Both the position numbers and the translations under genes were made by a program. Below, piece by piece: positions 1 through 64,000 of a stretch of DNA of 64,000 bases. The stretch spans positions 10,060,028 to 10,124,027 of the forward strand of contig OZ020519.1 in assembly GCA_963971425.1 (NCBI GenBank). The letters are read 5' to 3'. Under the pieces are notes generated by a model. The model saw only the letters and a list, made by a program, of their open reading frames with translations, was not told where the DNA came from and did no database searches. Numbering within the stretch: the first letter of the stretch is position 1; the number at the start of each line of letters is the position of its first letter. This DNA comes from Bryoerythrophyllum caledonicum (lineage: Eukaryota > Streptophyta > Bryopsida > Pottiales > Pottiaceae).

Positions 1-2249
1 GATAAATTTGAGACGAAATTAGATGGCAAGCGTGTTTGCAATGCTTGCTGCGCTCTTGGGGTTGGTTATTCGCAACGACGTTTTAAGGAGTTGAAGAAAG
101 ATTGTTTAATATACGGTAGAGTGACGGCAATCCACGGTAACACACTATCGAATCCGATTAGAGAGAGCACTAGAATGTCTGCTGCAGAGGCTTGCTTCAA
201 ATCATTTGTGGAAGAAGTTGGATGTCCTCAACCTCATCGTTCTATTTGCCGTAAGGATGACAACACAGTCGTGCCTCTTATTCTCCTTCCAATGAATACA
301 ATAAAATTTGACGTATTCAATTACGTGAATGAAGAGATGAAGAGAATATGCAATGGAGAAACCATTTCAATTAGCTCGTTCCATAGGATGTGGCGTTTGA
401 GATATCCCCATGTCCAAGTTCCACCATTCTCAAGGTTCTCAAAGTGTTATCATTGTTGGGAATATAAATGTGCTATGGAGGGAACAACCAATGCCGATGC
501 AAGGATTAGGATCAAAGAATTGTTTATGTTGCATCTACGCATCCAGATGGAGGAACGTAGGCATTATTGGATATTCAAGAGGTCATGTTATATCCACCCT
601 GAGTTGTACATGTGCATCATTATGGATGGCATGGACCAAAACACGACCATGGTACCAAGAATGCGTTAAACCGTAAAGAACATTGAACACCGGTTTGTGA
701 AGACCCATCTATGCCGGGCTCTAGTACATGGAATCGGTTTGTATTGCGACGTATGGTTTGGAGCTCACCACAAACATGACATCAACCAGGTCGTGAGCAC
801 ATTGTTGTATGTGATTGGAGACGTGTTGTAGAGGAAGGGATTTTTGCCACCAACATTGCGCATCCAAGTAGATAATTGCACCCGTGAGAATAAAAACATT
901 TATATGTTTGCTCTATGCGCATCCTTGGTGGGATTGGGATTTTTTCAAGAGGTGGAACTCTCTTTCCTTAAAGTGGGCCATACACATGAAGATATTGATC
1001 AACGCTTCAGTTATATATCAAGTACTTTGAAGAGATCGGACGTGGAATCCTTAAAAGAAATGCTTAACCTTATAGAATGGGAAACGTCTCCTACGGAGGC
1101 ATTTGTCACCGCACGGCTGTAAGGGAGTGTGTGGAATTGGAAACAGTTCATAACACCCCACCTACTAACAGGTCCAGATTCATTGGTTGGCATAACATTT
1201 CCACACCACATGCGATTCTATATAGATGATAGAAATGGGACCCACGAGGTTCGAGTGCAACACAAACATTACTGCAATGATGCTTGGGGACCGGAGACAG
1301 GGACAAAGACTTTGAGGTTGCTGCCAAGTAGAGATGAGCGATCAGCGTTTGCAAATGTGTTTGCAGTGGACGAACAAGAGCTAAAAGCGTTGGATGACTT
1401 CATTGCCTATAAACAGAGGTGCATTGAAAGATTGCAATATGTGGAAAGGAACCGTGATGCTAAAGTGGAGGCCGAGAAATTGAAACTGTATTTAGCCAAA
1501 TTTCCACACAAAGACCGTAGCAACGAGCATCATTCTTTACCATTTCGGCCTTCAGATGTTTCCAATACCGCAACTGCGGAACGTGTTTCATTGGATGAAG
1601 TCAATGGCCCAGGCAACGAAAATCGCGAAGTAACCGTCGTGGACCAAATTGTGGCTATACTTCCAAATGCAGACCCTCGAGGATAGTTTGGTCCGCGTAG
1701 AGGAAGACCATCGAATCAAGCAGTGCGTAGGGCGCAACGAACGGAACGCAACCATGTTGAAGAACGAATCGAACAAGGAGCAGGGGATGAAGTTAATCAC
1801 GACCCGTTTCCACCATTCAATCCACAATCAGATATTAATTGTGGACAATTTGTAGCCCTAAGTGTTGATAGAGTTGAGGTTGAAGGTGGTATACCATTCT
1901 ATGTAGGGAAGGTGATTGAAGATGGAAAAAATCAAAGGAGTCATAAGATGAAGGTTTGTTGGTATTGGCCCTTCATGCAAAGAGAAAATGTTGACAGAAT
2001 AGGGTCCACCGCACAACGATATGCAAATTGCATGGATGCATTCTGGGAGCCCACGTGTGAGAGCCACAGTTGGATAGAGAAAGAGGCATGCATCTTTTCG
2101 TGGATAGACGAACCTGAGAGAACAGTGGTTGGCGCTTTCCGGAGGAGAAAGCGAAATATATTCGGATCGCAAGTTGAAAGCAAGATTCGGATTTTTCAGT
2201 CGGCTAAGGCTCACATACTAGAATATATTGCAATGCAAACCGAAGCAAT
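1..2249 (+). pseudogene. DUF7869-like transposase-like gene, 5' part (continues off the window edge)
   Basis: Frame 1 is open from base 1 to base 2249 except for four in-frame stops: TAA at 667, TAG at 829, TAA at 1120 and TAG at 1684. No frameshift is needed over 2.2 kb. The segment around 850-1060 has the pattern I associate with DUF7869 proteins: DNCTRENKN, then a hydrophobic stretch, then VGHTHEDIDQRFS. These proteins are widespread in seed-free plants and aquatic animals and look like RNase-H-fold transposases, with the D and HTHxDxD residues as likely metal ligands. The family assignment is from memory of the motif. The start codon lies before the window. The reading frame is interrupted at 2250 by a CACTA element and resumes at 5083. 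It is a pseudogene or an unexpressed relic. Confidence 0.7.
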
Positions 2250-2825
2250 CACTATAAGAAAACCATGTTTTTGGTGTCGTCGAGGCTGTTACGTGTTATG
2301 TTTTTTGTGACGTCACGCATTAGTCGAAAAATTGCTATAGTACCTCGAATTTAGTTTGACGTTGCATCAAACATGTTCATGTTAAAGACAAAACGTGTTG
2401 ATGTCACCGTAGACATGCACGTTTATGGTGACGTCAGACTGGAACGTCATAGAAAACACGGGATGTCCACGTCAGCCATAGTTGCATTTAATTTCACTGT
2501 AGAATCACTGCAGCCCGGTGCCCAAAAGCAAAAAACTGAGGAAATGGGCAGCTTTCATCCGTAGTGGATGAAATATGTCGCAAGGAAGGAAGAGCCAAAG
2601 GGCGACTTATACAAAAGCAATCTCCACATCATCTACACATTACTTCTGGGAGTGTGGGTGAGAGTAAACTGAAGTTAGGTAATAGAAGTGAGAGGTGGGA
2701 GCGGCGAAGCTCAACACAACGGTGAGAGGTGGGAGCGGCGAAGCTCAACACAACGCTAAGAGGAGGGAGATTAGAAGGAGTAGAAAGAGGCAACTTGAAG
2801 GTGTTGGAGCAAAGCACATCGGCTA

Positions 2826-2900
2826 AAGCGGCGGCTATGGCGGCGGCTATGGCGGCAGCTATGGCGACGGCTATGGCGGCAGCTATGGCGGGAGCCATGG
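2826..2900. repeat. 12-bp GGCGGCTATGGC-type minisatellite inside the CACTA element
   Basis: About six imperfect copies of a 12-bp GC-rich unit (GGCGGCTATGGC with variants). They create an artificial Ala-rich reading frame on the minus strand. This is the most GC-rich part of the element and may mark captured DNA. Confidence 0.8.
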
Positions 2901-3599
2901 AGCGGTGACGACGGAGCTAGCTGGGAGCAAGGAAGGTGATCTACGGCAGATCAAGATGGCAAGTGGAGAGGTCAAAGGGAAGAAGAACGATGACAGGGGG
3001 AGCTTTGGCCATAGCCGGCTAACCCCAGCCATAGTTGACCTCAGCCATGGCCAGGAAACCCTAGCCATAGCCAAGTTCAGTATTCGCCACTGCGGAGAGG
3101 CTGCTACAGCAGCAAAGGCGAGCTCAAGAGTTTGTACGTCCGTTTGTGAAGGCACTCCACTCTATTTTGAGGTAAGTAATCTGAGTTAGGGTTTAGGATT
3201 TGAGGGTATTTAGCATATGGCTTGGTTGTGGTCCTCAAGATCTTTGTGTGACTTGTACCAAGGTTGAGTTCAAGGTTTTGTGTTAGGATTATGAACACAT
3301 GGTATGGTTGGAATTCTCAAGGTTTTTGCGTGGTCTGTAGAAGTTTGGGATCAGGGTTCAGGGTTCAGAATGATGAGCACCTGTTTTGAATGTAGTCCTG
3401 AAGATATTCTTGTGTGATTGGTTACTAATGTGGGCTTGATATGCAGAACTACCACCTTGGAACAACAATTTTTCACTTTCGTTGCCCAATCAAAAGCCAT
3501 AAAGAAAATCCTCTACGAGATTGGTTAACGTTTGAGGGTCTAGGGTGTACTGTTGGAACTTTTTAATGAAGCTTGTCTCTTCGTTTGCCTGAGTTTTTA

Positions 3600-3830
3600 T
3601 GCATAAAACAGCGGTATGCAGTGTTACCACGACAAGAGCGCTCTGAGTGGTGAGTTGGTGGAGAAGATTTTGATGCCACGACTTCTACCAGGTGCTATTG
3701 ATGTGTTCCTGGACTTTATATGCTACTGTGGTGGCCCTCTTCCTGAAGAAATGATGCCTCAAGTCAAGGTACCTGGCTCATTTCTGTTTTTCAGTTGTAG
3801 GAACATGGATCTGGCAGCCTTTTAGAGCCC
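3600..3830 (+). other. Unrecognised short ORF in the CACTA interior, possible captured gene fragment
   Basis: A 69-codon ORF (3616-3825) opens with MQCYHDKSALSGELVEKIL and has ordinary amino-acid composition. An upstream stretch (3440-3530) also reads like coding sequence. No family is recognised. CACTA elements often carry host gene pieces, so this may be a transduplicated exon. Confidence 0.2.
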
Positions 3831-5079
3831 CTGGTACGCATAACATCCTTGCATCCTTTATTTCACAAGTGTACTTCGTCACAACCGCCAGAGTTAGTGT
3901 AGTTTGCGACTTCGAACCGTTCAAGAGGACAACCTCCCGTCAATCTTGACGTCATTTTGACATCACAGATGACAGTTTGTAGCGTCAGTGACAACGGAGG
4001 CACTACATATGATTTACCTTATGGGTGAGAGTAGCCTCCAGATGCGTTTTTTTTTCACAGGGAGGTCCTATTATTTTCATGTGTGGATGTTAGATGTTGT
4101 GTTTCCATGTTATTGGGAAAGTGAAGTCGTTGAGCTTTGGTAACAAGCTCAATTTTGCATTCTAATGTGTCAAACACTTGAACTCATGCAGAAAGATATC
4201 GAAGCACAAGGTGAGCCATCAACCCGCCCACGACGTGTTGCGAATTTGCAAGTTCACACGTTTACAGGTTTTGTATGCCATGCTTGGATTGGTAGAATAG
4301 AAGGATAAGTAGGATGTTTGGATTGTTGTAGGCAACAAATGTAGCAACGGTGTTCCACGCTTGATCACCGTCTATGTTATTTAAAATGTGAAAGCCACGT
4401 TGATGGCATGTTCATCCTCACGTCACGGCTGACAAATGCTGCACGTCTTCACTAACATTGTCAAGCGTTCATCCCACGTTAAAGAGTACATCACGTAGAA
4501 TGACAGTTTTTTAAAAACATGTTTAGAAAAACTTCCGCAAGAACATGCTAGATGTTCAAGTGAACATGAACTCCAACATGAAAAAGGTCAATGACAACAT
4601 ATAGGCAGAACGCGCCAACATCAGAATTGATGTCATGAGCAACACGAGCATGTCAAAACGAACGTCAAAAGTAACAGCCTTACGTGGACAAAAAATGCTC
4701 TAAAAGCATGACATCAGCTGACGTGATTTGTCCACGTCATAATTCTTCGGGTCCAAGTCAGCAATTTTTAAATTCCATGTCACTGCCCACTCAAAATGGA
4801 GTTGGATGAAAAAAATCCCGCGTGGCGCTGCCCAAAGGAAAAAATAGCTGATGTGGACATGGGCCCCCCTCCACGTGGAGCCCTTTCCCACACATTTCAG
4901 GCCATGTTCAGTTGGATGTCAAGAGGTTGACAACCATGTTACGACAAATTTTTTGACGTTTTTGGCCTGTCCATCTTGACGGATTTTAGGTGACATCAAC
5001 ATTGACGCAACAACATGTTATTTTTGACGTTCATGCATGTTTTTCAACGCGTTACAAAAAACACGGGTTTCTTATAGTG

Positions 5080-5122
5080 AATTGACGATGAGCGGTTGCA
5101 AGCAGCCTTGAATGATATGTAG
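5080..5122 (+). pseudogene. 3' end of the DUF7869-like gene, downstream of the CACTA insertion
   Basis: After one copy of the AAT duplication the host frame continues as IDDERLQAALNDM and ends at TAG 5120-5122. The join at codon GCA-ATT keeps frame 1, which supports this as the original C-terminus. Confidence 0.65.
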
Positions 5123-8100
5123 TAAAAGAGGATACTACAATGAGTGTATGGTATATGGTGATTGGCATGTAGGGTATATGCAAGAGTAGTCTACCACAAA
5201 GGTTATGTAAGGGGTTTGGTAACAATTGACCAATAAATCCGAGAGGTTTTTCCATTGTTTGATTACATCACCAAGTACAAGAATATATGCAATATGTTGA
5301 TTTTCTTCTTCTTATGTATCATGTTCCATGTGTAATATATTCAAATCAATTTCCATTCATTGCGCAATGTTTTAGTTTACATAATTGCGTATTTTGTATA
5401 GTTACTTGACAAGCTTCTTTCCAAAAACATACTACTGAGTATGAAACAAATATTTATCAAATTCTAACCAAGTTCCATATCAAATTTGTCAAAAATGCCA
5501 AAAAAAACTTATTGAATTAACATTTTTGGTTATATTGAAAATTGTTCTCAGATCCTAAATTTTTTATAAAAAAAACAGGAAATCAAACAAAACTTAATTT
5601 GATCCAACGCATTGGCCGCCGTTGTCACTAAGTGCACTTTTAAATGGCCAAGTGCATAATTGCTTAATTGCGTGTTTCAATGTGTGAGAGTGTGTGAAAA
5701 TATTGGACTTGAGTTAAATTCTTATTTTTCACTAAAGACAAGAAATGTTTTTTGACAATGTGAATGGAAATAAGATTTACTTGCTAGTATTGAAAAATTG
5801 AATCCTAAAAGGACAATAATTGAACCTCCACTCCTTGCACACTTGTTTTGAATATGCTACACCCCTTCTCTACCTCTAAAAATTGATTTATAGGGAAATA
5901 ACATATTGCTTAAGACAATGGTGATAGCTTTAGACCTTTTTTTGTACAAAAATTTACTTTCAAATGAAATCAAAGTCTACTGATCCACTCAACATAGGAA
6001 AGAGAATGGACAATTTTTTTGACTTCAAACACTATAATTTATCAATCCATGTGGTGGATTGCAACCCAAAGATTATGATGTGTTTATGTACAAGTTTACT
6101 TTAAGATCTTATGGTTAAAAGTCCAAAACTTTACTTCAATTCTAGATTTTCTTGCTACTTTTTGATAGTAGTAGTTTTGACGTGTTTCTTGAGGGAAAAA
6201 TGCCTTGGGCCCTTGGGGGTTAAGTTGAAAATGCTCCACAATAGAAATATTATTATGAGAACAACTCAATCATGCCACAGATTTGGAAATGGTCAATCTA
6301 GCTGTTGACCCTAATCATGTAAAAATACAAGTTGATTTGGAAGGAAAGCCCTGATTTACTTGTTTAATCCTTAAATGCCGAAGCAACCAAAAATTGGCTT
6401 CTCGTATGACATTGTTGGATGATAATCGATGTAAACAACTGTATTTCATCTTTTTTTTTTGAGGGAGGGTTCATTGAATGTGTAAGCATTAAATGATGAT
6501 AAAGTTGGCCTCATTGAGATAATTATGTTTAATCTAAGAAAGAAAATGTTTGTGACACGGATCTCAATACAATGAATTTGAGAAACTTCTAGCTTTAGCT
6601 CTAGATCTGCATTCAATCCATCAAAATGATATTTTTTAAATTTGAGTCCAACTAATGAAATGAAGTTCATAATGTTTAGTTTCCATATCATTTTGAAAAT
6701 TAAAGAGATACATAAAATTGAATAAGTAATTGCAATTTGAACTTGGACCTATACCTGTGGTTCTAATTTTAGTTGAACACAAAACTTTCATTTACACCAC
6801 AAATCTTGGCACTATAATGTACACCTTTGATGAAAATTTCGGAATTTTGTAGCATAATTTGAATTTAATATGAATTTTGGCTGGATCAATGTATCAACGA
6901 TATGTTCTACCGCCCACCACCTCTCCTCATTCCTTCAGCGTCTCAAACCCTTGACTTGCCTTACTTGTGAGTGTTTCTACCTCTGTAGCGTGCACTAGTT
7001 TTGTATCATCTACAGTGACATTGTTCTCGCTTTCTACTTACAATTCCGCAACCCGCACTTCGTTGCTTCGATCCAGAGTGTCCGATCCACACAAACTTCA
7101 CAAAGAGTCGTACTTGAAATGGATCCAAAGTGTGGAGTTAACATATGAGTACTGATAGGTGATATGACTCAGGACAAGTATCAGTCTGTGTAGAGCTGAC
7201 AGGTGAGAGTCAATGTCAATAGACATTGTCGAAGTAGATGTAGAGCTGACAGGCAACACAGACATTGTCAAATCAGATGTAGATTCAATGTCCAATCTAA
7301 GTTCTGTCAAGAGATCCAAGGTCAAGTCGCGCAAGGCCATCCTTACAGTCTTCAAATAACATTTGATAACTCCAATTAAACCAATAGAAAGCGCATCAAG
7401 AAGAAAGCGGACTGGTATTGTAAGTAGTGGTGATGAAATGCTAATGTAAGTTTTCCACTTTCGGAAGCCAATCCTTGGTTAGCTTTTGTCGTTCACTATT
7501 TTACAAGATGGTAGTTGGTGATATGAGTGTCTATTTTGTTTGAAAGTGGCGTGTCTGTTGTCTGGTAGGAATGCGTGGCAGAAACTCCGGAGTATGTCGT
7601 AGGAGGAGGCCATGCAAAAGTACATCCACCTCGTGACTGCGATCAATCCGAATTGGTGTCGAGATGATTGCAAGGTTAGGCATTCTTGTGTCCTTCATCG
7701 TTATTCTCAGCTTGCAGCTTCGTAACGATTTCTAATGTTCTCATCAGGGGAAGGTTTTGGAGTAACATTTCATTTCATTACTGAATTAGTGTGATGGAGG
7801 CTTTCAAATTCATACTAGCTAGTTGGAGTAAAAATACAATGTACTTGATGTTGCTCTCTAATTAAGAGCCTTTGTATACACTGCAGGCAATTTTGCATTA
7901 GAGAGTTCAGGTTTCTTCTTTTACACTGTTTTATTGATCTCCTCATTTCAATTTGTGTGGAGGTAGAACATGGAATGGGAGTTTTACGCTCTAGACTGTG
8001 GATAATTGTCATATTAGATGTATGGTGACGGTCGCATTTTATCATTATGTGACATTACTAATATATCTTGGTGTTTCAAGCAGTCCATGCATTGATTTGT

Positions 8101-9589
8101 ACTAGTAGATTTGTCGAACTTCTACTTCAACACTGCAAAAGCCGGCTCTACATTGGATATGCATCCTCATGATCCATGTTGATGGTTTACATTGAAATGC
8201 ATTGCCTTTCATTTTTTAGTCTCAGCTAATTGTCTTTAGATTGATCAATAACATATTTGATGTCCTTTCAGTCGATTGCCTTTCAGTCGATTGTCGGAAT
8301 GTTCCAGTCTCAGTAGAGGTGTGATTTGAACATGATAAGATTGTGATATTATAATGACCTCCACCTGAAGATGGAGGAGGGTGAAATTGTAAGTGGTTGT
8401 GATCACAATCCGATGCACATGTTGGTGTTCACTATCTTATGTGACTCCTTGATTTTACAAATGGCTTTTAGTAAATATTATCTTGCCTGTCATATCATGA
8501 ATTACACGCTTCATTGGAGGGATTTTTTCCATATCAATTGTTAATTTGTTGAAAATTCTTTGTGTGCATATCAATAATCACATGCTTCCTTTTACTACTG
8601 TGGTGGAGGGATACTATCATCATGTTGTGTGTGCACTTCAGTATGGTTATTTTTGTCATGCTAATCTCATGTAAATATTTTGTGTGTTGTTTGTTTAGAT
8701 ACGAAGGTGTGGACTTGTAGGAGAGAATTTAGTACATCCAGTGGAGAGAATCAGTGGTGGAGGTTAGTAATGTGGAATATTTTGATTTGGTGACCTTCTC
8801 TTTTGGACAATATTACAGTTGGAAGAATTATCATTTTATGGAGTATATTATTTCAAGTAATGTGAATCATATACTTAAATGTGAAGTGGGAAGGACATTC
8901 CGAGGTAAATTGAGCTTTAGATAACCTTTCTACTCATGATTTAATTATGATTCTTTTATTTCAAACTAATGTTCTAATTATCATATTTCATTATAATGAA
9001 GAATTTCACAAAATCAAAACTGAAAAAGATTTCTTCCAATGGTCTTCTTATTAGTTCCTTCTTCCAAAATGAAATTTAGGTTATAATGTTCTTCACCTCA
9101 TAGTGAAATTTTAAATTATCATATTTTCTCATAGGTTTTAATTTTAGAAATATGGCATATTTTCTCATAGGTTTGAATTTTAGAAATATGAATATACTCA
9201 TATTATTTACACAATAAAATAATATTGAATTTAATAATTGATATAATATACTTAGATATATAAATATTTTTACTATCATTTCATTGAATTAATTTAAAAT
9301 GATTAAATTGTAATTTTTTTATATGTTAAATTTAATTGATTTTCAAAATACTTTTACACATACAAGAAAGTCACATAAAATCATATTATTTTAAAGTTAA
9401 AACTGAATTTCAGTACTTAAGATGAATTATAAGTTTAATTTTATTTATATGATGAAAACTTCAAACTATGTGAAATCAAAAGATTTATCAAAGATAATTT
9501 TAGAGTTTTTTGGATCATATATATATATAATCTTATGGAATTTGGAAAACATTGTAAAACATTTTTTATTTATTTTGCAGATAATTTTA
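5123..9589. other. AT-rich intergenic DNA, nothing recognised
   Basis: No ORF longer than about 90 codons, no intron-exon pattern and no inverted-repeat ends that I can support. A short imperfect duplication built on TAGAGCTGACAGG and GACATTGTC lies at about 7190-7290. Base composition becomes distinctly more AT-rich after about 8900. Confidence 0.5.
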
Positions 9590-10745
9590 ACCATGGGTTA
9601 TTCATCAATTCCAATACTATTCCTCATTATGATGTTCTCTTCATATGTCCAAAAACAAAAGAAACTTTCTCTCAAATCCAAAAAAGATAAGAAGCGCAGA
9701 AAAGACATTACGGAGATCAAGAAGGATTTTCTAGGTAAATATTTTTTTGATGTATTTTATAATTGTAAATCATATATTTTGAATTACATTCTTTTTAAAT
9801 GTTTTGTAAAATTTGAAGTACTTGTGTGTATTATTAATTGTTGTATTTTCTATTATGTAGGTAGGTAATTTTCAATTTCCAGAAAGCGAGTTGAAGTCAA
9901 TATGGAAGGAGTATACTTGGAGAAATGTCCAAAAGAATATTATAAGATTGATCAAGGTAAAGTAACTATTTGGGATAGGACTACAAAGAAAGTAATTGCA
10001 GTGATGCAATTTTCTCCTTTTAGTAATATGTCAGAAACTACCAAGGAAGATTTTTCAAAACTTACAAGATCTTTGTTTGGTATTAAATCTAAAACATCAA
10101 ATTTCAAGGCAAATGGACCACAACAAAATGGAGAAATGTATGCTCTTGGTTGAAGAGAAGGTACATTTGTATGTATTTTTTATTTTTATTTACTAGTAAT
10201 GAATTTTTTAAAATAAAAATTATGAATTAAAAATAAAATCAAATATGGATTTTAAATAATATTAATGAAATCGTTATATTTCTTTTGCACGATATGACAA
10301 AGGCATATCTCTGGGAAGATATGGTCCAAGTGGATCTGTTGGCCGATCACTTGCAGATTTGGAGAAATGGGAGAAAGATCAAACAATTATTGTGGATTGA
10401 ATTTCTTCATTTTATAAAAGAAAATCCGAGGAATTAGCTCCAACATTATTTGAGGTAATTAGAAATGAAGCTGTTAAATCAAATATTCCTGATTTAACAC
10501 AAATAGAATTTGATGATTTGCAACAAGTTGATTCTAGTTCTTTCTCGAATCTTACTTTTACAATTTGTGATTTTGATAGTATGTTTCATAGAGATAGGGA
10601 TCATTAGTCTTATAGTTACGGTATTTGGACATCTATTTCCATAGTAGATGGTGAATTAGCTAGTAAAGATGATGGATTTAGTTGTTCTCATGGTGAATTG
10701 TTATTAGGAAGTTATGAGTCTTATGTGGATTTGCAATTTTTTACT
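9590..10745 (+). pseudogene. Decayed 2OG-Fe(II) oxygenase-like gene (TET/JBP-like type, tentative)
   Basis: Coding-like stretches lie at 9593-9735 (lysine-rich, ends at a GTAAAT donor), about 9880-10160 (MEGVYLEKCPKEYYKIDQGK onward) and 10316-10745. The last contains MFHRDRDH (10581-10604), an HxD pair typical of Fe(II)/2OG oxygenases. It is followed by SYSYGIW, then a DGFSCSHGELLLGSYESYVDL segment that I associate with TET/JBP-like oxygenases common in basidiomycete fungi. In-frame stops are TGA at 10151, TGA at 10398 and TAG at 10605. All three are one transition away from Trp or Gln codons. The distal His/Arg of the fold is not identified. The block is far more AT-rich than the eIF2A locus that follows. 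Family assignment is tentative; an unrelated decayed gene is possible. Confidence 0.4.
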
Positions 10746-11011
10746 TTATTAATGTACTTGGTCCAATATCATTTTTCTTTAGAATGACATAATTTTTCCA
10801 TTAAATACTAGAATTATAAAAAATTATACTTAGACAAAGTTATTCAAACCTTCTAGAGTCTTTTGATGGGACTCTTGTGAATTTAGGAGTGAAAAGATTT
10901 AGTTTGTTATTAAGTTGTTTAAATTTAATTTTTCTATATCAAATTCTTTTATATGATGTATATATCGTCAATTGAATAAGTTGGGCTATATCATGGAACA
11001 AGCTATATATG

Positions 11012-11105
11012 CTACACTAAAGATGAAATTCAGTGTTATGGAACCAATAGTGTAGTTACCCCTGTGACTTGACTTTCACTAAATGCCAAATTTTTGGCAA
11101 TTAGT
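11012..11105. repeat. Solo end of the TACACYAA inverted-repeat element family
   Basis: This segment starts CTACACTAAAGATG, runs through GTGTTATGG-ACCAATAGTGTA, and ends near TTCACTAAATG. It closely matches the reverse complement of the right end of the 31883-32517 element. A partner end was not found nearby, so this looks like a truncated copy. Confidence 0.6.
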
Positions 11106-11640
11106 TTTCATGCCCAAGTGTCACAATCATGGGCCAGGTACCGGACCCGTTCACACCACCAATGTGGTCCAGGGATTTTTGTGTCTGGAGTAGGTTTGGA
11201 GTGCTTGGGAATACTGATCGGGACTATGATATGAGCATATGAGTTCAGTGGATAAACCCTGGTTTAGGGTTTCAGGTTTTTGGGAAAAGCTTTCTGCATG
11301 GCTCTTTTGGATGTGGATTATTTTGCGTTGTGACGTGTTTGTTTGGTAGTTTGGAGCGGTTTCCTGGAGTTGGAAGTTGGAGGATGTGGGACGGCTGTAA
11401 TACATTCTGGAGTCGAGGTCTGGGCTCCAGTTCTGGAATGGAAGGTTTCAATGCCCGGGTCTGATTTACTTAGAATTTGGGATGACGCTTAGTGAACACT
11501 AAGGGTTTGAGGAGAAGGTTGTGTATTGGCAATGGTAACAGGGTTGTAATGGGTTGATATTTCAATGAAAGTGGATGTTTTCTGGGTGTTTTCATTTGAT
11601 TGAACATGGTTTTGGCGTTCTGTTGTTGTGAATTGGGCAG

Positions 11641-14600
11641 GATATCGTGCAGTGCATCGAGGTTTAGTCAAGATGGAGCGAATCTAGCGGTGACTACACC
11701 GGATGCTGTAGTTATTTATGATGCCGACTCTGGCAAAGAGCTGTACTTAAATTGCCAGCAGCGGCTGTCGCATCTACTGCCTTTTCACCGTTGGGCACGT
11801 ATTTGCAAACTTTTCAGAAGCCTCAGGGGCAACAGAAGAATTTGACTCTGTGGGATTTGAAAACAGGATCTATCGTTCTACAACAATTCCAGAGAGCTAT
11901 TTCCAAAACCACATGGTCAGTGTGTTTTTGTCTTGAAACTCTTGTTTGCTGGACCTGTGGTATGCTTTTGTGCATTCCTGCTCAACTGACTCCCTCAGTG
12001 ACAACGTAATATTCTCTTGACTATCACATAACAGGTATGTTCGACGTAGCACATTGATTTCTTTGTTACTTGTCAGGCCAGTCATTCAATTCAGCGAAGA
12101 TGAAAATGTTGCATGTCCGCTGGTGACAAACGAAGCCCATATTTTCGATGGACGTGATTTCTCGAAAGGCAGCATTGATAAGCTTCGGTTGCCAGGAATA
12201 GAGGGTGTTCAACTTGCACATTCACCGGCTTCACATGTTGCTGCATACGTGCCTGAGATTAAGGTTTGCTGATTTGCTTTGTTTCCGGCCATTTATCTGA
12301 ATTTGTTGGGGATCATATCTTCTGCTATACTTCTGGATCTCTTGCACACAGCACTCACTCCTTACTTCCAGATTGCGAAGTTGAGTTTCGGTGTGGGAGG
12401 ATGGAGTCAGAACAACAAAGTACTTGCATTGAATGCTGTCGTTGCGAAATAGGTTTTGTAGAGATTTTCTCTAATTTCAGCTCACAAAATTTCTTTGTGC
12501 CAGGGTGCTCCCGCCAATGTACGTATATTCGAACTTGCAAGTGTTAGTCAAGCCCAAACAGTTGCTAGACGAAGTTTTTTCAAGTCAAACACAGCTCAAC
12601 TTCTGTGGAACAGAGGTTCCACGGGATGTCTGGTATTGGCTCAGTTGGATGTTGACAAAACTAATCGAAGTTACTATGGAGAGACTCGGTTGCACTTCCT
12701 GACAAGTGATGGTCGCCATGAAGGAGCTGTACCTTTGAGTGAGTCCTTGTTGTTGATGGTTTCGTCATTAGAAATGATCGAAGAAACACAATTGCATCTA
12801 TCTTCTTTGTTGGCGTCGACAGTTGTTAAGCCTGTTTGCAATGTACTAATCGTGCTTGTCTGATACACTTACTGACGAATTGTTTGAAATGTAGGCATGT
12901 GACTAATTTTCACCCCTTATTTTGTGTTTTCTGATGTGTCAGGTAAGGAAGGCCCGATTCATGATGTGCAATGGCCTCCAAATGGCGAAGAGTTTCTTGT
13001 GCTTTCCGGCTGTATCCAATCACTCATTATTATTACTCAAATAATCCTGATGAGTATATTTCCTGTAGGAAGAAATTGTGCTACTTTACTTTGACTGAGG
13101 TAGATTTTGTTAGCAGAAGCAGATATTGGTGTTTAAAATCTGTGTTATTGTGTTTCTTCCTACCATGGTGACTTCTATTACAGAAGAGGGCCATATCTTT
13201 GTTTTGAGCTTCTGACTTCTGGCTATTTATCTAGCAGTATATATCGTGAAATCAATACATTGTTGGGAGGATTTGGTCTTTGTTAGCCCTTAACGTTTGT
13301 GCAGTTATGCCTGCGAAGGCGACTCTCTTCAGCGCTGTTTGCAAGCCCATCTTTGAGTCTGGGCAAGGACCGTACAATACTGTGCGATGGAATCCTCAAG
13401 GCACTTGTATCCTCATGGCAGTCATCACTACGTGAATTTGGCCATTGTTTAATCGTTCGTGAAGTAAGAGTGCTACATGTTCAGATTATTGCTTATGTCT
13501 TGTACTAATTCTCTCCTTAATTTGCATTAAATAGCATTTAATAGTTCAATCAGTTTGAGATATAAATAGAACACTAGGCAACTAACCATACAGTCCATCT
13601 ATTTTGGTCCTGTATTTCGCTAAACCACATTTGGCTTAAGAGTGTGTCATGCATGGAGAAGTAATATGTAGGCTTGTTTTTGTTGGGGCACTCCTGCAAT
13701 GCCTTTTATTTGTTTACTCGAAAAATGCATACCGATTTGAAACTTAACATTTAGTGCAGTCTTCTGTTTGGCTGGTTTCGGTAATCTTCCCGGAGACGTG
13801 GTAAGTGTTACTGAATCTTTTTGAACATGAATGGACGCTTTTCGGTGTTCTCGGTAAAAAAGCATCATGAAACCTTGCAATGATGAATTTGTTCTGAATA
13901 CTGTACTTTTCATCAGGCATTTTGGAGTCGGGAAAGTCTGAAATGCCTTCAGACCATAAAAGCTCCCATGTCTGTTACATGTGAATGGTTAGCTGATGGT
14001 CGCTACTTCATGACAGCGACAACAACACCTCGACTTCAAGTAGACAATGGGTGAGTCACATGCTTTGTTTCAATAGCTTTGTTTCACTAAAATTGGCGAA
14101 TCGTTGGTCAATACCTTCAAATGAAAATATTTGAAGAAATTTTTGTGCTTGATTTCCACCATCAGTGATTTACAATGGGGCATTTTTAGACCCTTATTAT
14201 CTTCAATCAATCACTCAAAATAGTATATATATATATGATTTGGTTCATGATGGTGGCTTTGTTGTTTTCTTTTTGAACAGGTTTAAGGTCTTTAAATATG
14301 ATGGTAGTCTTAATTACGAGAAGAAATATGACAAACTTTGTCAGGTTCGTTATTCTCTGAGATATGGCGTTGGCCATCTCATCATTGTTGAGCTTCTATC
14401 TCTTTTTTGATGTTTTTGATGCGAAGTGAAATTCCCAAAGAACCGAAAACGCTTGTGATGACTGTCTTCGTTTAACAGGCTGAGTGGTGGCCTGCTTCAA
14501 TTGGAGTTTATCCAAACCGACCCCGTCTCCAGGGCCCCGTAAACCCGAAAGCAAGGTGGAAGCACCCAAGACTGTCCAAGCCAGCACAGGTATGAACAAG

Positions 14601-15653
14601 ACTTAGCATTAATTGCCGCTAGTTTGGGGCCTGTTTCTTTTTGCCCTGTAATTCCTTAATTACAGTTAGTCGCCCACCATGAAGTCCATGGAGGACCAAA
14701 TAGAATGGTGGTTTTGCATACAAGCTCCTGGTCTCTTACAACACTACCCTGGTGTCTTTTGAAACTCTTTAGTCTCTTATTTAAGATTTTTTTGGTGAAG
14801 ATTGCTGCTCTTTTCTAGAAACGTATTCTCCTTGTAAGTAACAGCTCGTAATATGGCGCATCAATCTGGTCCTTCCATGTAGGAAAAGTGGCTATGGTGA
14901 AAAAGGACATGCATGAGGCTGATGTATGCTTCGAAACAGTGTTGTATTCACATGGAAATACCATTTACATTTGGCGTGGTTGGCAGGTACTAAACCACGA
15001 GCATACCGTCCACCACATGCTGGTCAGTGAGCTTCTGTCAAAGCTCAGGTAATGTGGATTATGGAGACTCTGTTAAGAATCTTGCGGTGGCTGATTTAAT
15101 ATGAGAACATGTAGAATGGACCGTTAATAGGTGTTGAGACCTTGTGAGCTGACGTGATGGCCTATTACATAATGCTTGTCTACAATATGATAGGTGTCTT
15201 GTTATTGTTTTCTTGCTTCATGGACCTAATACTGCTGCGTTTGTTTCTACCTGCAGTTGTTTGGAGAAGAGGAACCATTAACAAAAGCAGGCGCAGGGTT
15301 AGTATAATCCACCCCGCATCTCCTTACTGTGCGATAATATAAGAGCTTTTATTTCATACCGTGTATGATACTCATGATACTCTCTGTTCTCAAATTGTTT
15401 GTTAGAAATGTACTTGTACTCACCTGAGCTCTCTGTTGTTAGTATTGTCAAGGTGCTTTGGAGCACTACGAAACACTTCACTTCATGTGACGATGTCAAA
15501 ATTGTCATTTTGTTCCATACACGTGCATGTGTATACGTTTGCTACTACTTAAAGTGGGATGTATGTATTGTCAGATCATCTGAGCTCAGCAAGAGTGCCC
15601 TGAAGAATCAGAAGCGGCGTCAGAAAAGGAAAGAGGAAGGTGGAGCATCATGA
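11641..15653 (+). pseudogene. EIF2A: Eukaryotic translation initiation factor 2A-like gene, multi-exon, with lesions
   Basis: eIF2A is a WD-repeat (beta-propeller) protein that can bind initiator tRNA. Exons deduced from GT-AG signals and homology are 11641-11915, 12077-12263, 12504-12738, 12943-13011, 13305-13406, 13760-13800, 13917-14050, 14281-14344, 14479-14589, about 14987-15048, about 15257-15294 and about 15586-15653. Diagnostic stretches include GTYLQTFQKPQGQQKNLTLW, ACPLVTNEAHIFDGRDFSKG, DVDKTNRSYYGET, GFGNLPGDV and the basic tail SKSALKNQKRRQKRKEE. Lesions: one base seems missing in the A run at 11749-11752, shifting frame between GKELY and LPAAAV; the exon ending at 14589 does not phase with the next; TGA at 15028 is in frame inside AYRPPHAGQ. 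The 5' exon encoding the protein start is not recognised. It is either a decayed copy or a gene with assembly errors. Confidence 0.8.
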
Positions 15654-17415
15654 AGCTGATTTGATGCGCTTTTAAGTTGTGAATTCGTGTGTCTCATATG
15701 TGCCCAGTTTGAGGGTTCTGTGGATGCCAAAATCAGATGGCAGCCTTCTTGAGCAGCGAAATGTTGGCGAAGAGATTGATCTGGGTACATACACTTATTG
15801 CTGTACGAATGACGTCTATGTTGCTGTTTACCAGAGCTGTGAACTTCTGAATTGTTTATGCACAACCTGACTGGTTTTGGCCTTTCAAATTGTTTTGTTG
15901 GCAGTACACGAGAATCCCTTCCCAACTTATGAAACGAACCAATGTCCCAATAACATTTGAACCTTTTTTTGAATTGTAGTGCAGCTCGTACCCAATAGAT
16001 ATTACTTACTAAATGATGGACCATAATAAATGGCTAAAGTTCGCAGAAGGAAATTCTAACGCTGCACACATCAATCTTCTGGCTCTTTGCCCTCTTGAAA
16101 TCATCTCTCTCCGCCATAAGACCTAATCACGATGAGAATGCACAGAGCAAATGATCTAAAATACACAAAAATCACCGAAAGAACTCCATACATCGATCTC
16201 AGCAACTAAATACCACCAGGAAATCAATATCAGAGAAGCAAATACTTCAAAATGGAAGTTTCGAAGACCGTGGGCGAGAAAAAAAAAAGAACGCCTGGAG
16301 CTATCGGAGAGGATGACAGGCTCCATTGTAGAATTGGGCTCCCTTGTATGATGAATGCAGTGTTGCTCCAGAAAGGACGACGGGAGATCAGTGGAGGATA
16401 TACAGATGCACAAGACCAATATTTAAGCTAAACCTCCCATGAATAATATTCGCACCATAAGTTAGTTGACTCGCACTTTACCTTCCTCTCTCCTTGTCTG
16501 CATGATGATCTGCTTGCTTTTTGTAAATTAGGTGTCACTATTGTATCTCGTTGAGGATACTACTGAATCTCACTTCATGATCTGATCATGCGTGTATTTT
16601 ATATTGTGAGGTTGATGCTGTGTTGGCGGAGGTACGTTGCGTCGGTGCAGAATATAAAAGGTATGGTGTGTTGATGATGGATGCAAGTGAGGTACTGATT
16701 AGGTTTGTGGACATACAGAAGCGTCAATGTCCCATGCATCACCATGCACGTATGTGTTGATTCGGTGGTGCTGTTTGAAGTTTTTGTACATTCGGTTCAT
16801 CATGTTTTAACTTGCTATCTTCCTTTACACTGTCGTTCGTGGAATTTCGTTCTGCAGAAAACTGTCGATCGATACAAACACTTTGACAATGTCCCGTAAT
16901 GTAGATACAATCTCTGCCTATACAGCCAACGCAACAGATTCTCATATTCTGTACGTCTGTTTCACTGTTTCAGCCTTGTTGACTGCCGCACCAAGGGCAC
17001 AGTTACATGTGAGGGGGAAGTCGACCAAATCCTCTACAAAACAAAGCATTCACCTCTTCACATGTAACTGTGATAAATCGGCGCGGAAACTGTTGGCGAT
17101 ACTTTGCCGGAGTGGATTTTGGAAGAAGCCCATATTTTTAGGACTTGTGTTGACTGAGAAGTTGGCCAGTTTCGGAATTTGAATTTGACTTCTGATAGGA
17201 GGTTGCCATTAAATGGTGACCTGCTATAGCCGTCAGCCGAAAATCTTGATTCAACTAAAAATAGTCATGTTATATTGTTTTAAACATCTCTCGGCAAGGG
17301 CTTTCCAATGGTATATGACATGTCTTATTTGGATAGAAACTCCGTGTGTAGGACCTGCTTAAAGAATTGATGATTGCACATTCTGATTCTTCGACTCAAG
17401 ATTCCTCGTACAAGC
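15654..17415. other. Intergenic region, nothing recognised
   Basis: No coding pattern, RNA gene or bounded repeat is supportable. The small ORFs here overlap on both strands and have no recognisable composition. Confidence 0.5.
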
Positions 17416-17620
17416 TGCCAAACGGAGAACCCTTATTCATAAGGCAAAGGAACATCTAGTGAACAATTTTAACCCTCTGAATTCATAAAACATATAAACA
17501 CCTTGCCGTACATTAGAATTATTAAAACAAGTCTCCAGCTCACATGAGTATCACGCTCACGCGTAAAGCGGTCCGCTGAGGAGTGAATCCGTGTCCAGTG
17601 TCAGTCAGCATACAGCATAG
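17416..17620 (+). promoter_or_regulatory. Upstream block shared by the coiled-coil gene loci
   Basis: The stretch AAACGGAGAAC, AAGGAACATCTA, CGTACATTAGA, then CTCACATGAGT and AAGCGGTCCGCTGAGGAGTGA recurs in pieces at 58680-58975 and 60861-60960. All three copies are in the same orientation and lie near members of the coiled-coil family. It is therefore part of an ancestral duplicated unit. A regulatory role is inferred only from its recurrence. Confidence 0.55.
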
Positions 17621-18250
17621 CGTGAGCACGACCCTTTCGCAGGTACAGCGAGAGACACGAGCACGGCCTTTCGCAGGCCCAATCAGGGGCTCCACATGGA
17701 TTTGTGAGAGAGAAGAGCATGAGCAAGAGTCTCGTTTTACGGTCCCGCCTTTCGCAGCTTCAATCAGGTTCTGACATTGGAGGCGTACGAAGAGCTCCTG
17801 ATGGCGAGAGACACTAGCACGGCCTTTCGCAGCTTCAATCAGGCGCTCGACATGGTTTCGTGCGAGACACGAGCATAAGCAAGAGACTCGTTGGACTCGG
17901 CCTTTTCCAGCTCCAATCAAGGGCTCCACATGGATTTGTACGAGAGTGGAGCATGAGCAAGAGTCTCATTGGACCCCGCCATTCGCAGCTTCAATCAGGT
18001 TCTGATGGAGGCGTACGAAGAGCTCCTGATGGTGAGAACCACGAGCACGGCCTTTCGCAGGTCCAATCAGGGGCTCCACATGGATTAGTGCGAGAGTGGA
18101 GCATGAGCAAGAGTCTCGTTGGACCCTGCCTTTTGCAGCTTCAATCAGGTTTTGATGGAGGCGTACGAAGAGCTCCTAATGGTGAGAGAAACAAGTACGG
18201 CCTTTCGCAGCTTCAATCAATCGGGTTCTGATGGAGGCGTACGAAGAGCT
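17621..18250 (+). repeat. Degenerate minisatellite upstream of the disrupted coiled-coil gene (left part)
   Basis: Imperfect copies built from GGCCTTTCGCAGCTTCAATCA, GGCTCCACATGGATTTGT, GAGCATGAGCAAGAGTCTC and GAGCTCCTGATGGTGAGAG; full units are about 147-149 bp. One submotif, about 38 bp around TTCTGATGGAGGCGTACGAA, is nearly identical to coding sequence of the family at about 39098-39135. The array is interrupted by Copia-1 and resumes at 23695. Confidence 0.75.
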
Positions 18251-18629
18251 TGTTACGATTTCCTACCACTAGTAACACACAATCTCAAATACAGAATACA
18301 TTTAGAAGACACAATCATTGACACGCTTATTCCTTACACCATTCCAGGAATAACGCTCCTCATGCAGAGCTCTTCTTTATTAACAATCTATGGTCAATTC
18401 AGCTAACACTATACATCGACATGCTGTAATCTATACTCGCAACACTCGCTTTGTAAGCTTACACTAGAAAGACAAAACAACTAACGATCATAGGGAAAAC
18501 TAAATAGTCCAAAGGAGAGAGACGGATGACGTCAGCAGAAGATTAGTGAAACCCTAAAAGGTGTGACGTCAATGGATGAAGAGTAATGGATGAATAATCG
18601 TATGAGTCTTCGAACACATAAATTCATCA
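18251..18629 (-). repeat. Copia-1 3' LTR
   Basis: 379 bp, direct repeat of 23316-23694. The adjoining polypurine tract reads AAGTGGGAG on the minus strand immediately inside the LTR (about 18630-18638). Confidence 0.95.
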
Positions 18630-18689
18630 CTCCCACTTGTTCGTATCTCATAGTCCATTGAACGTCATCACAGAACAACTCCCACTCGT

Positions 18690-21600
18690 TCACGTGACGA
18701 TGAGATTAACCATCCCTATCAGACTTCGAAGGGTCGTGAATTGCTCTTTCGGAAGTCCCTTGGTGAAAATATCAGCAAGCTGCGACTTCGTATGAATATA
18801 AGACACGTCAATTTCGCCAAGCTCAAATTTCTCACGAGAGAAGAAATACTTGCGCTCAATATGTTTTGTTCGCTTGTGAAATTTTGGGTTTTTAACAAGT
18901 CGAATTGCTGATTGGTTGTCGCATAATATCATAGTAGGTCAATCTTGGGATAAACCAAGACTATGAAGAAGTCATTGAAGCCATATGGCCTCTTTAGCAG
19001 CTTCAGCTAATGTCACGAATTCCGCTTTGGTTGTCGATTCAGAAACACACCCTTGTTTTTGTGAATACCAAGAGATTGGGCCGTTTGCCAGCTTAAAGAT
19101 GATGCCAGTTCGAGACTTGTGATCAGTTTGATCTCCACAGTAGTCAGCATCAACGTATCCCAGCACATTAAGATCTGGTGTTGAAGAGAAAACGATTCCA
19201 AAGGATATTGTACCTTTCAAATATCAGAATATTCTCTTAACTGCCATCCAGTGCGATTGTCTTGGATTCTTAGAAAACTGAGCACACTTCGTAACTGCAT
19301 AAGTGATGTCACATCGAGTAAGCACCATAGCATACATAAGGCAACCAATCGCTTGTTGATAGGGACCATGGAATATAAGATCTTCAGGTCCTGCTTGAGC
19401 AGAAAGGTCGATATGATAATCAGTAGGCGTGGAGACAGGGTTTGAATCCAACATCCCAAATCTGATCAGAATATCAATGATATATCGTGTCTGATGCAAA
19501 GTGATAGCCTTCGTATGAGGATCACGGTAGACTTCAAACCCGACATAATAATCCATAGCTCCTTTGACGACTTTGAAAAGTATTTCCAGATATTTTATAA
19601 CATCATTAAGACGTTTCATCTTGCCAGATGCTACAATCCCGTCATCGATGAAAATACCGATGAGAAGCATCATGGATTGATCGTGATAAACACATGAATC
19701 TGCTTCACTTGGAATAAGGTCATACGTCTTGAGAAAGGTGTCAAACTTGCGATTCCCCTGCCACTCACTCTGTTTAAGTCCATATAAACTCTTTTTGAGT
19801 CAGCATACCAAATTCTCAGAACCTGGATGTGTAAATCCTTCTGGTTGACTCATGAAGATTTCTTCCTCTATGTCTCCATTAAGAAAGGTTGTACCGATGT
19901 CAAACTGTAATAAATGCATGTTGCATGCAGCAGCAATTCCGAAAATCACGCGAATTGATGAGTGCTTTACCACAGGTGAAAAGGTTTCTGTAAAATCTAC
20001 ACCTCGTTTCTGTGAATAACCTTTCGCGACGAGTCTCGCTTTGAAACGATCCAATTCTCCAGTTCGTGTGTATTTCACTTTATACACCCATTTACAATGA
20101 ACCTTCTTCCTGTCAATTGGAAAAGGCACAAGTTCCCAGGTACAATTTTCTATCAAGGAATTGTATTATCGTTCCATGGCAATCTGCCAATCATGACGAT
20201 TGTCAGAAGAGATAGCTTGCTTGTAAGTCTGAGGTTCCATATAAATTTCCCCAGAATTAATCAGATAAGCTTGAGAACAACGTTGTTCTTCGTTAGGAAT
20301 AGAGGAATCCACTGTATGTTGTACCGAAGTACTGGTGTCACTATAAATATCGTTCATCGATCTGAAACGAGGAATAATTGGTTCACTTCTGGGAGAAGAT
20401 TCGGTTGGCACCTGTGAAACTCTCATGGGTGAGATAAACTCAACTGCATCTTGTACTTGAGTTGATTCACATAGCGCACCTTTTCCTGTATCTGTGTTGT
20501 TTTGATCCACTTCCACTGACGTGCTAGTTTCCATTCGCACATCAGCTCCCACTGATTCATCATTTTCCATTGATACATGAGCTCCCACTGCTCGAACTGT
20601 ATCAGAAGAGGAGGATGGGTTGTCATGACTAGTCGTATTACTGAAGGTATCAGGCTGACGAATAAAAGAATTACTCGTAATGAAAGTAGACGGTTCAAAC
20701 AGAACAAATTGCGACTTAATCTGCTCGTCCTCCAATTCACATTTGTCGCCTAGTTCATCGAAAATGACATCCAAACTTTCAACAATTTTGTTGACTGCTA
20801 CGTCCCAGAATCGCCAACCTTTACTTGTATGGCTGTAACCAACAAACCTGACAAGTTTACCGCGAGCGTCAAACTTGGTCCGCTGATGCTTCTCCAAGAA
20901 AATGTAGGCTGGTGATCCAAAAACTCGGTAATGATCCACTGATGGCTTCTGCTTGTACCATAGTTCGTATGGGATAAATCTACCTGTCTGTGTATTGATG
21001 GTTCTATTCAGGATATGTACTGCAGTATCGATGGCCTCAGCCCATAGAGTCATGGGAATATTCATTGCGAGCATCATGCTACGCGCTGCTTTACAGACTG
21101 TTCTGTTGTCCCGCTCAATATACCCATTCTGTTGAGTAGTACGAGGAGTACTAGTTTCACGTTTAATACCTTCGGAATCAAGGAGATTATCAAAAGCTAC
21201 ACTGCAGAACTCGCCTCCTCTATCAGATCTAAATCTGCGAACAGGATTTCCAGTGTCTCGATACACTATCTTCAAGGTTTTCCGAAATAAACCTATTACT
21301 TCTGATTTCTCTTGGAGAAAGTGTACAATCCTGAAGGAAGTAGCATCATCTTTGACCAGAAGATAATAGAATGATTTCCCTAAGGAAGGAATAGCAGTCT
21401 TTCCGGATAGATCGGCATGGAGGAAATCACCAGGGATATCAGACCGTTTCTTATCAGGTTTGGTCGTGTATGAGGATTTATGGTGTTTGGCCAAAACACA
21501 TCCCTCACAGAGATTCGGAAAATCATCATAGGTGGTTACAGGAAAACTCACCAGGGATTGAAATGATTGCATATTCTTCATAACTTGAAGATTAACATGC

Positions 21601-23105
21601 GCCATTCGCTTGTGCCAAATAAAAGAGTTCTTCAGCTGAGTCGTTGATGAAACGTTAAGCGTAGTAGATACTGGTGTATGGATCGGCAAAGAATCCTTAT
21701 TCAGATAAGGAGGAATGACTCTGATGTCAAGCAAAAATAGATGTCCATGTCTTGTTCCTTCGAGCACCTTAGTTCCTCTGCCTTGACCTCGTCTGAACTC
21801 ACATGTGTTGCCAACAGTCATGAATGAGAGACCCTTGTCAGTAGCAAGTCCAATAGAGAATAAATTCTGTTTCAGTTCAGGAACATAGAGTACGTTCTCG
21901 AGAATGCCTTCCTTTTCAACCCCATCAATGATACGGATAATTCGTATACTCCCTGTGCCTTGTATAGGCAGCTTTCGGTCATCCACAATAGTAACGCTCC
22001 ATGAAAGATTACCAGAAATAGGTGAGAAGGTTGAAAACCAGCTCCTATTATCCGTCATATGCTCTGTGGCTCCTGTGTCTCCAAACCATATGTCTGAACT
22101 ATCTGTGACAGAAAGGGCTTCAGAGTGTCGAGAAGTTGCCATGAAGGCGTATTCATTAGAAGAGCAATCGCTCTCTGAATATTCACTTTCTAAACCACTG
22201 TCGGAAGGACCTGCTGTAGTCAGATAAGCATCACTCTTCCGTGAAGAGTTCTGACTCTTATCCACATTGTCGTTGTAGCGCCTAGAAGATTGAGCATCCT
22301 CAGCCTTACGATCAATGAATTTCTTCGTCCCTCGATGTTCTTGACGCGGTTCAGTACAATCTCGTGACCAATGGTCACGGGCTCCACAATTATAGCAGAA
22401 TGTACGCTTCTTCAATTCCTTAAGGTAGGCTGCATCCCTTTCCTTAAGCTCTAGTCAAGACAGCTTCTTAGGTTTTGTCACTGCAGGCGTGAAATAAGCA
22501 GTCTCGGTGAGATTTTCTTTGTCCTGCTGCTTGAGAATGTGCTCATGCTGGAGAAGACGAGTCGTGATTGCTGATATGGTCCGATCCTGGGCTGGTACAT
22601 TAGCCCATGCTGCGACAATGTTGTTGTAGCTTGGCGGGAGACTCATCAATATTTTGGTGATGACCTGTGTAACAGAGAGAGGCTGGCCCAAATCTCTAAG
22701 AACACTCGCCATATGTTCAATGCGGTTAATATGCACCTTAATTGAATCATTCTTATTCATCTTGTAATCATAAAATTCAGCATGAATCATAAAAATGTTT
22801 TCAGCAGATTTGAACTGATGAAGGGAGCAGAGTTTAGACCACATATCAGCAGCAGTTGAGCAGGAAAGTAGGTCTTCCATCACTGTCGAAGATACAGCCT
22901 GCATGATAAGCATCCTTGCATGAACATTCTTCTTATTCCAAGCCGCGATAGACTCGACGAATGAACCCGTTGGAGGTCGTCGCTCGGTGCCATACACAAC
23001 CAGCGCCACCTCCTTGTACGCAAATAAAATCTCCATCGAGTGCTTCTAGACATTAAACTTCGTTCCGTCGAATACCTTCAACCCGGCCATCTCAGAGCGC
23101 TCCAT
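18690..23105 (-). pseudogene. Copia-1 gag-pol polyprotein, frame intact but with seven stops
   Basis: A single minus-strand frame runs the whole length. Gag (UBN2-type) comes first, then a zinc knuckle CYNCGARDHWSRDC near 22390, aspartic protease (FGDTGATEH), GAG-pre-integrase, integrase core (FLHADLSGK; FRSDRGGEF), reverse transcriptase (ARLVAKGYSQ; FIDDGIVAS in place of YVDD) and RNase H (YVDADYCGD; CDNQSAIRL; IDVSYIHTKSQLADIFTKG). Seven in-frame stops have plus-strand triplets at 23046, 22455, 20166, 19800, 19224, 18972 and 18939. No frameshift is seen. Each stop is explainable as TGG to TAG, CGA to TGA or CAA to TAA. The intact-frame yet stop-ridden state in a copy with about 99% identical LTRs suggests a defective parent mobilised in trans. 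Confidence 0.9.
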
Positions 23106-23304
23106 CTGAGAGAGAAAGAACTTCTAAAAGAATTTGTTCTAAACTACGGAAAGAGTTCCTCACAGGAATTGAATGAGCAGAGATAACCTAGGTTTAACAA
23201 AGTATTTTAGTCAACCGCTCCAAAAGAACATGACAATTCTTAACCTAAGCCATGGCCGACAATCTATAAACAAAATTTCTAGTAACGATAGAAAAACCGT
23301 TTAA

Positions 23305-23315
23305 GGCCCATAACC
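23305..23315 (-). promoter_or_regulatory. Copia-1 primer-binding site (initiator tRNA-Met anticodon-arm type)
   Basis: Directly after the 5' LTR the minus strand reads GGTTATGGGCC. This is complementary to the anticodon stem-loop of plant initiator tRNA-Met (GGCCCAUAACC), not to its 3' end. It matches the half-tRNA priming known for Drosophila copia and yeast Ty5. Confidence 0.65.
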
Positions 23316-23694
23316 TGTTACGATTTCCTACCACTAGTAACACACAATCTCAAATACAGAATACATTTAGAAGACACAATCATTGACACGCTTATTCCTT
23401 ACACCATTCCAGGAATAACGCTCCTCATGCAGAGCTCTTCTTTATTAACAATCTATGGTCAATTCAGCTAACACTATACATCGACATGCTGTAATCTATA
23501 CTCGCAACACTTGCTTTGTAAGCTTACACTAGAAAGACAAAACAACTAACGATCAGAGGGAAAACTAAATAGTCCAAAGGAGAGAGACGGATGACGTCAG
23601 CAGAAGATTAGTGAAACCCTAAAAGGTGTGACGTCAATGGATGAAGAGTAATGGATGAATAATCGTATGAGTCTTTGAACACATAAATTCATCA
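23316..23694 (-). repeat. Copia-1 5' LTR
   Basis: 379 bp. The two LTRs differ by two C/T changes at CpG positions and one T/G change. Confidence 0.95.
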
Positions 23695-23905
23695 GAGCTC
23701 CTGATGGCGAGAGCCACAAGCACGGCCTTTCGCAGGTCCAATCAGGGGCTCCACATGGATTAGTGTGGGAGTGGAGCATGAGCAAGAGTCTCGTTGGACC
23801 CTGCCTTTTGCAGCTTCAATCAGGTTCTGATGGAGGCGTACGCAGAGCTCCTGATGGTGAGAGCCACGAGCACGGCCTTTCGCAGGTCCAATCAGAGGCT
23901 CCACA
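23695..23905 (+). repeat. Minisatellite upstream of the disrupted coiled-coil gene (right part)
   Basis: Continuation of the 17621-18250 array after Copia-1. Two GAGCTCCTGATGG landmarks are 149 bp apart (23699 and 23848). Confidence 0.75.
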
Positions 23906-24061
23906 TGCGTTCCACATGATACCAAAATATAAAGTATAAATTGAACTGGAGTAGCTCAGAGCAAGCATTCGTTTAGCATTCATCTCCATCACATAGCTCA
24001 AAGTCTGGGTATCGAGTTGTTCAGTCCGACCTGAGGGTTGCAATTTTCAGTTTCAGTTAAC
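23906..24061 (+). promoter_or_regulatory. Promoter and 5' UTR of the disrupted coiled-coil gene
   Basis: Closely matches the region upstream of the intact paralogue (61290-61439): CACATGATACCAAA, GTATAAATTGAA, GTAGCTCAGAGCAA, CTCCATCACATAGCT and TTGTTCAGTCCGACCTG, in the same order. A TATAAA box lies at 23935-23940, about 125 bp before the ATG at 24062. Confidence 0.75.
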
Positions 24062-24077
24062 ATGGAGAAAGTTGACG
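24062..24077 (+). pseudogene. First codons of the disrupted coiled-coil gene, cut off by the MULE
   Basis: ATGGAGAAAGTTGACG is the start of the gene. The last ten bases are the MULE target site, repeated at 38738-38747. Removing the MULE joins it in frame to TTAACATGGAG, giving MEKVDVN before the family-typical MEIVDVRTEV. Confidence 0.75.
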
Positions 24078-24130
24078 GGGGAATGCTATTTTGTGAGCAG
24101 TGAGCGGTGAGCGGTGAGCAGTGAGCAGAA
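24078..24130. repeat. MULE left terminal inverted repeat with GTGAGCR heptamers
   Basis: GCTATTTTGTGAGCAG followed by GTGAGCG/AGTGAGC heptamer tandem copies. It pairs with 38685-38737 in inverted orientation. Confidence 0.9.
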
Positions 24131-24975
24131 ATAAAGGGGTTTAGAGCAAAAAAAAATTAGCTTTAAAATAAGTTTGTATGCTGAAGACATTTTTTTAGCT
24201 CACAAGAGGGTGTATGGCCGTGGATTATGTGGTGCTATAATGAGTATGATGGTTAAAATTAAAAGGATGACTTGTAGTTTCATAAAATATCCTATGGCCG
24301 TGGATGAAAGGCTTCGCATTCTCATTATTAGAGTAATCCACGATTTGGTGTGTTCGCATGATGTATAGTGTACTTGAACGTTGATTTAAAGAATTGGAAT
24401 TTTGGATCTAGAGTTTAGGGTTTACGAAATGAAGATTGTATCAATATTTTCTAGTTTTACTTAGCCCTACAAAAACTACGTCTTCATGGTTATCTATGCA
24501 CATTTATAATAAGATTTTCAATAGATTTTTAGTATTGAAAAAGTCATGTATCCATTAGCTCATTATAAAACAAAATCGCGGATTTTACATCAAATGTATT
24601 TTTGTATGTATGGTTTACGATACAAACAATATAGTGTACGTCGTTCAGTGTACATTTTATAATCCGACCTTGCCTTGAATATGCTACTAAATTCTAATGC
24701 ATTACTCAATGACAAACTAGTTGACTAATCTATCTGACAGTTTCTGATACAGTTCCAAATTGCCATAAGTTTAAACATGTGATTCGTGGAATTCCATTAT
24801 TCCATGTCTAGATAGTTTAGAAGATGGTAGCAAAATAATAGGCATGTTTCAATTTAAACTCGAATGGGTACAATTAGAATCACTACAAGAAGAGTATTTA
24901 GTTTGGATTGGCTTTAGTTGGAATGGCAAATAAGATCTTACTGAAGGAGAAATTGCCAATGAGTATACAAAGCAA
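24131..24975. other. MULE left subterminal region, non-coding
   Basis: AT-rich, with no coding pattern. It lies just downstream of the stop of the minus-strand gene and probably contains its 3' UTR. Confidence 0.5.
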
Positions 24976-27900
24976 CTACTCCGTGTCCTCTGAACTACCC
25001 TCGCTTCCATTACCAACCTCTGCCTCTACCTCCACATAACGGAGTACATCTTTGTGATACCTCTGCCACTGACGTGTTGGTGGAGGAGATTTCATAGTTG
25101 ATTGTATCTCCGCAGTTCTCTTTGCCCAGATAGGTAAAGAGATGGTAGAATCTGGAGATGACAATAGCGGTAGAGCTCTGCAAAGAAACAGAGCAACAAT
25201 GAGGTGCAAAGTTGATAATGATAACGTACAACTTTTTTGAAAACAACAAAAAAATCTTGAACTTGGGTTGAAGTTACGTACAAGAAGGAATACGACTATT
25301 TTTTTGCTTCTTCTGTGTTGGTTCCCCTTGAGTACGTCGCAAGTTCTTCCTCCTCTCCCCTACCAATTCTGTAGCTGAGTTTGGAATTAGCGGTGCGAGC
25401 AATGACTGGAAAATCTCTGAGTCTTCTTCGAAGGCCAATACATGGAGGCCCAGTGATTGACACACCCGAATAGTTGGACCTAGGTAGTACATATCAATAG
25501 AGAAGAAAAATTAGAAGTGAATAACAAAAATAAATTAGTTTACGGCATATATAAAGGAATGCTTACCTGTAGAGGCATTCCAATCTAAGACAATATCTCC
25601 ACTTTTTGTGAGGGATTCAAGAATGGTCTTCATAAGATCAACCGCTTTCTCACAAGCCCCTCGCCATGGTGAGTCGCCGTGCCTAAGCTGTGAAGCAACG
25701 TTCACAGGATTGAACAAGATGTCGAGCTCAACAAGTGGAGAGCGAACTGAGAATTTCGAGACGATGGGAGCGTCACGAACAAATAGCTGAACACAGAATC
25801 TTGTCCCCTGCGAAAGAAACAATATATATAATTATGGATTAGATACACCAAAAAGAAGCTTAAGACTAAAGCTAATAATTATAAAAAAATGGTTTAGAGT
25901 ACTTACTGTCGCAGAGGCATCTCGAGGCAAAGCTAAAGGCAACTCGTTCAATGCCCACCAATCGATGAGTAGCTTGAAGTCGTATGTAGAAGCACATTCA
26001 TCAATTTCAAGTTGTAGATCTCTATCATTTGGATGAAGCAGAAGCAAAGCAGCGTTGTCATGAAGATAAGTGTCAGCAAACTTGAAAATAGTATCCATAT
26101 AATTATCTGGCCTCGAATTCCACAAAGGAATGGCATCAATAGATTGAGAGATCCCAGGTACTGGTAAATTCTCTGGAATGTCAGCCACAATTAGATCCAA
26201 TCCACTGTGTTTGTAAGTGTCATTCGAAACTTTCCGCGTTCTACCTGCATCAACCTGCAAGCAAAAAATCCAATGGGTGTAAACAAATGCGGTTCAGTAT
26301 AATGGAAGGAATGCTATAACCAAATATAGATAACAAAGACTAACCTTTGAAATGAATTGATGTAGCTGCTCCCATAGTTGGGGTGGGCCTCCTGCCTTCG
26401 AGAGAGACTGCATGACAGAGGAGAGTGATATATTTTTGATGAAACACTCTGATGAGACAACTAGCAACGGAGCAACGAAAGATTCAGAAAATTGAAATTG
26501 TCGTTGCTTGCGTTGTTGGACTTCCATATTTGTAACTTCAACTAGGCTTGAACCAGCGCTTGAGAGGATGCGACGACTGGAGGAGAGTTCCATGCCAAGA
26601 CCTCGTTCGTAGTCATTCCTCTTGGATCAGGCATGAAGAAAAGATTTAAGGTGTCTCTCTCAGCAAGGGCGGCTGCAACTGCAGCTTCAATGTCAGCCTT
26701 CTTCGCAGCCTCCGCATCTCTGATGAGCTTTTCCTTGTCAGCTTTCGAAAGCTGCTTCTTCTTACCGGAGGTCTCCTCTTGAATTAACACTGGTGGAGAT
26801 GAAGACTGCTCTACAATTTCAAACTCCGGCTCTCCTAATGGAGATGATACATGCAGTACTGAAACCTCTGTAAGACCTTGAAATAGCTCCTTCTCCGCAT
26901 CCGGAACAAAATTGGCGGAGCATTCCAAGTACCATCCACCACCATGTAAAACTTGAGTGGAATACCTCTTCTTCTGAACCTCTGTGAAGATGCACAAGTC
27001 TGATGAAGGCAGAATCCAAGTTGAAAGAAATGAAGGACATAGTGGTTGCTGAAGCGCATTTTTTGGTATCAACTCCCTTACAATGTATCTGTAGAAATTA
27101 ATTTTAAGTAAATTAAACCACTTAAAATCTAAATATATGTGAAATAAAATAAAAGAGTGTAGAATACAAGAGATGAACCTATATAGAAGCCGTTTAATGG
27201 CGAGGTCAGCTCCGGGCAACTCATCGAACTTTGTATTCTTCTGAAATGGTGGTTTCAAACTCGAATGCACAATCACCATGAATGCCTTTTTCCATAATAT
27301 CATGCGCCATTTTTCCACATACTCAGAGGGCTTTTCGATAGCAGACGAAGCGTTCCAATTCACTGAAATTGTGCCCGTTGCACAAATTTCGTCAAAATGG
27401 GCGATGAACTTGTCCTCCAACTGGTATCATAAATTCCAAAAGTCAGACCTCCTACTTACTACTCAAGATAAAAAGACTTCAAGTAACATGAAAATATATT
27501 CAATATGTACCTGAGCCCAAAATGTTGCACGATTGAGGAAGGAATTAAGAGCCCCATCTTTAAACTACGTCGTTGGAAAGCAGAATGCTGACCGAACCAT
27601 TGAAGGAGAGTTCCAGAAATGCAACCACCTAGCTTTGAAACGAGGCTCCACCGCTGCGGTTGCCACTTTTTGTAACTTCTCGATGGTCATTTCTGTCTTC
27701 TTGAAGTGGCTGAAATGGAAATTAATCTGCATAAAATCCAAAAATAAAAATCAAATAACTATAGAATGAAGTAAACGATTGATAGGTTTACGAAATAAAA
27801 GAATTGACAACACACAACAATACAACACACAATAGCATAGAAACTCTACCTCATCAAAGAAGTCCTCGCCATTCTTGGGATTGGCGACTGTAAGGTATTT

Positions 27901-29739
27901 CTGAAAGTCTTTGCTCTTGATTGACTTCACGGTGTTCGCTGCAGCATCGCTCATGACCCTCCACACTCCTTCTGTACTTCTATCCTCCAGCATGGTCTTC
28001 TTCTCATAATCAATTGCGGCCTCATCAGATGCGCGTGCAATATCTTGCTGCAATCATAACAAAATTAGTTAGTTTAAAAAAAAAACTAAAAATTGGTTTC
28101 AATGCTCGTAAATATGAATGTGTATGAAGTGCCATCAATACCCGATATAAGAACGATATAAAAACATCAACCATTAACAAAAACCATGCTGCACGGGACT
28201 GCCGCACTTTCAAGCACGTCTTGAATTCCTCCGACATCAAAAGATCTTTGAAATCTTCCAACCTAAGCCCACCATAATACCGAATGCGTTGAAGTTTTGC
28301 TGGAAGACTGGTCTTAACAAAATCGTTCTGGATAGATCTGTAAAATCATTCGTATTGATTTAGATATTTAAAGACTCCAATGTCATAAAAGATGTCAAAT
28401 TATACATGGCTTAAAGGATAAATGTTAGAGAATTTACCAATTCACATCGTGCATGCAATTGAGTAGCACCGATATCCGTCCGGTCGGGTTCAGTACAATG
28501 CATTGAACATCATAATGCCAATGAGGGTCTCCGCAATGTTGTTCTGAAATAAAACGCCACCACGCCTTATACCTGTGATTTCCGTCCCAGACAAAAAACA
28601 TTTTGCCACTAAATGCAGAAAACTCTGGATTAGACTTCAACATCTCTTCAAATTTCTCATTTGCTGCAATCCAATGTGCATCCCACGTTGACATGATCTG
28701 AGGGTTAACATCGCATGTTAGCTCTTGATCATCATAGATAGAGATATAGAATGCACGATCTCCATCAATATAGCCTCCCTCAAAGCGTTTCTGCAAAGCA
28801 CAGACATCAATTTCTTGAATTGGCCGCACTCGAGGTAAGGCGATCATCCTGCAAAGGGGCACGTGAAATGGAGCCTTCGTAACGCGCATGCTCTCTAGGA
28901 CTGTCACAAAATTGGACTTCTGATGAAGTTGTCTAGCTCTTTCGCCCTCAAGCGAACTTATCAATCCATCCGGGCACTTTGGTGATGAATCCTCAGAGCC
29001 GGTCGTGGGAACGTTCTGCAATACGTGAATCAAATTAGTTCGGAGATATATAACAAAGGGAGATAAAATGCATGCATGAGAATCTAAACGAGGCAAACCT
29101 GAATATCTGGGCCGTCAACTAGATCCTCGCCGTCTGGAGAGAATTCTTGTTCTTCCTAATTCAAGCAAATACTATAGAATTTAAAAAAAAAGATTGTGTG
29201 GGTTAGAAATCTCTGTTTCAAATTGAAGGGTTGGACCTGAACAAAAAGCCTCTGAAAATTTCACTGAAATAGAGTAGGTTTAAAGCATTGAAAGGAATAC
29301 CTCATCATTTGGTGCTGAAGGTAATGGTGGTGAACTTTCCACCATGTCGTCCCGTGTGTTTTTCTACAAAATGAAATATAAGTAAATGAAACCAATTAGA
29401 ACAATTCCTGACAAAACTCAAGCAAATGCCGGATCTCTTAAACGCTACGTTGAGAGGCCTCGCCTAAGAAGCCTGAAGATATTTGCAAAATCCGGTACTA
29501 CAAGTAGCCGAGTATCTGACAGAAATATACATCGAATCCGATCGAACAAGCTGTTCTGGCTAAAATGGGCAAAATCATATGAACAAGAATGAATGAACAT
29601 GAATGTACAACTATGAACAAGCTGCAATCGCGAAGAAATATGAGCATCCCTAAAACCAAAGTATGATCATGACTCAACTGTGACTCGTAATGAGCTAGAC
29701 CACATAATAGGTGAAGAAAGTATGAAGCACTTAAATGCA

Positions 29740-30600
29740 GCCGAGGGAGGCCTCGCATACAAGGCCTCGTGAATTTCCTGGAACATGGTCCTACACTGCC
29801 GAGAGATGATCGATATCGGGACTAACCTATCAGGCCTCGTATACGAGGCCTTCCTAAACCGACACAAATTTGGTCATTCCTAACCACACTTTCCTCGTCT
29901 AGATGGGACTGCTCCACTCACGATCAACATAAGCACAACGACCTCGGAACTGACCTACAAGGCCTCGTATACGAGGCCTTCCTAAAAAACACAAACCCGG
30001 CCCTTCACAACCACACTTTCGTCATCTAGATGGGACTGCGGCACTCACGATCAACATATTAAGCACAAGGACCTTGGAACTGACCTACGAGGCCTCGTAT
30101 ACGAGGCCTTCCTAAAAAAACACAAACCCGGCCCTTCGCAACCACACTTTCGTCGTCTAGATGGGACTGCGGCACTCACGATCAACATAAGCACAAGGAC
30201 CTCGGAACTGACCTAGGAGGCCTCGTATACGAGGCCTTCCTAAAAAAACACAAACCCGGCCCTTCGCAACCACACTTTCGTCGTCTCGATGGGACTGCGG
30301 CACTCACGATCAACATAAGCACAAGGACCTCGGAACTGACCTAGGAGGCCTCGTATACGAGGCCTTCCTAAAAAAACACAAACTCGGCCCTTCACAACCA
30401 CACTTTCATCGTTTCGATGGGACTGCGGCACTCACGATCAACATAAGCACAAGGACCTCGGAACTGACCTACGAGGCCTCGTATACGAGGCCTTCCTAAA
30501 AAATCACAGACCCGGCCCTTCACAACCACACTTTCGTCGTCTAGATTAAAGACTGCTGCACTCACGATCAACATAAGCACAAGGTCCTCGGGACTTGTTC
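29740..30600. repeat. About 128-bp tandem satellite with a perfect 18-bp palindrome per unit
   Basis: GGCCTCGTATACGAGGCC is perfectly palindromic and occurs at 29833, 29961, 30091, 30219, 30347 and 30474, spaced 127-130 bp. Flanking unit sequence (GACTGCGGCACTCACGATCA, CACAAGGACCTCGGAACTG) is also conserved. Degenerate copies lie at 29747, 30717 and 31243. The array occupies intron 3 of the MULE accessory gene. Confidence 0.9.
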
Positions 30601-31882
30601 TAATCAAATCATAAGCTTCCGAACTTCATATGCCTCACATCGTAGGACCTACCTCAAATTATATGCTTCAGAACTAATTAGAGACCATGCACACAGTCCA
30701 AGTGGCTGCCAAGAGAGGCCTCGCATACGAGGCCTGAATTTTTCACTCAAATCCGGTACTTCATGAATGCGAAACTACACTGATCGGAACTGCCAAACGG
30801 GAAAAAACAGTTGCACATGAACTAAAAACATGCCGAGCAAAGACGTGTAGGACCTACATGCCTTGAATCATATGCTTCCAAACCTAATTCGATATCATGC
30901 ACACGATCCCAGTATACGAGGCCTGCAGGTTTCGACACTAATCATATGCTGAAATTAAAACGTTGACACAAAAACTGACAAAGATACAGTGGGAGGACAT
31001 TGGCGACCTACACTGCCACGATACAAATGCGAGGCCTGCAGGAGTTAACTAGAATTAGGTTCTACATGACTCATTAATCATATGCTCACTGGAAGTCGTG
31101 ACTTTCTGTACGAGACTGCCTTACTGCCCTACTGCCTTACTGCCTGAATAAGGCGAACCGACTGACGACGAGACACCAATATTTCCCGGCCTGCCCTCTC
31201 TGCTCTCTCAATCGATGTACAGAACAAAGGGAATTGATTTGGGTGGCCTCGTATACGAGGGCTGTTTTGACTCGTCGAAAGCGGTCCTAAGTTCCTGCAC
31301 AGATTTGTCTTATACTCTAGGTTCTCTCACACTCGATACATCTCAATCTGAGTTCTCTTATATTCTTGGTACTCTCACACTGAACTATCTCCTCACTGAA
31401 ATTAACAAGTTTAATGGCGGTTCTAAGTTACTTGATCTAAGATCAACGTTGGACAATTTTCAATATACCATCTTCAAAAACTTCACAGTAAACCCTAATC
31501 GAACACAAATTTTAACTCTCAAAGTACATTCAAGCGGAGAAGCCTCGCTCTGAACACTCACAGTAAGCGACATCAAGAGAACACTGAAAACGAAATCGAC
31601 ACTCCATCGATGCCGCAAACCCTACACCCATTTTAGTCTTAATTGAATCATGTCAACATACCTCAATGCTTGTTGTTGGTGAGGTCGTTCCTGCCATCTC
31701 CTTGCTCCCAGGTTCAGATCCCTGCCACACCCACAGTAAGCGTAAGTCAGTGCACAAGAAACTTCAATGATAGCTTTGTGTCCTAAGAAATGCTATGTCG
31801 CTGAGAGTTCAGGTGGCGCAGGTCTGTGTGCTAGCGAAATGTAAATGAAAATCTTGCTCGGATAACCTCTGCTGGATCGGTA

Positions 31883-32517
31883 CACCAATAATGTTCATTA
31901 GTGTTCGCAACACTATTTACGAACGTAAACGCTAAATGTCAATTACCCTACAAATGTAACTACATTATATGTCAATTTAAACACTAATTCCCAATTTCTC
32001 TAACTTTTGCCCTTGTTACATTTTAACATATTGACATTTAGTGTTGGTTATGTAACAATTCATTGCAAGTCACCCAAATCTTGCCACATGCCAAATGATG
32101 ATTTCGGGGGCAATTTTTGTCCAATTTGAGATTTTTCTGTGCCTATCTGAACTGATTTGAAAAGACGCTTCCAATGGCACCTTACCCATCTTCAAATTCG
32201 TCTTAAATAAAAAGTTATAGCGAATATTTTTGGGCAGATTTCTTGAGTTTTGGTTGAAAGTTTGAGGAGGCATATCTTTATCAGTTTCGCACCAATTCTA
32301 TCGAGTGAGGTGACTAGCTTATGTGTTTTTTCAAGGAGATTCCATCGGTATATGGTACATCTTCAAATTCGTTGTGATGCAAAAGTTATGAGCAATTTTG
32401 TTAGGCAGATTTTTTTGACATTGAACACTAAATGTAAACAAATAGACATTTAGTGAAGGTCAGGTCATAGGGGTAGTTACACTATTGGTGCCATAACACT
32501 AATGAACATTATTGGTG
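31883..32517. mobile_element. 635-bp TIR element of the TACACYAA family, TSD TA
   Basis: Left end CACCAATAATGTTCATTAGT pairs with right end ACTAATGAACATTATTGGTG, with TA on both sides (31881-31882 and 32518-32519). No ORF. It sits inside intron 2 of the MULE accessory gene. The TA duplication suggests a Tc1/mariner-related or similar MITE. Confidence 0.8.
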
Positions 32518-33579
32518 TAGGGTTTTGATACTCGACGAGATATTGTTCGATTATTTAGTCATCTACTGGTTTTCATCCTAATATTCATTCCAGTATGTGA
32601 CCGCCAAACCATGTGTTAAACTCGGCACTTGTAAATTGGAACAAAAAATATACTATAGCATGATGCATTTGAAACATAATAAATAGCCAACACCTATTGC
32701 ATCATGTTCACAATCTTTCAGGCATAAAGAACCGATTCTCTCAAAAGATAGTTTCCGAACAATGCATCAATAATTTAGAACAATCTACTTCTACAAGCAT
32801 AAATCTCAAAGATGATATTCAATACTTAGGACCTTGAAACAGTATGCTCATTAAATGTTTCTTTCACAAAAACCACTTGCTTCTTTATGATAGCTGATTT
32901 TGAACTTGTGACACACTAACTTGGTGGTGACAAGTAAAAATAATAAATGCTTTCTTCATTACCAAACTTCAGGTAATTGATGAACTGATATTAGGGCAAT
33001 GTTTTATTATCAACAATTGAGAATTGTAACTGCATATTTCTGTCACAAAGTTGCAACGCCTACCTCTCTTCTCGAAGGGGTTGATTGTGGAGATGTTGAA
33101 GTCCGCGGTATGTTGTTACAATGTCCTCCACTTTTTCTAGCTACTTCTGCCTGACAAAGCCACATCAACATCAGAAATAGTTTAATTAACAAAGTTATAG
33201 AATTTGGGCTTCACAAAGTGTATACTAAGTTGGCATGATACATAGTTGATGCAATACTGAGAGCCAACTTTTGTGCACACATGCAATAGGTCCTTCATGC
33301 AAATCTCAGCGACAAAGCACTTACCATCATCGGAGACGACGACTCGCCTTCATTGTCTTCAATGTTCGGAAGTTCGCAATCACTATCACGCTTGGAAGAG
33401 TTAAATGACAACACCTTTGCTGTTTCAGATACGTCTACCTGACCAATACATGCCTTGCGCTTTCCCATCCTAGATCTCTGCAGTTGCTTACGGCTCGAAA
33501 AGAGAATACCTCTCCTCCTTCGTTTCTTCTTCCTCTCACTCACTTGAACAAGGCACTCGTTGCTACAAATCCTAGACAT

Positions 33580-34287
33580 TTGAGAAATGCCAAAGCTCTT
33601 AGACTATACGACTTAACAAAATCGGTAATGATTCATTTGAAGATGATGCTCATTAAAATCAACCAAAATCCAATAACGACACCACAATTCATTAATTTAA
33701 TCCCCATAGCAACTATATTGCAATAAGTATTTCTAGAAATTGCTAATCGTAGCTACCAATCTGTCATCCACTGGAATTTACCTCATTTTTGCTTCGCATT
33801 CACTACTATAATGAATAACATAACCTCTATGAGTTGTTTATACCTATATTAGATCCGTTACAACTACTAAGTACACAATGAGAACAAAATTTGGAGTGCA
33901 ATATGTTAACCTCTTCTACTTAATTATAACATGAGTGCGTTTTTGAATTTACTATTGTTCGCCTTCTCCACGTTACATTGCACTAAAAATTCATCACTTA
34001 GTTCTATTTCAAATTGGTATTGCCTCCATCATGAGTTTAGGTATATCCTGGACATAATTCATGTCCACAATGCCACCATTTTGAAATTTGTCTGTTTCCG
34101 TAAACTATTTGTTCTACATTTCGCTTATACCGGATCTAGACTTGCCTTCGTTATCAATTTATCGTTATCATGCTTTTTATCCAAAATCTGCCAGTCTGAA
34201 ATCCCTAGTTGTTTTAGAGTATATATCAAATTACATCTCTTACTCTAAACCTCTCATTCCATTGTATTGCTTCTCAAGTTCTTTGTA
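33580..34287. promoter_or_regulatory. Divergent intergenic region between the two MULE genes
   Basis: About 700 bp of AT-rich sequence between the start of the accessory gene (33579, minus) and the transposase ATG (34288, plus). By position it must carry both promoters. No individual element is claimed. Confidence 0.5.
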
Positions 34288-37200
34288 ATGGCCTCTGTTG
34301 ATTTAGGTAGTGTAGGTACCGTTGTGATACATGGTCAGGGCGAAGAAATCCCAATTACATTCCGTGTAGCATATGATGGTCATTGCTCAGTTGCAGCAAG
34401 TAGACTTTCTTCCAGGTTTCAGTTGTTGGAGGATTCTGTTTATGTTGATGAAGAAGTACGTGACCCAGAGTCTGGTGTTATCACTCACACCTTAGGTCAG
34501 GATGCCATCAATTCCGACGAAGGAAAATCCTGGCTACTCAAGCGTGGAACATTTAGAGTGTACGGTGTTAGACGAACTACTGACAGTTTTTCCAACCAAA
34601 TTTTGGGATCTCGAGTTTCTATAACTAGCGATCTGCAAACGAGCGTCCCTCGCAAAGTCAAAGTTGAGCCAGGTTGTGAAATTATTCACATTTTGAGTGA
34701 TGACTCGGATACGGACACCCCAATTCTCGTTGATAAAGAGAAACCAGATAGTTATCCATCTCTTGTACATTTAGATTCATCGATTTGTCAATCCTCTCAT
34801 GACAGTCGACCCGTTTGTGTGAAACCTCCTCTTCCACCATCAAAATCACCTTCGCCATCTATAGTAGAATGTATTCGGAAACTAGGTGCCAGAAAGGGGT
34901 CAAAGTCTATATTATCCAGAGTTGATTTTTCAGAGGTCCCGATTTCTACTGTGGATCGCTTGCCTTCAAGCTTTGATGGAGATGTCATTTTTGTTCTGCC
35001 TCCACCTTCACTGTTGTCTTCGCAGTCACAAGCCAAGCTACTGCATGGCATGGACAAGCGTCATGATGGTCATGCCTGGACTCGTATAGTCACAACCCAC
35101 ATTATGAATGACTTCGGTCTTTCTTTTAGAATGTCCTCATGCCTAGGTCACTTGAAGTGCGTCAATGACCAATGTAACTACCTTGATAGAGTTCATAGAC
35201 CTACTCCAACCAATGAGACAGAGTGGGATGGAGCATCGAACTTAACATTTGTCCCTCATTCCAAACCTCCAAAAGGCTCTACTGTTGTTTGCAAAGTTTG
35301 TCAGACTCCTCCTTCATGTTTAAACGTCTGCTCTGCCAAGATCTACTATGTCTTAAGTCCCCCTCCGATGTCTCGTGCTTGTATTCATATTGGTATTCAC
35401 TCACATCCCGTAAAGATTGGTGTTGACAGAGAAGCTGAGGAACAATTGACAACCCTCCTCGGCGAGCAAGTTGAGAGAACTCCGTCTGCTACAACATCTG
35501 CTATAGTGTTGGAGGCCGGAAAGGAATTTGTTGCGGAATTGTTGCTGAATCCAGAAGGTGCCTCTGAACAGAGTCTGTCGAAGGAGGAATTGGTGCATGT
35601 TCTTGAGAGGAGCAAGAACTTAACATCTCCAAATCTGCGAAACAAGGTCTCATCCTTCCGTTATCTGAGACGCTACGGAGTCATGGACAGCATAACAAAG
35701 CTTAGAGGATCGAGCAAATGGGCGTATTTGCAAAACAACATGTTTCCTGGACAAGGAGGAGCGTCTGACAAGGTATTTGTTTTTAAAATGTTTGAAGTTG
35801 GACCCGGCAGTGGTGTCGATCTTGTTATGAGGATGCAAACTGGTGGAGATTTACACAATGCTTGGATGATGTTTGACCATGTCAAGCGTGTGAAGGGTTG
35901 GACCACAATGGCTTGTCATATCTACGATGCTTCCTATTGTCGTGTCATGACAATAGCAGTTTGTGACATGCAATCTGAGGACGTTCAGGCCCAAGTTGTA
36001 TTTTGGAAAAACTTGAATGCCGTTGTAGGACAACATGGCATTTCCGAGCCCAATTTCCAGGGATTTATGACGGACAGTGCCCAAGCTAATTGGAATGCGG
36101 TGAGGATCATTTACGGTTCTGGCGATGCAAAGACTCGAATGGACGACCGGGAACGAACATGCTTATTCCACTGGACGCAATCTCTTGAAAAGCACACGAA
36201 GGCGGATATTCGACCCGATCTGCAAGAGCAACATCGTCGTCTATGTAAGCAATACAAGAATGCAAATTCTCTGGAAGACGCGCAGCCTAAATACTTTGCC
36301 ATCAGATCTTGGTGGTTATCATCAGGCGCTACAACCGAGGAAGGCCTTGTTTGTCTAGACCTATGGCTTGCTTTTTGGCACTTTCGATACCGCCAATGGG
36401 GTGGATTTATGGAGCTTGTAAGTGTATATTTATCTTCTATGTGAACTTCCATTTTACTTATAGATTAATTTATCTTCTTGCTTATAATTTGATGTTCTAT
36501 CTTACTTATAATTTGATGTCATTTAGTCTCTAATAGCTTGCTACATGTGGCAGAATCTCAGTGTAGAAGAACTTGTGGAAATGCCCTCTTGTAACCTTGC
36601 CGAGACAGTGCACAACAAATGGCTCCAACAATCGGGAAAGAGGGGAAATTATTTATATGTAGCGATAGTGGACGACTACGTTAGAGCATTCACGCAAGTA
36701 CTTGCATACTATCAGTTCTCCAAAGGCGACAGAGCAGGCACGGGCCCAAGTAGAGACGATCTTCGTGTGCGCCTTGCCCAACGCAATGCCAAGACTACAG
36801 GAGATTCAAAGAAACTCCATGCGGCCTTAGAGGTAATGCCAGGTGCTTCAGAAATTTGTACGAGAGAGCCCCATTTTGAAGGTGAAGAGGTCTTCATATC
36901 CTTGAAACGTAGGACAGACATCCCCATTGGATCAGAGTATGACTCTCATCGCCCAGACAAGATCAGCATGTCTCGGCCGGCAAAGAAAGTATGCTGCGAT
37001 GGAGGCAGTTCTGTTGGTCATACACGTGAGTGTGAGTCCGAACCTGTAGCAGAGATTCCCCGAGCTGAAGAGACGACAACGGCCACACCAATTCCGCAAC
37101 ATACGAAGGTGGTCCTTGAGACAACTTGTAATGAGAAGGAGTGGCACATAGCGCGGCTTCCTCGGACTTCAGCAAAAGCTTGCTTTGCACAGCAAGCCAT

Positions 37201-37999
37201 AACAAAGAAAATATGCGTTGCCAAGATTGTTCAATGCAACAAGTCTACAGCAGCGCCTACTTACACGGGAATGATGACCCATTACAAGAAGAACAAGGTG
37301 GAGCTAATGCAGTTTTTCTTTTGCAACGACGATATTGAACGTTGTGTGAAGGGCACAAGGCGCAAGTGGATTGTGGCTAAACCACATGTGCCCGAGGTAT
37401 GGCCTGTCAAGCTTGGTACGAACCTTACTCGACAAGAAGTCTATGCTCTAGAGCATGCCGGATTTCGATTGGCAGAATGCCCTATACTAGCGCCACATGA
37501 ATTGTTCGGTGATTTTACCGGACTTATCAATTTTGAGGATTATCCAGCACCAGTTTCCCCTAACGATTACCCGAAGCGCAGGTTCGGGAAGAACATTCGA
37601 CGCAACTCCAAGGCTCCATCTCTGAAACACTCCAACAGCTATGTGTCCGCCCTTTCAGTTAACGGTAAAGTTCAAAAGGTCACCATGCTTCCTTCTCCAG
37701 GATTGGGTTCAATTATTACATTTGAATCTGTCCAAGGCTCCAAGGCATCGTCATATCTAATCAGTATTGGACAATTTCCGAGTCGCGATTGTCCATTTTT
37801 CAAAGATATGGAAATGAAGTCCCTAGGGAAGCGTGGGCAATGGGTAAATTGCAAACATATGTACTATATTTTTACTCAAATATGTCATCTTCTTCCTGAG
37901 GTAGATCAATTTATCCATGCACCGAGTTTTAGCTACAATGAAATCAAGCGCGTGTTGGAAGTTCTTCTACCCAAGTGCCCCCCTGTTGTAACGGTTTGA
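34288..37999 (+). CDS. MULE transposase-like protein with WRKY/GCM1-like zinc finger, two exons
   Basis: Exon 1 is 34288-36417 and exon 2 is 36554-37999, with a 136-bp GT-AG intron (GTAAGT donor, GTGGCAG acceptor). The splice preserves frame and gives 1,191 codons without stops. The start is the first ATG in frame (MASVDLG). Visible zinc ligands: C285, C291, C296 and the HIGIHSH group (H371, H373). This recalls the WRKY-GCM1 fold of many MULE-type transposases. The catalytic region includes YDASYCRVMTIAVCD (D547) and FMTDSAQANWNAV (D596), typical of the MULE DDE fold. A NLAETVHNKWL segment follows in exon 2. The C-terminal third is basic and unassigned. It is probably the enzyme that moves this 14.66-kb element. 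Family placement rests on motifs and on the element's 10-bp target duplication. Confidence 0.75.
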
Positions 38000-38684
38000 C
38001 ATACGGATATACTGTATTTGTCATTGCATATTCAATTGAAACACTGGTGTGACTAAAAGGGCCACCAATACATATTGCAATATGTACTTCTTCTATAGTT
38101 TCAGCTTACCATGGTTACTTCTTCTACACGTTCATCTTACCATTGTATGGAATCTTATAACAGATTATCTAGGATGCTAGGCCTTTTGGGTACACTATAA
38201 TTTTCTCTTATCGCTCTTTGATTACCATACTTGACTCCAGAAATAGTCCCTAAATCTTAATATGAGGCTCACCCTAAACCCGAATAAAATCCTTTGTGAA
38301 TTTTTATTCCTTGCATTTCAGTTCAAAATGAAAGTAATGAGTATGAAAGTGAAGAAGATATCACTTTGAAACAATTCGTGTCAAGATATTCTGATGTTAT
38401 TAATAGTCTTTACTAAATGAATAAATGCATATTTTGAACATTTTCAATTCAAAACGTCACAAAAAAAGGGTTTTCAAATCATACGAAAATCCTCCTCTCC
38501 TTCTGAATGTAAAAATACAGTTACAAAAAAATCCATATCCACGGTTATAGGGTAATACGTTTTTCACATTAAAAGATCAAACAAGTTTGCAAATAGTACA
38601 TAATGTTTTTATTTATAGTCATTTCAAAAAAATCATACCAATATGATTAAGTTCTCAATAAATTTCTACCTGAATCCAATATTT
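38000..38684. other. MULE right subterminal region, non-coding
   Basis: AT-rich 3' flank of the transposase gene, without recognised features before the right TIR. Confidence 0.5.
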
Positions 38685-38737
38685 ATCTGCTCACCGCTCA
38701 CCGCTCACCGCTTTCTGCTCACAAAATAGCTTCGCTC
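38685..38737. repeat. MULE right terminal inverted repeat
   Basis: GCTCACC heptamer copies, then CTGCTCACAAAATAGC. It is the inverted counterpart of 24078-24130. Confidence 0.9.
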
Positions 38738-38747
38738 AAAGTTGACG

Positions 38748-39326
38748 TTAACATGGAGATAGTTGACGTACGCACTGAGGTGAATGACAATGGGGTATTG
38801 GTTGTGCACAGTGGGAAAAGTCGCCAGGAATATGAAATGACGAAGAAACCTGCGCCTACCTCGTACCTTGTCGAGTGTCAGATGGCGGATATCTTGAACG
38901 GCCTTGGCTTGGAGGATGCGCTCATCCAACTGAGTCGTGCATTGGATCTTTTACACTTGGCTTACATGGGCGTCGCTGGGACTGGCAAGTTGGCGGGCTG
39001 GATTGGGCAGCGCGAGAGGGAGTTGGCCCAACTGTGTGTAAAATGTGATCAGACCATGAGTGCTCTACAGAAGGGCAGCGGCGCTGTGCTGGAGGTTCTG
39101 ATGGAGGGGTACGGAGAGCTCCTGATGGCGAGAGAGGTTGATGCATTGGAAATTCTTTCTGACTGTTCTAAGGAGGCGCGCGAGATGGCGGCCAAGTGTG
39201 AGGAGCTGGCGTCAGGATTTGGAAAGCTGAGGGAGGACACCGACGCCGACATAGTGGCTGTTGATGAAGCCGTGGGCGTTCAAGCGGAGACGCTGAAGAA
39301 GCTTGCGGAGGATTACAGGAAGAATG
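38748..39326 (+). pseudogene. Disrupted coiled-coil gene, N-terminal half
   Basis: From ATG 38753 it encodes MEIVDVRTEV and about 190 further residues, colinear with residues 1-192 of the intact paralogue at 61440. It continues from the start fragment at 24062 if the MULE is removed. It contains MTKKPAPTSYLVE, GVAGTGKLAGWIG and AAKCEELASGFGK. Copia-2 cuts it after codons KN at GAATG (39322-39326). Function unknown; see 61440-63269. Confidence 0.8.
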
Positions 39327-39674
39327 TGTTACTTTCTACTCGTCTGTATCACTTAATGATCATACACTACGTGAGACACTTAAAAGAACACACTCTGTAT
39401 TCTAACACACTTAATACACAAGTGCTTCTTCGAGCTCTCTTTATTCTTAACTTCTACAATATGGAACTATCCATGGTCTCCAAGCTAGACAACAACTGCT
39501 ACAATCTGCTACCACGAGCTCTCAGTGCACATTTTGTGCCTACATTTCAAAAGACTAACTACAGCTAAAAAATAGACAGACAGATAAGGGGAAACAAAGA
39601 TCGTCAAACCCTAAACTAACAGAAAACATCCAACAACGGATGAAAAAGGCTGATGAACGGAAAAGACTGCAACA
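39327..39674 (-). repeat. Copia-2 3' LTR
   Basis: 348 bp. The polypurine tract GAGTGGGAG (minus strand) is immediately inside it at about 39675-39683. Confidence 0.95.
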
Positions 39675-39779
39675 CTCCCACTCGTTCTCAATCGGAGTCA
39701 ATTGAAGAGTAGCATGCAATGAAGAATAAAGACAGATCTCGATGAAGAACGTCTCGAAAAGTAATCTTCCACTCGTTGT

Positions 39780-42700
39780 TTAGAGAAGAGCTGTCATACC
39801 AATTTGTTCAAGGAGAAGGAAGAATTGCACCTTAGGAAGGCCCTTCGTAAACAAATCAACGATCTGTGACTTCGTGTTGATGTAAACAACATCGATCTCC
39901 CCTTGCTCGTACTTCTCTCTGGAGAAATAATACTTTCTTTCGATATGCTTCGTACGTTTGTGAAATTCAGGGTTTTTTACCAGGCGGATTGCTGATTGAT
40001 TATCACAAAAAATCACCGACCTGGTATCTTGAGGAAGTCCAATACTTTTGAGTAATCTTCTCAGCCAGATTGCTTCTTTTGTAGCCTCTGCCAGAGCTAC
40101 GAATTCGGCTTCCGTTGTGGAATCGGCTGTGCATCCCTGTTTCCGCGAGAACCATGAGATAGGACCATGCGCGAGTTTGAAAACGGCACCAGTTCGTGAC
40201 TTCCTATCACTTACGTCGTTACTATAGTCTGCATCGACATAGCCGTTAAGCTTGAGGTCTGATGATGTGCCATAAAAGGTGATTCCATGAGAGAGTGTGC
40301 CTCGAATAAACCGAAAATTACGCTTCACGGCTGCCCAATGAGAGAGTCTCGGTTTAGATGAGTACTGGGCACATCGTGTCACTGCGAATGTGATATCAAA
40401 CCTTCTAAGCACCATAGCATACATCAAACACCCTATTGCCTGCTGATAGGGCCCTTCGAATGCATGATCTTCATTGCTTGAGACTTCACAAAGTATAGTT
40501 TGTAAATCAGCTGGCGTAGACACAGGGTGACAATTCAACATATTGAAACGAAGTAGAACATCGCTGAGGTAACGTGTCTGGTGAAGCGAAATAGCATGCG
40601 TCTCTAGATCCTGATGGACTTGAAATCCAACATAGTAGTCAAGATCTCCCTTGACGATCTTGAAAATAGTCTCTAAATGCTTAATGACAGCATTGAGTCT
40701 GTGAGAATCAGTAGACGCAGCAATTCCATTGTCTATGAAAATGCCAAGGATGAGAGTCATAGTGGCATCATGATACACACACGGATCCGCTTCACTAGGA
40801 ATGAGGTTGTGCGTCTTCAGGAATGTATCAAACTTGATGTTCCATTGCCGCGCGCTTTGTTTTAGACCATATAAGCTTTTCCGAAGCTTACAAACTAGTT
40901 TCTCGCATCCGTTGATGACGAAACCCTCTCGTTGACACATGTATATATCCTCATGGAGGTCTCCATTAAAAAATGTTGTCCCAATACGAAACTGTAGAAG
41001 CTCCATCTTGAGTGCAGCGGCAATAGCAAAAATAACACGAATTGACTAATATTTCACTACTGGTGAAAACGTTTCGGTGTAGTCAATCCCTGCTTTCTGC
41101 GAATAACCCTTGGCGACGACTCGAGCTTTGAAACGATCAATTTCTCCCGAGGTTTTATATTTAATTTAAAAAACCCACTTGCACTGCACTTTCTTTCTCC
41201 CAGCAGGCAAGGACACCAAATCCCAGGTTCGATTGTCAATAAGAGAGTCAAATTCAATCTGCATTGCATTTAACCAATCTGCTGAGTGATTTGACGAGAC
41301 AGCTTCCTTACAGGCCTGCGGCTCCATCAAGGTTTCACCGATATTGATTAAATAGGCATGTGAATCATGTACAGCTTGATCGACGGAAGAGTCCTGAATA
41401 CGATGAGATGAGTCATCATACAAATCTGAGAGAGATCTAAAACGAGGTCGCAGTGGCTCACTTGTAGTTGGAGAGCTTGTCTCTGTGAGAGAACAGGGTG
41501 TAGATCCACTAGATGAGGTTGGTAAACAGTCTCCCACTGCAATTGGTAAAGGATTTGCATCTAAAGAGACACTCAACGGTGTTGGCTGATCAGTGTCGGA
41601 AACAAGATCTTGATGGGTAGAAATACTAGACTGAGAATTTGCCAAAAGAGGCAAGTCGAATAGAATGTATTGAGAGGGAGGGAAAATACTTGGATTCTGA
41701 TATTTTCCATTGACCTCATCAAAAAGAACATCGGAGCTCTCAATAATCTTGTTTTCCTTGTCGTCCCAAAAACGCCACCCTTTGCTTGGTGCGCTATATC
41801 CCATGAAACGCACTGGTTTGCCACGAGGTTGACACTTCTGACGAAATTTTTTGTCAGTAAAGACATAAGCCAAAGACCCGAAAATCATGTAGTAAGCTAT
41901 CAAGGGCTTGTGTCCATGCCAGAGCTCGTATGGGGTGCATTGGCCTGTTTGCGTATTGATAGTCCTGTTGAGAAGATATACAGCCGTATGAATTGCTTGT
42001 GCCCACAGGAAACTTGGTATGTTCATAGCTGTTAGCATACTTCGAGCAGCTTCACAGATTGTCCTATTGTCGCGCTCAATGTACCCATTCTGCTGAGGTG
42101 TATGCGGTGTACTAGTGTCACGTCTGATTCCATTTTGATCAAGAAAATCGTCAAAAGCTTTGTTGCAGAATTCAGTTCCTCTGTCGGAGCAAAAATGGCG
42201 TACCGGATTTCCAGTATCACGAAGCACTATACGCACCACCTTTTTGAAAAATGAAAATGCTTCATTTTTTGTCTGAGCAAAGTGAATGAAGCGGTAGGAG
42301 GTAGCATCATCCTTCACAAGGATGTAATAAGAAGAATTACCAAGGGAATTGATTGGATTCTTCCCTAAGACATCAGCATGTAGAAGTTCACCTGGTATTT
42401 GAGATCGTTGTTTTTCCGGATCATGTCTGTAGGGCGCCTTATGCTGTTTGCCTAAAGCACAGCCTTCACAGATCGATGATAAGTTTCCTAAACGAGATTG
42501 AGGAGAATCAAGAACTGAGCCAGTTTCAAACATCTTCTACATTGTAGCAGGATTGATGTGCCCCATTTGCTGATGCCATAAGGATGTATCATTCAGTGTG
42601 ACCTCAGTAGTTGCAACTGACGAAGTGGCAATACTCACTGCAGATACTGGTGAAATTACTTGGAAAGATAATATGAAGACTTTCGCCTGTCTTATTCCTT

Positions 42701-44165
42701 GCATAATTGTTAGTCCTTTGCCATTACTGAGACGAAATTTGCATGTGTTTCCACATGACGTGAATGACAGCCCTTTCTCAATTGCAAGTCCAACAGAGAA
42801 AATATTTCTCTTAAGTTGTGGTATATAAAGGACGTTTTCCAGATATCCTTTTCTCCCACTACCATCAATATGGCAGAGAATTCTTATGGTGCCAGTGCCA
42901 AGCATAGGTAGTTTTCAATTATCAGCCACCGAGACAAACCAAGATCCCTCGGGTATAGCTTGGAAAGTAGAAAACCACGAAAGTTGTTTGGTCATGTGTT
43001 CTATTGCGCCGGTATCTCCGTACCACAAGTCTGAAGGTAATTCACCAATGACTGAGAGTGCTTCAGAATTCATTGAGATGACCGTAAAAGCGTAGTCATC
43101 ACAAGATGAGGCATTACTCTGGTTTGCTCCTGAATCAACACTATCATGATCAGAATGAACAGTATTAACGGCACATACAATACTCTGGTGGAATGGTCGG
43201 TTCCCCCTATCAGGATGTTGATAATAAGAATTGTGTCGAGAGGATGTATGCGGAGAGTGATGGGAACTACTTCCATGAGCATCATGATGACCTCTATGGT
43301 CATCACTAGTATCACGATGACCTCCATGGTGATCACTGGTATCACGATGACTCCCACGGTGATCACTGGTATTACGATGACCTCCATGATAATCATAGGT
43401 AGGACGCTTCGGTAATGTACAATCTCAAAACCAATGATCGTCTCCTCCACAATTGTAATAGACAGTGCGAGCCTAAAGTTCCTTGAGGTAGCTAGCATCT
43501 TGGTCACGTTTCGCTATTTTCGCCATCTTCTTTGTTACTGGTTGTGCACGGGTGAAGTAGGCAGTAGCCGTTGAGTTCTCCTTGTCCTGTTTTTTCAGGA
43601 TGTGCTCCTGTTGTAGCAATCGCGTTGTTATAGCAGAAATAGTTTGTTGCTCGAAAGGTAGATTCGCCCAAGTAGCAACAATAGAGTTATACCCCGGTGG
43701 CAAGCTCATCAAGATTTTCGTGACCATCTGAGTATCACTCAAGGGTTCACCTAGATCTCTTAGGATACTTGCCTTATGGATAATGGCATTAATGTGGTTC
43801 TCGATCGAATCACTCTTCGCCATCTTATAATCGTAAAACTCAGCATGGATAATATAAATATTTTCTGCTGATTTTTGCCGGTGAAGCAATCTTAGTCTCT
43901 CCCACATTTCAGCAGCAGTAGTACACGTGATAAGATCTTCCATGACTGAGGAGTTTAAGGCTTGTATAAGAGGCATCTGTGCAAGGGCATTTCTATCTTC
44001 CCACGCTGAAATCTCCTCATGGGCAGAATCAGGAGCAGGTTTCTTCATACCATCAACAATCCTTGTCAACTTCTTGTAGGCGAACAGAATGTCCATAGTA
44101 CATTTCCATACATTGAACTTCAACCCATCAAATACTTTGATCCCTGCCATTTCTGTCTTCTCCAT
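39780..44165 (-). pseudogene. Copia-2 gag-pol polyprotein, degenerate
   Basis: Gag starts at MEKTEMAGIKVFDG (44165) and is open to 43473. Then come a broken zinc knuckle (YYNCGGDDHW), a low-complexity His/Asp/Arg-rich stretch encoded by about 18-bp repeats (43255-43400), protease (YGDTGA), integrase (LLHADVLGK; FCSDRGTEF; 41166-42533), and reverse transcriptase through RNase H (39780-41006, FIDNGIAAS in place of YVDD, CDNQSAIRL). The main frame is kept throughout but broken by several stops. Unlike in Copia-1, some appear to require transversions. It is related to Copia-1 at protein level but is a different family by LTR sequence. Confidence 0.85.
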
Positions 44166-44533
44166 ATTTCTCTAGCTAAGGAAAAATCTCAGCAGAGAGC
44201 TACAGTGAATTCTATCACGCTTCCGCTTAAAACAGAGAAGGTGAAAATATCGACGACAGAAAAGTAGATGAAATTTTTTTAAACAAAAAGCTTAGGAAAC
44301 TTGAATCAGAGCTGAGGCGTACCAGCTATTGTATCAGCAACAATACTATGCTATATTAAAAACGCTCATAAAAACTCCAGAAAACATAACCCCTTCGGTG
44401 TTGATTCCAGAAAATGCAGCCGCTCCGGTGGTGGTTTCTCCAGGTAGGGTTTAGTCGTTGGACAAAGAACCCACAAAAATTTCAGTGAAAACTGAATGGA
44501 CGATAGAAATGGGAGAACACACGGCCCATAACC

Positions 44534-44881
44534 TGATATTTTCTACTCGTCTGTATCACTTAATGATCATACACTACGTGAGACACTTAAAAGAACACAC
44601 TCTGTATTCTAACACACTTAATACACAAGTGCTTCTTCGAGCTCTCTTTATTCTTAACTTCTACAATATGGAACTATCCATGGTCTCCAAGCTAGACAAC
44701 AACTGCTACAATCTGCTACCACGAGCTCTCAGTGCACATTTTGTGCCTACACTTCAAAAGACTAACTACAGCTAAAAAACAGACAGACAGATAAAGGGAA
44801 ACAAAGAATGTCAAACCCTAAACTAAGAGAAAACTTCCAACAACGGATGAAAAAGGTTGATGAACGAAAAAGACTGCAACA
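44534..44881 (-). repeat. Copia-2 5' LTR
   Basis: 348 bp. The internal side is followed by the same GGTTATGGGCC primer-binding site as in Copia-1 (44523-44533). Confidence 0.95.
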
Positions 44882-44926
44882 GAATGAGGCCCAACAGCTG
44901 CAAGCACTGAAGAAAAGTGATTTACT
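44882..44926 (+). pseudogene. Coiled-coil gene fragment between Copia-2 and the MITE
   Basis: After one GAATG copy the frame continues EAQQLQALKKSDL, colinear with ETEELSALVESDL of the intact paralogue. It ends at the ACT target site of the MITE. Confidence 0.8.
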
Positions 44927-45348
44927 AGGGGTAGTCATAGTGCGTGGGAGTGGCGAGAGTCTCTCCACGGAGAACTTCTCCCAGCTCGTTCTCCGGGACC
45001 AATGGGGAGAGTTCTCCACTCCCCGCAACTGTGACGACCCATACAAGCATGCTTGTGAAGAAAGGTAAAACAAAAGTGAGTTTTCCAAGGAGACAACAGT
45101 GGAGACAAAAGTGGGGACGATGAGTTTTGAAGAGATAGGTGAAATTTAGAGCTGGAAGATGAAAAAATTCGCACGCGAAACTCTCTCAGAGGCTTCTCTT
45201 CACCTCCGGAGCAAGAGAGACGACCATGCGAACCATTCACAGGATAAGTATATTAGCTTGGGGGGGCGTCAGAGAAAGCCAATCTCATCCAGCCACGTTC
45301 GCAGCAGGTGGAGAAAGTCTCTCATTCTCACGCACTGTGACTACCCCT
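44927..45348. mobile_element. 422-bp MITE with AGGGGTAGTCA terminal inverted repeats
   Basis: Left end AGGGGTAGTCATAGTGCGTG pairs with right end CACGCACTGTGACTACCCCT. The inverted similarity extends imperfectly to about 45 bp. TSD ACT (44924-44926 and 45349-45351). Removing the element plus one ACT restores GATTTACTGAAG, matching the paralogue GATTTATTGAAG. No coding capacity. Superfamily not assigned. Confidence 0.85.
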
Positions 45349-46280
45349 ACTGAAGCCGCAGATTGAGAAGATGGAGCAATATATTGCAGAGGAAGACGAA
45401 ACAGGAGGTGCAGGGGAAATTGTTCCTTGCCAAGGCTGACAACGATGCGAACCAGAACCTGCTCAAAGCAGCCGAAGATGCCGACAAGGCCGCAGCAGGG
45501 TACGGGGAGAAGGTGAAGAGGGCTCAGGCGGAATTGAAGACAAGTTCCGAATCGTGCGCAACGTTGCAGGCCCAGCAGGCTGCCGCTGAGGAGGCTCTGC
45601 AGGCCGCTGGGGAGGCCTTGAAGATTGCTGGCGAGAAAATCGCGGAATCTACCAAAAAGATGGCGGACGAATCAAACGACCGAGCCAAAGAGATTTCTAA
45701 CGAACGCAAGCAGCGGGTCCAGCAAAGCATTGCAATGGAAGAGGAGCGACGTGCAGCCCTTGTACATCTCGCAGGACTAACTTCACTTCTCCAGTACAAC
45801 GAATTCGAGCAATCCATAGAGAAAGAGTCGCGGGTCGCACTGGAGCTTGCACGTGCGGCACTGTCTAGCTTGTTCACGGCCTTCTTGGAGGCCAAGAAAT
45901 TCTGGGACGGGATAACGGATGTTTGTGAGAAGTTGGCGGACCCCAAAATTGTGAACGAGGTCATACGCCTTGTGAAGCGTGGAGAGAGTGTTGAAGAGCG
46001 AAAGCAAGCCTACAGGAGTGAGAGCTTTGTAACACAGGCTGTGACCCTTGTTTGTCGATGGGCTGCTTTGTCTGTGGTTTGTGGCAGGTATGTCGAGGCG
46101 ACTCGGATTGCATACAAGTGTGTATCGAAGAACATCAAAGAGTCGCCTAGCATTGAAATGGCGAAAGAGCGCCGTGGGCCACTCGCGACGAGGATACTGG
46201 GAGAGATTTCGACCGCTACAACCAAGTCCATCGAGAAAACAGATAAACTCGTAGAGGAGGCAAAGGAGGCAGACAAGTAG
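45349..46280 (+). pseudogene. Disrupted coiled-coil gene, C-terminal half with internal deletion
   Basis: 45349-45400 continues LKPQIEKMEQYI. The sequence then jumps out of frame to KLFLAKADNDANQ, so roughly 300 bp present in the intact paralogue (about 62075-62400) are missing. The loss includes the whole hydrophobic segment. From 45414 to TAG 46278 the frame is colinear with the paralogue C-terminus: an Ala/Glu/Lys coiled coil, then LVHLAGLTSLL, AFLEAKKFWDGI and ILGEISTATTKSIEK. The 3' UTR also matches that of the paralogue. Confidence 0.8.
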
Positions 46281-46377
46281 CTTTCTGCATTTCACCAAAT
46301 TATAAAAGCCTAGCTTTTTCTCGGGTGCAAGTCATGTGCAAAATGGTCTACTTAGAGAGTGACTTCTATCCTGATCA

Positions 46378-46453
46378 GAGGTAGAATGCTTTGCAGTTGC
46401 TTTCATAATAATATAGAGGTAGAATGCTCTGCAGTTGCTTTCATAATAATATA
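46378..46453. repeat. 38-bp tandem duplication in the 3' flank
   Basis: Two copies of a unit starting AGAGGTAGAATGCT and ending CTTTCATAATAATAT, differing by one base. Confidence 0.8.
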
Positions 46454-46550
46454 GCGAACTCATCTGTTATTATGTGGAAAGTACGGTCAGGTGGGAAAGT
46501 CTTGTGCTTGAAACAACAAGAACCCTCATCTGCATATTTTGGTTAGGGAA

Positions 46551-49346
46551 GCTACACTAAGATGACATTTAGTGTAGTGGTACGAATAGTATACTTACCC
46601 TAGTACACTATTTGATAAGAAGTTGGCAATGTTTGCCTCTATCTGTTTGCCTTTATGTGTTTATACACATTATTTAATGTATATTTGATATTTATTAAAT
46701 ATATCTTTAATTTATAATGAAAGTTTAATGTATGTTTCATGTTTATTTGATGTATATTTAGTAAATATATAGAAAATATTTAATAAATATTTAATGAATA
46801 TCTAGTGAAAATTTATTGTATATTTGATGTATGTTTGTATATTTAATGATTATGAAATGTATATTTAATTATTATTTAATTATTATTTAATTATTATTTA
46901 ATTATTATTTAATTATTATTTAATGAAGTCTTAATGTGTATTTAATGTATATTTAACCCCTAAAGTTCCTTGACATTTTCTGTCCAAAACTAGTCAAAAA
47001 CTGCCATAGTCAAACATGGCCACAATAATCACAATTTTTAGAAGAATTTTCAACTTTTAACCGTAAGATCTAAAACTAGACTCATGTATAATAATCCTGT
47101 AAAATTTTAGTTGCAATCCACCGCACGGATGTGAAGATTATAGTGTTTGAAGTGCACGAAGTAGTTTTTTCCCCTCTTGCCCGACAAAGTCAGCTCACTT
47201 TGACTAAGCATATCTCCTAGTTTTTAGAGTACATTGTGTTGGAAATCATAACCAGTACAAAGAATATGATGTTAGCTAAGTGTGCAAAATTTGAGGTCAT
47301 TTCGAGTGGTACATCATGCTCAAATAAATACTTTAGTGAAAGGGGGTATAAAACAATGCAAATGACTACAAATGAAGTGAGAAATTATTTGCTAAATATG
47401 AATTTAGAAATTTAAAAATCCGTACGGTTGAAATGTGGAATTTATTTATTTACTTATTTTAGAGATTTTTTTTTTCTAAAATGGGTGAAATCTCTAATTT
47501 TAATGAATTTATTGAATTATTCAAATATTATAAGTGAGGGCAGGGCTTCAAAATGGGGACCCTTCAAGAAATGAAGGGCCACGTCATTCACCCACTCCCC
47601 TGTGCGGGACCCGCACAGCTCCTCGGGGGTGGCCCGCCACTGCAAGGCGGCGTTTTGTTTTTTCTTTTTTTTCTTTTTTTTCTTTTTTTTCTTTTTTTTC
47701 TTTTTTTTTTCCCACACGTGCCATCTCTTTCAGTACCCACAGCCCCTGCCATGCACCACTTTTTGCTATTTTTTAAAATTTTCTGTTTATCTCTTTTCTT
47801 GGAATTTGTAGGGTCTTCCCTTCCACTATTCCTCCCCTTGATTTGGGCTGCCCCACCCTTTCTCCACCCTTTGTGCCCCTAATTACTGCCCCTCTTTCAC
47901 ACTTGCATTTCATTGGTTCCCAGGGGTGCCCACGCTGCCCATCCTCCCCATTTTTGACAGTAGGTGGTACTAACTTTTAAACCGTAAATCCAAAAAAAAA
48001 TTTGAAATACCTCCACGAAGCTCTTATCAGGGCCGATCTATAATAAAAGTTTTTTAAAAAAAGGATTTTTTTTCGAATTTTAGGAACCTGCCCAAAATGT
48101 GAAATCCCCCCGAAGGAGACTCTGGTCCTTTAGGGGTTAATGTATATTTGTATATTGAACGAAATATTTATGAATATTTAATGGAATTTTAATGAATATT
48201 TAGTGTATATTTAATGTATGTATACTTAATTTATATTTGATGATCGCTTAATGAATATTTAATTATTTCATTATGTATATTTATTGTAAATTTAATTATT
48301 CAAGGAATATTCAATGCATATTTTATAGAATATTTATGCATATTTAATAAATATTCAATGCATATTTAATGAATACCTAATGAATATTTAATATAAATTT
48401 CTATATTTATTGTATATTTATTGTGTATTTCATGTATATTTCTATATTTATTGCATATTTATTGTGTATTTATTGTATATTTATGTTTTTTTCCTTTTCC
48501 AATATTCCTTCCTTTTCTCACTTTCCTTCTAAATCCAAGTTCTTATTTTTCCAATCTTGTACTTGTAGTGTCATTTTCCTTTGTACATTCTATTTTGTCC
48601 AATTTTTGGGATTTTCCTTCTGTTCCATATCTATGTTCTATTTTTTCCAATTTTTCTCTTGTATAGTGTTGTTTTTCTAAATGCACTCAAAATCTTCTTT
48701 ACTTTGATGCTCAAAATGTTCATACAATAATTCTCTAGGAACTTTCATACACTAAATGTTCACAAGTAAAAATACTTATGTTCCACTATTTATTCAAATT
48801 GACATTTAGAGTACACTAATGATCACATTTAGTGTAGCATACACTAAATGCTAAGCCATACACTAAATGCAAAATTCGCAATTGGTGTAGTGACATAACC
48901 ATACAGTAAATGTGAAAGACTACACTATATGTGAATTTCAGTAAAGATTGTAACGGATTTTATTTTACTCGTGCGCATTTAGTGTATGAAAAGTAAAAAA
49001 ACATAATATGTTCATTAAGACAAAAAACAATTTGGACGAGTCCTAGAGAATCATGGAGAGTTTCGAGGAATCTTGTAGGAATCATTTGAGAATCATTTGG
49101 GAATCTTTTGGTGGATCTTTTTAATTAATCATTTATGACATTGGCATCTAACACTAATTGCGAACTTGTTCACAAATAGTGTACTAAGGTAATTTCACTA
49201 TGCGCGCTCATACACTAAATGTGATCTTTAGTGTAGTTGTTGACATTTAATGTATAGTTTTGTAACTACACTAATTGCAAACTTCACAATTAGTGTATGG
49301 GTTTGCATTGAGTGTCCACTACACTAAATGTCATCTTAAGTGTAGC
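46551..49346. mobile_element. 2.8-kb AT-rich element with TACACTAA-type inverted ends
   Basis: Left end GCTACACTAAGATGACATTT pairs with right end AAATGTCATCTTAAGTGTAGC, with one-base slippage, over about 30 bp. The interior is built of degenerate AATGTATATTTAATG repeats and contains many further TACACTAAATG motifs near 48730-49340. No transposase. A TA duplication is possible but not certain, because the bases next to it also match. A second element is nested at 46957-48136. Confidence 0.6.
46957..48136. mobile_element. 1,180-bp TTAA-flanked element (piggyBac-like ends), nested
   Basis: Ends CCCCTAAAGTTCC and GGTCCTTTAGGGG are inverted, and TTAA is present on both sides (46953-46956 and 48137-48140). 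Removing the element rejoins the surrounding AATGTATATTTAATG repeat seamlessly, which supports the boundaries. It is more GC-rich than its host. It has no recognisable transposase and contains a (TTTTTTTTC)n tract at 47660-47710. Confidence 0.65.
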
Positions 49347-49789
49347 ACCCTAGCAGCGCCTATGGAATGCCTTCATGGAGGTCTATGGATGGTTAACTTG
49401 TCTCTTCTCGAAATAACATACATGTGTTCTATATTTGGATGGTTTACCACCAAACAAATATCTTTTTTTGTTCAAAAAATAAGGTTTGACTCAAAATAAG
49501 AATTGATTGATTTTCTTGTTTTTACCAAAAAGAACACTAAAAATTGCCGCTAATGGCTTAGAAATTGCTAAATATCTCTAAAATAATTTATTATGTTTTC
49601 GTCTTTTAAACCTCAAATTTGATTAGAAAGAGATGTCAGAAGTAGCTTCTTTCGGTTCCTCTTGTGAAGAAGGCCTCTGATATGCTTGCATGATACCCTT
49701 TCTTAATGTATTCAAAAAATTCATTCTAGTGCAGCCATCACAATGCTCATGGCAATCCTTTGAAAAGATGTATGTGGAAATAGTCTGCT
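49347..49789. other. Intergenic, nothing recognised
   Basis: Short stretch between two TACACTAA-rich segments, without a supportable feature. Confidence 0.5.
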
Positions 49790-50336
49790 GCACTACACTA
49801 AACATCGCATTTAGGGTATTGCACACTAAATACAAACCCATACACTAAATGTAAAAATTACAATTAGTGTAGTGACACAACAATACACTAAATTTGAAAC
49901 ATTACACTATATGCAAATTCTAGTAAAGATTTGAAGGATATTTTTCTTACATGTGCACCTTTTGAGTATAGAAAGCGTGCTTCTGTAAACTGCCAAGTAT
50001 CTTCCCTAGAAACTTCTAGAGGCCGAATCTCACTCATAGCATCTATGAACTGGGCAGATGAGGTGTTTTTTGACATCTATATCTTTAGTAGATGTTAGAA
50101 AGCAACTCATATGTGTGATTTAGACGGAATTGGAGTAAGTTATGGTCATGCAAAGATTCTGCTTATAAATTGATTTGGGAATAGGGAGGAGTCAACGGGG
50201 AGAATAAAGGCTTGACAACTTGTAGGTGATTGATTGAGGGTTTTATAAATGACATTGGTGGTTTACACTAATTGTGAGCTTATTCACATATAGTGTACGA
50301 AAGTAAGTACACTATTTGCGACCATACACTAAATGT
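49790..50336. repeat. TACACTAAATG-rich segment abutting the AK6 fragment
   Basis: Contains repeated TACACTAAATG/CATTTAGTGTA motifs at both ends (49793-49920 and 50255-50334), like the subterminal parts of the 46551-49346 element. Exact ends are not resolved. Its right edge directly precedes AK6-like coding sequence. Confidence 0.5.
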
Positions 50337-50614
50337 CGCTGCACGACGGCTGGGACGAGGAGCTCAAATGCTTCATCCTCACCGACGATTTGGTGAGTAT
50401 AATCAATCCATGGTGTTCTCTTCTCCAGGGTTTAAGGAGAATGCTCACGTTGTTTTCCTGTGTTGTAGCTGATCGACGAGATAGAAGAGATGGTGAAGGG
50501 CGGTGGGAATATCGTGGACTACCATAGCTGCAACATCGTCCCGGAGCGTTGGTTTGATGCCGTCGTGGTGCTGCAGACGGATAATGGCGTGCTGTATGAG
50601 CGCCTCACCAACAG
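50337..50614 (+). pseudogene. Adenylate kinase isoenzyme 6 (AK6/FAP7-like) gene fragment, two exons
   Basis: AK6 proteins are small nuclear adenylate kinases/ATPases that act in 40S ribosome maturation. Exon a (50337-50393) encodes LHDGWDEELKCFILTDDL. Exon b (50469-50614) encodes [20 protein letters not shown], then [18 protein letters not shown] and VLYERLTNR. The splice is in frame and uses GTGAGT and TTGTAG. The conserved VDYHGCDF-PERWFD motif of AK6 is present with changes (S for G, N for D). The N-terminal P-loop exon is absent: the TACACTAA-rich repeat abuts exon a. The 3' exon would fall at or beyond the N gap. It is a fragment, or a gene hidden by the gap. Confidence 0.75.
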
Positions 50615-50678
50615 GTCGGTGTTCGTTGCGAGCTAACCTTGCATTTGCCTAATTGAAGAAATGATGTTCGTAACTTTG

Positions 50679-50878
50679 NNNNNNNNNNNNNNNNNNNNNN
50701 NNNNNNNNNNNNNNNNNNNNNNNNNNNNNNNNNNNNNNNNNNNNNNNNNNNNNNNNNNNNNNNNNNNNNNNNNNNNNNNNNNNNNNNNNNNNNNNNNNNN
50801 NNNNNNNNNNNNNNNNNNNNNNNNNNNNNNNNNNNNNNNNNNNNNNNNNNNNNNNNNNNNNNNNNNNNNNNNNNNNNN
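50679..50878. other. Assembly gap of 200 N
   Basis: Run of exactly 200 N. Any reading frame crossing it is meaningless. Confidence 0.99.
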
Positions 50879-50880
50879 TC

Positions 50881-51110
50881 ATGCCCGTGCCCAGTCCCCG
50901 TCCTCGTGCCCGTGCCCGTCCCCGTGCCTGTGCCTGTCCCCGTGCCTGTGCCTGTCCCCGTGCCTGTGCCCGTCCTCGTCCCCGTGCCCGTGCCAGTGCC
51001 AGTGCCCGTCCCCGTTCCTGTCCCTGTCCCCATGCCCATCCCCGTCCCCGTGTCCGTCCCCGTCCCCGTCCCCGTCCCGTCCTCGCCCCCGTCCCCGCCC
51101 CCATTCCCGC
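50881..51110. repeat. (CCCGTG/CCCGTC)n GC-rich hexamer microsatellite
   Basis: About 230 bp of CCCGTGCC/CCCGTCC hexamer variants begins directly after the gap and is the likely cause of the assembly break. It produces Pro/Val and Arg/Ala artefact ORFs on both strands. Confidence 0.9.
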
Positions 51111-51117
51111 CCCATCC

Positions 51118-51613
51118 TTTGATCCAAAACCCTAACTTTTAGCTTTCATTTTATTCAAAACCCTAACTTTAGCTTTTCATCCAAAAGCATTTTTCATCCA
51201 CGTATTCATCCAAAAGGATCGTTCATCCATCAATGCGTTCATCCATTGGACGCGTTCTTCATCCTGAATTTTTTTAAAGATATAGATAAGAAAAGATGTT
51301 CAAAGTCCCCACTTGTAGTCAAATTTTTACTTATGGTCAAAACTCTGTAAGAGGTCAATTGTATGAACTGTCAATTATTGACTCAATTAAATGTTCATAA
51401 ATGGTCAATTCATGACTTGACCACTTCAATTTCCGCACACATCCTTGAATTCCTAACTTTTTTAAACTTTTGTGCCGCCCTACGGATGCCATGAAACATT
51501 CAGCACCTTTGACTCTAGCTATCGCGTTCATTATTTGAGATATGAACACAAATTTTAGCTTTTTAAATAGGTCTTCTCAAAGGCTATAAAAAGAACTCAT
51601 TACTTGCCCAAAT
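51118..51613. other. Non-coding spacer with TTCATCCA short repeats
   Basis: Several TTCATCCA copies at 51176-51262 just after the microsatellite. Otherwise nothing recognised. Confidence 0.5.
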
Positions 51614-51870
51614 TAGATTAGAATTGAGGGAGTTAGAGGTGTTAGAGTAGTGGAGTGTACTCTGATTTACAACCCTGGGGGGCTGCACCTTTGAATGGCC
51701 ATATTCAAGGCAATTTAGCTCGTGTTAGAGCGTGCGTAGGCATTTCGGAAAGATCTCTTTGAGGGCTATTCAATTGAGATGAAGGAAGCAAAAATCAGAT
51801 AGGAATTGAGGGAGTGAGAGGTGTTAGAGTGGTGGAGTGTACTCTGATTTACAAATGGGGGGGCCGTAGT
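51614..51870. repeat. Direct duplication upstream of the Harbinger transposase
   Basis: About 65 bp (AATTGAGGGAGT, AGAGGTGTTAGAGT, GGAGTGTACTCTGATTTACA) occurs at about 51621-51683 and again at 51803-51866. It may belong to the element's 5' end. TIRs were not identified. Confidence 0.7.
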
Positions 51871-51910
51871 ATAATTAAAGTTTGCTATAATAATCCTCAG
51901 TACGAGTACT

Positions 51911-53083
51911 ATGGCGGATAGTGGTTTGTCAGATAGTGATTTTTATGGATCCGATAGCAGCGATGAGGATTTGGGTGACTTTGAAGTTGAATTGAGAGCA
52001 ATTCTTCAGAGTTTGGTGGCTGCAACAAATGCATACCATCTTTTCAATGCAAACGAGTGGGACGATAATGGTCAACAATCTGTGAACCCATTGAGAGGTG
52101 TTCGAGATATGCTTGGATGGCTTAGAGAAACACCATGTATGTTCAAGACTTTAACTAATTTTACGTTGGTAGAATTTGAAGAGCTATGCAGGTTAGTGTG
52201 TCCAACCATTGCTGGAAACGCAAGATCAACAGGTGCTCCTCAACGTTTGCAAGGTCGTCCTCCAAAGCTTAACCCTGAACAAAGGCTATTAAATTTCATT
52301 TGGTTTATGAAGTGTGATTCGGTAACATCCTACGACTCATTCCATTGGAACTGGTCTGCTAGTTCAGTGTGTGATGATGCAGTGTTTATCGCTTCGTGTG
52401 TTGCCGATGCAATAGGCGATGAAATTCAATGGCCAAATGCTAGGAAACGACAACAATTGGGGAGAAGGTTGCCTCAGTTCCAGGGATGCATTGGTTACAT
52501 TGATGGTACTCTGGTACAGATTCGCAGGCCATGGCAAGATGAAAATCATGCTAAATGGTTCAATGGACGCAAGAAGATGTATTGCATGAATAACACGGTG
52601 ATTTTGGATCACGATGGACTTTTTATTCATGTGGATACGGGGTTTCCTGGTTCGTATCATGACGTCAATGTCTTACGACAATCAAGGGTCTACAACGAAT
52701 GGCAAAGACGTTTTACACTTGGAGACAATTACCAAGAGTATTTGTTAGGCGATCCAGGCTACACAGGTGAAGAAATGTTCATTATGAGACGATTGAGTGA
52801 CCGCGAGATACCAGAAGATACAGATTATGGTTTAGTAAAAGAATTCAACAAGATGCATGCAGGCTATCGAGTGCGTGTTGAATGGGGCATTGGTGGACCA
52901 AAACAAAAATGGCGCCGTCTTATGAAACGATATGATTCAACTCGGATCAAATACGATACTTTTTTCATGGCTGCTTGCGTGCTGACTAATTTCATCCATC
53001 GACGACGAATGGATTGGTCTGAGGAGGTGATTGGAGAACAAGAAGATAATGAAGACAACCATGGATGGGATGGAGATTATTAG
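51911..53083 (+). CDS. PIF/Harbinger (HARBI1-like) DDE transposase
   Basis: An intronless 390-codon ORF starting MADSGLSDSDFYGSDSSDED, an acidic leader. The DDE_Tnp_4 core is complete: GYIDGTLVQI (first D), GFPGSYHDVNVLRQS (second D), YLLGDPGYTG, and RVRVEWGIGGPK (E). A helix-turn-helix-like segment (FVEELCRL... RPPKLNPEQRLLNF) precedes it. The length is typical and the ORF has no stops, so it may be functional. Its usual partner protein is encoded convergently at 54390-55418. Element termini were not found. Confidence 0.9.
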   Translation: MADSGLSDSDFYGSDSSDEDLGDFEVELRAILQSLVAATNAYHLFNANEWDDNGQQSVNPLRGVRDMLGWLRETPCMFKTLTNFTLVEFEELCRLVCPTIAGNARSTGAPQRLQGRPPKLNPEQRLLNFIWFMKCDSVTSYDSFHWNWSASSVCDDAVFIASCVADAIGDEIQWPNARKRQQLGRRLPQFQGCIGYIDGTLVQIRRPWQDENHAKWFNGRKKMYCMNNTVILDHDGLFIHVDTGFPGSYHDVNVLRQSRVYNEWQRRFTLGDNYQEYLLGDPGYTGEEMFIMRRLSDREIPEDTDYGLVKEFNKMHAGYRVRVEWGIGGPKQKWRRLMKRYDSTRIKYDTFFMAACVLTNFIHRRRMDWSEEVIGEQEDNEDNHGWDGDY

Positions 53084-53473
53084 ATCCATAGTTCACATTT
53101 ATCAATAGAGTAATTAAATTATATGATTCTATTCTAGCCATACAATATGTAATATTTTATTTGAAAGGTCTTTTCTTTACCTTTGATGTAGACCAGTATG
53201 TAATTTATGCATTGTACTTTCCATAAAGTAATATTTATAAAGATATATTGTTATTTATTGCATATGCAATGTATACAGCATTTTTAACAATGTAATTTTA
53301 TGGATATTTCTGATATGTGACTTCCACATACTTTGTAATTAATGTAACAAAATGCTCTTCTAGAGTATCAATATAATGTACACATGATAAACTAAAGCTA
53401 ATGCAACAAGTTGCATGCTTTTTGGAATGAATATGTGTGTTTTATGGAAATTTTAGTATTTTGTCACTAATGG

Positions 53474-53620
53474 GACTAATGTCCTACGAGGACATTAGTC
53501 ACATTAGTCATATTAGTCACATTAGTCACATTAGTCACATTAGTCACAGTAGTCACATTAGTCACATTAGTCACAGTAGTCACATTAGTCACATTAGTCA
53601 CATTAGTCACATTAGTCACA
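53474..53620. repeat. Hairpin plus (ATTAGTCAC)n nonamer array
   Basis: GACTAATGTCC-TACGA-GGACATTAGTC (53474-53500) is a perfect 11-bp inverted repeat. It leads directly into about 14 copies of ATTAGTCAC or variants up to 53620. Confidence 0.85.
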
Positions 53621-54320
53621 ACACACAAAATCTTCCATAACTCTCACATGAAGAAGCCTAATCTTGTAAAATTTTCTATATGTCCTTTACACTACATAAG
53701 CCACATTCAATTCAATTTGTATCACCATTGTACCTTTTTTAAAATATATACATCAAGCCTACATAAACATTTTGGTTATTTTATTTTTGGATATGAATTT
53801 TGATCTGCATAGAGTTGATGTAGACCCCGAATTAAGATCAATGAGTTTTTTTTATATTGGTTTTTTAGCCTTGTTATAACTTATTTGTGTTGTCCTTAAA
53901 GGATTATATGCTTTTGAAATTTATTATAGTTTTAGATATAAATACAATTTGGAACATGTTCTTGAAATAACATAAATTAGGTGCAAATTTAATTTCTATT
54001 TATTTAAGAGAAGTTTGTCCTTCTTATATTTCCTAAGAATTAAAATAGTAATATTTTGAAATAATGGACTACAAAATGTATTGTATACTTGAAGAGTCTT
54101 AAAGCTTGTTTACAAGAAACCTCATAACCATAGGCCCATGTACATTTCATTCTAGTTGGTCCTCTTTTAAAGACATATTTAAATAAGAATAAGAATTGGC
54201 TACAAATTCATGGTGCTTTCATTTAAGTGTATGTAATAGATATATGTGCCTTGATACATGTACATAGTAAATACAATGACATGTAAAATTAAATACGATG
54301 AAAAGTATAAATACCCAGTA

Positions 54321-54324
<4 letters not shown>

Positions 54325-54366
<42 letters not shown>
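54325..54366. repeat. (TA)n microsatellite
   Basis: About 21 TA units between the two convergent Harbinger genes, just beyond the stop of the minus-strand gene. Confidence 0.95.
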
Positions 54367-54370
<4 letters not shown>

Positions 54371-54389
54371 TTGAATTTAAAGTAATACA

Positions 54390-55418
54390 TCAGAATTTGG
54401 TATTCAAAATTTCATCCATCTCTCTTTTGAATTCTTGAGGAGAATAAAATCCTTCGTCTCTAAAACGGAATAAATCGTTCATGCGCATTGACCGATCCTT
54501 GGATCCAAACATACGAGCTCTTTTCCTTTCAGATTCCATTTTGAGCTGTATAAGTCCATCTCTATTTTCCTCTCCTTGTGCAAAGGTACTAGCCAAAGAT
54601 GAAATTCCCTTTGCTGTTTCTGCTAGAATCTCACTTTTAGTTTTCGGTCTTTCTTTTTCTCCATCTCCCCCACTCCGAATGTTTCCATTGTTTTCTTGGC
54701 CAGTTGAAGTGTCACTAGACATGTTTGGGCTCATTTGGTCCACTAAGTCTCGGCGCCTCTTGAGTGTACACCTTTTTGCATGGGAGTCGGTACCTTTGAT
54801 TTGATCTAAGAAGTCCTTTGATTGAAGGGTTGCCTTTTCTGAATTTTCCTCATTACTAGTACCAGTTTTCAACTCCTTCAAGGTATCTCTCAATTTTTCT
54901 TTAAGAGACTCAGGTTGGAAAGTGGAGTTTGGAAACTCCTTTTGATAGTCAACATAAACATCCTTGCAAACCTTGTTTGGAATGATTTGAGTGCAGCTTG
55001 TTTTTTTATTTGAATATTCATTAAAATGCTTGTGGTAACTAGAAACCAAAAAACTTAAATGAAAGCTATCAATCAAATAAGCTCTAGTCTTGGGATTTTT
55101 ATTCTTCTTTGCCACTGCTGCCTGAGCATGCTGGTCAATGGTGGGTTGCAATGAATTTTTAGAAATGTGAAATTGCCCCTCTGAGGGCTGCAATGGACTC
55201 TGAGAGCTTTGAACATGCCCCTGGGTGGGCTGCAAGAAGCTCTGGGAGCTTTGAAAATGCCCCGGGGAAGCATGCAATGGGGTCTGTAAACCCTGACAAT
55301 TTCCTTGAGACAAGCTACTTCTCCCCAAAGCTTGAGCCATCCAAAGATCATCATCTTCTTCTTCTATTCTGACCGAAGCAGGATCAAACATATATCCCTT
55401 CAAACAGAAATAACACAA
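54390..55418 (-). CDS. Harbinger-associated DNA-binding-type accessory protein (Myb/SANT-like, probable)
   Basis: A 342-codon ORF convergent with the transposase. The N-terminal part has three degenerate repeats (LQTPLHASPGHFQSS, FLQPTQGHVQSS, PLQPSEGQFHIS). The middle (LIDSFHLSFLVSSYHKHFNE onward) is basic and helix-rich, and the C-terminus RFRDEGFYSPQEFKREMDEI is typical of ORF1 proteins of plant PIF/Harbinger elements. Those proteins bind terminal sequences and carry the transposase into the nucleus. The family motif is weak by eye; the assignment rests largely on proximity to the transposase. The true start may be the internal MFDPASV or lie in an upstream exon. Confidence 0.55.
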   Translation of the reverse strand: MCYFCLKGYMFDPASVRIEEEDDDLWMAQALGRSSLSQGNCQGLQTPLHASPGHFQSSQSFLQPTQGHVQSSQSPLQPSEGQFHISKNSLQPTIDQHAQAAVAKKNKNPKTRAYLIDSFHLSFLVSSYHKHFNEYSNKKTSCTQIIPNKVCKDVYVDYQKEFPNSTFQPESLKEKLRDTLKELKTGTSNEENSEKATLQSKDFLDQIKGTDSHAKRCTLKRRRDLVDQMSPNMSSDTSTGQENNGNIRSGGDGEKERPKTKSEILAETAKGISSLASTFAQGEENRDGLIQLKMESERKRARMFGSKDRSMRMNDLFRFRDEGFYSPQEFKREMDEILNTKF

Positions 55419-55952
55419 ATTTAAACTCTAAGACAAAAAATTCAATGTACAAATCTAACCAAATTGAACATGCACAATCAACAATCACAATCAAATCAAC
55501 CACATGAAACCATGCCAAACCAAACCAAATTCTACCATAATACATTAAGAACAAACTAACACAAGCAACAAACTAACATAACCAGCAAATAAACAGTAGC
55601 AACAAACAAACATATCAAATCAAGCCAAAGTTCATCAAATCAAGCCCCACAGCATAAAACTCACGATACAGTAACACAGTGCATGCAAACAAGTACATCA
55701 GATCAACCCAAGCATAAAACTCGCAAAACAGTCACACAATGCATGCAAAACTTGTACATCCCCTTAAACCAAACACATCAGATCACATCTAATCAAACCA
55801 AGCTCATCAGAGAAAAACAAATCAGACATACAGAAAATCTGAGAAAAACGAATCAGACACATAGAAACAACAAAAAAAAATATAGAAAAAACCTCGACAA
55901 CAATAGGTACCGACGACATTGCGCTCCCTCAACATCAACTACATCTCACAAA

Positions 55953-56175
55953 GTGAACAATACCATTTTGGAATTGTACATCACAGATCAGGGTGCTCAG
56001 AAAAAAAAGTACAACAGGAACCGAAGAGGATTTGTGAAAAAGTGACTGGAACTCAGAGCAACAATACCATTTTGGAATTAACGAAATGTACATCATTGAT
56101 CAGGGTGCTTAGCAAAAAAAGTACAGCAGGAACCGAAGAGGATTTGTAGAAAAGTGACTGGAACTCAGAGCAACA
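55953..56175. repeat. About 110-bp tandem duplication
   Basis: Two copies running from AACAATACCATTTTGGAATT through CAGGAACCGAAGAGGATTTG to AGTGACTGGAACTCAGAG, with a few changes. It lies upstream of the Harbinger accessory gene. Confidence 0.85.
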
Positions 56176-56319
56176 ACTTTGCAGAGCACCCCATCACGAC
56201 AGCAGGTACTGACGACGCGCAAACGGAGTCAAGACAGCAGGTACCGACGACGCACAAACCCTGTATGACAACCCTAAACCGACGACACACAAACAGGAAG
56301 CAAACTTACCGACGACGTC

Positions 56320-56425
56320 ATCTCCGACTCTGCGCTCCTCCGACACTGCGCTCCTCCGACAACACTGCGTTCCTCCGACGACACTGCGCTCCTCTTCCGA
56401 CACTACGCTCGTCTTCCGGCACTCC
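56320..56425. repeat. Short GC-rich tandem repeat (ACTGCGCTCCTCCGAC)
   Basis: About five imperfect 17-24 bp copies. Confidence 0.7.
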
Positions 56426-56620
56426 CCTCCCCCTCCAACAATGCGCTCTCCTTCGCACAACGGCCGAGCGCCGTGCAAGTGCTCCTCCTCAGATTTGCCC
56501 TCCCCGTCACAAACTCCTCCCCTATGAACCCTTCTCCCCTTCTCCCTTCCGAAGCTCACAGACGGGAACCCACTACAACCCTAGTATTCCAACGTGCTTC
56601 TCTGACACCCCACAGCACCC

Positions 56621-56707
56621 CATGTGAAACTTGTGACAAACACTCGGCGCATGTGAAACTTGTGACAACACTCGGCGCATGTGAAACTTGTGACAATACT
56701 CGGCGCT
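56621..56707. repeat. About 31-bp tandem repeat, three copies
   Basis: Three successive copies of CATGTGAAACTTGTGACAA followed by ACTCGGCG. Confidence 0.9.
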
Positions 56708-57352
56708 CAATAGAAGCCAGGCTCAAACTCGAGTTTGGGAATTCTATCCCTCAAAAACTAGTCTATCCAGTGTGCTATTCAAGGTCTACAGTGGAACCCT
56801 GCCAGTGGACTCGGCGACCCTGGCTTTTCCATTTTACAGGTTAGAAACTGAGGATTTGGGGTACTTTGCGGATAACTCTAAGGAGTCTGTAAAGATTGAC
56901 AATGTCCACGTCTAAATAAAATCCATAACTAGGTGTTGTCGGGGCATGTTAATTCAAACCACAGACAGGATTCACAACAGAGTAATACAGAATCAAAGCC
57001 CTCGAGATTTTGTGGGCATATAAATAATATTGTACCTTCCGTGAACTCCATAAAGACGCTCATCCAAATTTGCCAGTCTAGAGTTTGGAGCTGTGAACAG
57101 CCCCAAAACCCGCGATGGTACCGATCAAGGATGTTGACTCGAAGTGCGGTTCCATATCGACGGCAAGCTTGTGACCCAAATTTTCGTTACAAACTTCCTT
57201 TCTGCAGTGAGGCAACAAGATCAGAAAACGATGATGCATGTTCAAGAATATGAAACCACCAAAACAAGACAAACTAGTCAGATTCCATCTAACTCCGTGT
57301 ACTCATCGGTCAGTCTCTAGCTCACTGCAACATCCTTCAATCGCATGATAAA
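56708..57352. other. Intergenic, nothing recognised
   Basis: No supportable coding or repeat feature. It is the 3' flank of the coiled-coil gene that ends at 57353. Confidence 0.5.
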
Positions 57353-58441
57353 TTACCTTGCGACACCATGATAACCCTTCCCGTGCACAACACCGTCGGC
57401 CAAGTTGGCTATCTCCCACCTGGGCATGGCCTTAAACAAGGCCTCTTGATTGTCAGTGACCTCTTGAACTGTTGCCAGGCGATACGTGGAAGGTAATGGC
57501 TCTCTGAAGCGGAACAGTTTGAAGGAGATACCTGCGCGGTCTTCAAGGCCTCCATGCTCCAAGTATCGGCCGTAGTTCTCACCCAAGTGCATGAGTACCA
57601 CTTGCAATGGCACCTGAAGGACTTCCCCATTCAGCAGGACCAGTTCTCTACTCTCGTAAAGCCTCTCGACCGTATTAGGAAGATCCAGATTGTCTCTGAT
57701 GTTTTCCATTTTAGTGCGCAATAGGCGGAAAATCCGAAGAAACTCGGATAGTAGAGCAAACCTGTTAGAATATACTTTACGGTTCCGCTCTATCACCTTC
57801 CTGGAGTCTTCCAGATCGCGAATCGTCGATTCCGTACCACGTATCGATTCGGCAAGGGAATTACGCCTAGCTCCCAAGTCTTGCAAACTTTCCCAAGTCG
57901 AATTGACGCGACTTCGAGCGTCATATAATCTCTTAGCCAGAGGTTCTCGTTGCGCAGTAAGTTCTTCCAATTCCAAGAGAATTTTTGCAGGTGTCCAAGA
58001 TAACCAGCGATCAACTACCTGCTTTTTTTGTATCTCCATCTCAATCTGATAGAGCTCTCTTTGCAGATCCTCAAGTTTCTTCTTGTCTTCGACAGCTGCG
58101 ACCTCACATTCCGCAAGCTCTGCATTGAGTGGATTAAGCTCTCCCTGCTTAGCCAGAATACTAGCACGGCAGTCGCCAATAGCACGATCCGCCTTCCGCA
58201 ACCGTTCATCATACAGGACCGATCCAGACTGCATCAATCCCGCCACCTCTTCCGTGATCTTCGTGAGCGCGTCCAGGTCAGGCTTCAGGGGTTCAAAGAA
58301 TTCCTCGTCGAAGGAGTCTTCATCTCTTTTGTGTAGAAATAAGCCACGCTCAAGTTCACCAATCACCCTCTCGACAAGGACTTCGCAACCTCCAGCAGAC
58401 TTGACCATCGTCACCCGATCATTCCGACTAGACAACGACAT
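57353..58441 (-). CDS. Coiled-coil protein of unknown function, 362 aa
   Basis: An intact single ORF from ATG 58441 (MSLSSRNDRVTMVKSAGG) to the stop at 57353. Residues about 75-250 are strongly heptad-like and charged, with long Leu/Glu/Arg/Lys helices (LEDLQRELYQIEMEIQKKQ; TIRDLEDSRKVIERNRKVY). The N-terminus (about 1-70) and a C-terminal part (about 265-362, with LGENYGRYLEHGGLEDRAG) look globular. No signal peptide or membrane span. It lies 3 kb from the 609-residue coiled-coil gene, and the segment upstream (58680-58975) shares the block found at the other coiled-coil loci. No sequence family is recognised. Membership in a common functional group is inference from shared upstream DNA and helical character. 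Confidence 0.7.
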   Translation of the reverse strand: MSLSSRNDRVTMVKSAGGCEVLVERVIGELERGLFLHKRDEDSFDEEFFEPLKPDLDALTKITEEVAGLMQSGSVLYDERLRKADRAIGDCRASILAKQGELNPLNAELAECEVAAVEDKKKLEDLQRELYQIEMEIQKKQVVDRWLSWTPAKILLELEELTAQREPLAKRLYDARSRVNSTWESLQDLGARRNSLAESIRGTESTIRDLEDSRKVIERNRKVYSNRFALLSEFLRIFRLLRTKMENIRDNLDLPNTVERLYESRELVLLNGEVLQVPLQVVLMHLGENYGRYLEHGGLEDRAGISFKLFRFREPLPSTYRLATVQEVTDNQEALFKAMPRWEIANLADGVVHGKGYHGVAR

Positions 58442-58679
58442 CGTCAGAACCGGTGGAACTCACACAGAACAAAAGAAAGACGGAGGAGTTGGATCAAACC
58501 GTGAATCAAGGTTAAGCTCTCCGTGGACCTCAAACCGGTGCTCCTTGATGACAAACACGCTACCTATGTCAAAAGCACCCGACATGCGAAGACAGCAGAT
58601 GAACCGACACACTGAAATCAAGAATTATTGTAGTGAAGAAAAAATACCCTGACCTTCGTAGGACTTATTAAATTAAGTT

Positions 58680-58975
58680 CCAACTCACATGAGTCTCATG
58701 CTCCCACAAGGAGCAGTCCGCAGTACAGTGGATAAGTGTAAACAGTCCGCTGAAAAGTGAACATCAGTACGAGCAAAGGCATGAGACTCGTTGGTCCCCG
58801 CATTTCGCAGCTCCACGTCCACTGTGCAGTACAATGAATTCGTAAACCCTGCGAAACGGAGAACACTTATCCTTAAACCAAAGGAACATCTACTGTGCAA
58901 TTTAAACCTCTCAGTTCATTTAATATATCAACACCCTCCGGTACATTAGAGTTATTAACCCTAAAAGGATCAAAT
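58680..58975. promoter_or_regulatory. Second copy of the coiled-coil locus upstream block
   Basis: AAACGGAGAACACTTATCC, AAAGGAACATCTA, CGGTACATTAGAGTTATTA and CTCACATGAGTCTCATGCTC match 17416-17600 and 60861-60960 piecewise. It lies immediately 5' of the minus-strand gene at 58441. Confidence 0.6.
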
Positions 58976-59955
58976 GTACCTATGGAAGAAGAAGAACTCT
59001 GGTCTCCAAAGGACACCGATGTGAATATAGTGTTTGTTCATTCTCTTCACTCAGCTTATGGCCACGGGACATAGGCATGTACTTATGGAGTATAAGTCTT
59101 TCCACTTTGACATCAATTATCTTTTAATTTTTACTGTCGAATATCACAAACTTTTGCGACATCATCTCATGTAAGTTTAGAAGATCCCACGGTTACAATC
59201 TCAAAGATTTCTTCTTGGTAGCTTTTAATCAATAGAATTTTCCTCAAAATTTGGATTTTAGAAGGTGGCTACTTTGTGTCAACCAAAAAGACTCGATGCA
59301 ACACCCTTCAAGGACCATGTGTCTTTCTCTATACACCAAAGCAGGGTGAGATATAAATACGGAAATATTTGCAAGGTGAAATTTCTCACCCAACATATTT
59401 TATCGGCCATGGGCATGGAACAAGCTAACGTAATCAAATTAGTAATTTGGAGTTACCAATGCCACCTTGCATCTATATTTGGACGTTGCCTACCCTACGT
59501 GGAGATCTACTTCGTACATAATTAATTCAAAATGGACTGTGTCCGAATTTCTTGGAAAATATATACATTTTGTCTAAGGTGATACCCATGTGATGCCAAG
59601 GTCATACTCATGTAATATCTATGTGATACTTGTGCAATATCTAGGTGATACCCATTATGTCCAAACCATTGTGCGAAGAAAAAATAAATAATTCGACACA
59701 AGGTAGTTGAAATAGACCTTGGGGTACGGTATACCTAGATGATTAATCCTGTAGCATGCTAGTTGGCTGACAAAGGACCATAATTTATGGAATAAACCCC
59801 GAAGTTAACCAAACCACCATGTTACTAAAAACAAGTGGACTTTCAGGTGTACAACCCATATTAGGGTTTTGGGGTGACAATCACTGTTTAAACCCTGAGT
59901 ACTTTAAGGAAAACTCCAATAGAGTAGAAATCCCTCTAAATTGCCATGGTCCTTA
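58976..59955. other. Intergenic, nothing recognised
   Basis: Contains a short patch of ATGTGATAC/GTGATACCCAT repeats at 59578-59655. No gene is supportable; the 86-codon ORF at 59265 has no recognisable character. Confidence 0.5.
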
Positions 59956-60847
59956 GAGCATCTCCACTGCGCGGCCTGGGAACCGGTCTTTATGGCGGTC
60001 AAAGGAAACAAAAAGTTGGGCCCGGAGTGACGCAGGCGGCCCATCGCCTCCACCGCAGAACTGATTTTTTTTTAAAAGCCTGTAAAAGCTCCACGTGGAA
60101 GCAACCCATTGGAGGTCGCGCCCGGTGAGGTTTCTGAGGAGGCCGCCATAAAACCCAATTATTCCGTTCCTTTTCAAGAAACTTGTTAAAAAAAAATGTC
60201 GTCCGTTCCTAGGCCCGCGGTGCAGCGCACATGCCACCCGGATACGGTGTACCAAAAAGGCCATGCCTCGACGGTTTAGGGTATTCTCTTAAAATACGTA
60301 GGCCACCCAGGGTTACCGTAGGCGACCGTCGCACATGCACAGGCTCCCCGCGCTGGAGCGCAGGCCACCTGCGATCCGCATCCCCATTTTTTCAATCATC
60401 CGCCCATTCTTCTTTCATCGTCTGCCCGATTTTTTATCATCCATTGCGAGGCAGGGCATGAGAGAAATCTAAGAACGATGCCAGGGAGAAGAGAGAACGA
60501 GAGCGCTGCCAAGAAGAATCCCTGAGAGAGTGGAAGTCGAGTGGCCAAGCTGCCGCGAACTGCTGCGACAGAGCACACCCGGCTGCAATGGATGATAAAA
60601 AATCGGGCAGACAATGAAAGAAGAACGGGCGGATGATTGGAAAAACGGGGATGCAGATCGCAGGTGGCCTGCGCTCCAGTGCGGGGAGCTTGTGCATGTG
60701 CGACGGTCGCCTACGGTAAGCCGTGGGTGGCCTATGTATTTTAAGAGAATACCCTAAACCGTTGAGGCATGGCCTTTTTGGTACACCGTACCCGGACCCC
60801 AAAACCGGGCAGGCCTGCCGGGACGGGGGCCCGCGGTGGAGCTGCTC
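59956..60847. mobile_element. 892-bp Tourist-like (PIF/Harbinger) foldback MITE
   Basis: Ends GAGCATCTCCACTGCG and the complement GAGCAGCTCCACCGCG, flanked by TTA (59953-59955 and 60848-60850). Internally, arms 60231-60445 and 60585-60800 are near-perfect inverted repeats of about 215 bp separated by about 140 bp, so a transcript would form a long hairpin. ORFs on both strands are by-products of the inverted repeat. Confidence 0.85.
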
Positions 60848-60860
60848 TTAACGGGTTAAA

Positions 60861-61317
60861 ACAAGTCTCCAGCTCACATGAGTGTCACGCTCACACGAGT
60901 AAAGCGGTCCGCTGAGGAGTGAAGTCGTGTCCAGTGCTCATCAGCATAGAGCACCACGCGGCTCCTTGCTGTACCGATACCTGGAGGGTCTAGACCCTCA
61001 TTTCTGATACACGAGCACGACCATGACAGTCGTTGGACTCCGCCTTCGCAATTCCAATCAGGCGCTCCACATGGATTTGTGCGAGACACGAGCATGAGCA
61101 AGAGTCTCGTTGGACCCGGCCTTTCGCAGCTTCAATCAGTTTCTAATAGAGACGTACGGAGAGCTCCTGATGGTGAGAGACACGAGAACGGCCTTTCGCA
61201 ACTCCACATGGATTTGTGTGCGAGAAACGAGCATGGGCAAGAGACTCGTTGGACCCCGCCTGTCGCAGCTCCTATCAGGCGCTCCACATGCGTTTCACAT
61301 GATACCAAACTGTGAAG
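60861..61317 (+). promoter_or_regulatory. Upstream region and minisatellite of the intact coiled-coil gene
   Basis: Starts with the shared block (CAAGTCTCCAGCTCACATGA; AAAGCGGTCCGCTGAGGAGT). It continues with degenerate copies of the same units as 17621-18250 (GGCCTTTCGCAGCTTCAATCA; GAGCTCCTGATGGTGAGAG; CTCCACATGGATTTGTG). Confidence 0.7.
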
Positions 61318-61439
61318 TATAAATTGAATTGGCGTAGCTCAGAGCAATCAATCGATCAGTACACATCTCCATCACATAGCTTGAAGTCTGAGTATCTTGT
61401 TGTTCAGTCCGACCTGGGCAGTCTTTAGTTTCTGTAAGC
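61318..61439 (+). promoter_or_regulatory. Core promoter and 5' UTR of the intact coiled-coil gene
   Basis: TATAAA at 61318-61323, about 117 bp before ATG 61440. The segment is conserved with 23935-24061 at the disrupted locus, supporting a functional promoter. Confidence 0.65.
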
Positions 61440-63269
61440 ATGGAGATAGTTGACGTACGCACTGAGGTGAATGACAAAGGGGTGATGGTTGTGCACAGTC
61501 CGAAAGGTCGCGAGGTCTATGAAATGACGAAGAAACCTCCGCCGACCTCGTACCTTGTAGAGCGTGCAATGGAGGATATCTTGGACGGCCTTGGCTTGGT
61601 GGATGTGCTTACCGAACTGAGCCGTGCATCGGATCTTTTGCACTTGGCTCACATGGGCGTCGCTGGGACTGGCGACTTGGCGGGCAGGATTGGGGAGCGT
61701 AAGAGGGAGTTAAGCAATTTGTGTATAAAATGTGAGGATACCATGTATGCCTTACAGGAGGGCAGCCTGGGTGTACTTGAAAGACTGACGGTAGTGTACA
61801 AGGATCTGCTAGCAAACAAAGAGTTGAGTGCACTTCAGAAGCTCACCAAGTGTGCTGTGGCGGCCCGCAAGATGGCTGCTAAGTGTGAGGAGCTGGCGTT
61901 AGGATTCGGAAAGACAAGGGACGATACTGACGACGACATAGTGGCTGTCGATGTAGCCGTAGGAGCGCAAGTGGTGCAGCTGAAAAAGTTGGCGGACGAT
62001 TACAGGAAGAATGAGACCGAAGAGCTGTCAGCACTGGTGGAAAGTGATTTATTGAAGTCGCAGATTGAGAAGATCGTGCAACACACCGCCTATTTGAAGG
62101 AGACCGAAGAGCTTGCAAATATGCGCGCTTTTCAAGCTGTTTTGATTGGTGCCTTATTTGCTCCGTTTTCATTAGTGGGAATAGTAGTTGGTGTACCGAC
62201 CAACCCGTCTAGTTTATTTTTACAGCAAGGATCACCCCCGCCTTCAAAAGGAAAAAATGGCTTGGAAGATTCTGGACAGCAGAAGAGTAAGGATGCGACA
62301 AAGGCCGGCGTCGATGACAAAGTATTGGAGGAAGCTAGCAACGCTGCCGAATCGGCGAGGGCCCGCGAAAAAGAAGCCCGTGAGAAGCAACGGACTTTGA
62401 CGGAGAAATTGTTCCTTGCCAAAGCTGACAGAGATGCGAAACAGAACCTGCTTGAAGCAGCAGAAGATGCCGACAAGACCGGAGCAGGGTACGAGGAGAA
62501 GGTGAGGAGGGCCAAGTCGGAATTGAAGACAGGTTCTCAAACGTTGGCAACTTTGCAGGCTGAGCAGGCGAGGGCTGAAAAGGATTTGGAGGCTGCTGAG
62601 GAGGCCTTGAAGGTTGCTGGTGAGAAAATGAAGGAACATACCGATCAGATCTCGCAAACACAGACTGAACTAGCGAAAGAAAGCGCCACCGAGTGGAGGG
62701 TGCTGGTCCAGCTGAGGATTACTAAGGAAAATAATCGTCGGGAAGCCCTTGTACATCTTGCAGGACTTACTTCGCTGCTCAAGTCCAACAAAGAAGAGGA
62801 ATCTGAAGCGGAGAAGTCGCGGGTTGCACTGGAGATTGCGCGTTCGGCACTCTCTGGCTTGTTCGTGGCCTTCATGGAGGCCAAGAAGTTCTGGGACAGG
62901 ATGATGAAGGTTTGTGAGGCGTTGGCGGACCCCAAAATGATAAAACAGGTGAAACGCATCATTGACCATGGAGGTAGTGATGAAGAGCGAATGCGGTTCT
63001 ACAGGAGTGAAAGGTTTGTAACACAGGCTGTGACCTACAATTCTCAATGGGTCGCTTTGACCACCGTTTGCGGCAAGCATGCCGAGGCATCTCGGACTGC
63101 ATTCCAGTCTGCATTGAAGAACATCAGAGAGTCGCCTAGCTTTGAAGCGGCGAGAGAGGGCGTCGCGCCACTCGCGGAGAGGCTCCTGGGAGAGATTCAC
63201 ACTGCTACACTCAAGTCCATTGAGAAACAGAGCAGACTCAAAGATGATGCCCAGAGGACATATACGTAA
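61440..63269 (+). CDS. Long coiled-coil protein with one central hydrophobic segment, 609 aa, intact family member
   Basis: A single uninterrupted ORF beginning MEIVDVRTEVNDKGVMVVHS. Residues 1-60 look globular. About 60-225 is helical (AAKCEELALGFGKTRDDTDD). Residues 230-255 are hydrophobic (AFQAVLIGALFAPFSLVGIV) and could form a membrane-inserting hairpin. A Ser/Pro/Lys-rich linker follows. About 295-440 is a long Ala/Glu/Lys coiled coil, and the C-terminal domain (LVHLAGLTSLL; FMEAKKFWDRM; LLGEIHTATLKSIEK) is also helical. There is no signal peptide. Helix-hydrophobic-helix architecture resembles several membrane-active alpha-helical protein classes, but no motif proves this and I assign no function. 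The disrupted paralogue (24062-46280) lacks exactly the hydrophobic part. Promoter and 3' UTR are conserved between the two. Confidence 0.8.
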   Translation: MEIVDVRTEVNDKGVMVVHSPKGREVYEMTKKPPPTSYLVERAMEDILDGLGLVDVLTELSRASDLLHLAHMGVAGTGDLAGRIGERKRELSNLCIKCEDTMYALQEGSLGVLERLTVVYKDLLANKELSALQKLTKCAVAARKMAAKCEELALGFGKTRDDTDDDIVAVDVAVGAQVVQLKKLADDYRKNETEELSALVESDLLKSQIEKIVQHTAYLKETEELANMRAFQAVLIGALFAPFSLVGIVVGVPTNPSSLFLQQGSPPPSKGKNGLEDSGQQKSKDATKAGVDDKVLEEASNAAESARAREKEAREKQRTLTEKLFLAKADRDAKQNLLEAAEDADKTGAGYEEKVRRAKSELKTGSQTLATLQAEQARAEKDLEAAEEALKVAGEKMKEHTDQISQTQTELAKESATEWRVLVQLRITKENNRREALVHLAGLTSLLKSNKEEESEAEKSRVALEIARSALSGLFVAFMEAKKFWDRMMKVCEALADPKMIKQVKRIIDHGGSDEERMRFYRSERFVTQAVTYNSQWVALTTVCGKHAEASRTAFQSALKNIRESPSFEAAREGVAPLAERLLGEIHTATLKSIEKQSRLKDDAQRTYT

Positions 63270-64000
63270 CCATTTGCATTCACCAGATTATACAAACCTA
63301 GCTTTTTCTTGGGTGCAAGTTAGAAAAAAAGAAAGAAGAACTCTGGTCCCGGTAGGGGGAATGCATGTGCAAGTTTCGTGCAAAGTGGTCTTCTTAGAAA
63401 GTGACTTCTGTTCTGAACAGAGACAGAATGTTTTGTAGTTGCTTTTATAATGTCATAAGGTAGAGGAACTATAACCGATCACTTAAGGTTTTTAGCATAT
63501 GATTTTGAGGCGTATAATCTGGAGGATTTTCCCCGTGTACATACAGAAGGTTATTGTTGAATGCAAAAGAAGTTAGAATTTTATTCCAAATATTGAAATA
63601 GTTACAATTTTTTTAGTGAAAAGTTGAAAACTGACCATAGTGGTGAGATAGGTGCAAATCCGATTACATCTCTTCTAATAATTGGAGATGGGCTTGTAGA
63701 ACAAGTAGAGGACACGCTAGCCGATACTAACGAATGGAATGTTGAGCCATGTGGGGAAATGGGCTCACATGGTTGGGAAACGGGCTCACATCATTGGGGG
63801 ATCTCCCTATTTACCTTGGTCGAGCGTTGCACCAAGCCTCAGCCTTGGGTGGTCCATTTTTCTGGTCTTTTAACTTTCGGCGCTATAGAGACTTTTTAAA
63901 GAATTTTTTTGGCTAAACTTGGGGCCTGTGGTCCCAAATTACCATTGGTGCCCCCCATATGATCAAATAGGCCCCCCTCCAACATAAAAATAGGGGCTGG
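63270..64000. other. 3' flank of the coiled-coil gene; nothing further recognised
   Basis: 63270-63450 matches the 3' flank of the disrupted paralogue (CTAGCTTTTTCT; AGTGACTTCTGTTCTGA). Beyond that there is no supportable feature to the window end. Confidence 0.55.

Follow-up and report, generated by a model that had tools for sequence, protein, structure and literature searches.

The segment from 24078 to 38737 of the window (the whole 64,000-nucleotide stretch of Bryoerythrophyllum caledonicum DNA that was analysed) is a real MULE: its terminal repeats match, and it is flanked by a 10-bp target duplication. Its minus-strand gene, here called gene 2, belongs permanently to the MULE family, being found as the same gene on the same side and in the same orientation in two subfamilies. 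The explanation that we favor, with a probability of roughly one-half, is that this is an autonomous two-gene MULE whose gene 2 encodes a predicted accessory DNA-binding protein that acts on its own family through an array of palindromes, as in VANC systems. Under this proposal, a ParB-like part and a methyltransferase-derived part would form a sequence-specific accessory protein, which would act on its own family by binding the palindromes arrayed in an intron of the element itself. The most likely effect would be to protect expression of the element from silencing, the role that VANC plays in VANDAL elements. With regard to function, we infer that the gene 2 product is probably a VANC-like self-targeting accessory protein.

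The ends of the element are defined by the following features.
24068..24077, no strand: left target duplication, 10 bp, AAAGTTGACG, identical to the right copy
24078..24142, plus strand: left terminal inverted repeat, beginning GGGGAATGCTATTTTGTGAGCAG, with the same end in copies c1, c4, and c6
38673..38737, minus strand: right terminal inverted repeat, an inverted match to the left arm
38738..38747, no strand: right target duplication, 10 bp, AAAGTTGACG, exact

The inverted arms (24085–24142 and 38673–38730) span 58 nt and are 84% complementary. Target duplications of 9 to 11 bp are a hallmark of the MULE superfamily, and a 10-bp duplication is present in all four copies that are complete at both ends (the window copy, c1, c4, and c6), being exact in three of them and carrying one mismatch at c1. 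Because copy comparison revealed that three further full copies share these ends and have 10-bp duplications of their own, a chance element is ruled out, and the inverted ends and duplication described in the earlier note are borne out. The accompanying claim that a reading frame reappears upon removal is weak, given that the ORF on the downstream side (38753–39568) starts with its own ATG and that the insertion target is a 21-bp tandem repeat; the duplication itself stands.

The plus-strand gene encodes the transposase.
34288..36417, plus strand: transposase exon 1, with a GCM1-like zinc finger (residues ~258–378) and D530 and D596 of the DDE core
36554..37999, plus strand: transposase exon 2, with the candidate catalytic E727 in NLAETVHN and a SWIM-like C-terminal region (by-eye comparison with P0001 and L001)

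These two exons encode 1,191 amino acids without an internal stop, confirming the intact transposase noted previously. The DDE core pattern of MULEs includes C-x2-H, and the aligned sequences retain D530 and D596 in 59 of 59 cases and C625 and H628 in 58 of 59, whereas the candidate E727 was picked by eye. GCM1-type fingers have a Cys/His ligand pattern, and ten Cys/His columns of the finger are conserved in 57 to 59 of the 59 sequences. The assignment to a MULE-type element with a GCM1-like zinc-finger transposase is supported. A Pfam search with the spliced protein returned no family at E ≤ 10, the MULE profile included. When a structure model (pLDDT 78.4, pTM 0.44) was submitted to Foldseek, the GCM domain 1odh ranked first (probability 0.99, E only 0.01) and, with regard to the RNase H-like fold of MULE transposases, the P element and Mos1 transposases were listed at only E 0.13, with no structure at E ≤ 0.001.

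Gene 2 lies divergent from the transposase gene.
24974..33579, minus strand: gene 2, 15 predicted exons, broken in the window copy (read from the sequence and dN/dS)
Minus strand: gene 2 exons 1–8, 33579–33325, 33150–33064, 31721–31662, 29363–29301, 29155–29099, 29015–28438, 28337–28142, and 28047–27850
Minus strand: gene 2 exons 9–15, 27726–27511, 27420–27179, 27088–26345, 26254–25907, 25807–25567, 25479–25278, and 25177–24974
28438..29015, minus strand: exon 6, ParB-like, in which KMFxxWDGNHR is invariant (9 aligned sequences; 8 database relatives at 60–77%)
25278..26254, minus strand: exons 12–14, permuted N6_N4 methyltransferase-like module, with motif IV ADIPEN and motif I region GDIVLDWNASTG

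The exons and orientation of this gene, with a predicted product of about 1,225 amino acids, agree with the earlier note, but the window copy is not intact, as it is broken by a stop at the exon 6/7 junction, a stop in exon 9, and a frameshift in exon 11. Each of the 15 exons has an open frame in copy c1. A second candidate splice donor for exon 6, with which the junction stop appeared to be bypassed, was dropped, the other donor being backed by relatives. A search with the full-length protein yielded no match at E ≤ 0.01 among 8000 scored, and no relatives were confirmed in viral contigs.

Members of the ParB/Srx superfamily carry a DGxHR-type motif. The DGNHR sequence previously read as such a motif is present in all nine aligned sequences and also in c9 and b1–b4, and it is the motif that holds up; profile, PDB, and phage searches gave no match of gene 2 to ParB, and the exon 6 structure model is poor (pLDDT 39.7). 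The ParB-like identity of exon 6 is based on this motif and on the published parallel described below.

Genome searches were evaluated for the best 40 of 1319 transposase candidates and the best 40 of 127 first-look gene 2 candidates. Among these 40 plus 40 listed matches, 23 transposase/gene 2 pairs lie no more than 20 kb apart, where 0.15 would be expected by chance, and 23 of 23 are divergent; 17 of the 40 listed transposase matches are without an exon 6 partner in the gene 2 list. When 11 copies with a close (90–100%) transposase were compared (the window copy and 10 that were fetched, leaving out A-type copies at C4:20676034 and, split, at C11:1077872/1084060), at least 8 of the 15 gene 2 exons were present, in whole or in part, in nine of them, whereas c9 has a deeply diverged gene 2 and c7 has exons 1–2 only. 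The gene is also held in all four sister-subfamily copies examined, these being 4 of the 26 listed copies at 79–80%. Thus, the two genes do recur together, and the minus-strand gene is not consistently missing. For gene pairs sharing over 300 codons (which leaves out c7–c9), gene 2 dN/dS is 0.20–0.35 in 24 of 28, the other four being close pairs at 0.67–0.73. Between subfamilies, gene 2 gives 0.15–0.17 versus 0.13 for the transposase; purifying selection acts on the two genes to a similar degree.

An array that is new relative to the earlier reading lies in an intron of gene 2.
29749..31262, no strand: array of palindrome AGGCCTCGTATACGAGGCCT in intron 3 of gene 2, 6 exact sites and 9 with ≤2 mismatches over the 18-bp core

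Near-copies of the palindrome number 6 to 10 in intron 3 of eight of the nine close copies scanned and 2 in the ninth, c8. The exact 20-mer occurs at 23 sites in the 437 Mb genome, versus 0 for the reversed control, and 19 of the 23 are beside gene 2 (18 lie within copies that were fetched, and the remaining one is next to a further exon 6 match). In the sister copies b1, b2, and b4, most sites have a form with a different centre (B form) that is still nearly palindromic, and b3, whose gene 2 is diverged, has neither the A nor the B form. These site forms overlap, as b2 has two sites closer to the A form, some A copies have one or two closer to the B form, and one exact A palindrome adjoins an 82% exon 6 match on C2. 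Candidate readers of the palindrome are the gene 2 protein, the transposase, or a host factor.

A more elaborate proposal, which we advance only tentatively, is that a MULE lineage converted a ParB-methylase into a protein that no longer catalyses but reads the lineage's own palindromic address array, located in the reader's intron. Reader and array would then change in concert from one subfamily to the next and could be swapped as a module while the transposase stays conserved. We assign it lower weight because the subfamilies overlap in their site forms.

Transposases are expected to bind at element ends, and the array sits within gene 2, away from the ends. In addition, the prevailing site form tracks the gene 2 lineage (A in A copies, B in b1, b2, and b4, and neither in b3), with exceptions. 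Both observations count against gene 2 being a transposition cofactor like mudrB, which is apparently needed for integration, with the array unrelated or serving the transposase. We consider this alternative doubtful, but linkage and selection are compatible with any helper, and second ORFs are described for maize and yeast MULEs in the available text of PMC6446971.

The C terminus of gene 2 matches N6_N4 DNA methylases, and the resemblance is significant for the motif I part. With the N6_N4_Mtase profile (PF01555), the window read-through scores 29.6 bits, above the gathering score of 26.7, and copy c4 scores 25.8, just below it. Three PHROG DNA-methyltransferase families match gene 2 in a phage profile search. 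A PDB search with the module adds little, as a designed helical protein (E 0.0056) outranks the methylase DpnA (0.014); with a four-row profile of the module, DpnA comes first (E 0.008). The catalytic motif IV of N6_N4 methyltransferases is [DNS]PP[YFW], which is absent in the 11 copies read; 10 have ADIPEN or ADIPES, and the degraded copy c9 has ANVKDG at this position. Because 10 of 11 copies, including the diverged b3, retain ADIPE, motif IV of gene 2 is under constraint. Because it departs from the usual form, an active methyltransferase is not supported. Hence the permuted N6A/N4C module of the earlier note survives as a resemblance rather than as an active enzyme, and to judge from this motif, the methyltransferase-derived part has probably lost catalysis.

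It is accordingly unlikely, in our estimation, that gene 2 encodes a working N6-adenine or N4-cytosine methyltransferase by which the element would mark its own DNA. The above-threshold window score, the PHROG matches, and the retention of ADIPE would suit such an enzyme, as would ADIPYN in two phage enzymes retrieved, one residue away from ADIPEN, and self-marking has likewise been suggested in print for an Ectocarpus protein (PMC12477816, available text). Nevertheless, 10 copies have E in place of the aromatic residue of motif IV, the degraded c9 has ANVKDG, and the c4 score falls just short of the cutoff.

We also think it improbable that the array is a neutral minisatellite, palindromic by accident. 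The window array is partly arranged as clear 128-bp tandem units, and site number varies among copies, being as low as 2 in c8, both of which fit this explanation. However, sites outside the tandem units have the palindrome in common and less of the flank, and near-palindromy is retained in the sister subfamily despite the different centre. Between-site identity in five copies is 85–92% in the core, a value inflated by selecting sites at ≤3 mismatches, and 22–74% in 10-nt flank blocks, declining with distance.

Gene capture is frequent in MULEs (PMC6446971, available text), but a host gene carried passively, as in a Pack-MULE, is highly implausible given that two subfamilies carry the same gene, placed and oriented alike, that dN/dS is low, and that there are 127 first-look candidates genome-wide. 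Passive cargo is contradicted by the purifying selection and by the divergence of all 23 listed pairs.

If the favored reading of gene 2 as a self-targeting accessory protein is true, VANC-type self-targeting would also exist in an unrelated protein. The question is directly testable, and the family supplies a concrete candidate site, subfamilies with different prevailing site forms, and an open gene 2 copy. The altered motif IV hints that ordinary catalysis may be dispensable.

To our knowledge, mudrB and mutB have no ParB or methylase part. MuDR/mudrB and Mutyl/mutB resemble the present element in being two-gene MULEs (PMC6446971, available text). Our literature search for MULEs with ParB-methyltransferase cargo found none, so the statement that no plant MULE with such cargo has been described holds as far as the literature was searched, but the pairing itself has been published for an algal Sola1 element. 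By sequence resemblance, a MULE with a ParB-methyltransferase-like gene extends this pairing, already in print for algal transposons.

According to the accessible portion of PMC12477816, a ParB-methyltransferase accessory gene is present in Ectocarpus Sola1-1_Ec32 and is mentioned also for green and red algae, with Iyer 2011 and Petroll 2025 cited as sources; one proposal is that such genes bind their own DNA and modify it, and that portion names no binding site. Compared by description, both are large DNA transposons with a gene on the strand opposite the transposase that combines ParB-like and N4C/N6A methyltransferase-like parts (1104 amino acids there, about 1,225 here). In contrast, the carrier there is Sola1 and here a MULE with a GCM1-like finger, and here motif IV is altered and a palindrome array occupies a gene 2 intron. 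The bacterial fusion Bce_0392 likewise joins a ParB domain to an adenine methylase, but it is prokaryotic and nicking has been shown for its ParB domain, whereas gene 2 is eukaryotic and intron-split, with an altered motif IV and a putative ParB part (PMC5512222, available text).

Loss of methylation on its own family is a hallmark of VANC action. VANC is the anti-silencing protein of VANDAL/Hiun, a role that is putative here, and its motifs are tandemly repeated upstream of VANA as well as within introns of VANC and VANB, and they differ between related elements (PMC5735166, available text). The present family is thus similar in being a MULE with an accessory gene and with repeated intron motifs, in tandem repeats, that vary among relatives. 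It differs in that VANC has DUF1985/DUF287, for which gene 2 (window read-through and c4) gave no Pfam match at E ≤ 10, and has YAGTATTAY as its motif rather than a 20-bp palindrome (PMC5735166, available text).

The ends claimed for the MULE in the earlier note, inverted arms with a flanking target duplication, were both recovered, and AAAGTTGACG is present at both sides of the window element. Genome-wide searches covered the 437-Mb assembly (894 contigs), from which 10 further copies carrying a close transposase (c1 to c10) were fetched for comparison with the window. Both ends are complete in three of these copies, with 10-bp duplications that are exact in c4 and c6 and carry one mismatch in c1.

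Features of the window (coordinates, strand where assigned, identity)
20166-23036 and 39780-44165 (-): Copia-type retrotransposon pieces on both sides of the MULE, with gag, integrase at both flanks, and RVT_2 at the right flank
24057-24077 and 38748-38768: 21-bp tandem repeat (one difference) that is the target, near the start of ORF 38753-39568
24085-24142 and 38673-38730: terminal inverted arms, 84% complementary over 58 nt
31881-32519: nested element in intron 2 of the minus-strand gene (gene 2), with 25-bp perfect inverted ends (TACACCAATAATGTTCATTAGTGTT); c8 aligns uninterrupted over this site without the element, with a 6-bp overlap
51911-53083, +: uninterrupted 390-aa ORF for a different type of transposase, matching DDE_Tnp_4 (E 5.7e-27)
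57353-58441, -: ORF of 362 aa, sub-threshold PF03440 match (E 9e-5; 22.8 bits versus a cutoff of 25), with further weaker coiled-coil-like matches

The transposase of the window copy is intact as described, with two exons yielding a stop-free product of 1,191 aa; c1 has one internal stop and c4 has three. A Pfam profile search of this protein matched no family at E<=10. Database searches yielded 58 related proteins, and an alignment of 59 rows shows D530 and D596 in every row and C625/H628 in 58. A structure model of exon 1 (pLDDT 78.4, pTM 0.44) gave as its top PDB match the GCM domain 1odh (probability 0.99, E 0.01), with the P element and Mos1 transposases ranking lower (E 0.13); none of the 1236 PDB matches reached E 0.001. 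We place the transposase in the MULE superfamily because of the element ends, the duplication length and the catalytic pattern, not a profile hit. A related transposase (45% alike, across two ORFs) lies on L001, a 4.1-kb contig filed under the cyanobacterial MAG AVDCRST_MAG81, which is probably eukaryotic contamination.

Whether both genes recur together was examined with the best 40 of 127 candidates for exon 6 of gene 2 and the best 40 of 1319 transposase candidates. Between these lists, 23 pairs lie within 20 kb, versus 0.15 expected by chance, and all 23 are divergent, covering 22 of the 40 exon-6 matches and 23 of the 40 transposase matches. Partners of the unpaired matches, which include the transposases of c7, c9 and b3, may fall outside the two best-40 lists or may not exist.

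All 15 minus-strand exons of gene 2 are readable, but the window copy is broken at three places: stop codons interrupt it where exon 6 joins exon 7 and again within exon 9, and exon 11 contains a frameshift. All 15 exons are present in c1, c2 and c4, being open throughout in c1 and open with a locally shifted stretch of exon 2 in c4; c6 has 14. In judging c1 and c4 open, the conserved junction of exons 6 and 7 was inspected visually. The gene extends over exons 1-11 in c3 and c10 and exons 1-8 in c5, the last exon being partial in each. The fetched c10 stretch itself ends there, whereas in c3 and c5 the match breaks off although 3.8-3.9 kb remains, and gene 2 is therefore cut or interrupted in these two. 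In c8, a long insert separates exons 1-3 from a stretch that starts at exon 6 and runs through to the gene's end, and c7 retains only exons 1-2 (18 kb examined). Gene 2 is also present in all four sister-subfamily copies (b1 to b4; 79% transposase), being only 37-46% alike in b3, and c9 has a degraded, deeply diverged version (25-44% aa) adjoining a 90% transposase. The familiar transposase beside a strongly diverged gene 2 in L026/L027 (c9) and L040 (b3) suggests that halves were swapped close to the divergent promoter.

By the Nei-Gojobori method, mean dN/dS is 0.34 for gene 2 over 28 pairs (0.20-0.35 in 24, 0.67-0.73 in four close pairs) and 0.35 for the transposase over 55 pairs; between subfamilies gene 2 gives 0.17 and 0.15, and the transposase 0.13. 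We infer that gene 2 is about as important as the transposase for the success of the element.

The N6A/N4C methyltransferase-like module that had been proposed for gene 2 matches methyltransferase profiles, and its motif order, IV then I, is the permuted one, but motif IV lacks the aromatic residue. Near residues 1060-1120, N6_N4_Mtase scores 29.6 bits in the window read-through and 25.8 bits in c4 (cutoff 26.7), and three PHROG DNA-methyltransferase families match at E 4e-5 to 3e-4. When profiles were compared, the same residues matched phage methylases (96% probability over 68 columns). A tblastn search of phages with the module gave 161 records with E no higher than 10; among the 20 matches listed, the alignment spans 80% or more of the query in 12, and all 12 are annotated as methylase or methyltransferase, although individually they are weak (best E 0.03). 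Motif IV in four aligned phage enzymes reads ADIPYN in two and DLPY in one. Gene 2 has ADIPEN or ADIPES in 10 of the 11 copies read, including the diverged b3, and ANVKDG in c9. Given this retention, the motif is under constraint, yet it is without the aromatic residue; we consider ordinary catalysis doubtful. As for the ParB/Srx-like part, WDGNHR of exon 6, which we take to fit ParB/Srx, is kept in nine of nine sequences, but none of several searches detected ParB in gene 2, and a structure model of exon 6 failed.

Intron 3 of gene 2 carries a palindrome array, which in the window contains six exact copies of AGGCCTCGTATACGAGGCCT and, allowing up to 2 mismatches, nine of GGCCTCGTATACGAGGCC. 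A scan of this intron in nine close copies gave 6-10 such sites in eight and two in c8; they are absent from c7 and c9. The exact 20-mer has 23 genome sites, of which 18 are in fetched copies, one is 0.6 kb from an exon-6 match on C2, and four are elsewhere, versus zero for a reversed-20-mer control.

Exact 20-mer sites elsewhere
C3:13759699
C7:8553879
C14:21771721
C15:3783291

In the sister subfamily the GGCCTCGTGCACGAGGTC form (B form; up to 2 mismatches) has six sites in b1, four in b2, three in b4 and none in b3, which also lacks the form prevailing in the window (A form). The site forms overlap somewhat between the subfamilies: two sites in b2 are of the A form, and one or two in each of c1, c2, c5 and c6 differ from the B form by no more than 2 mismatches. 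The array is partly plain tandem repetition of 128-bp units; outside these units, the palindrome is better kept than its flanks.

The gene-2 protein would be the reader of this array. Its likeliest output would be anti-silencing, given that catalysis seems to be changed and that the array sits inside the element.

In an Ectocarpus Sola1 element, the strand opposite to the transposase carries a ParB-methyltransferase gene; the source also mentions green and red algae and raises the idea of self-modification (PMC12477816). Consistent with the expectation that no plant MULE with this cargo had been described, searches of open-licence papers found no MULE with a ParB-methyltransferase gene. Within that literature, the MULE as carrier, the change in motif IV, the selection acting on the gene pair and the palindrome array are apparently new. 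The arrangement also resembles that of VANDAL elements, in which VANC binds to a short motif, multiplied in tandem repeats that lie in accessory-gene introns among other places, and causes DNA methylation to be lost from its own family (PMC5735166); both systems combine an accessory gene with a repeated motif in an intron of that gene.
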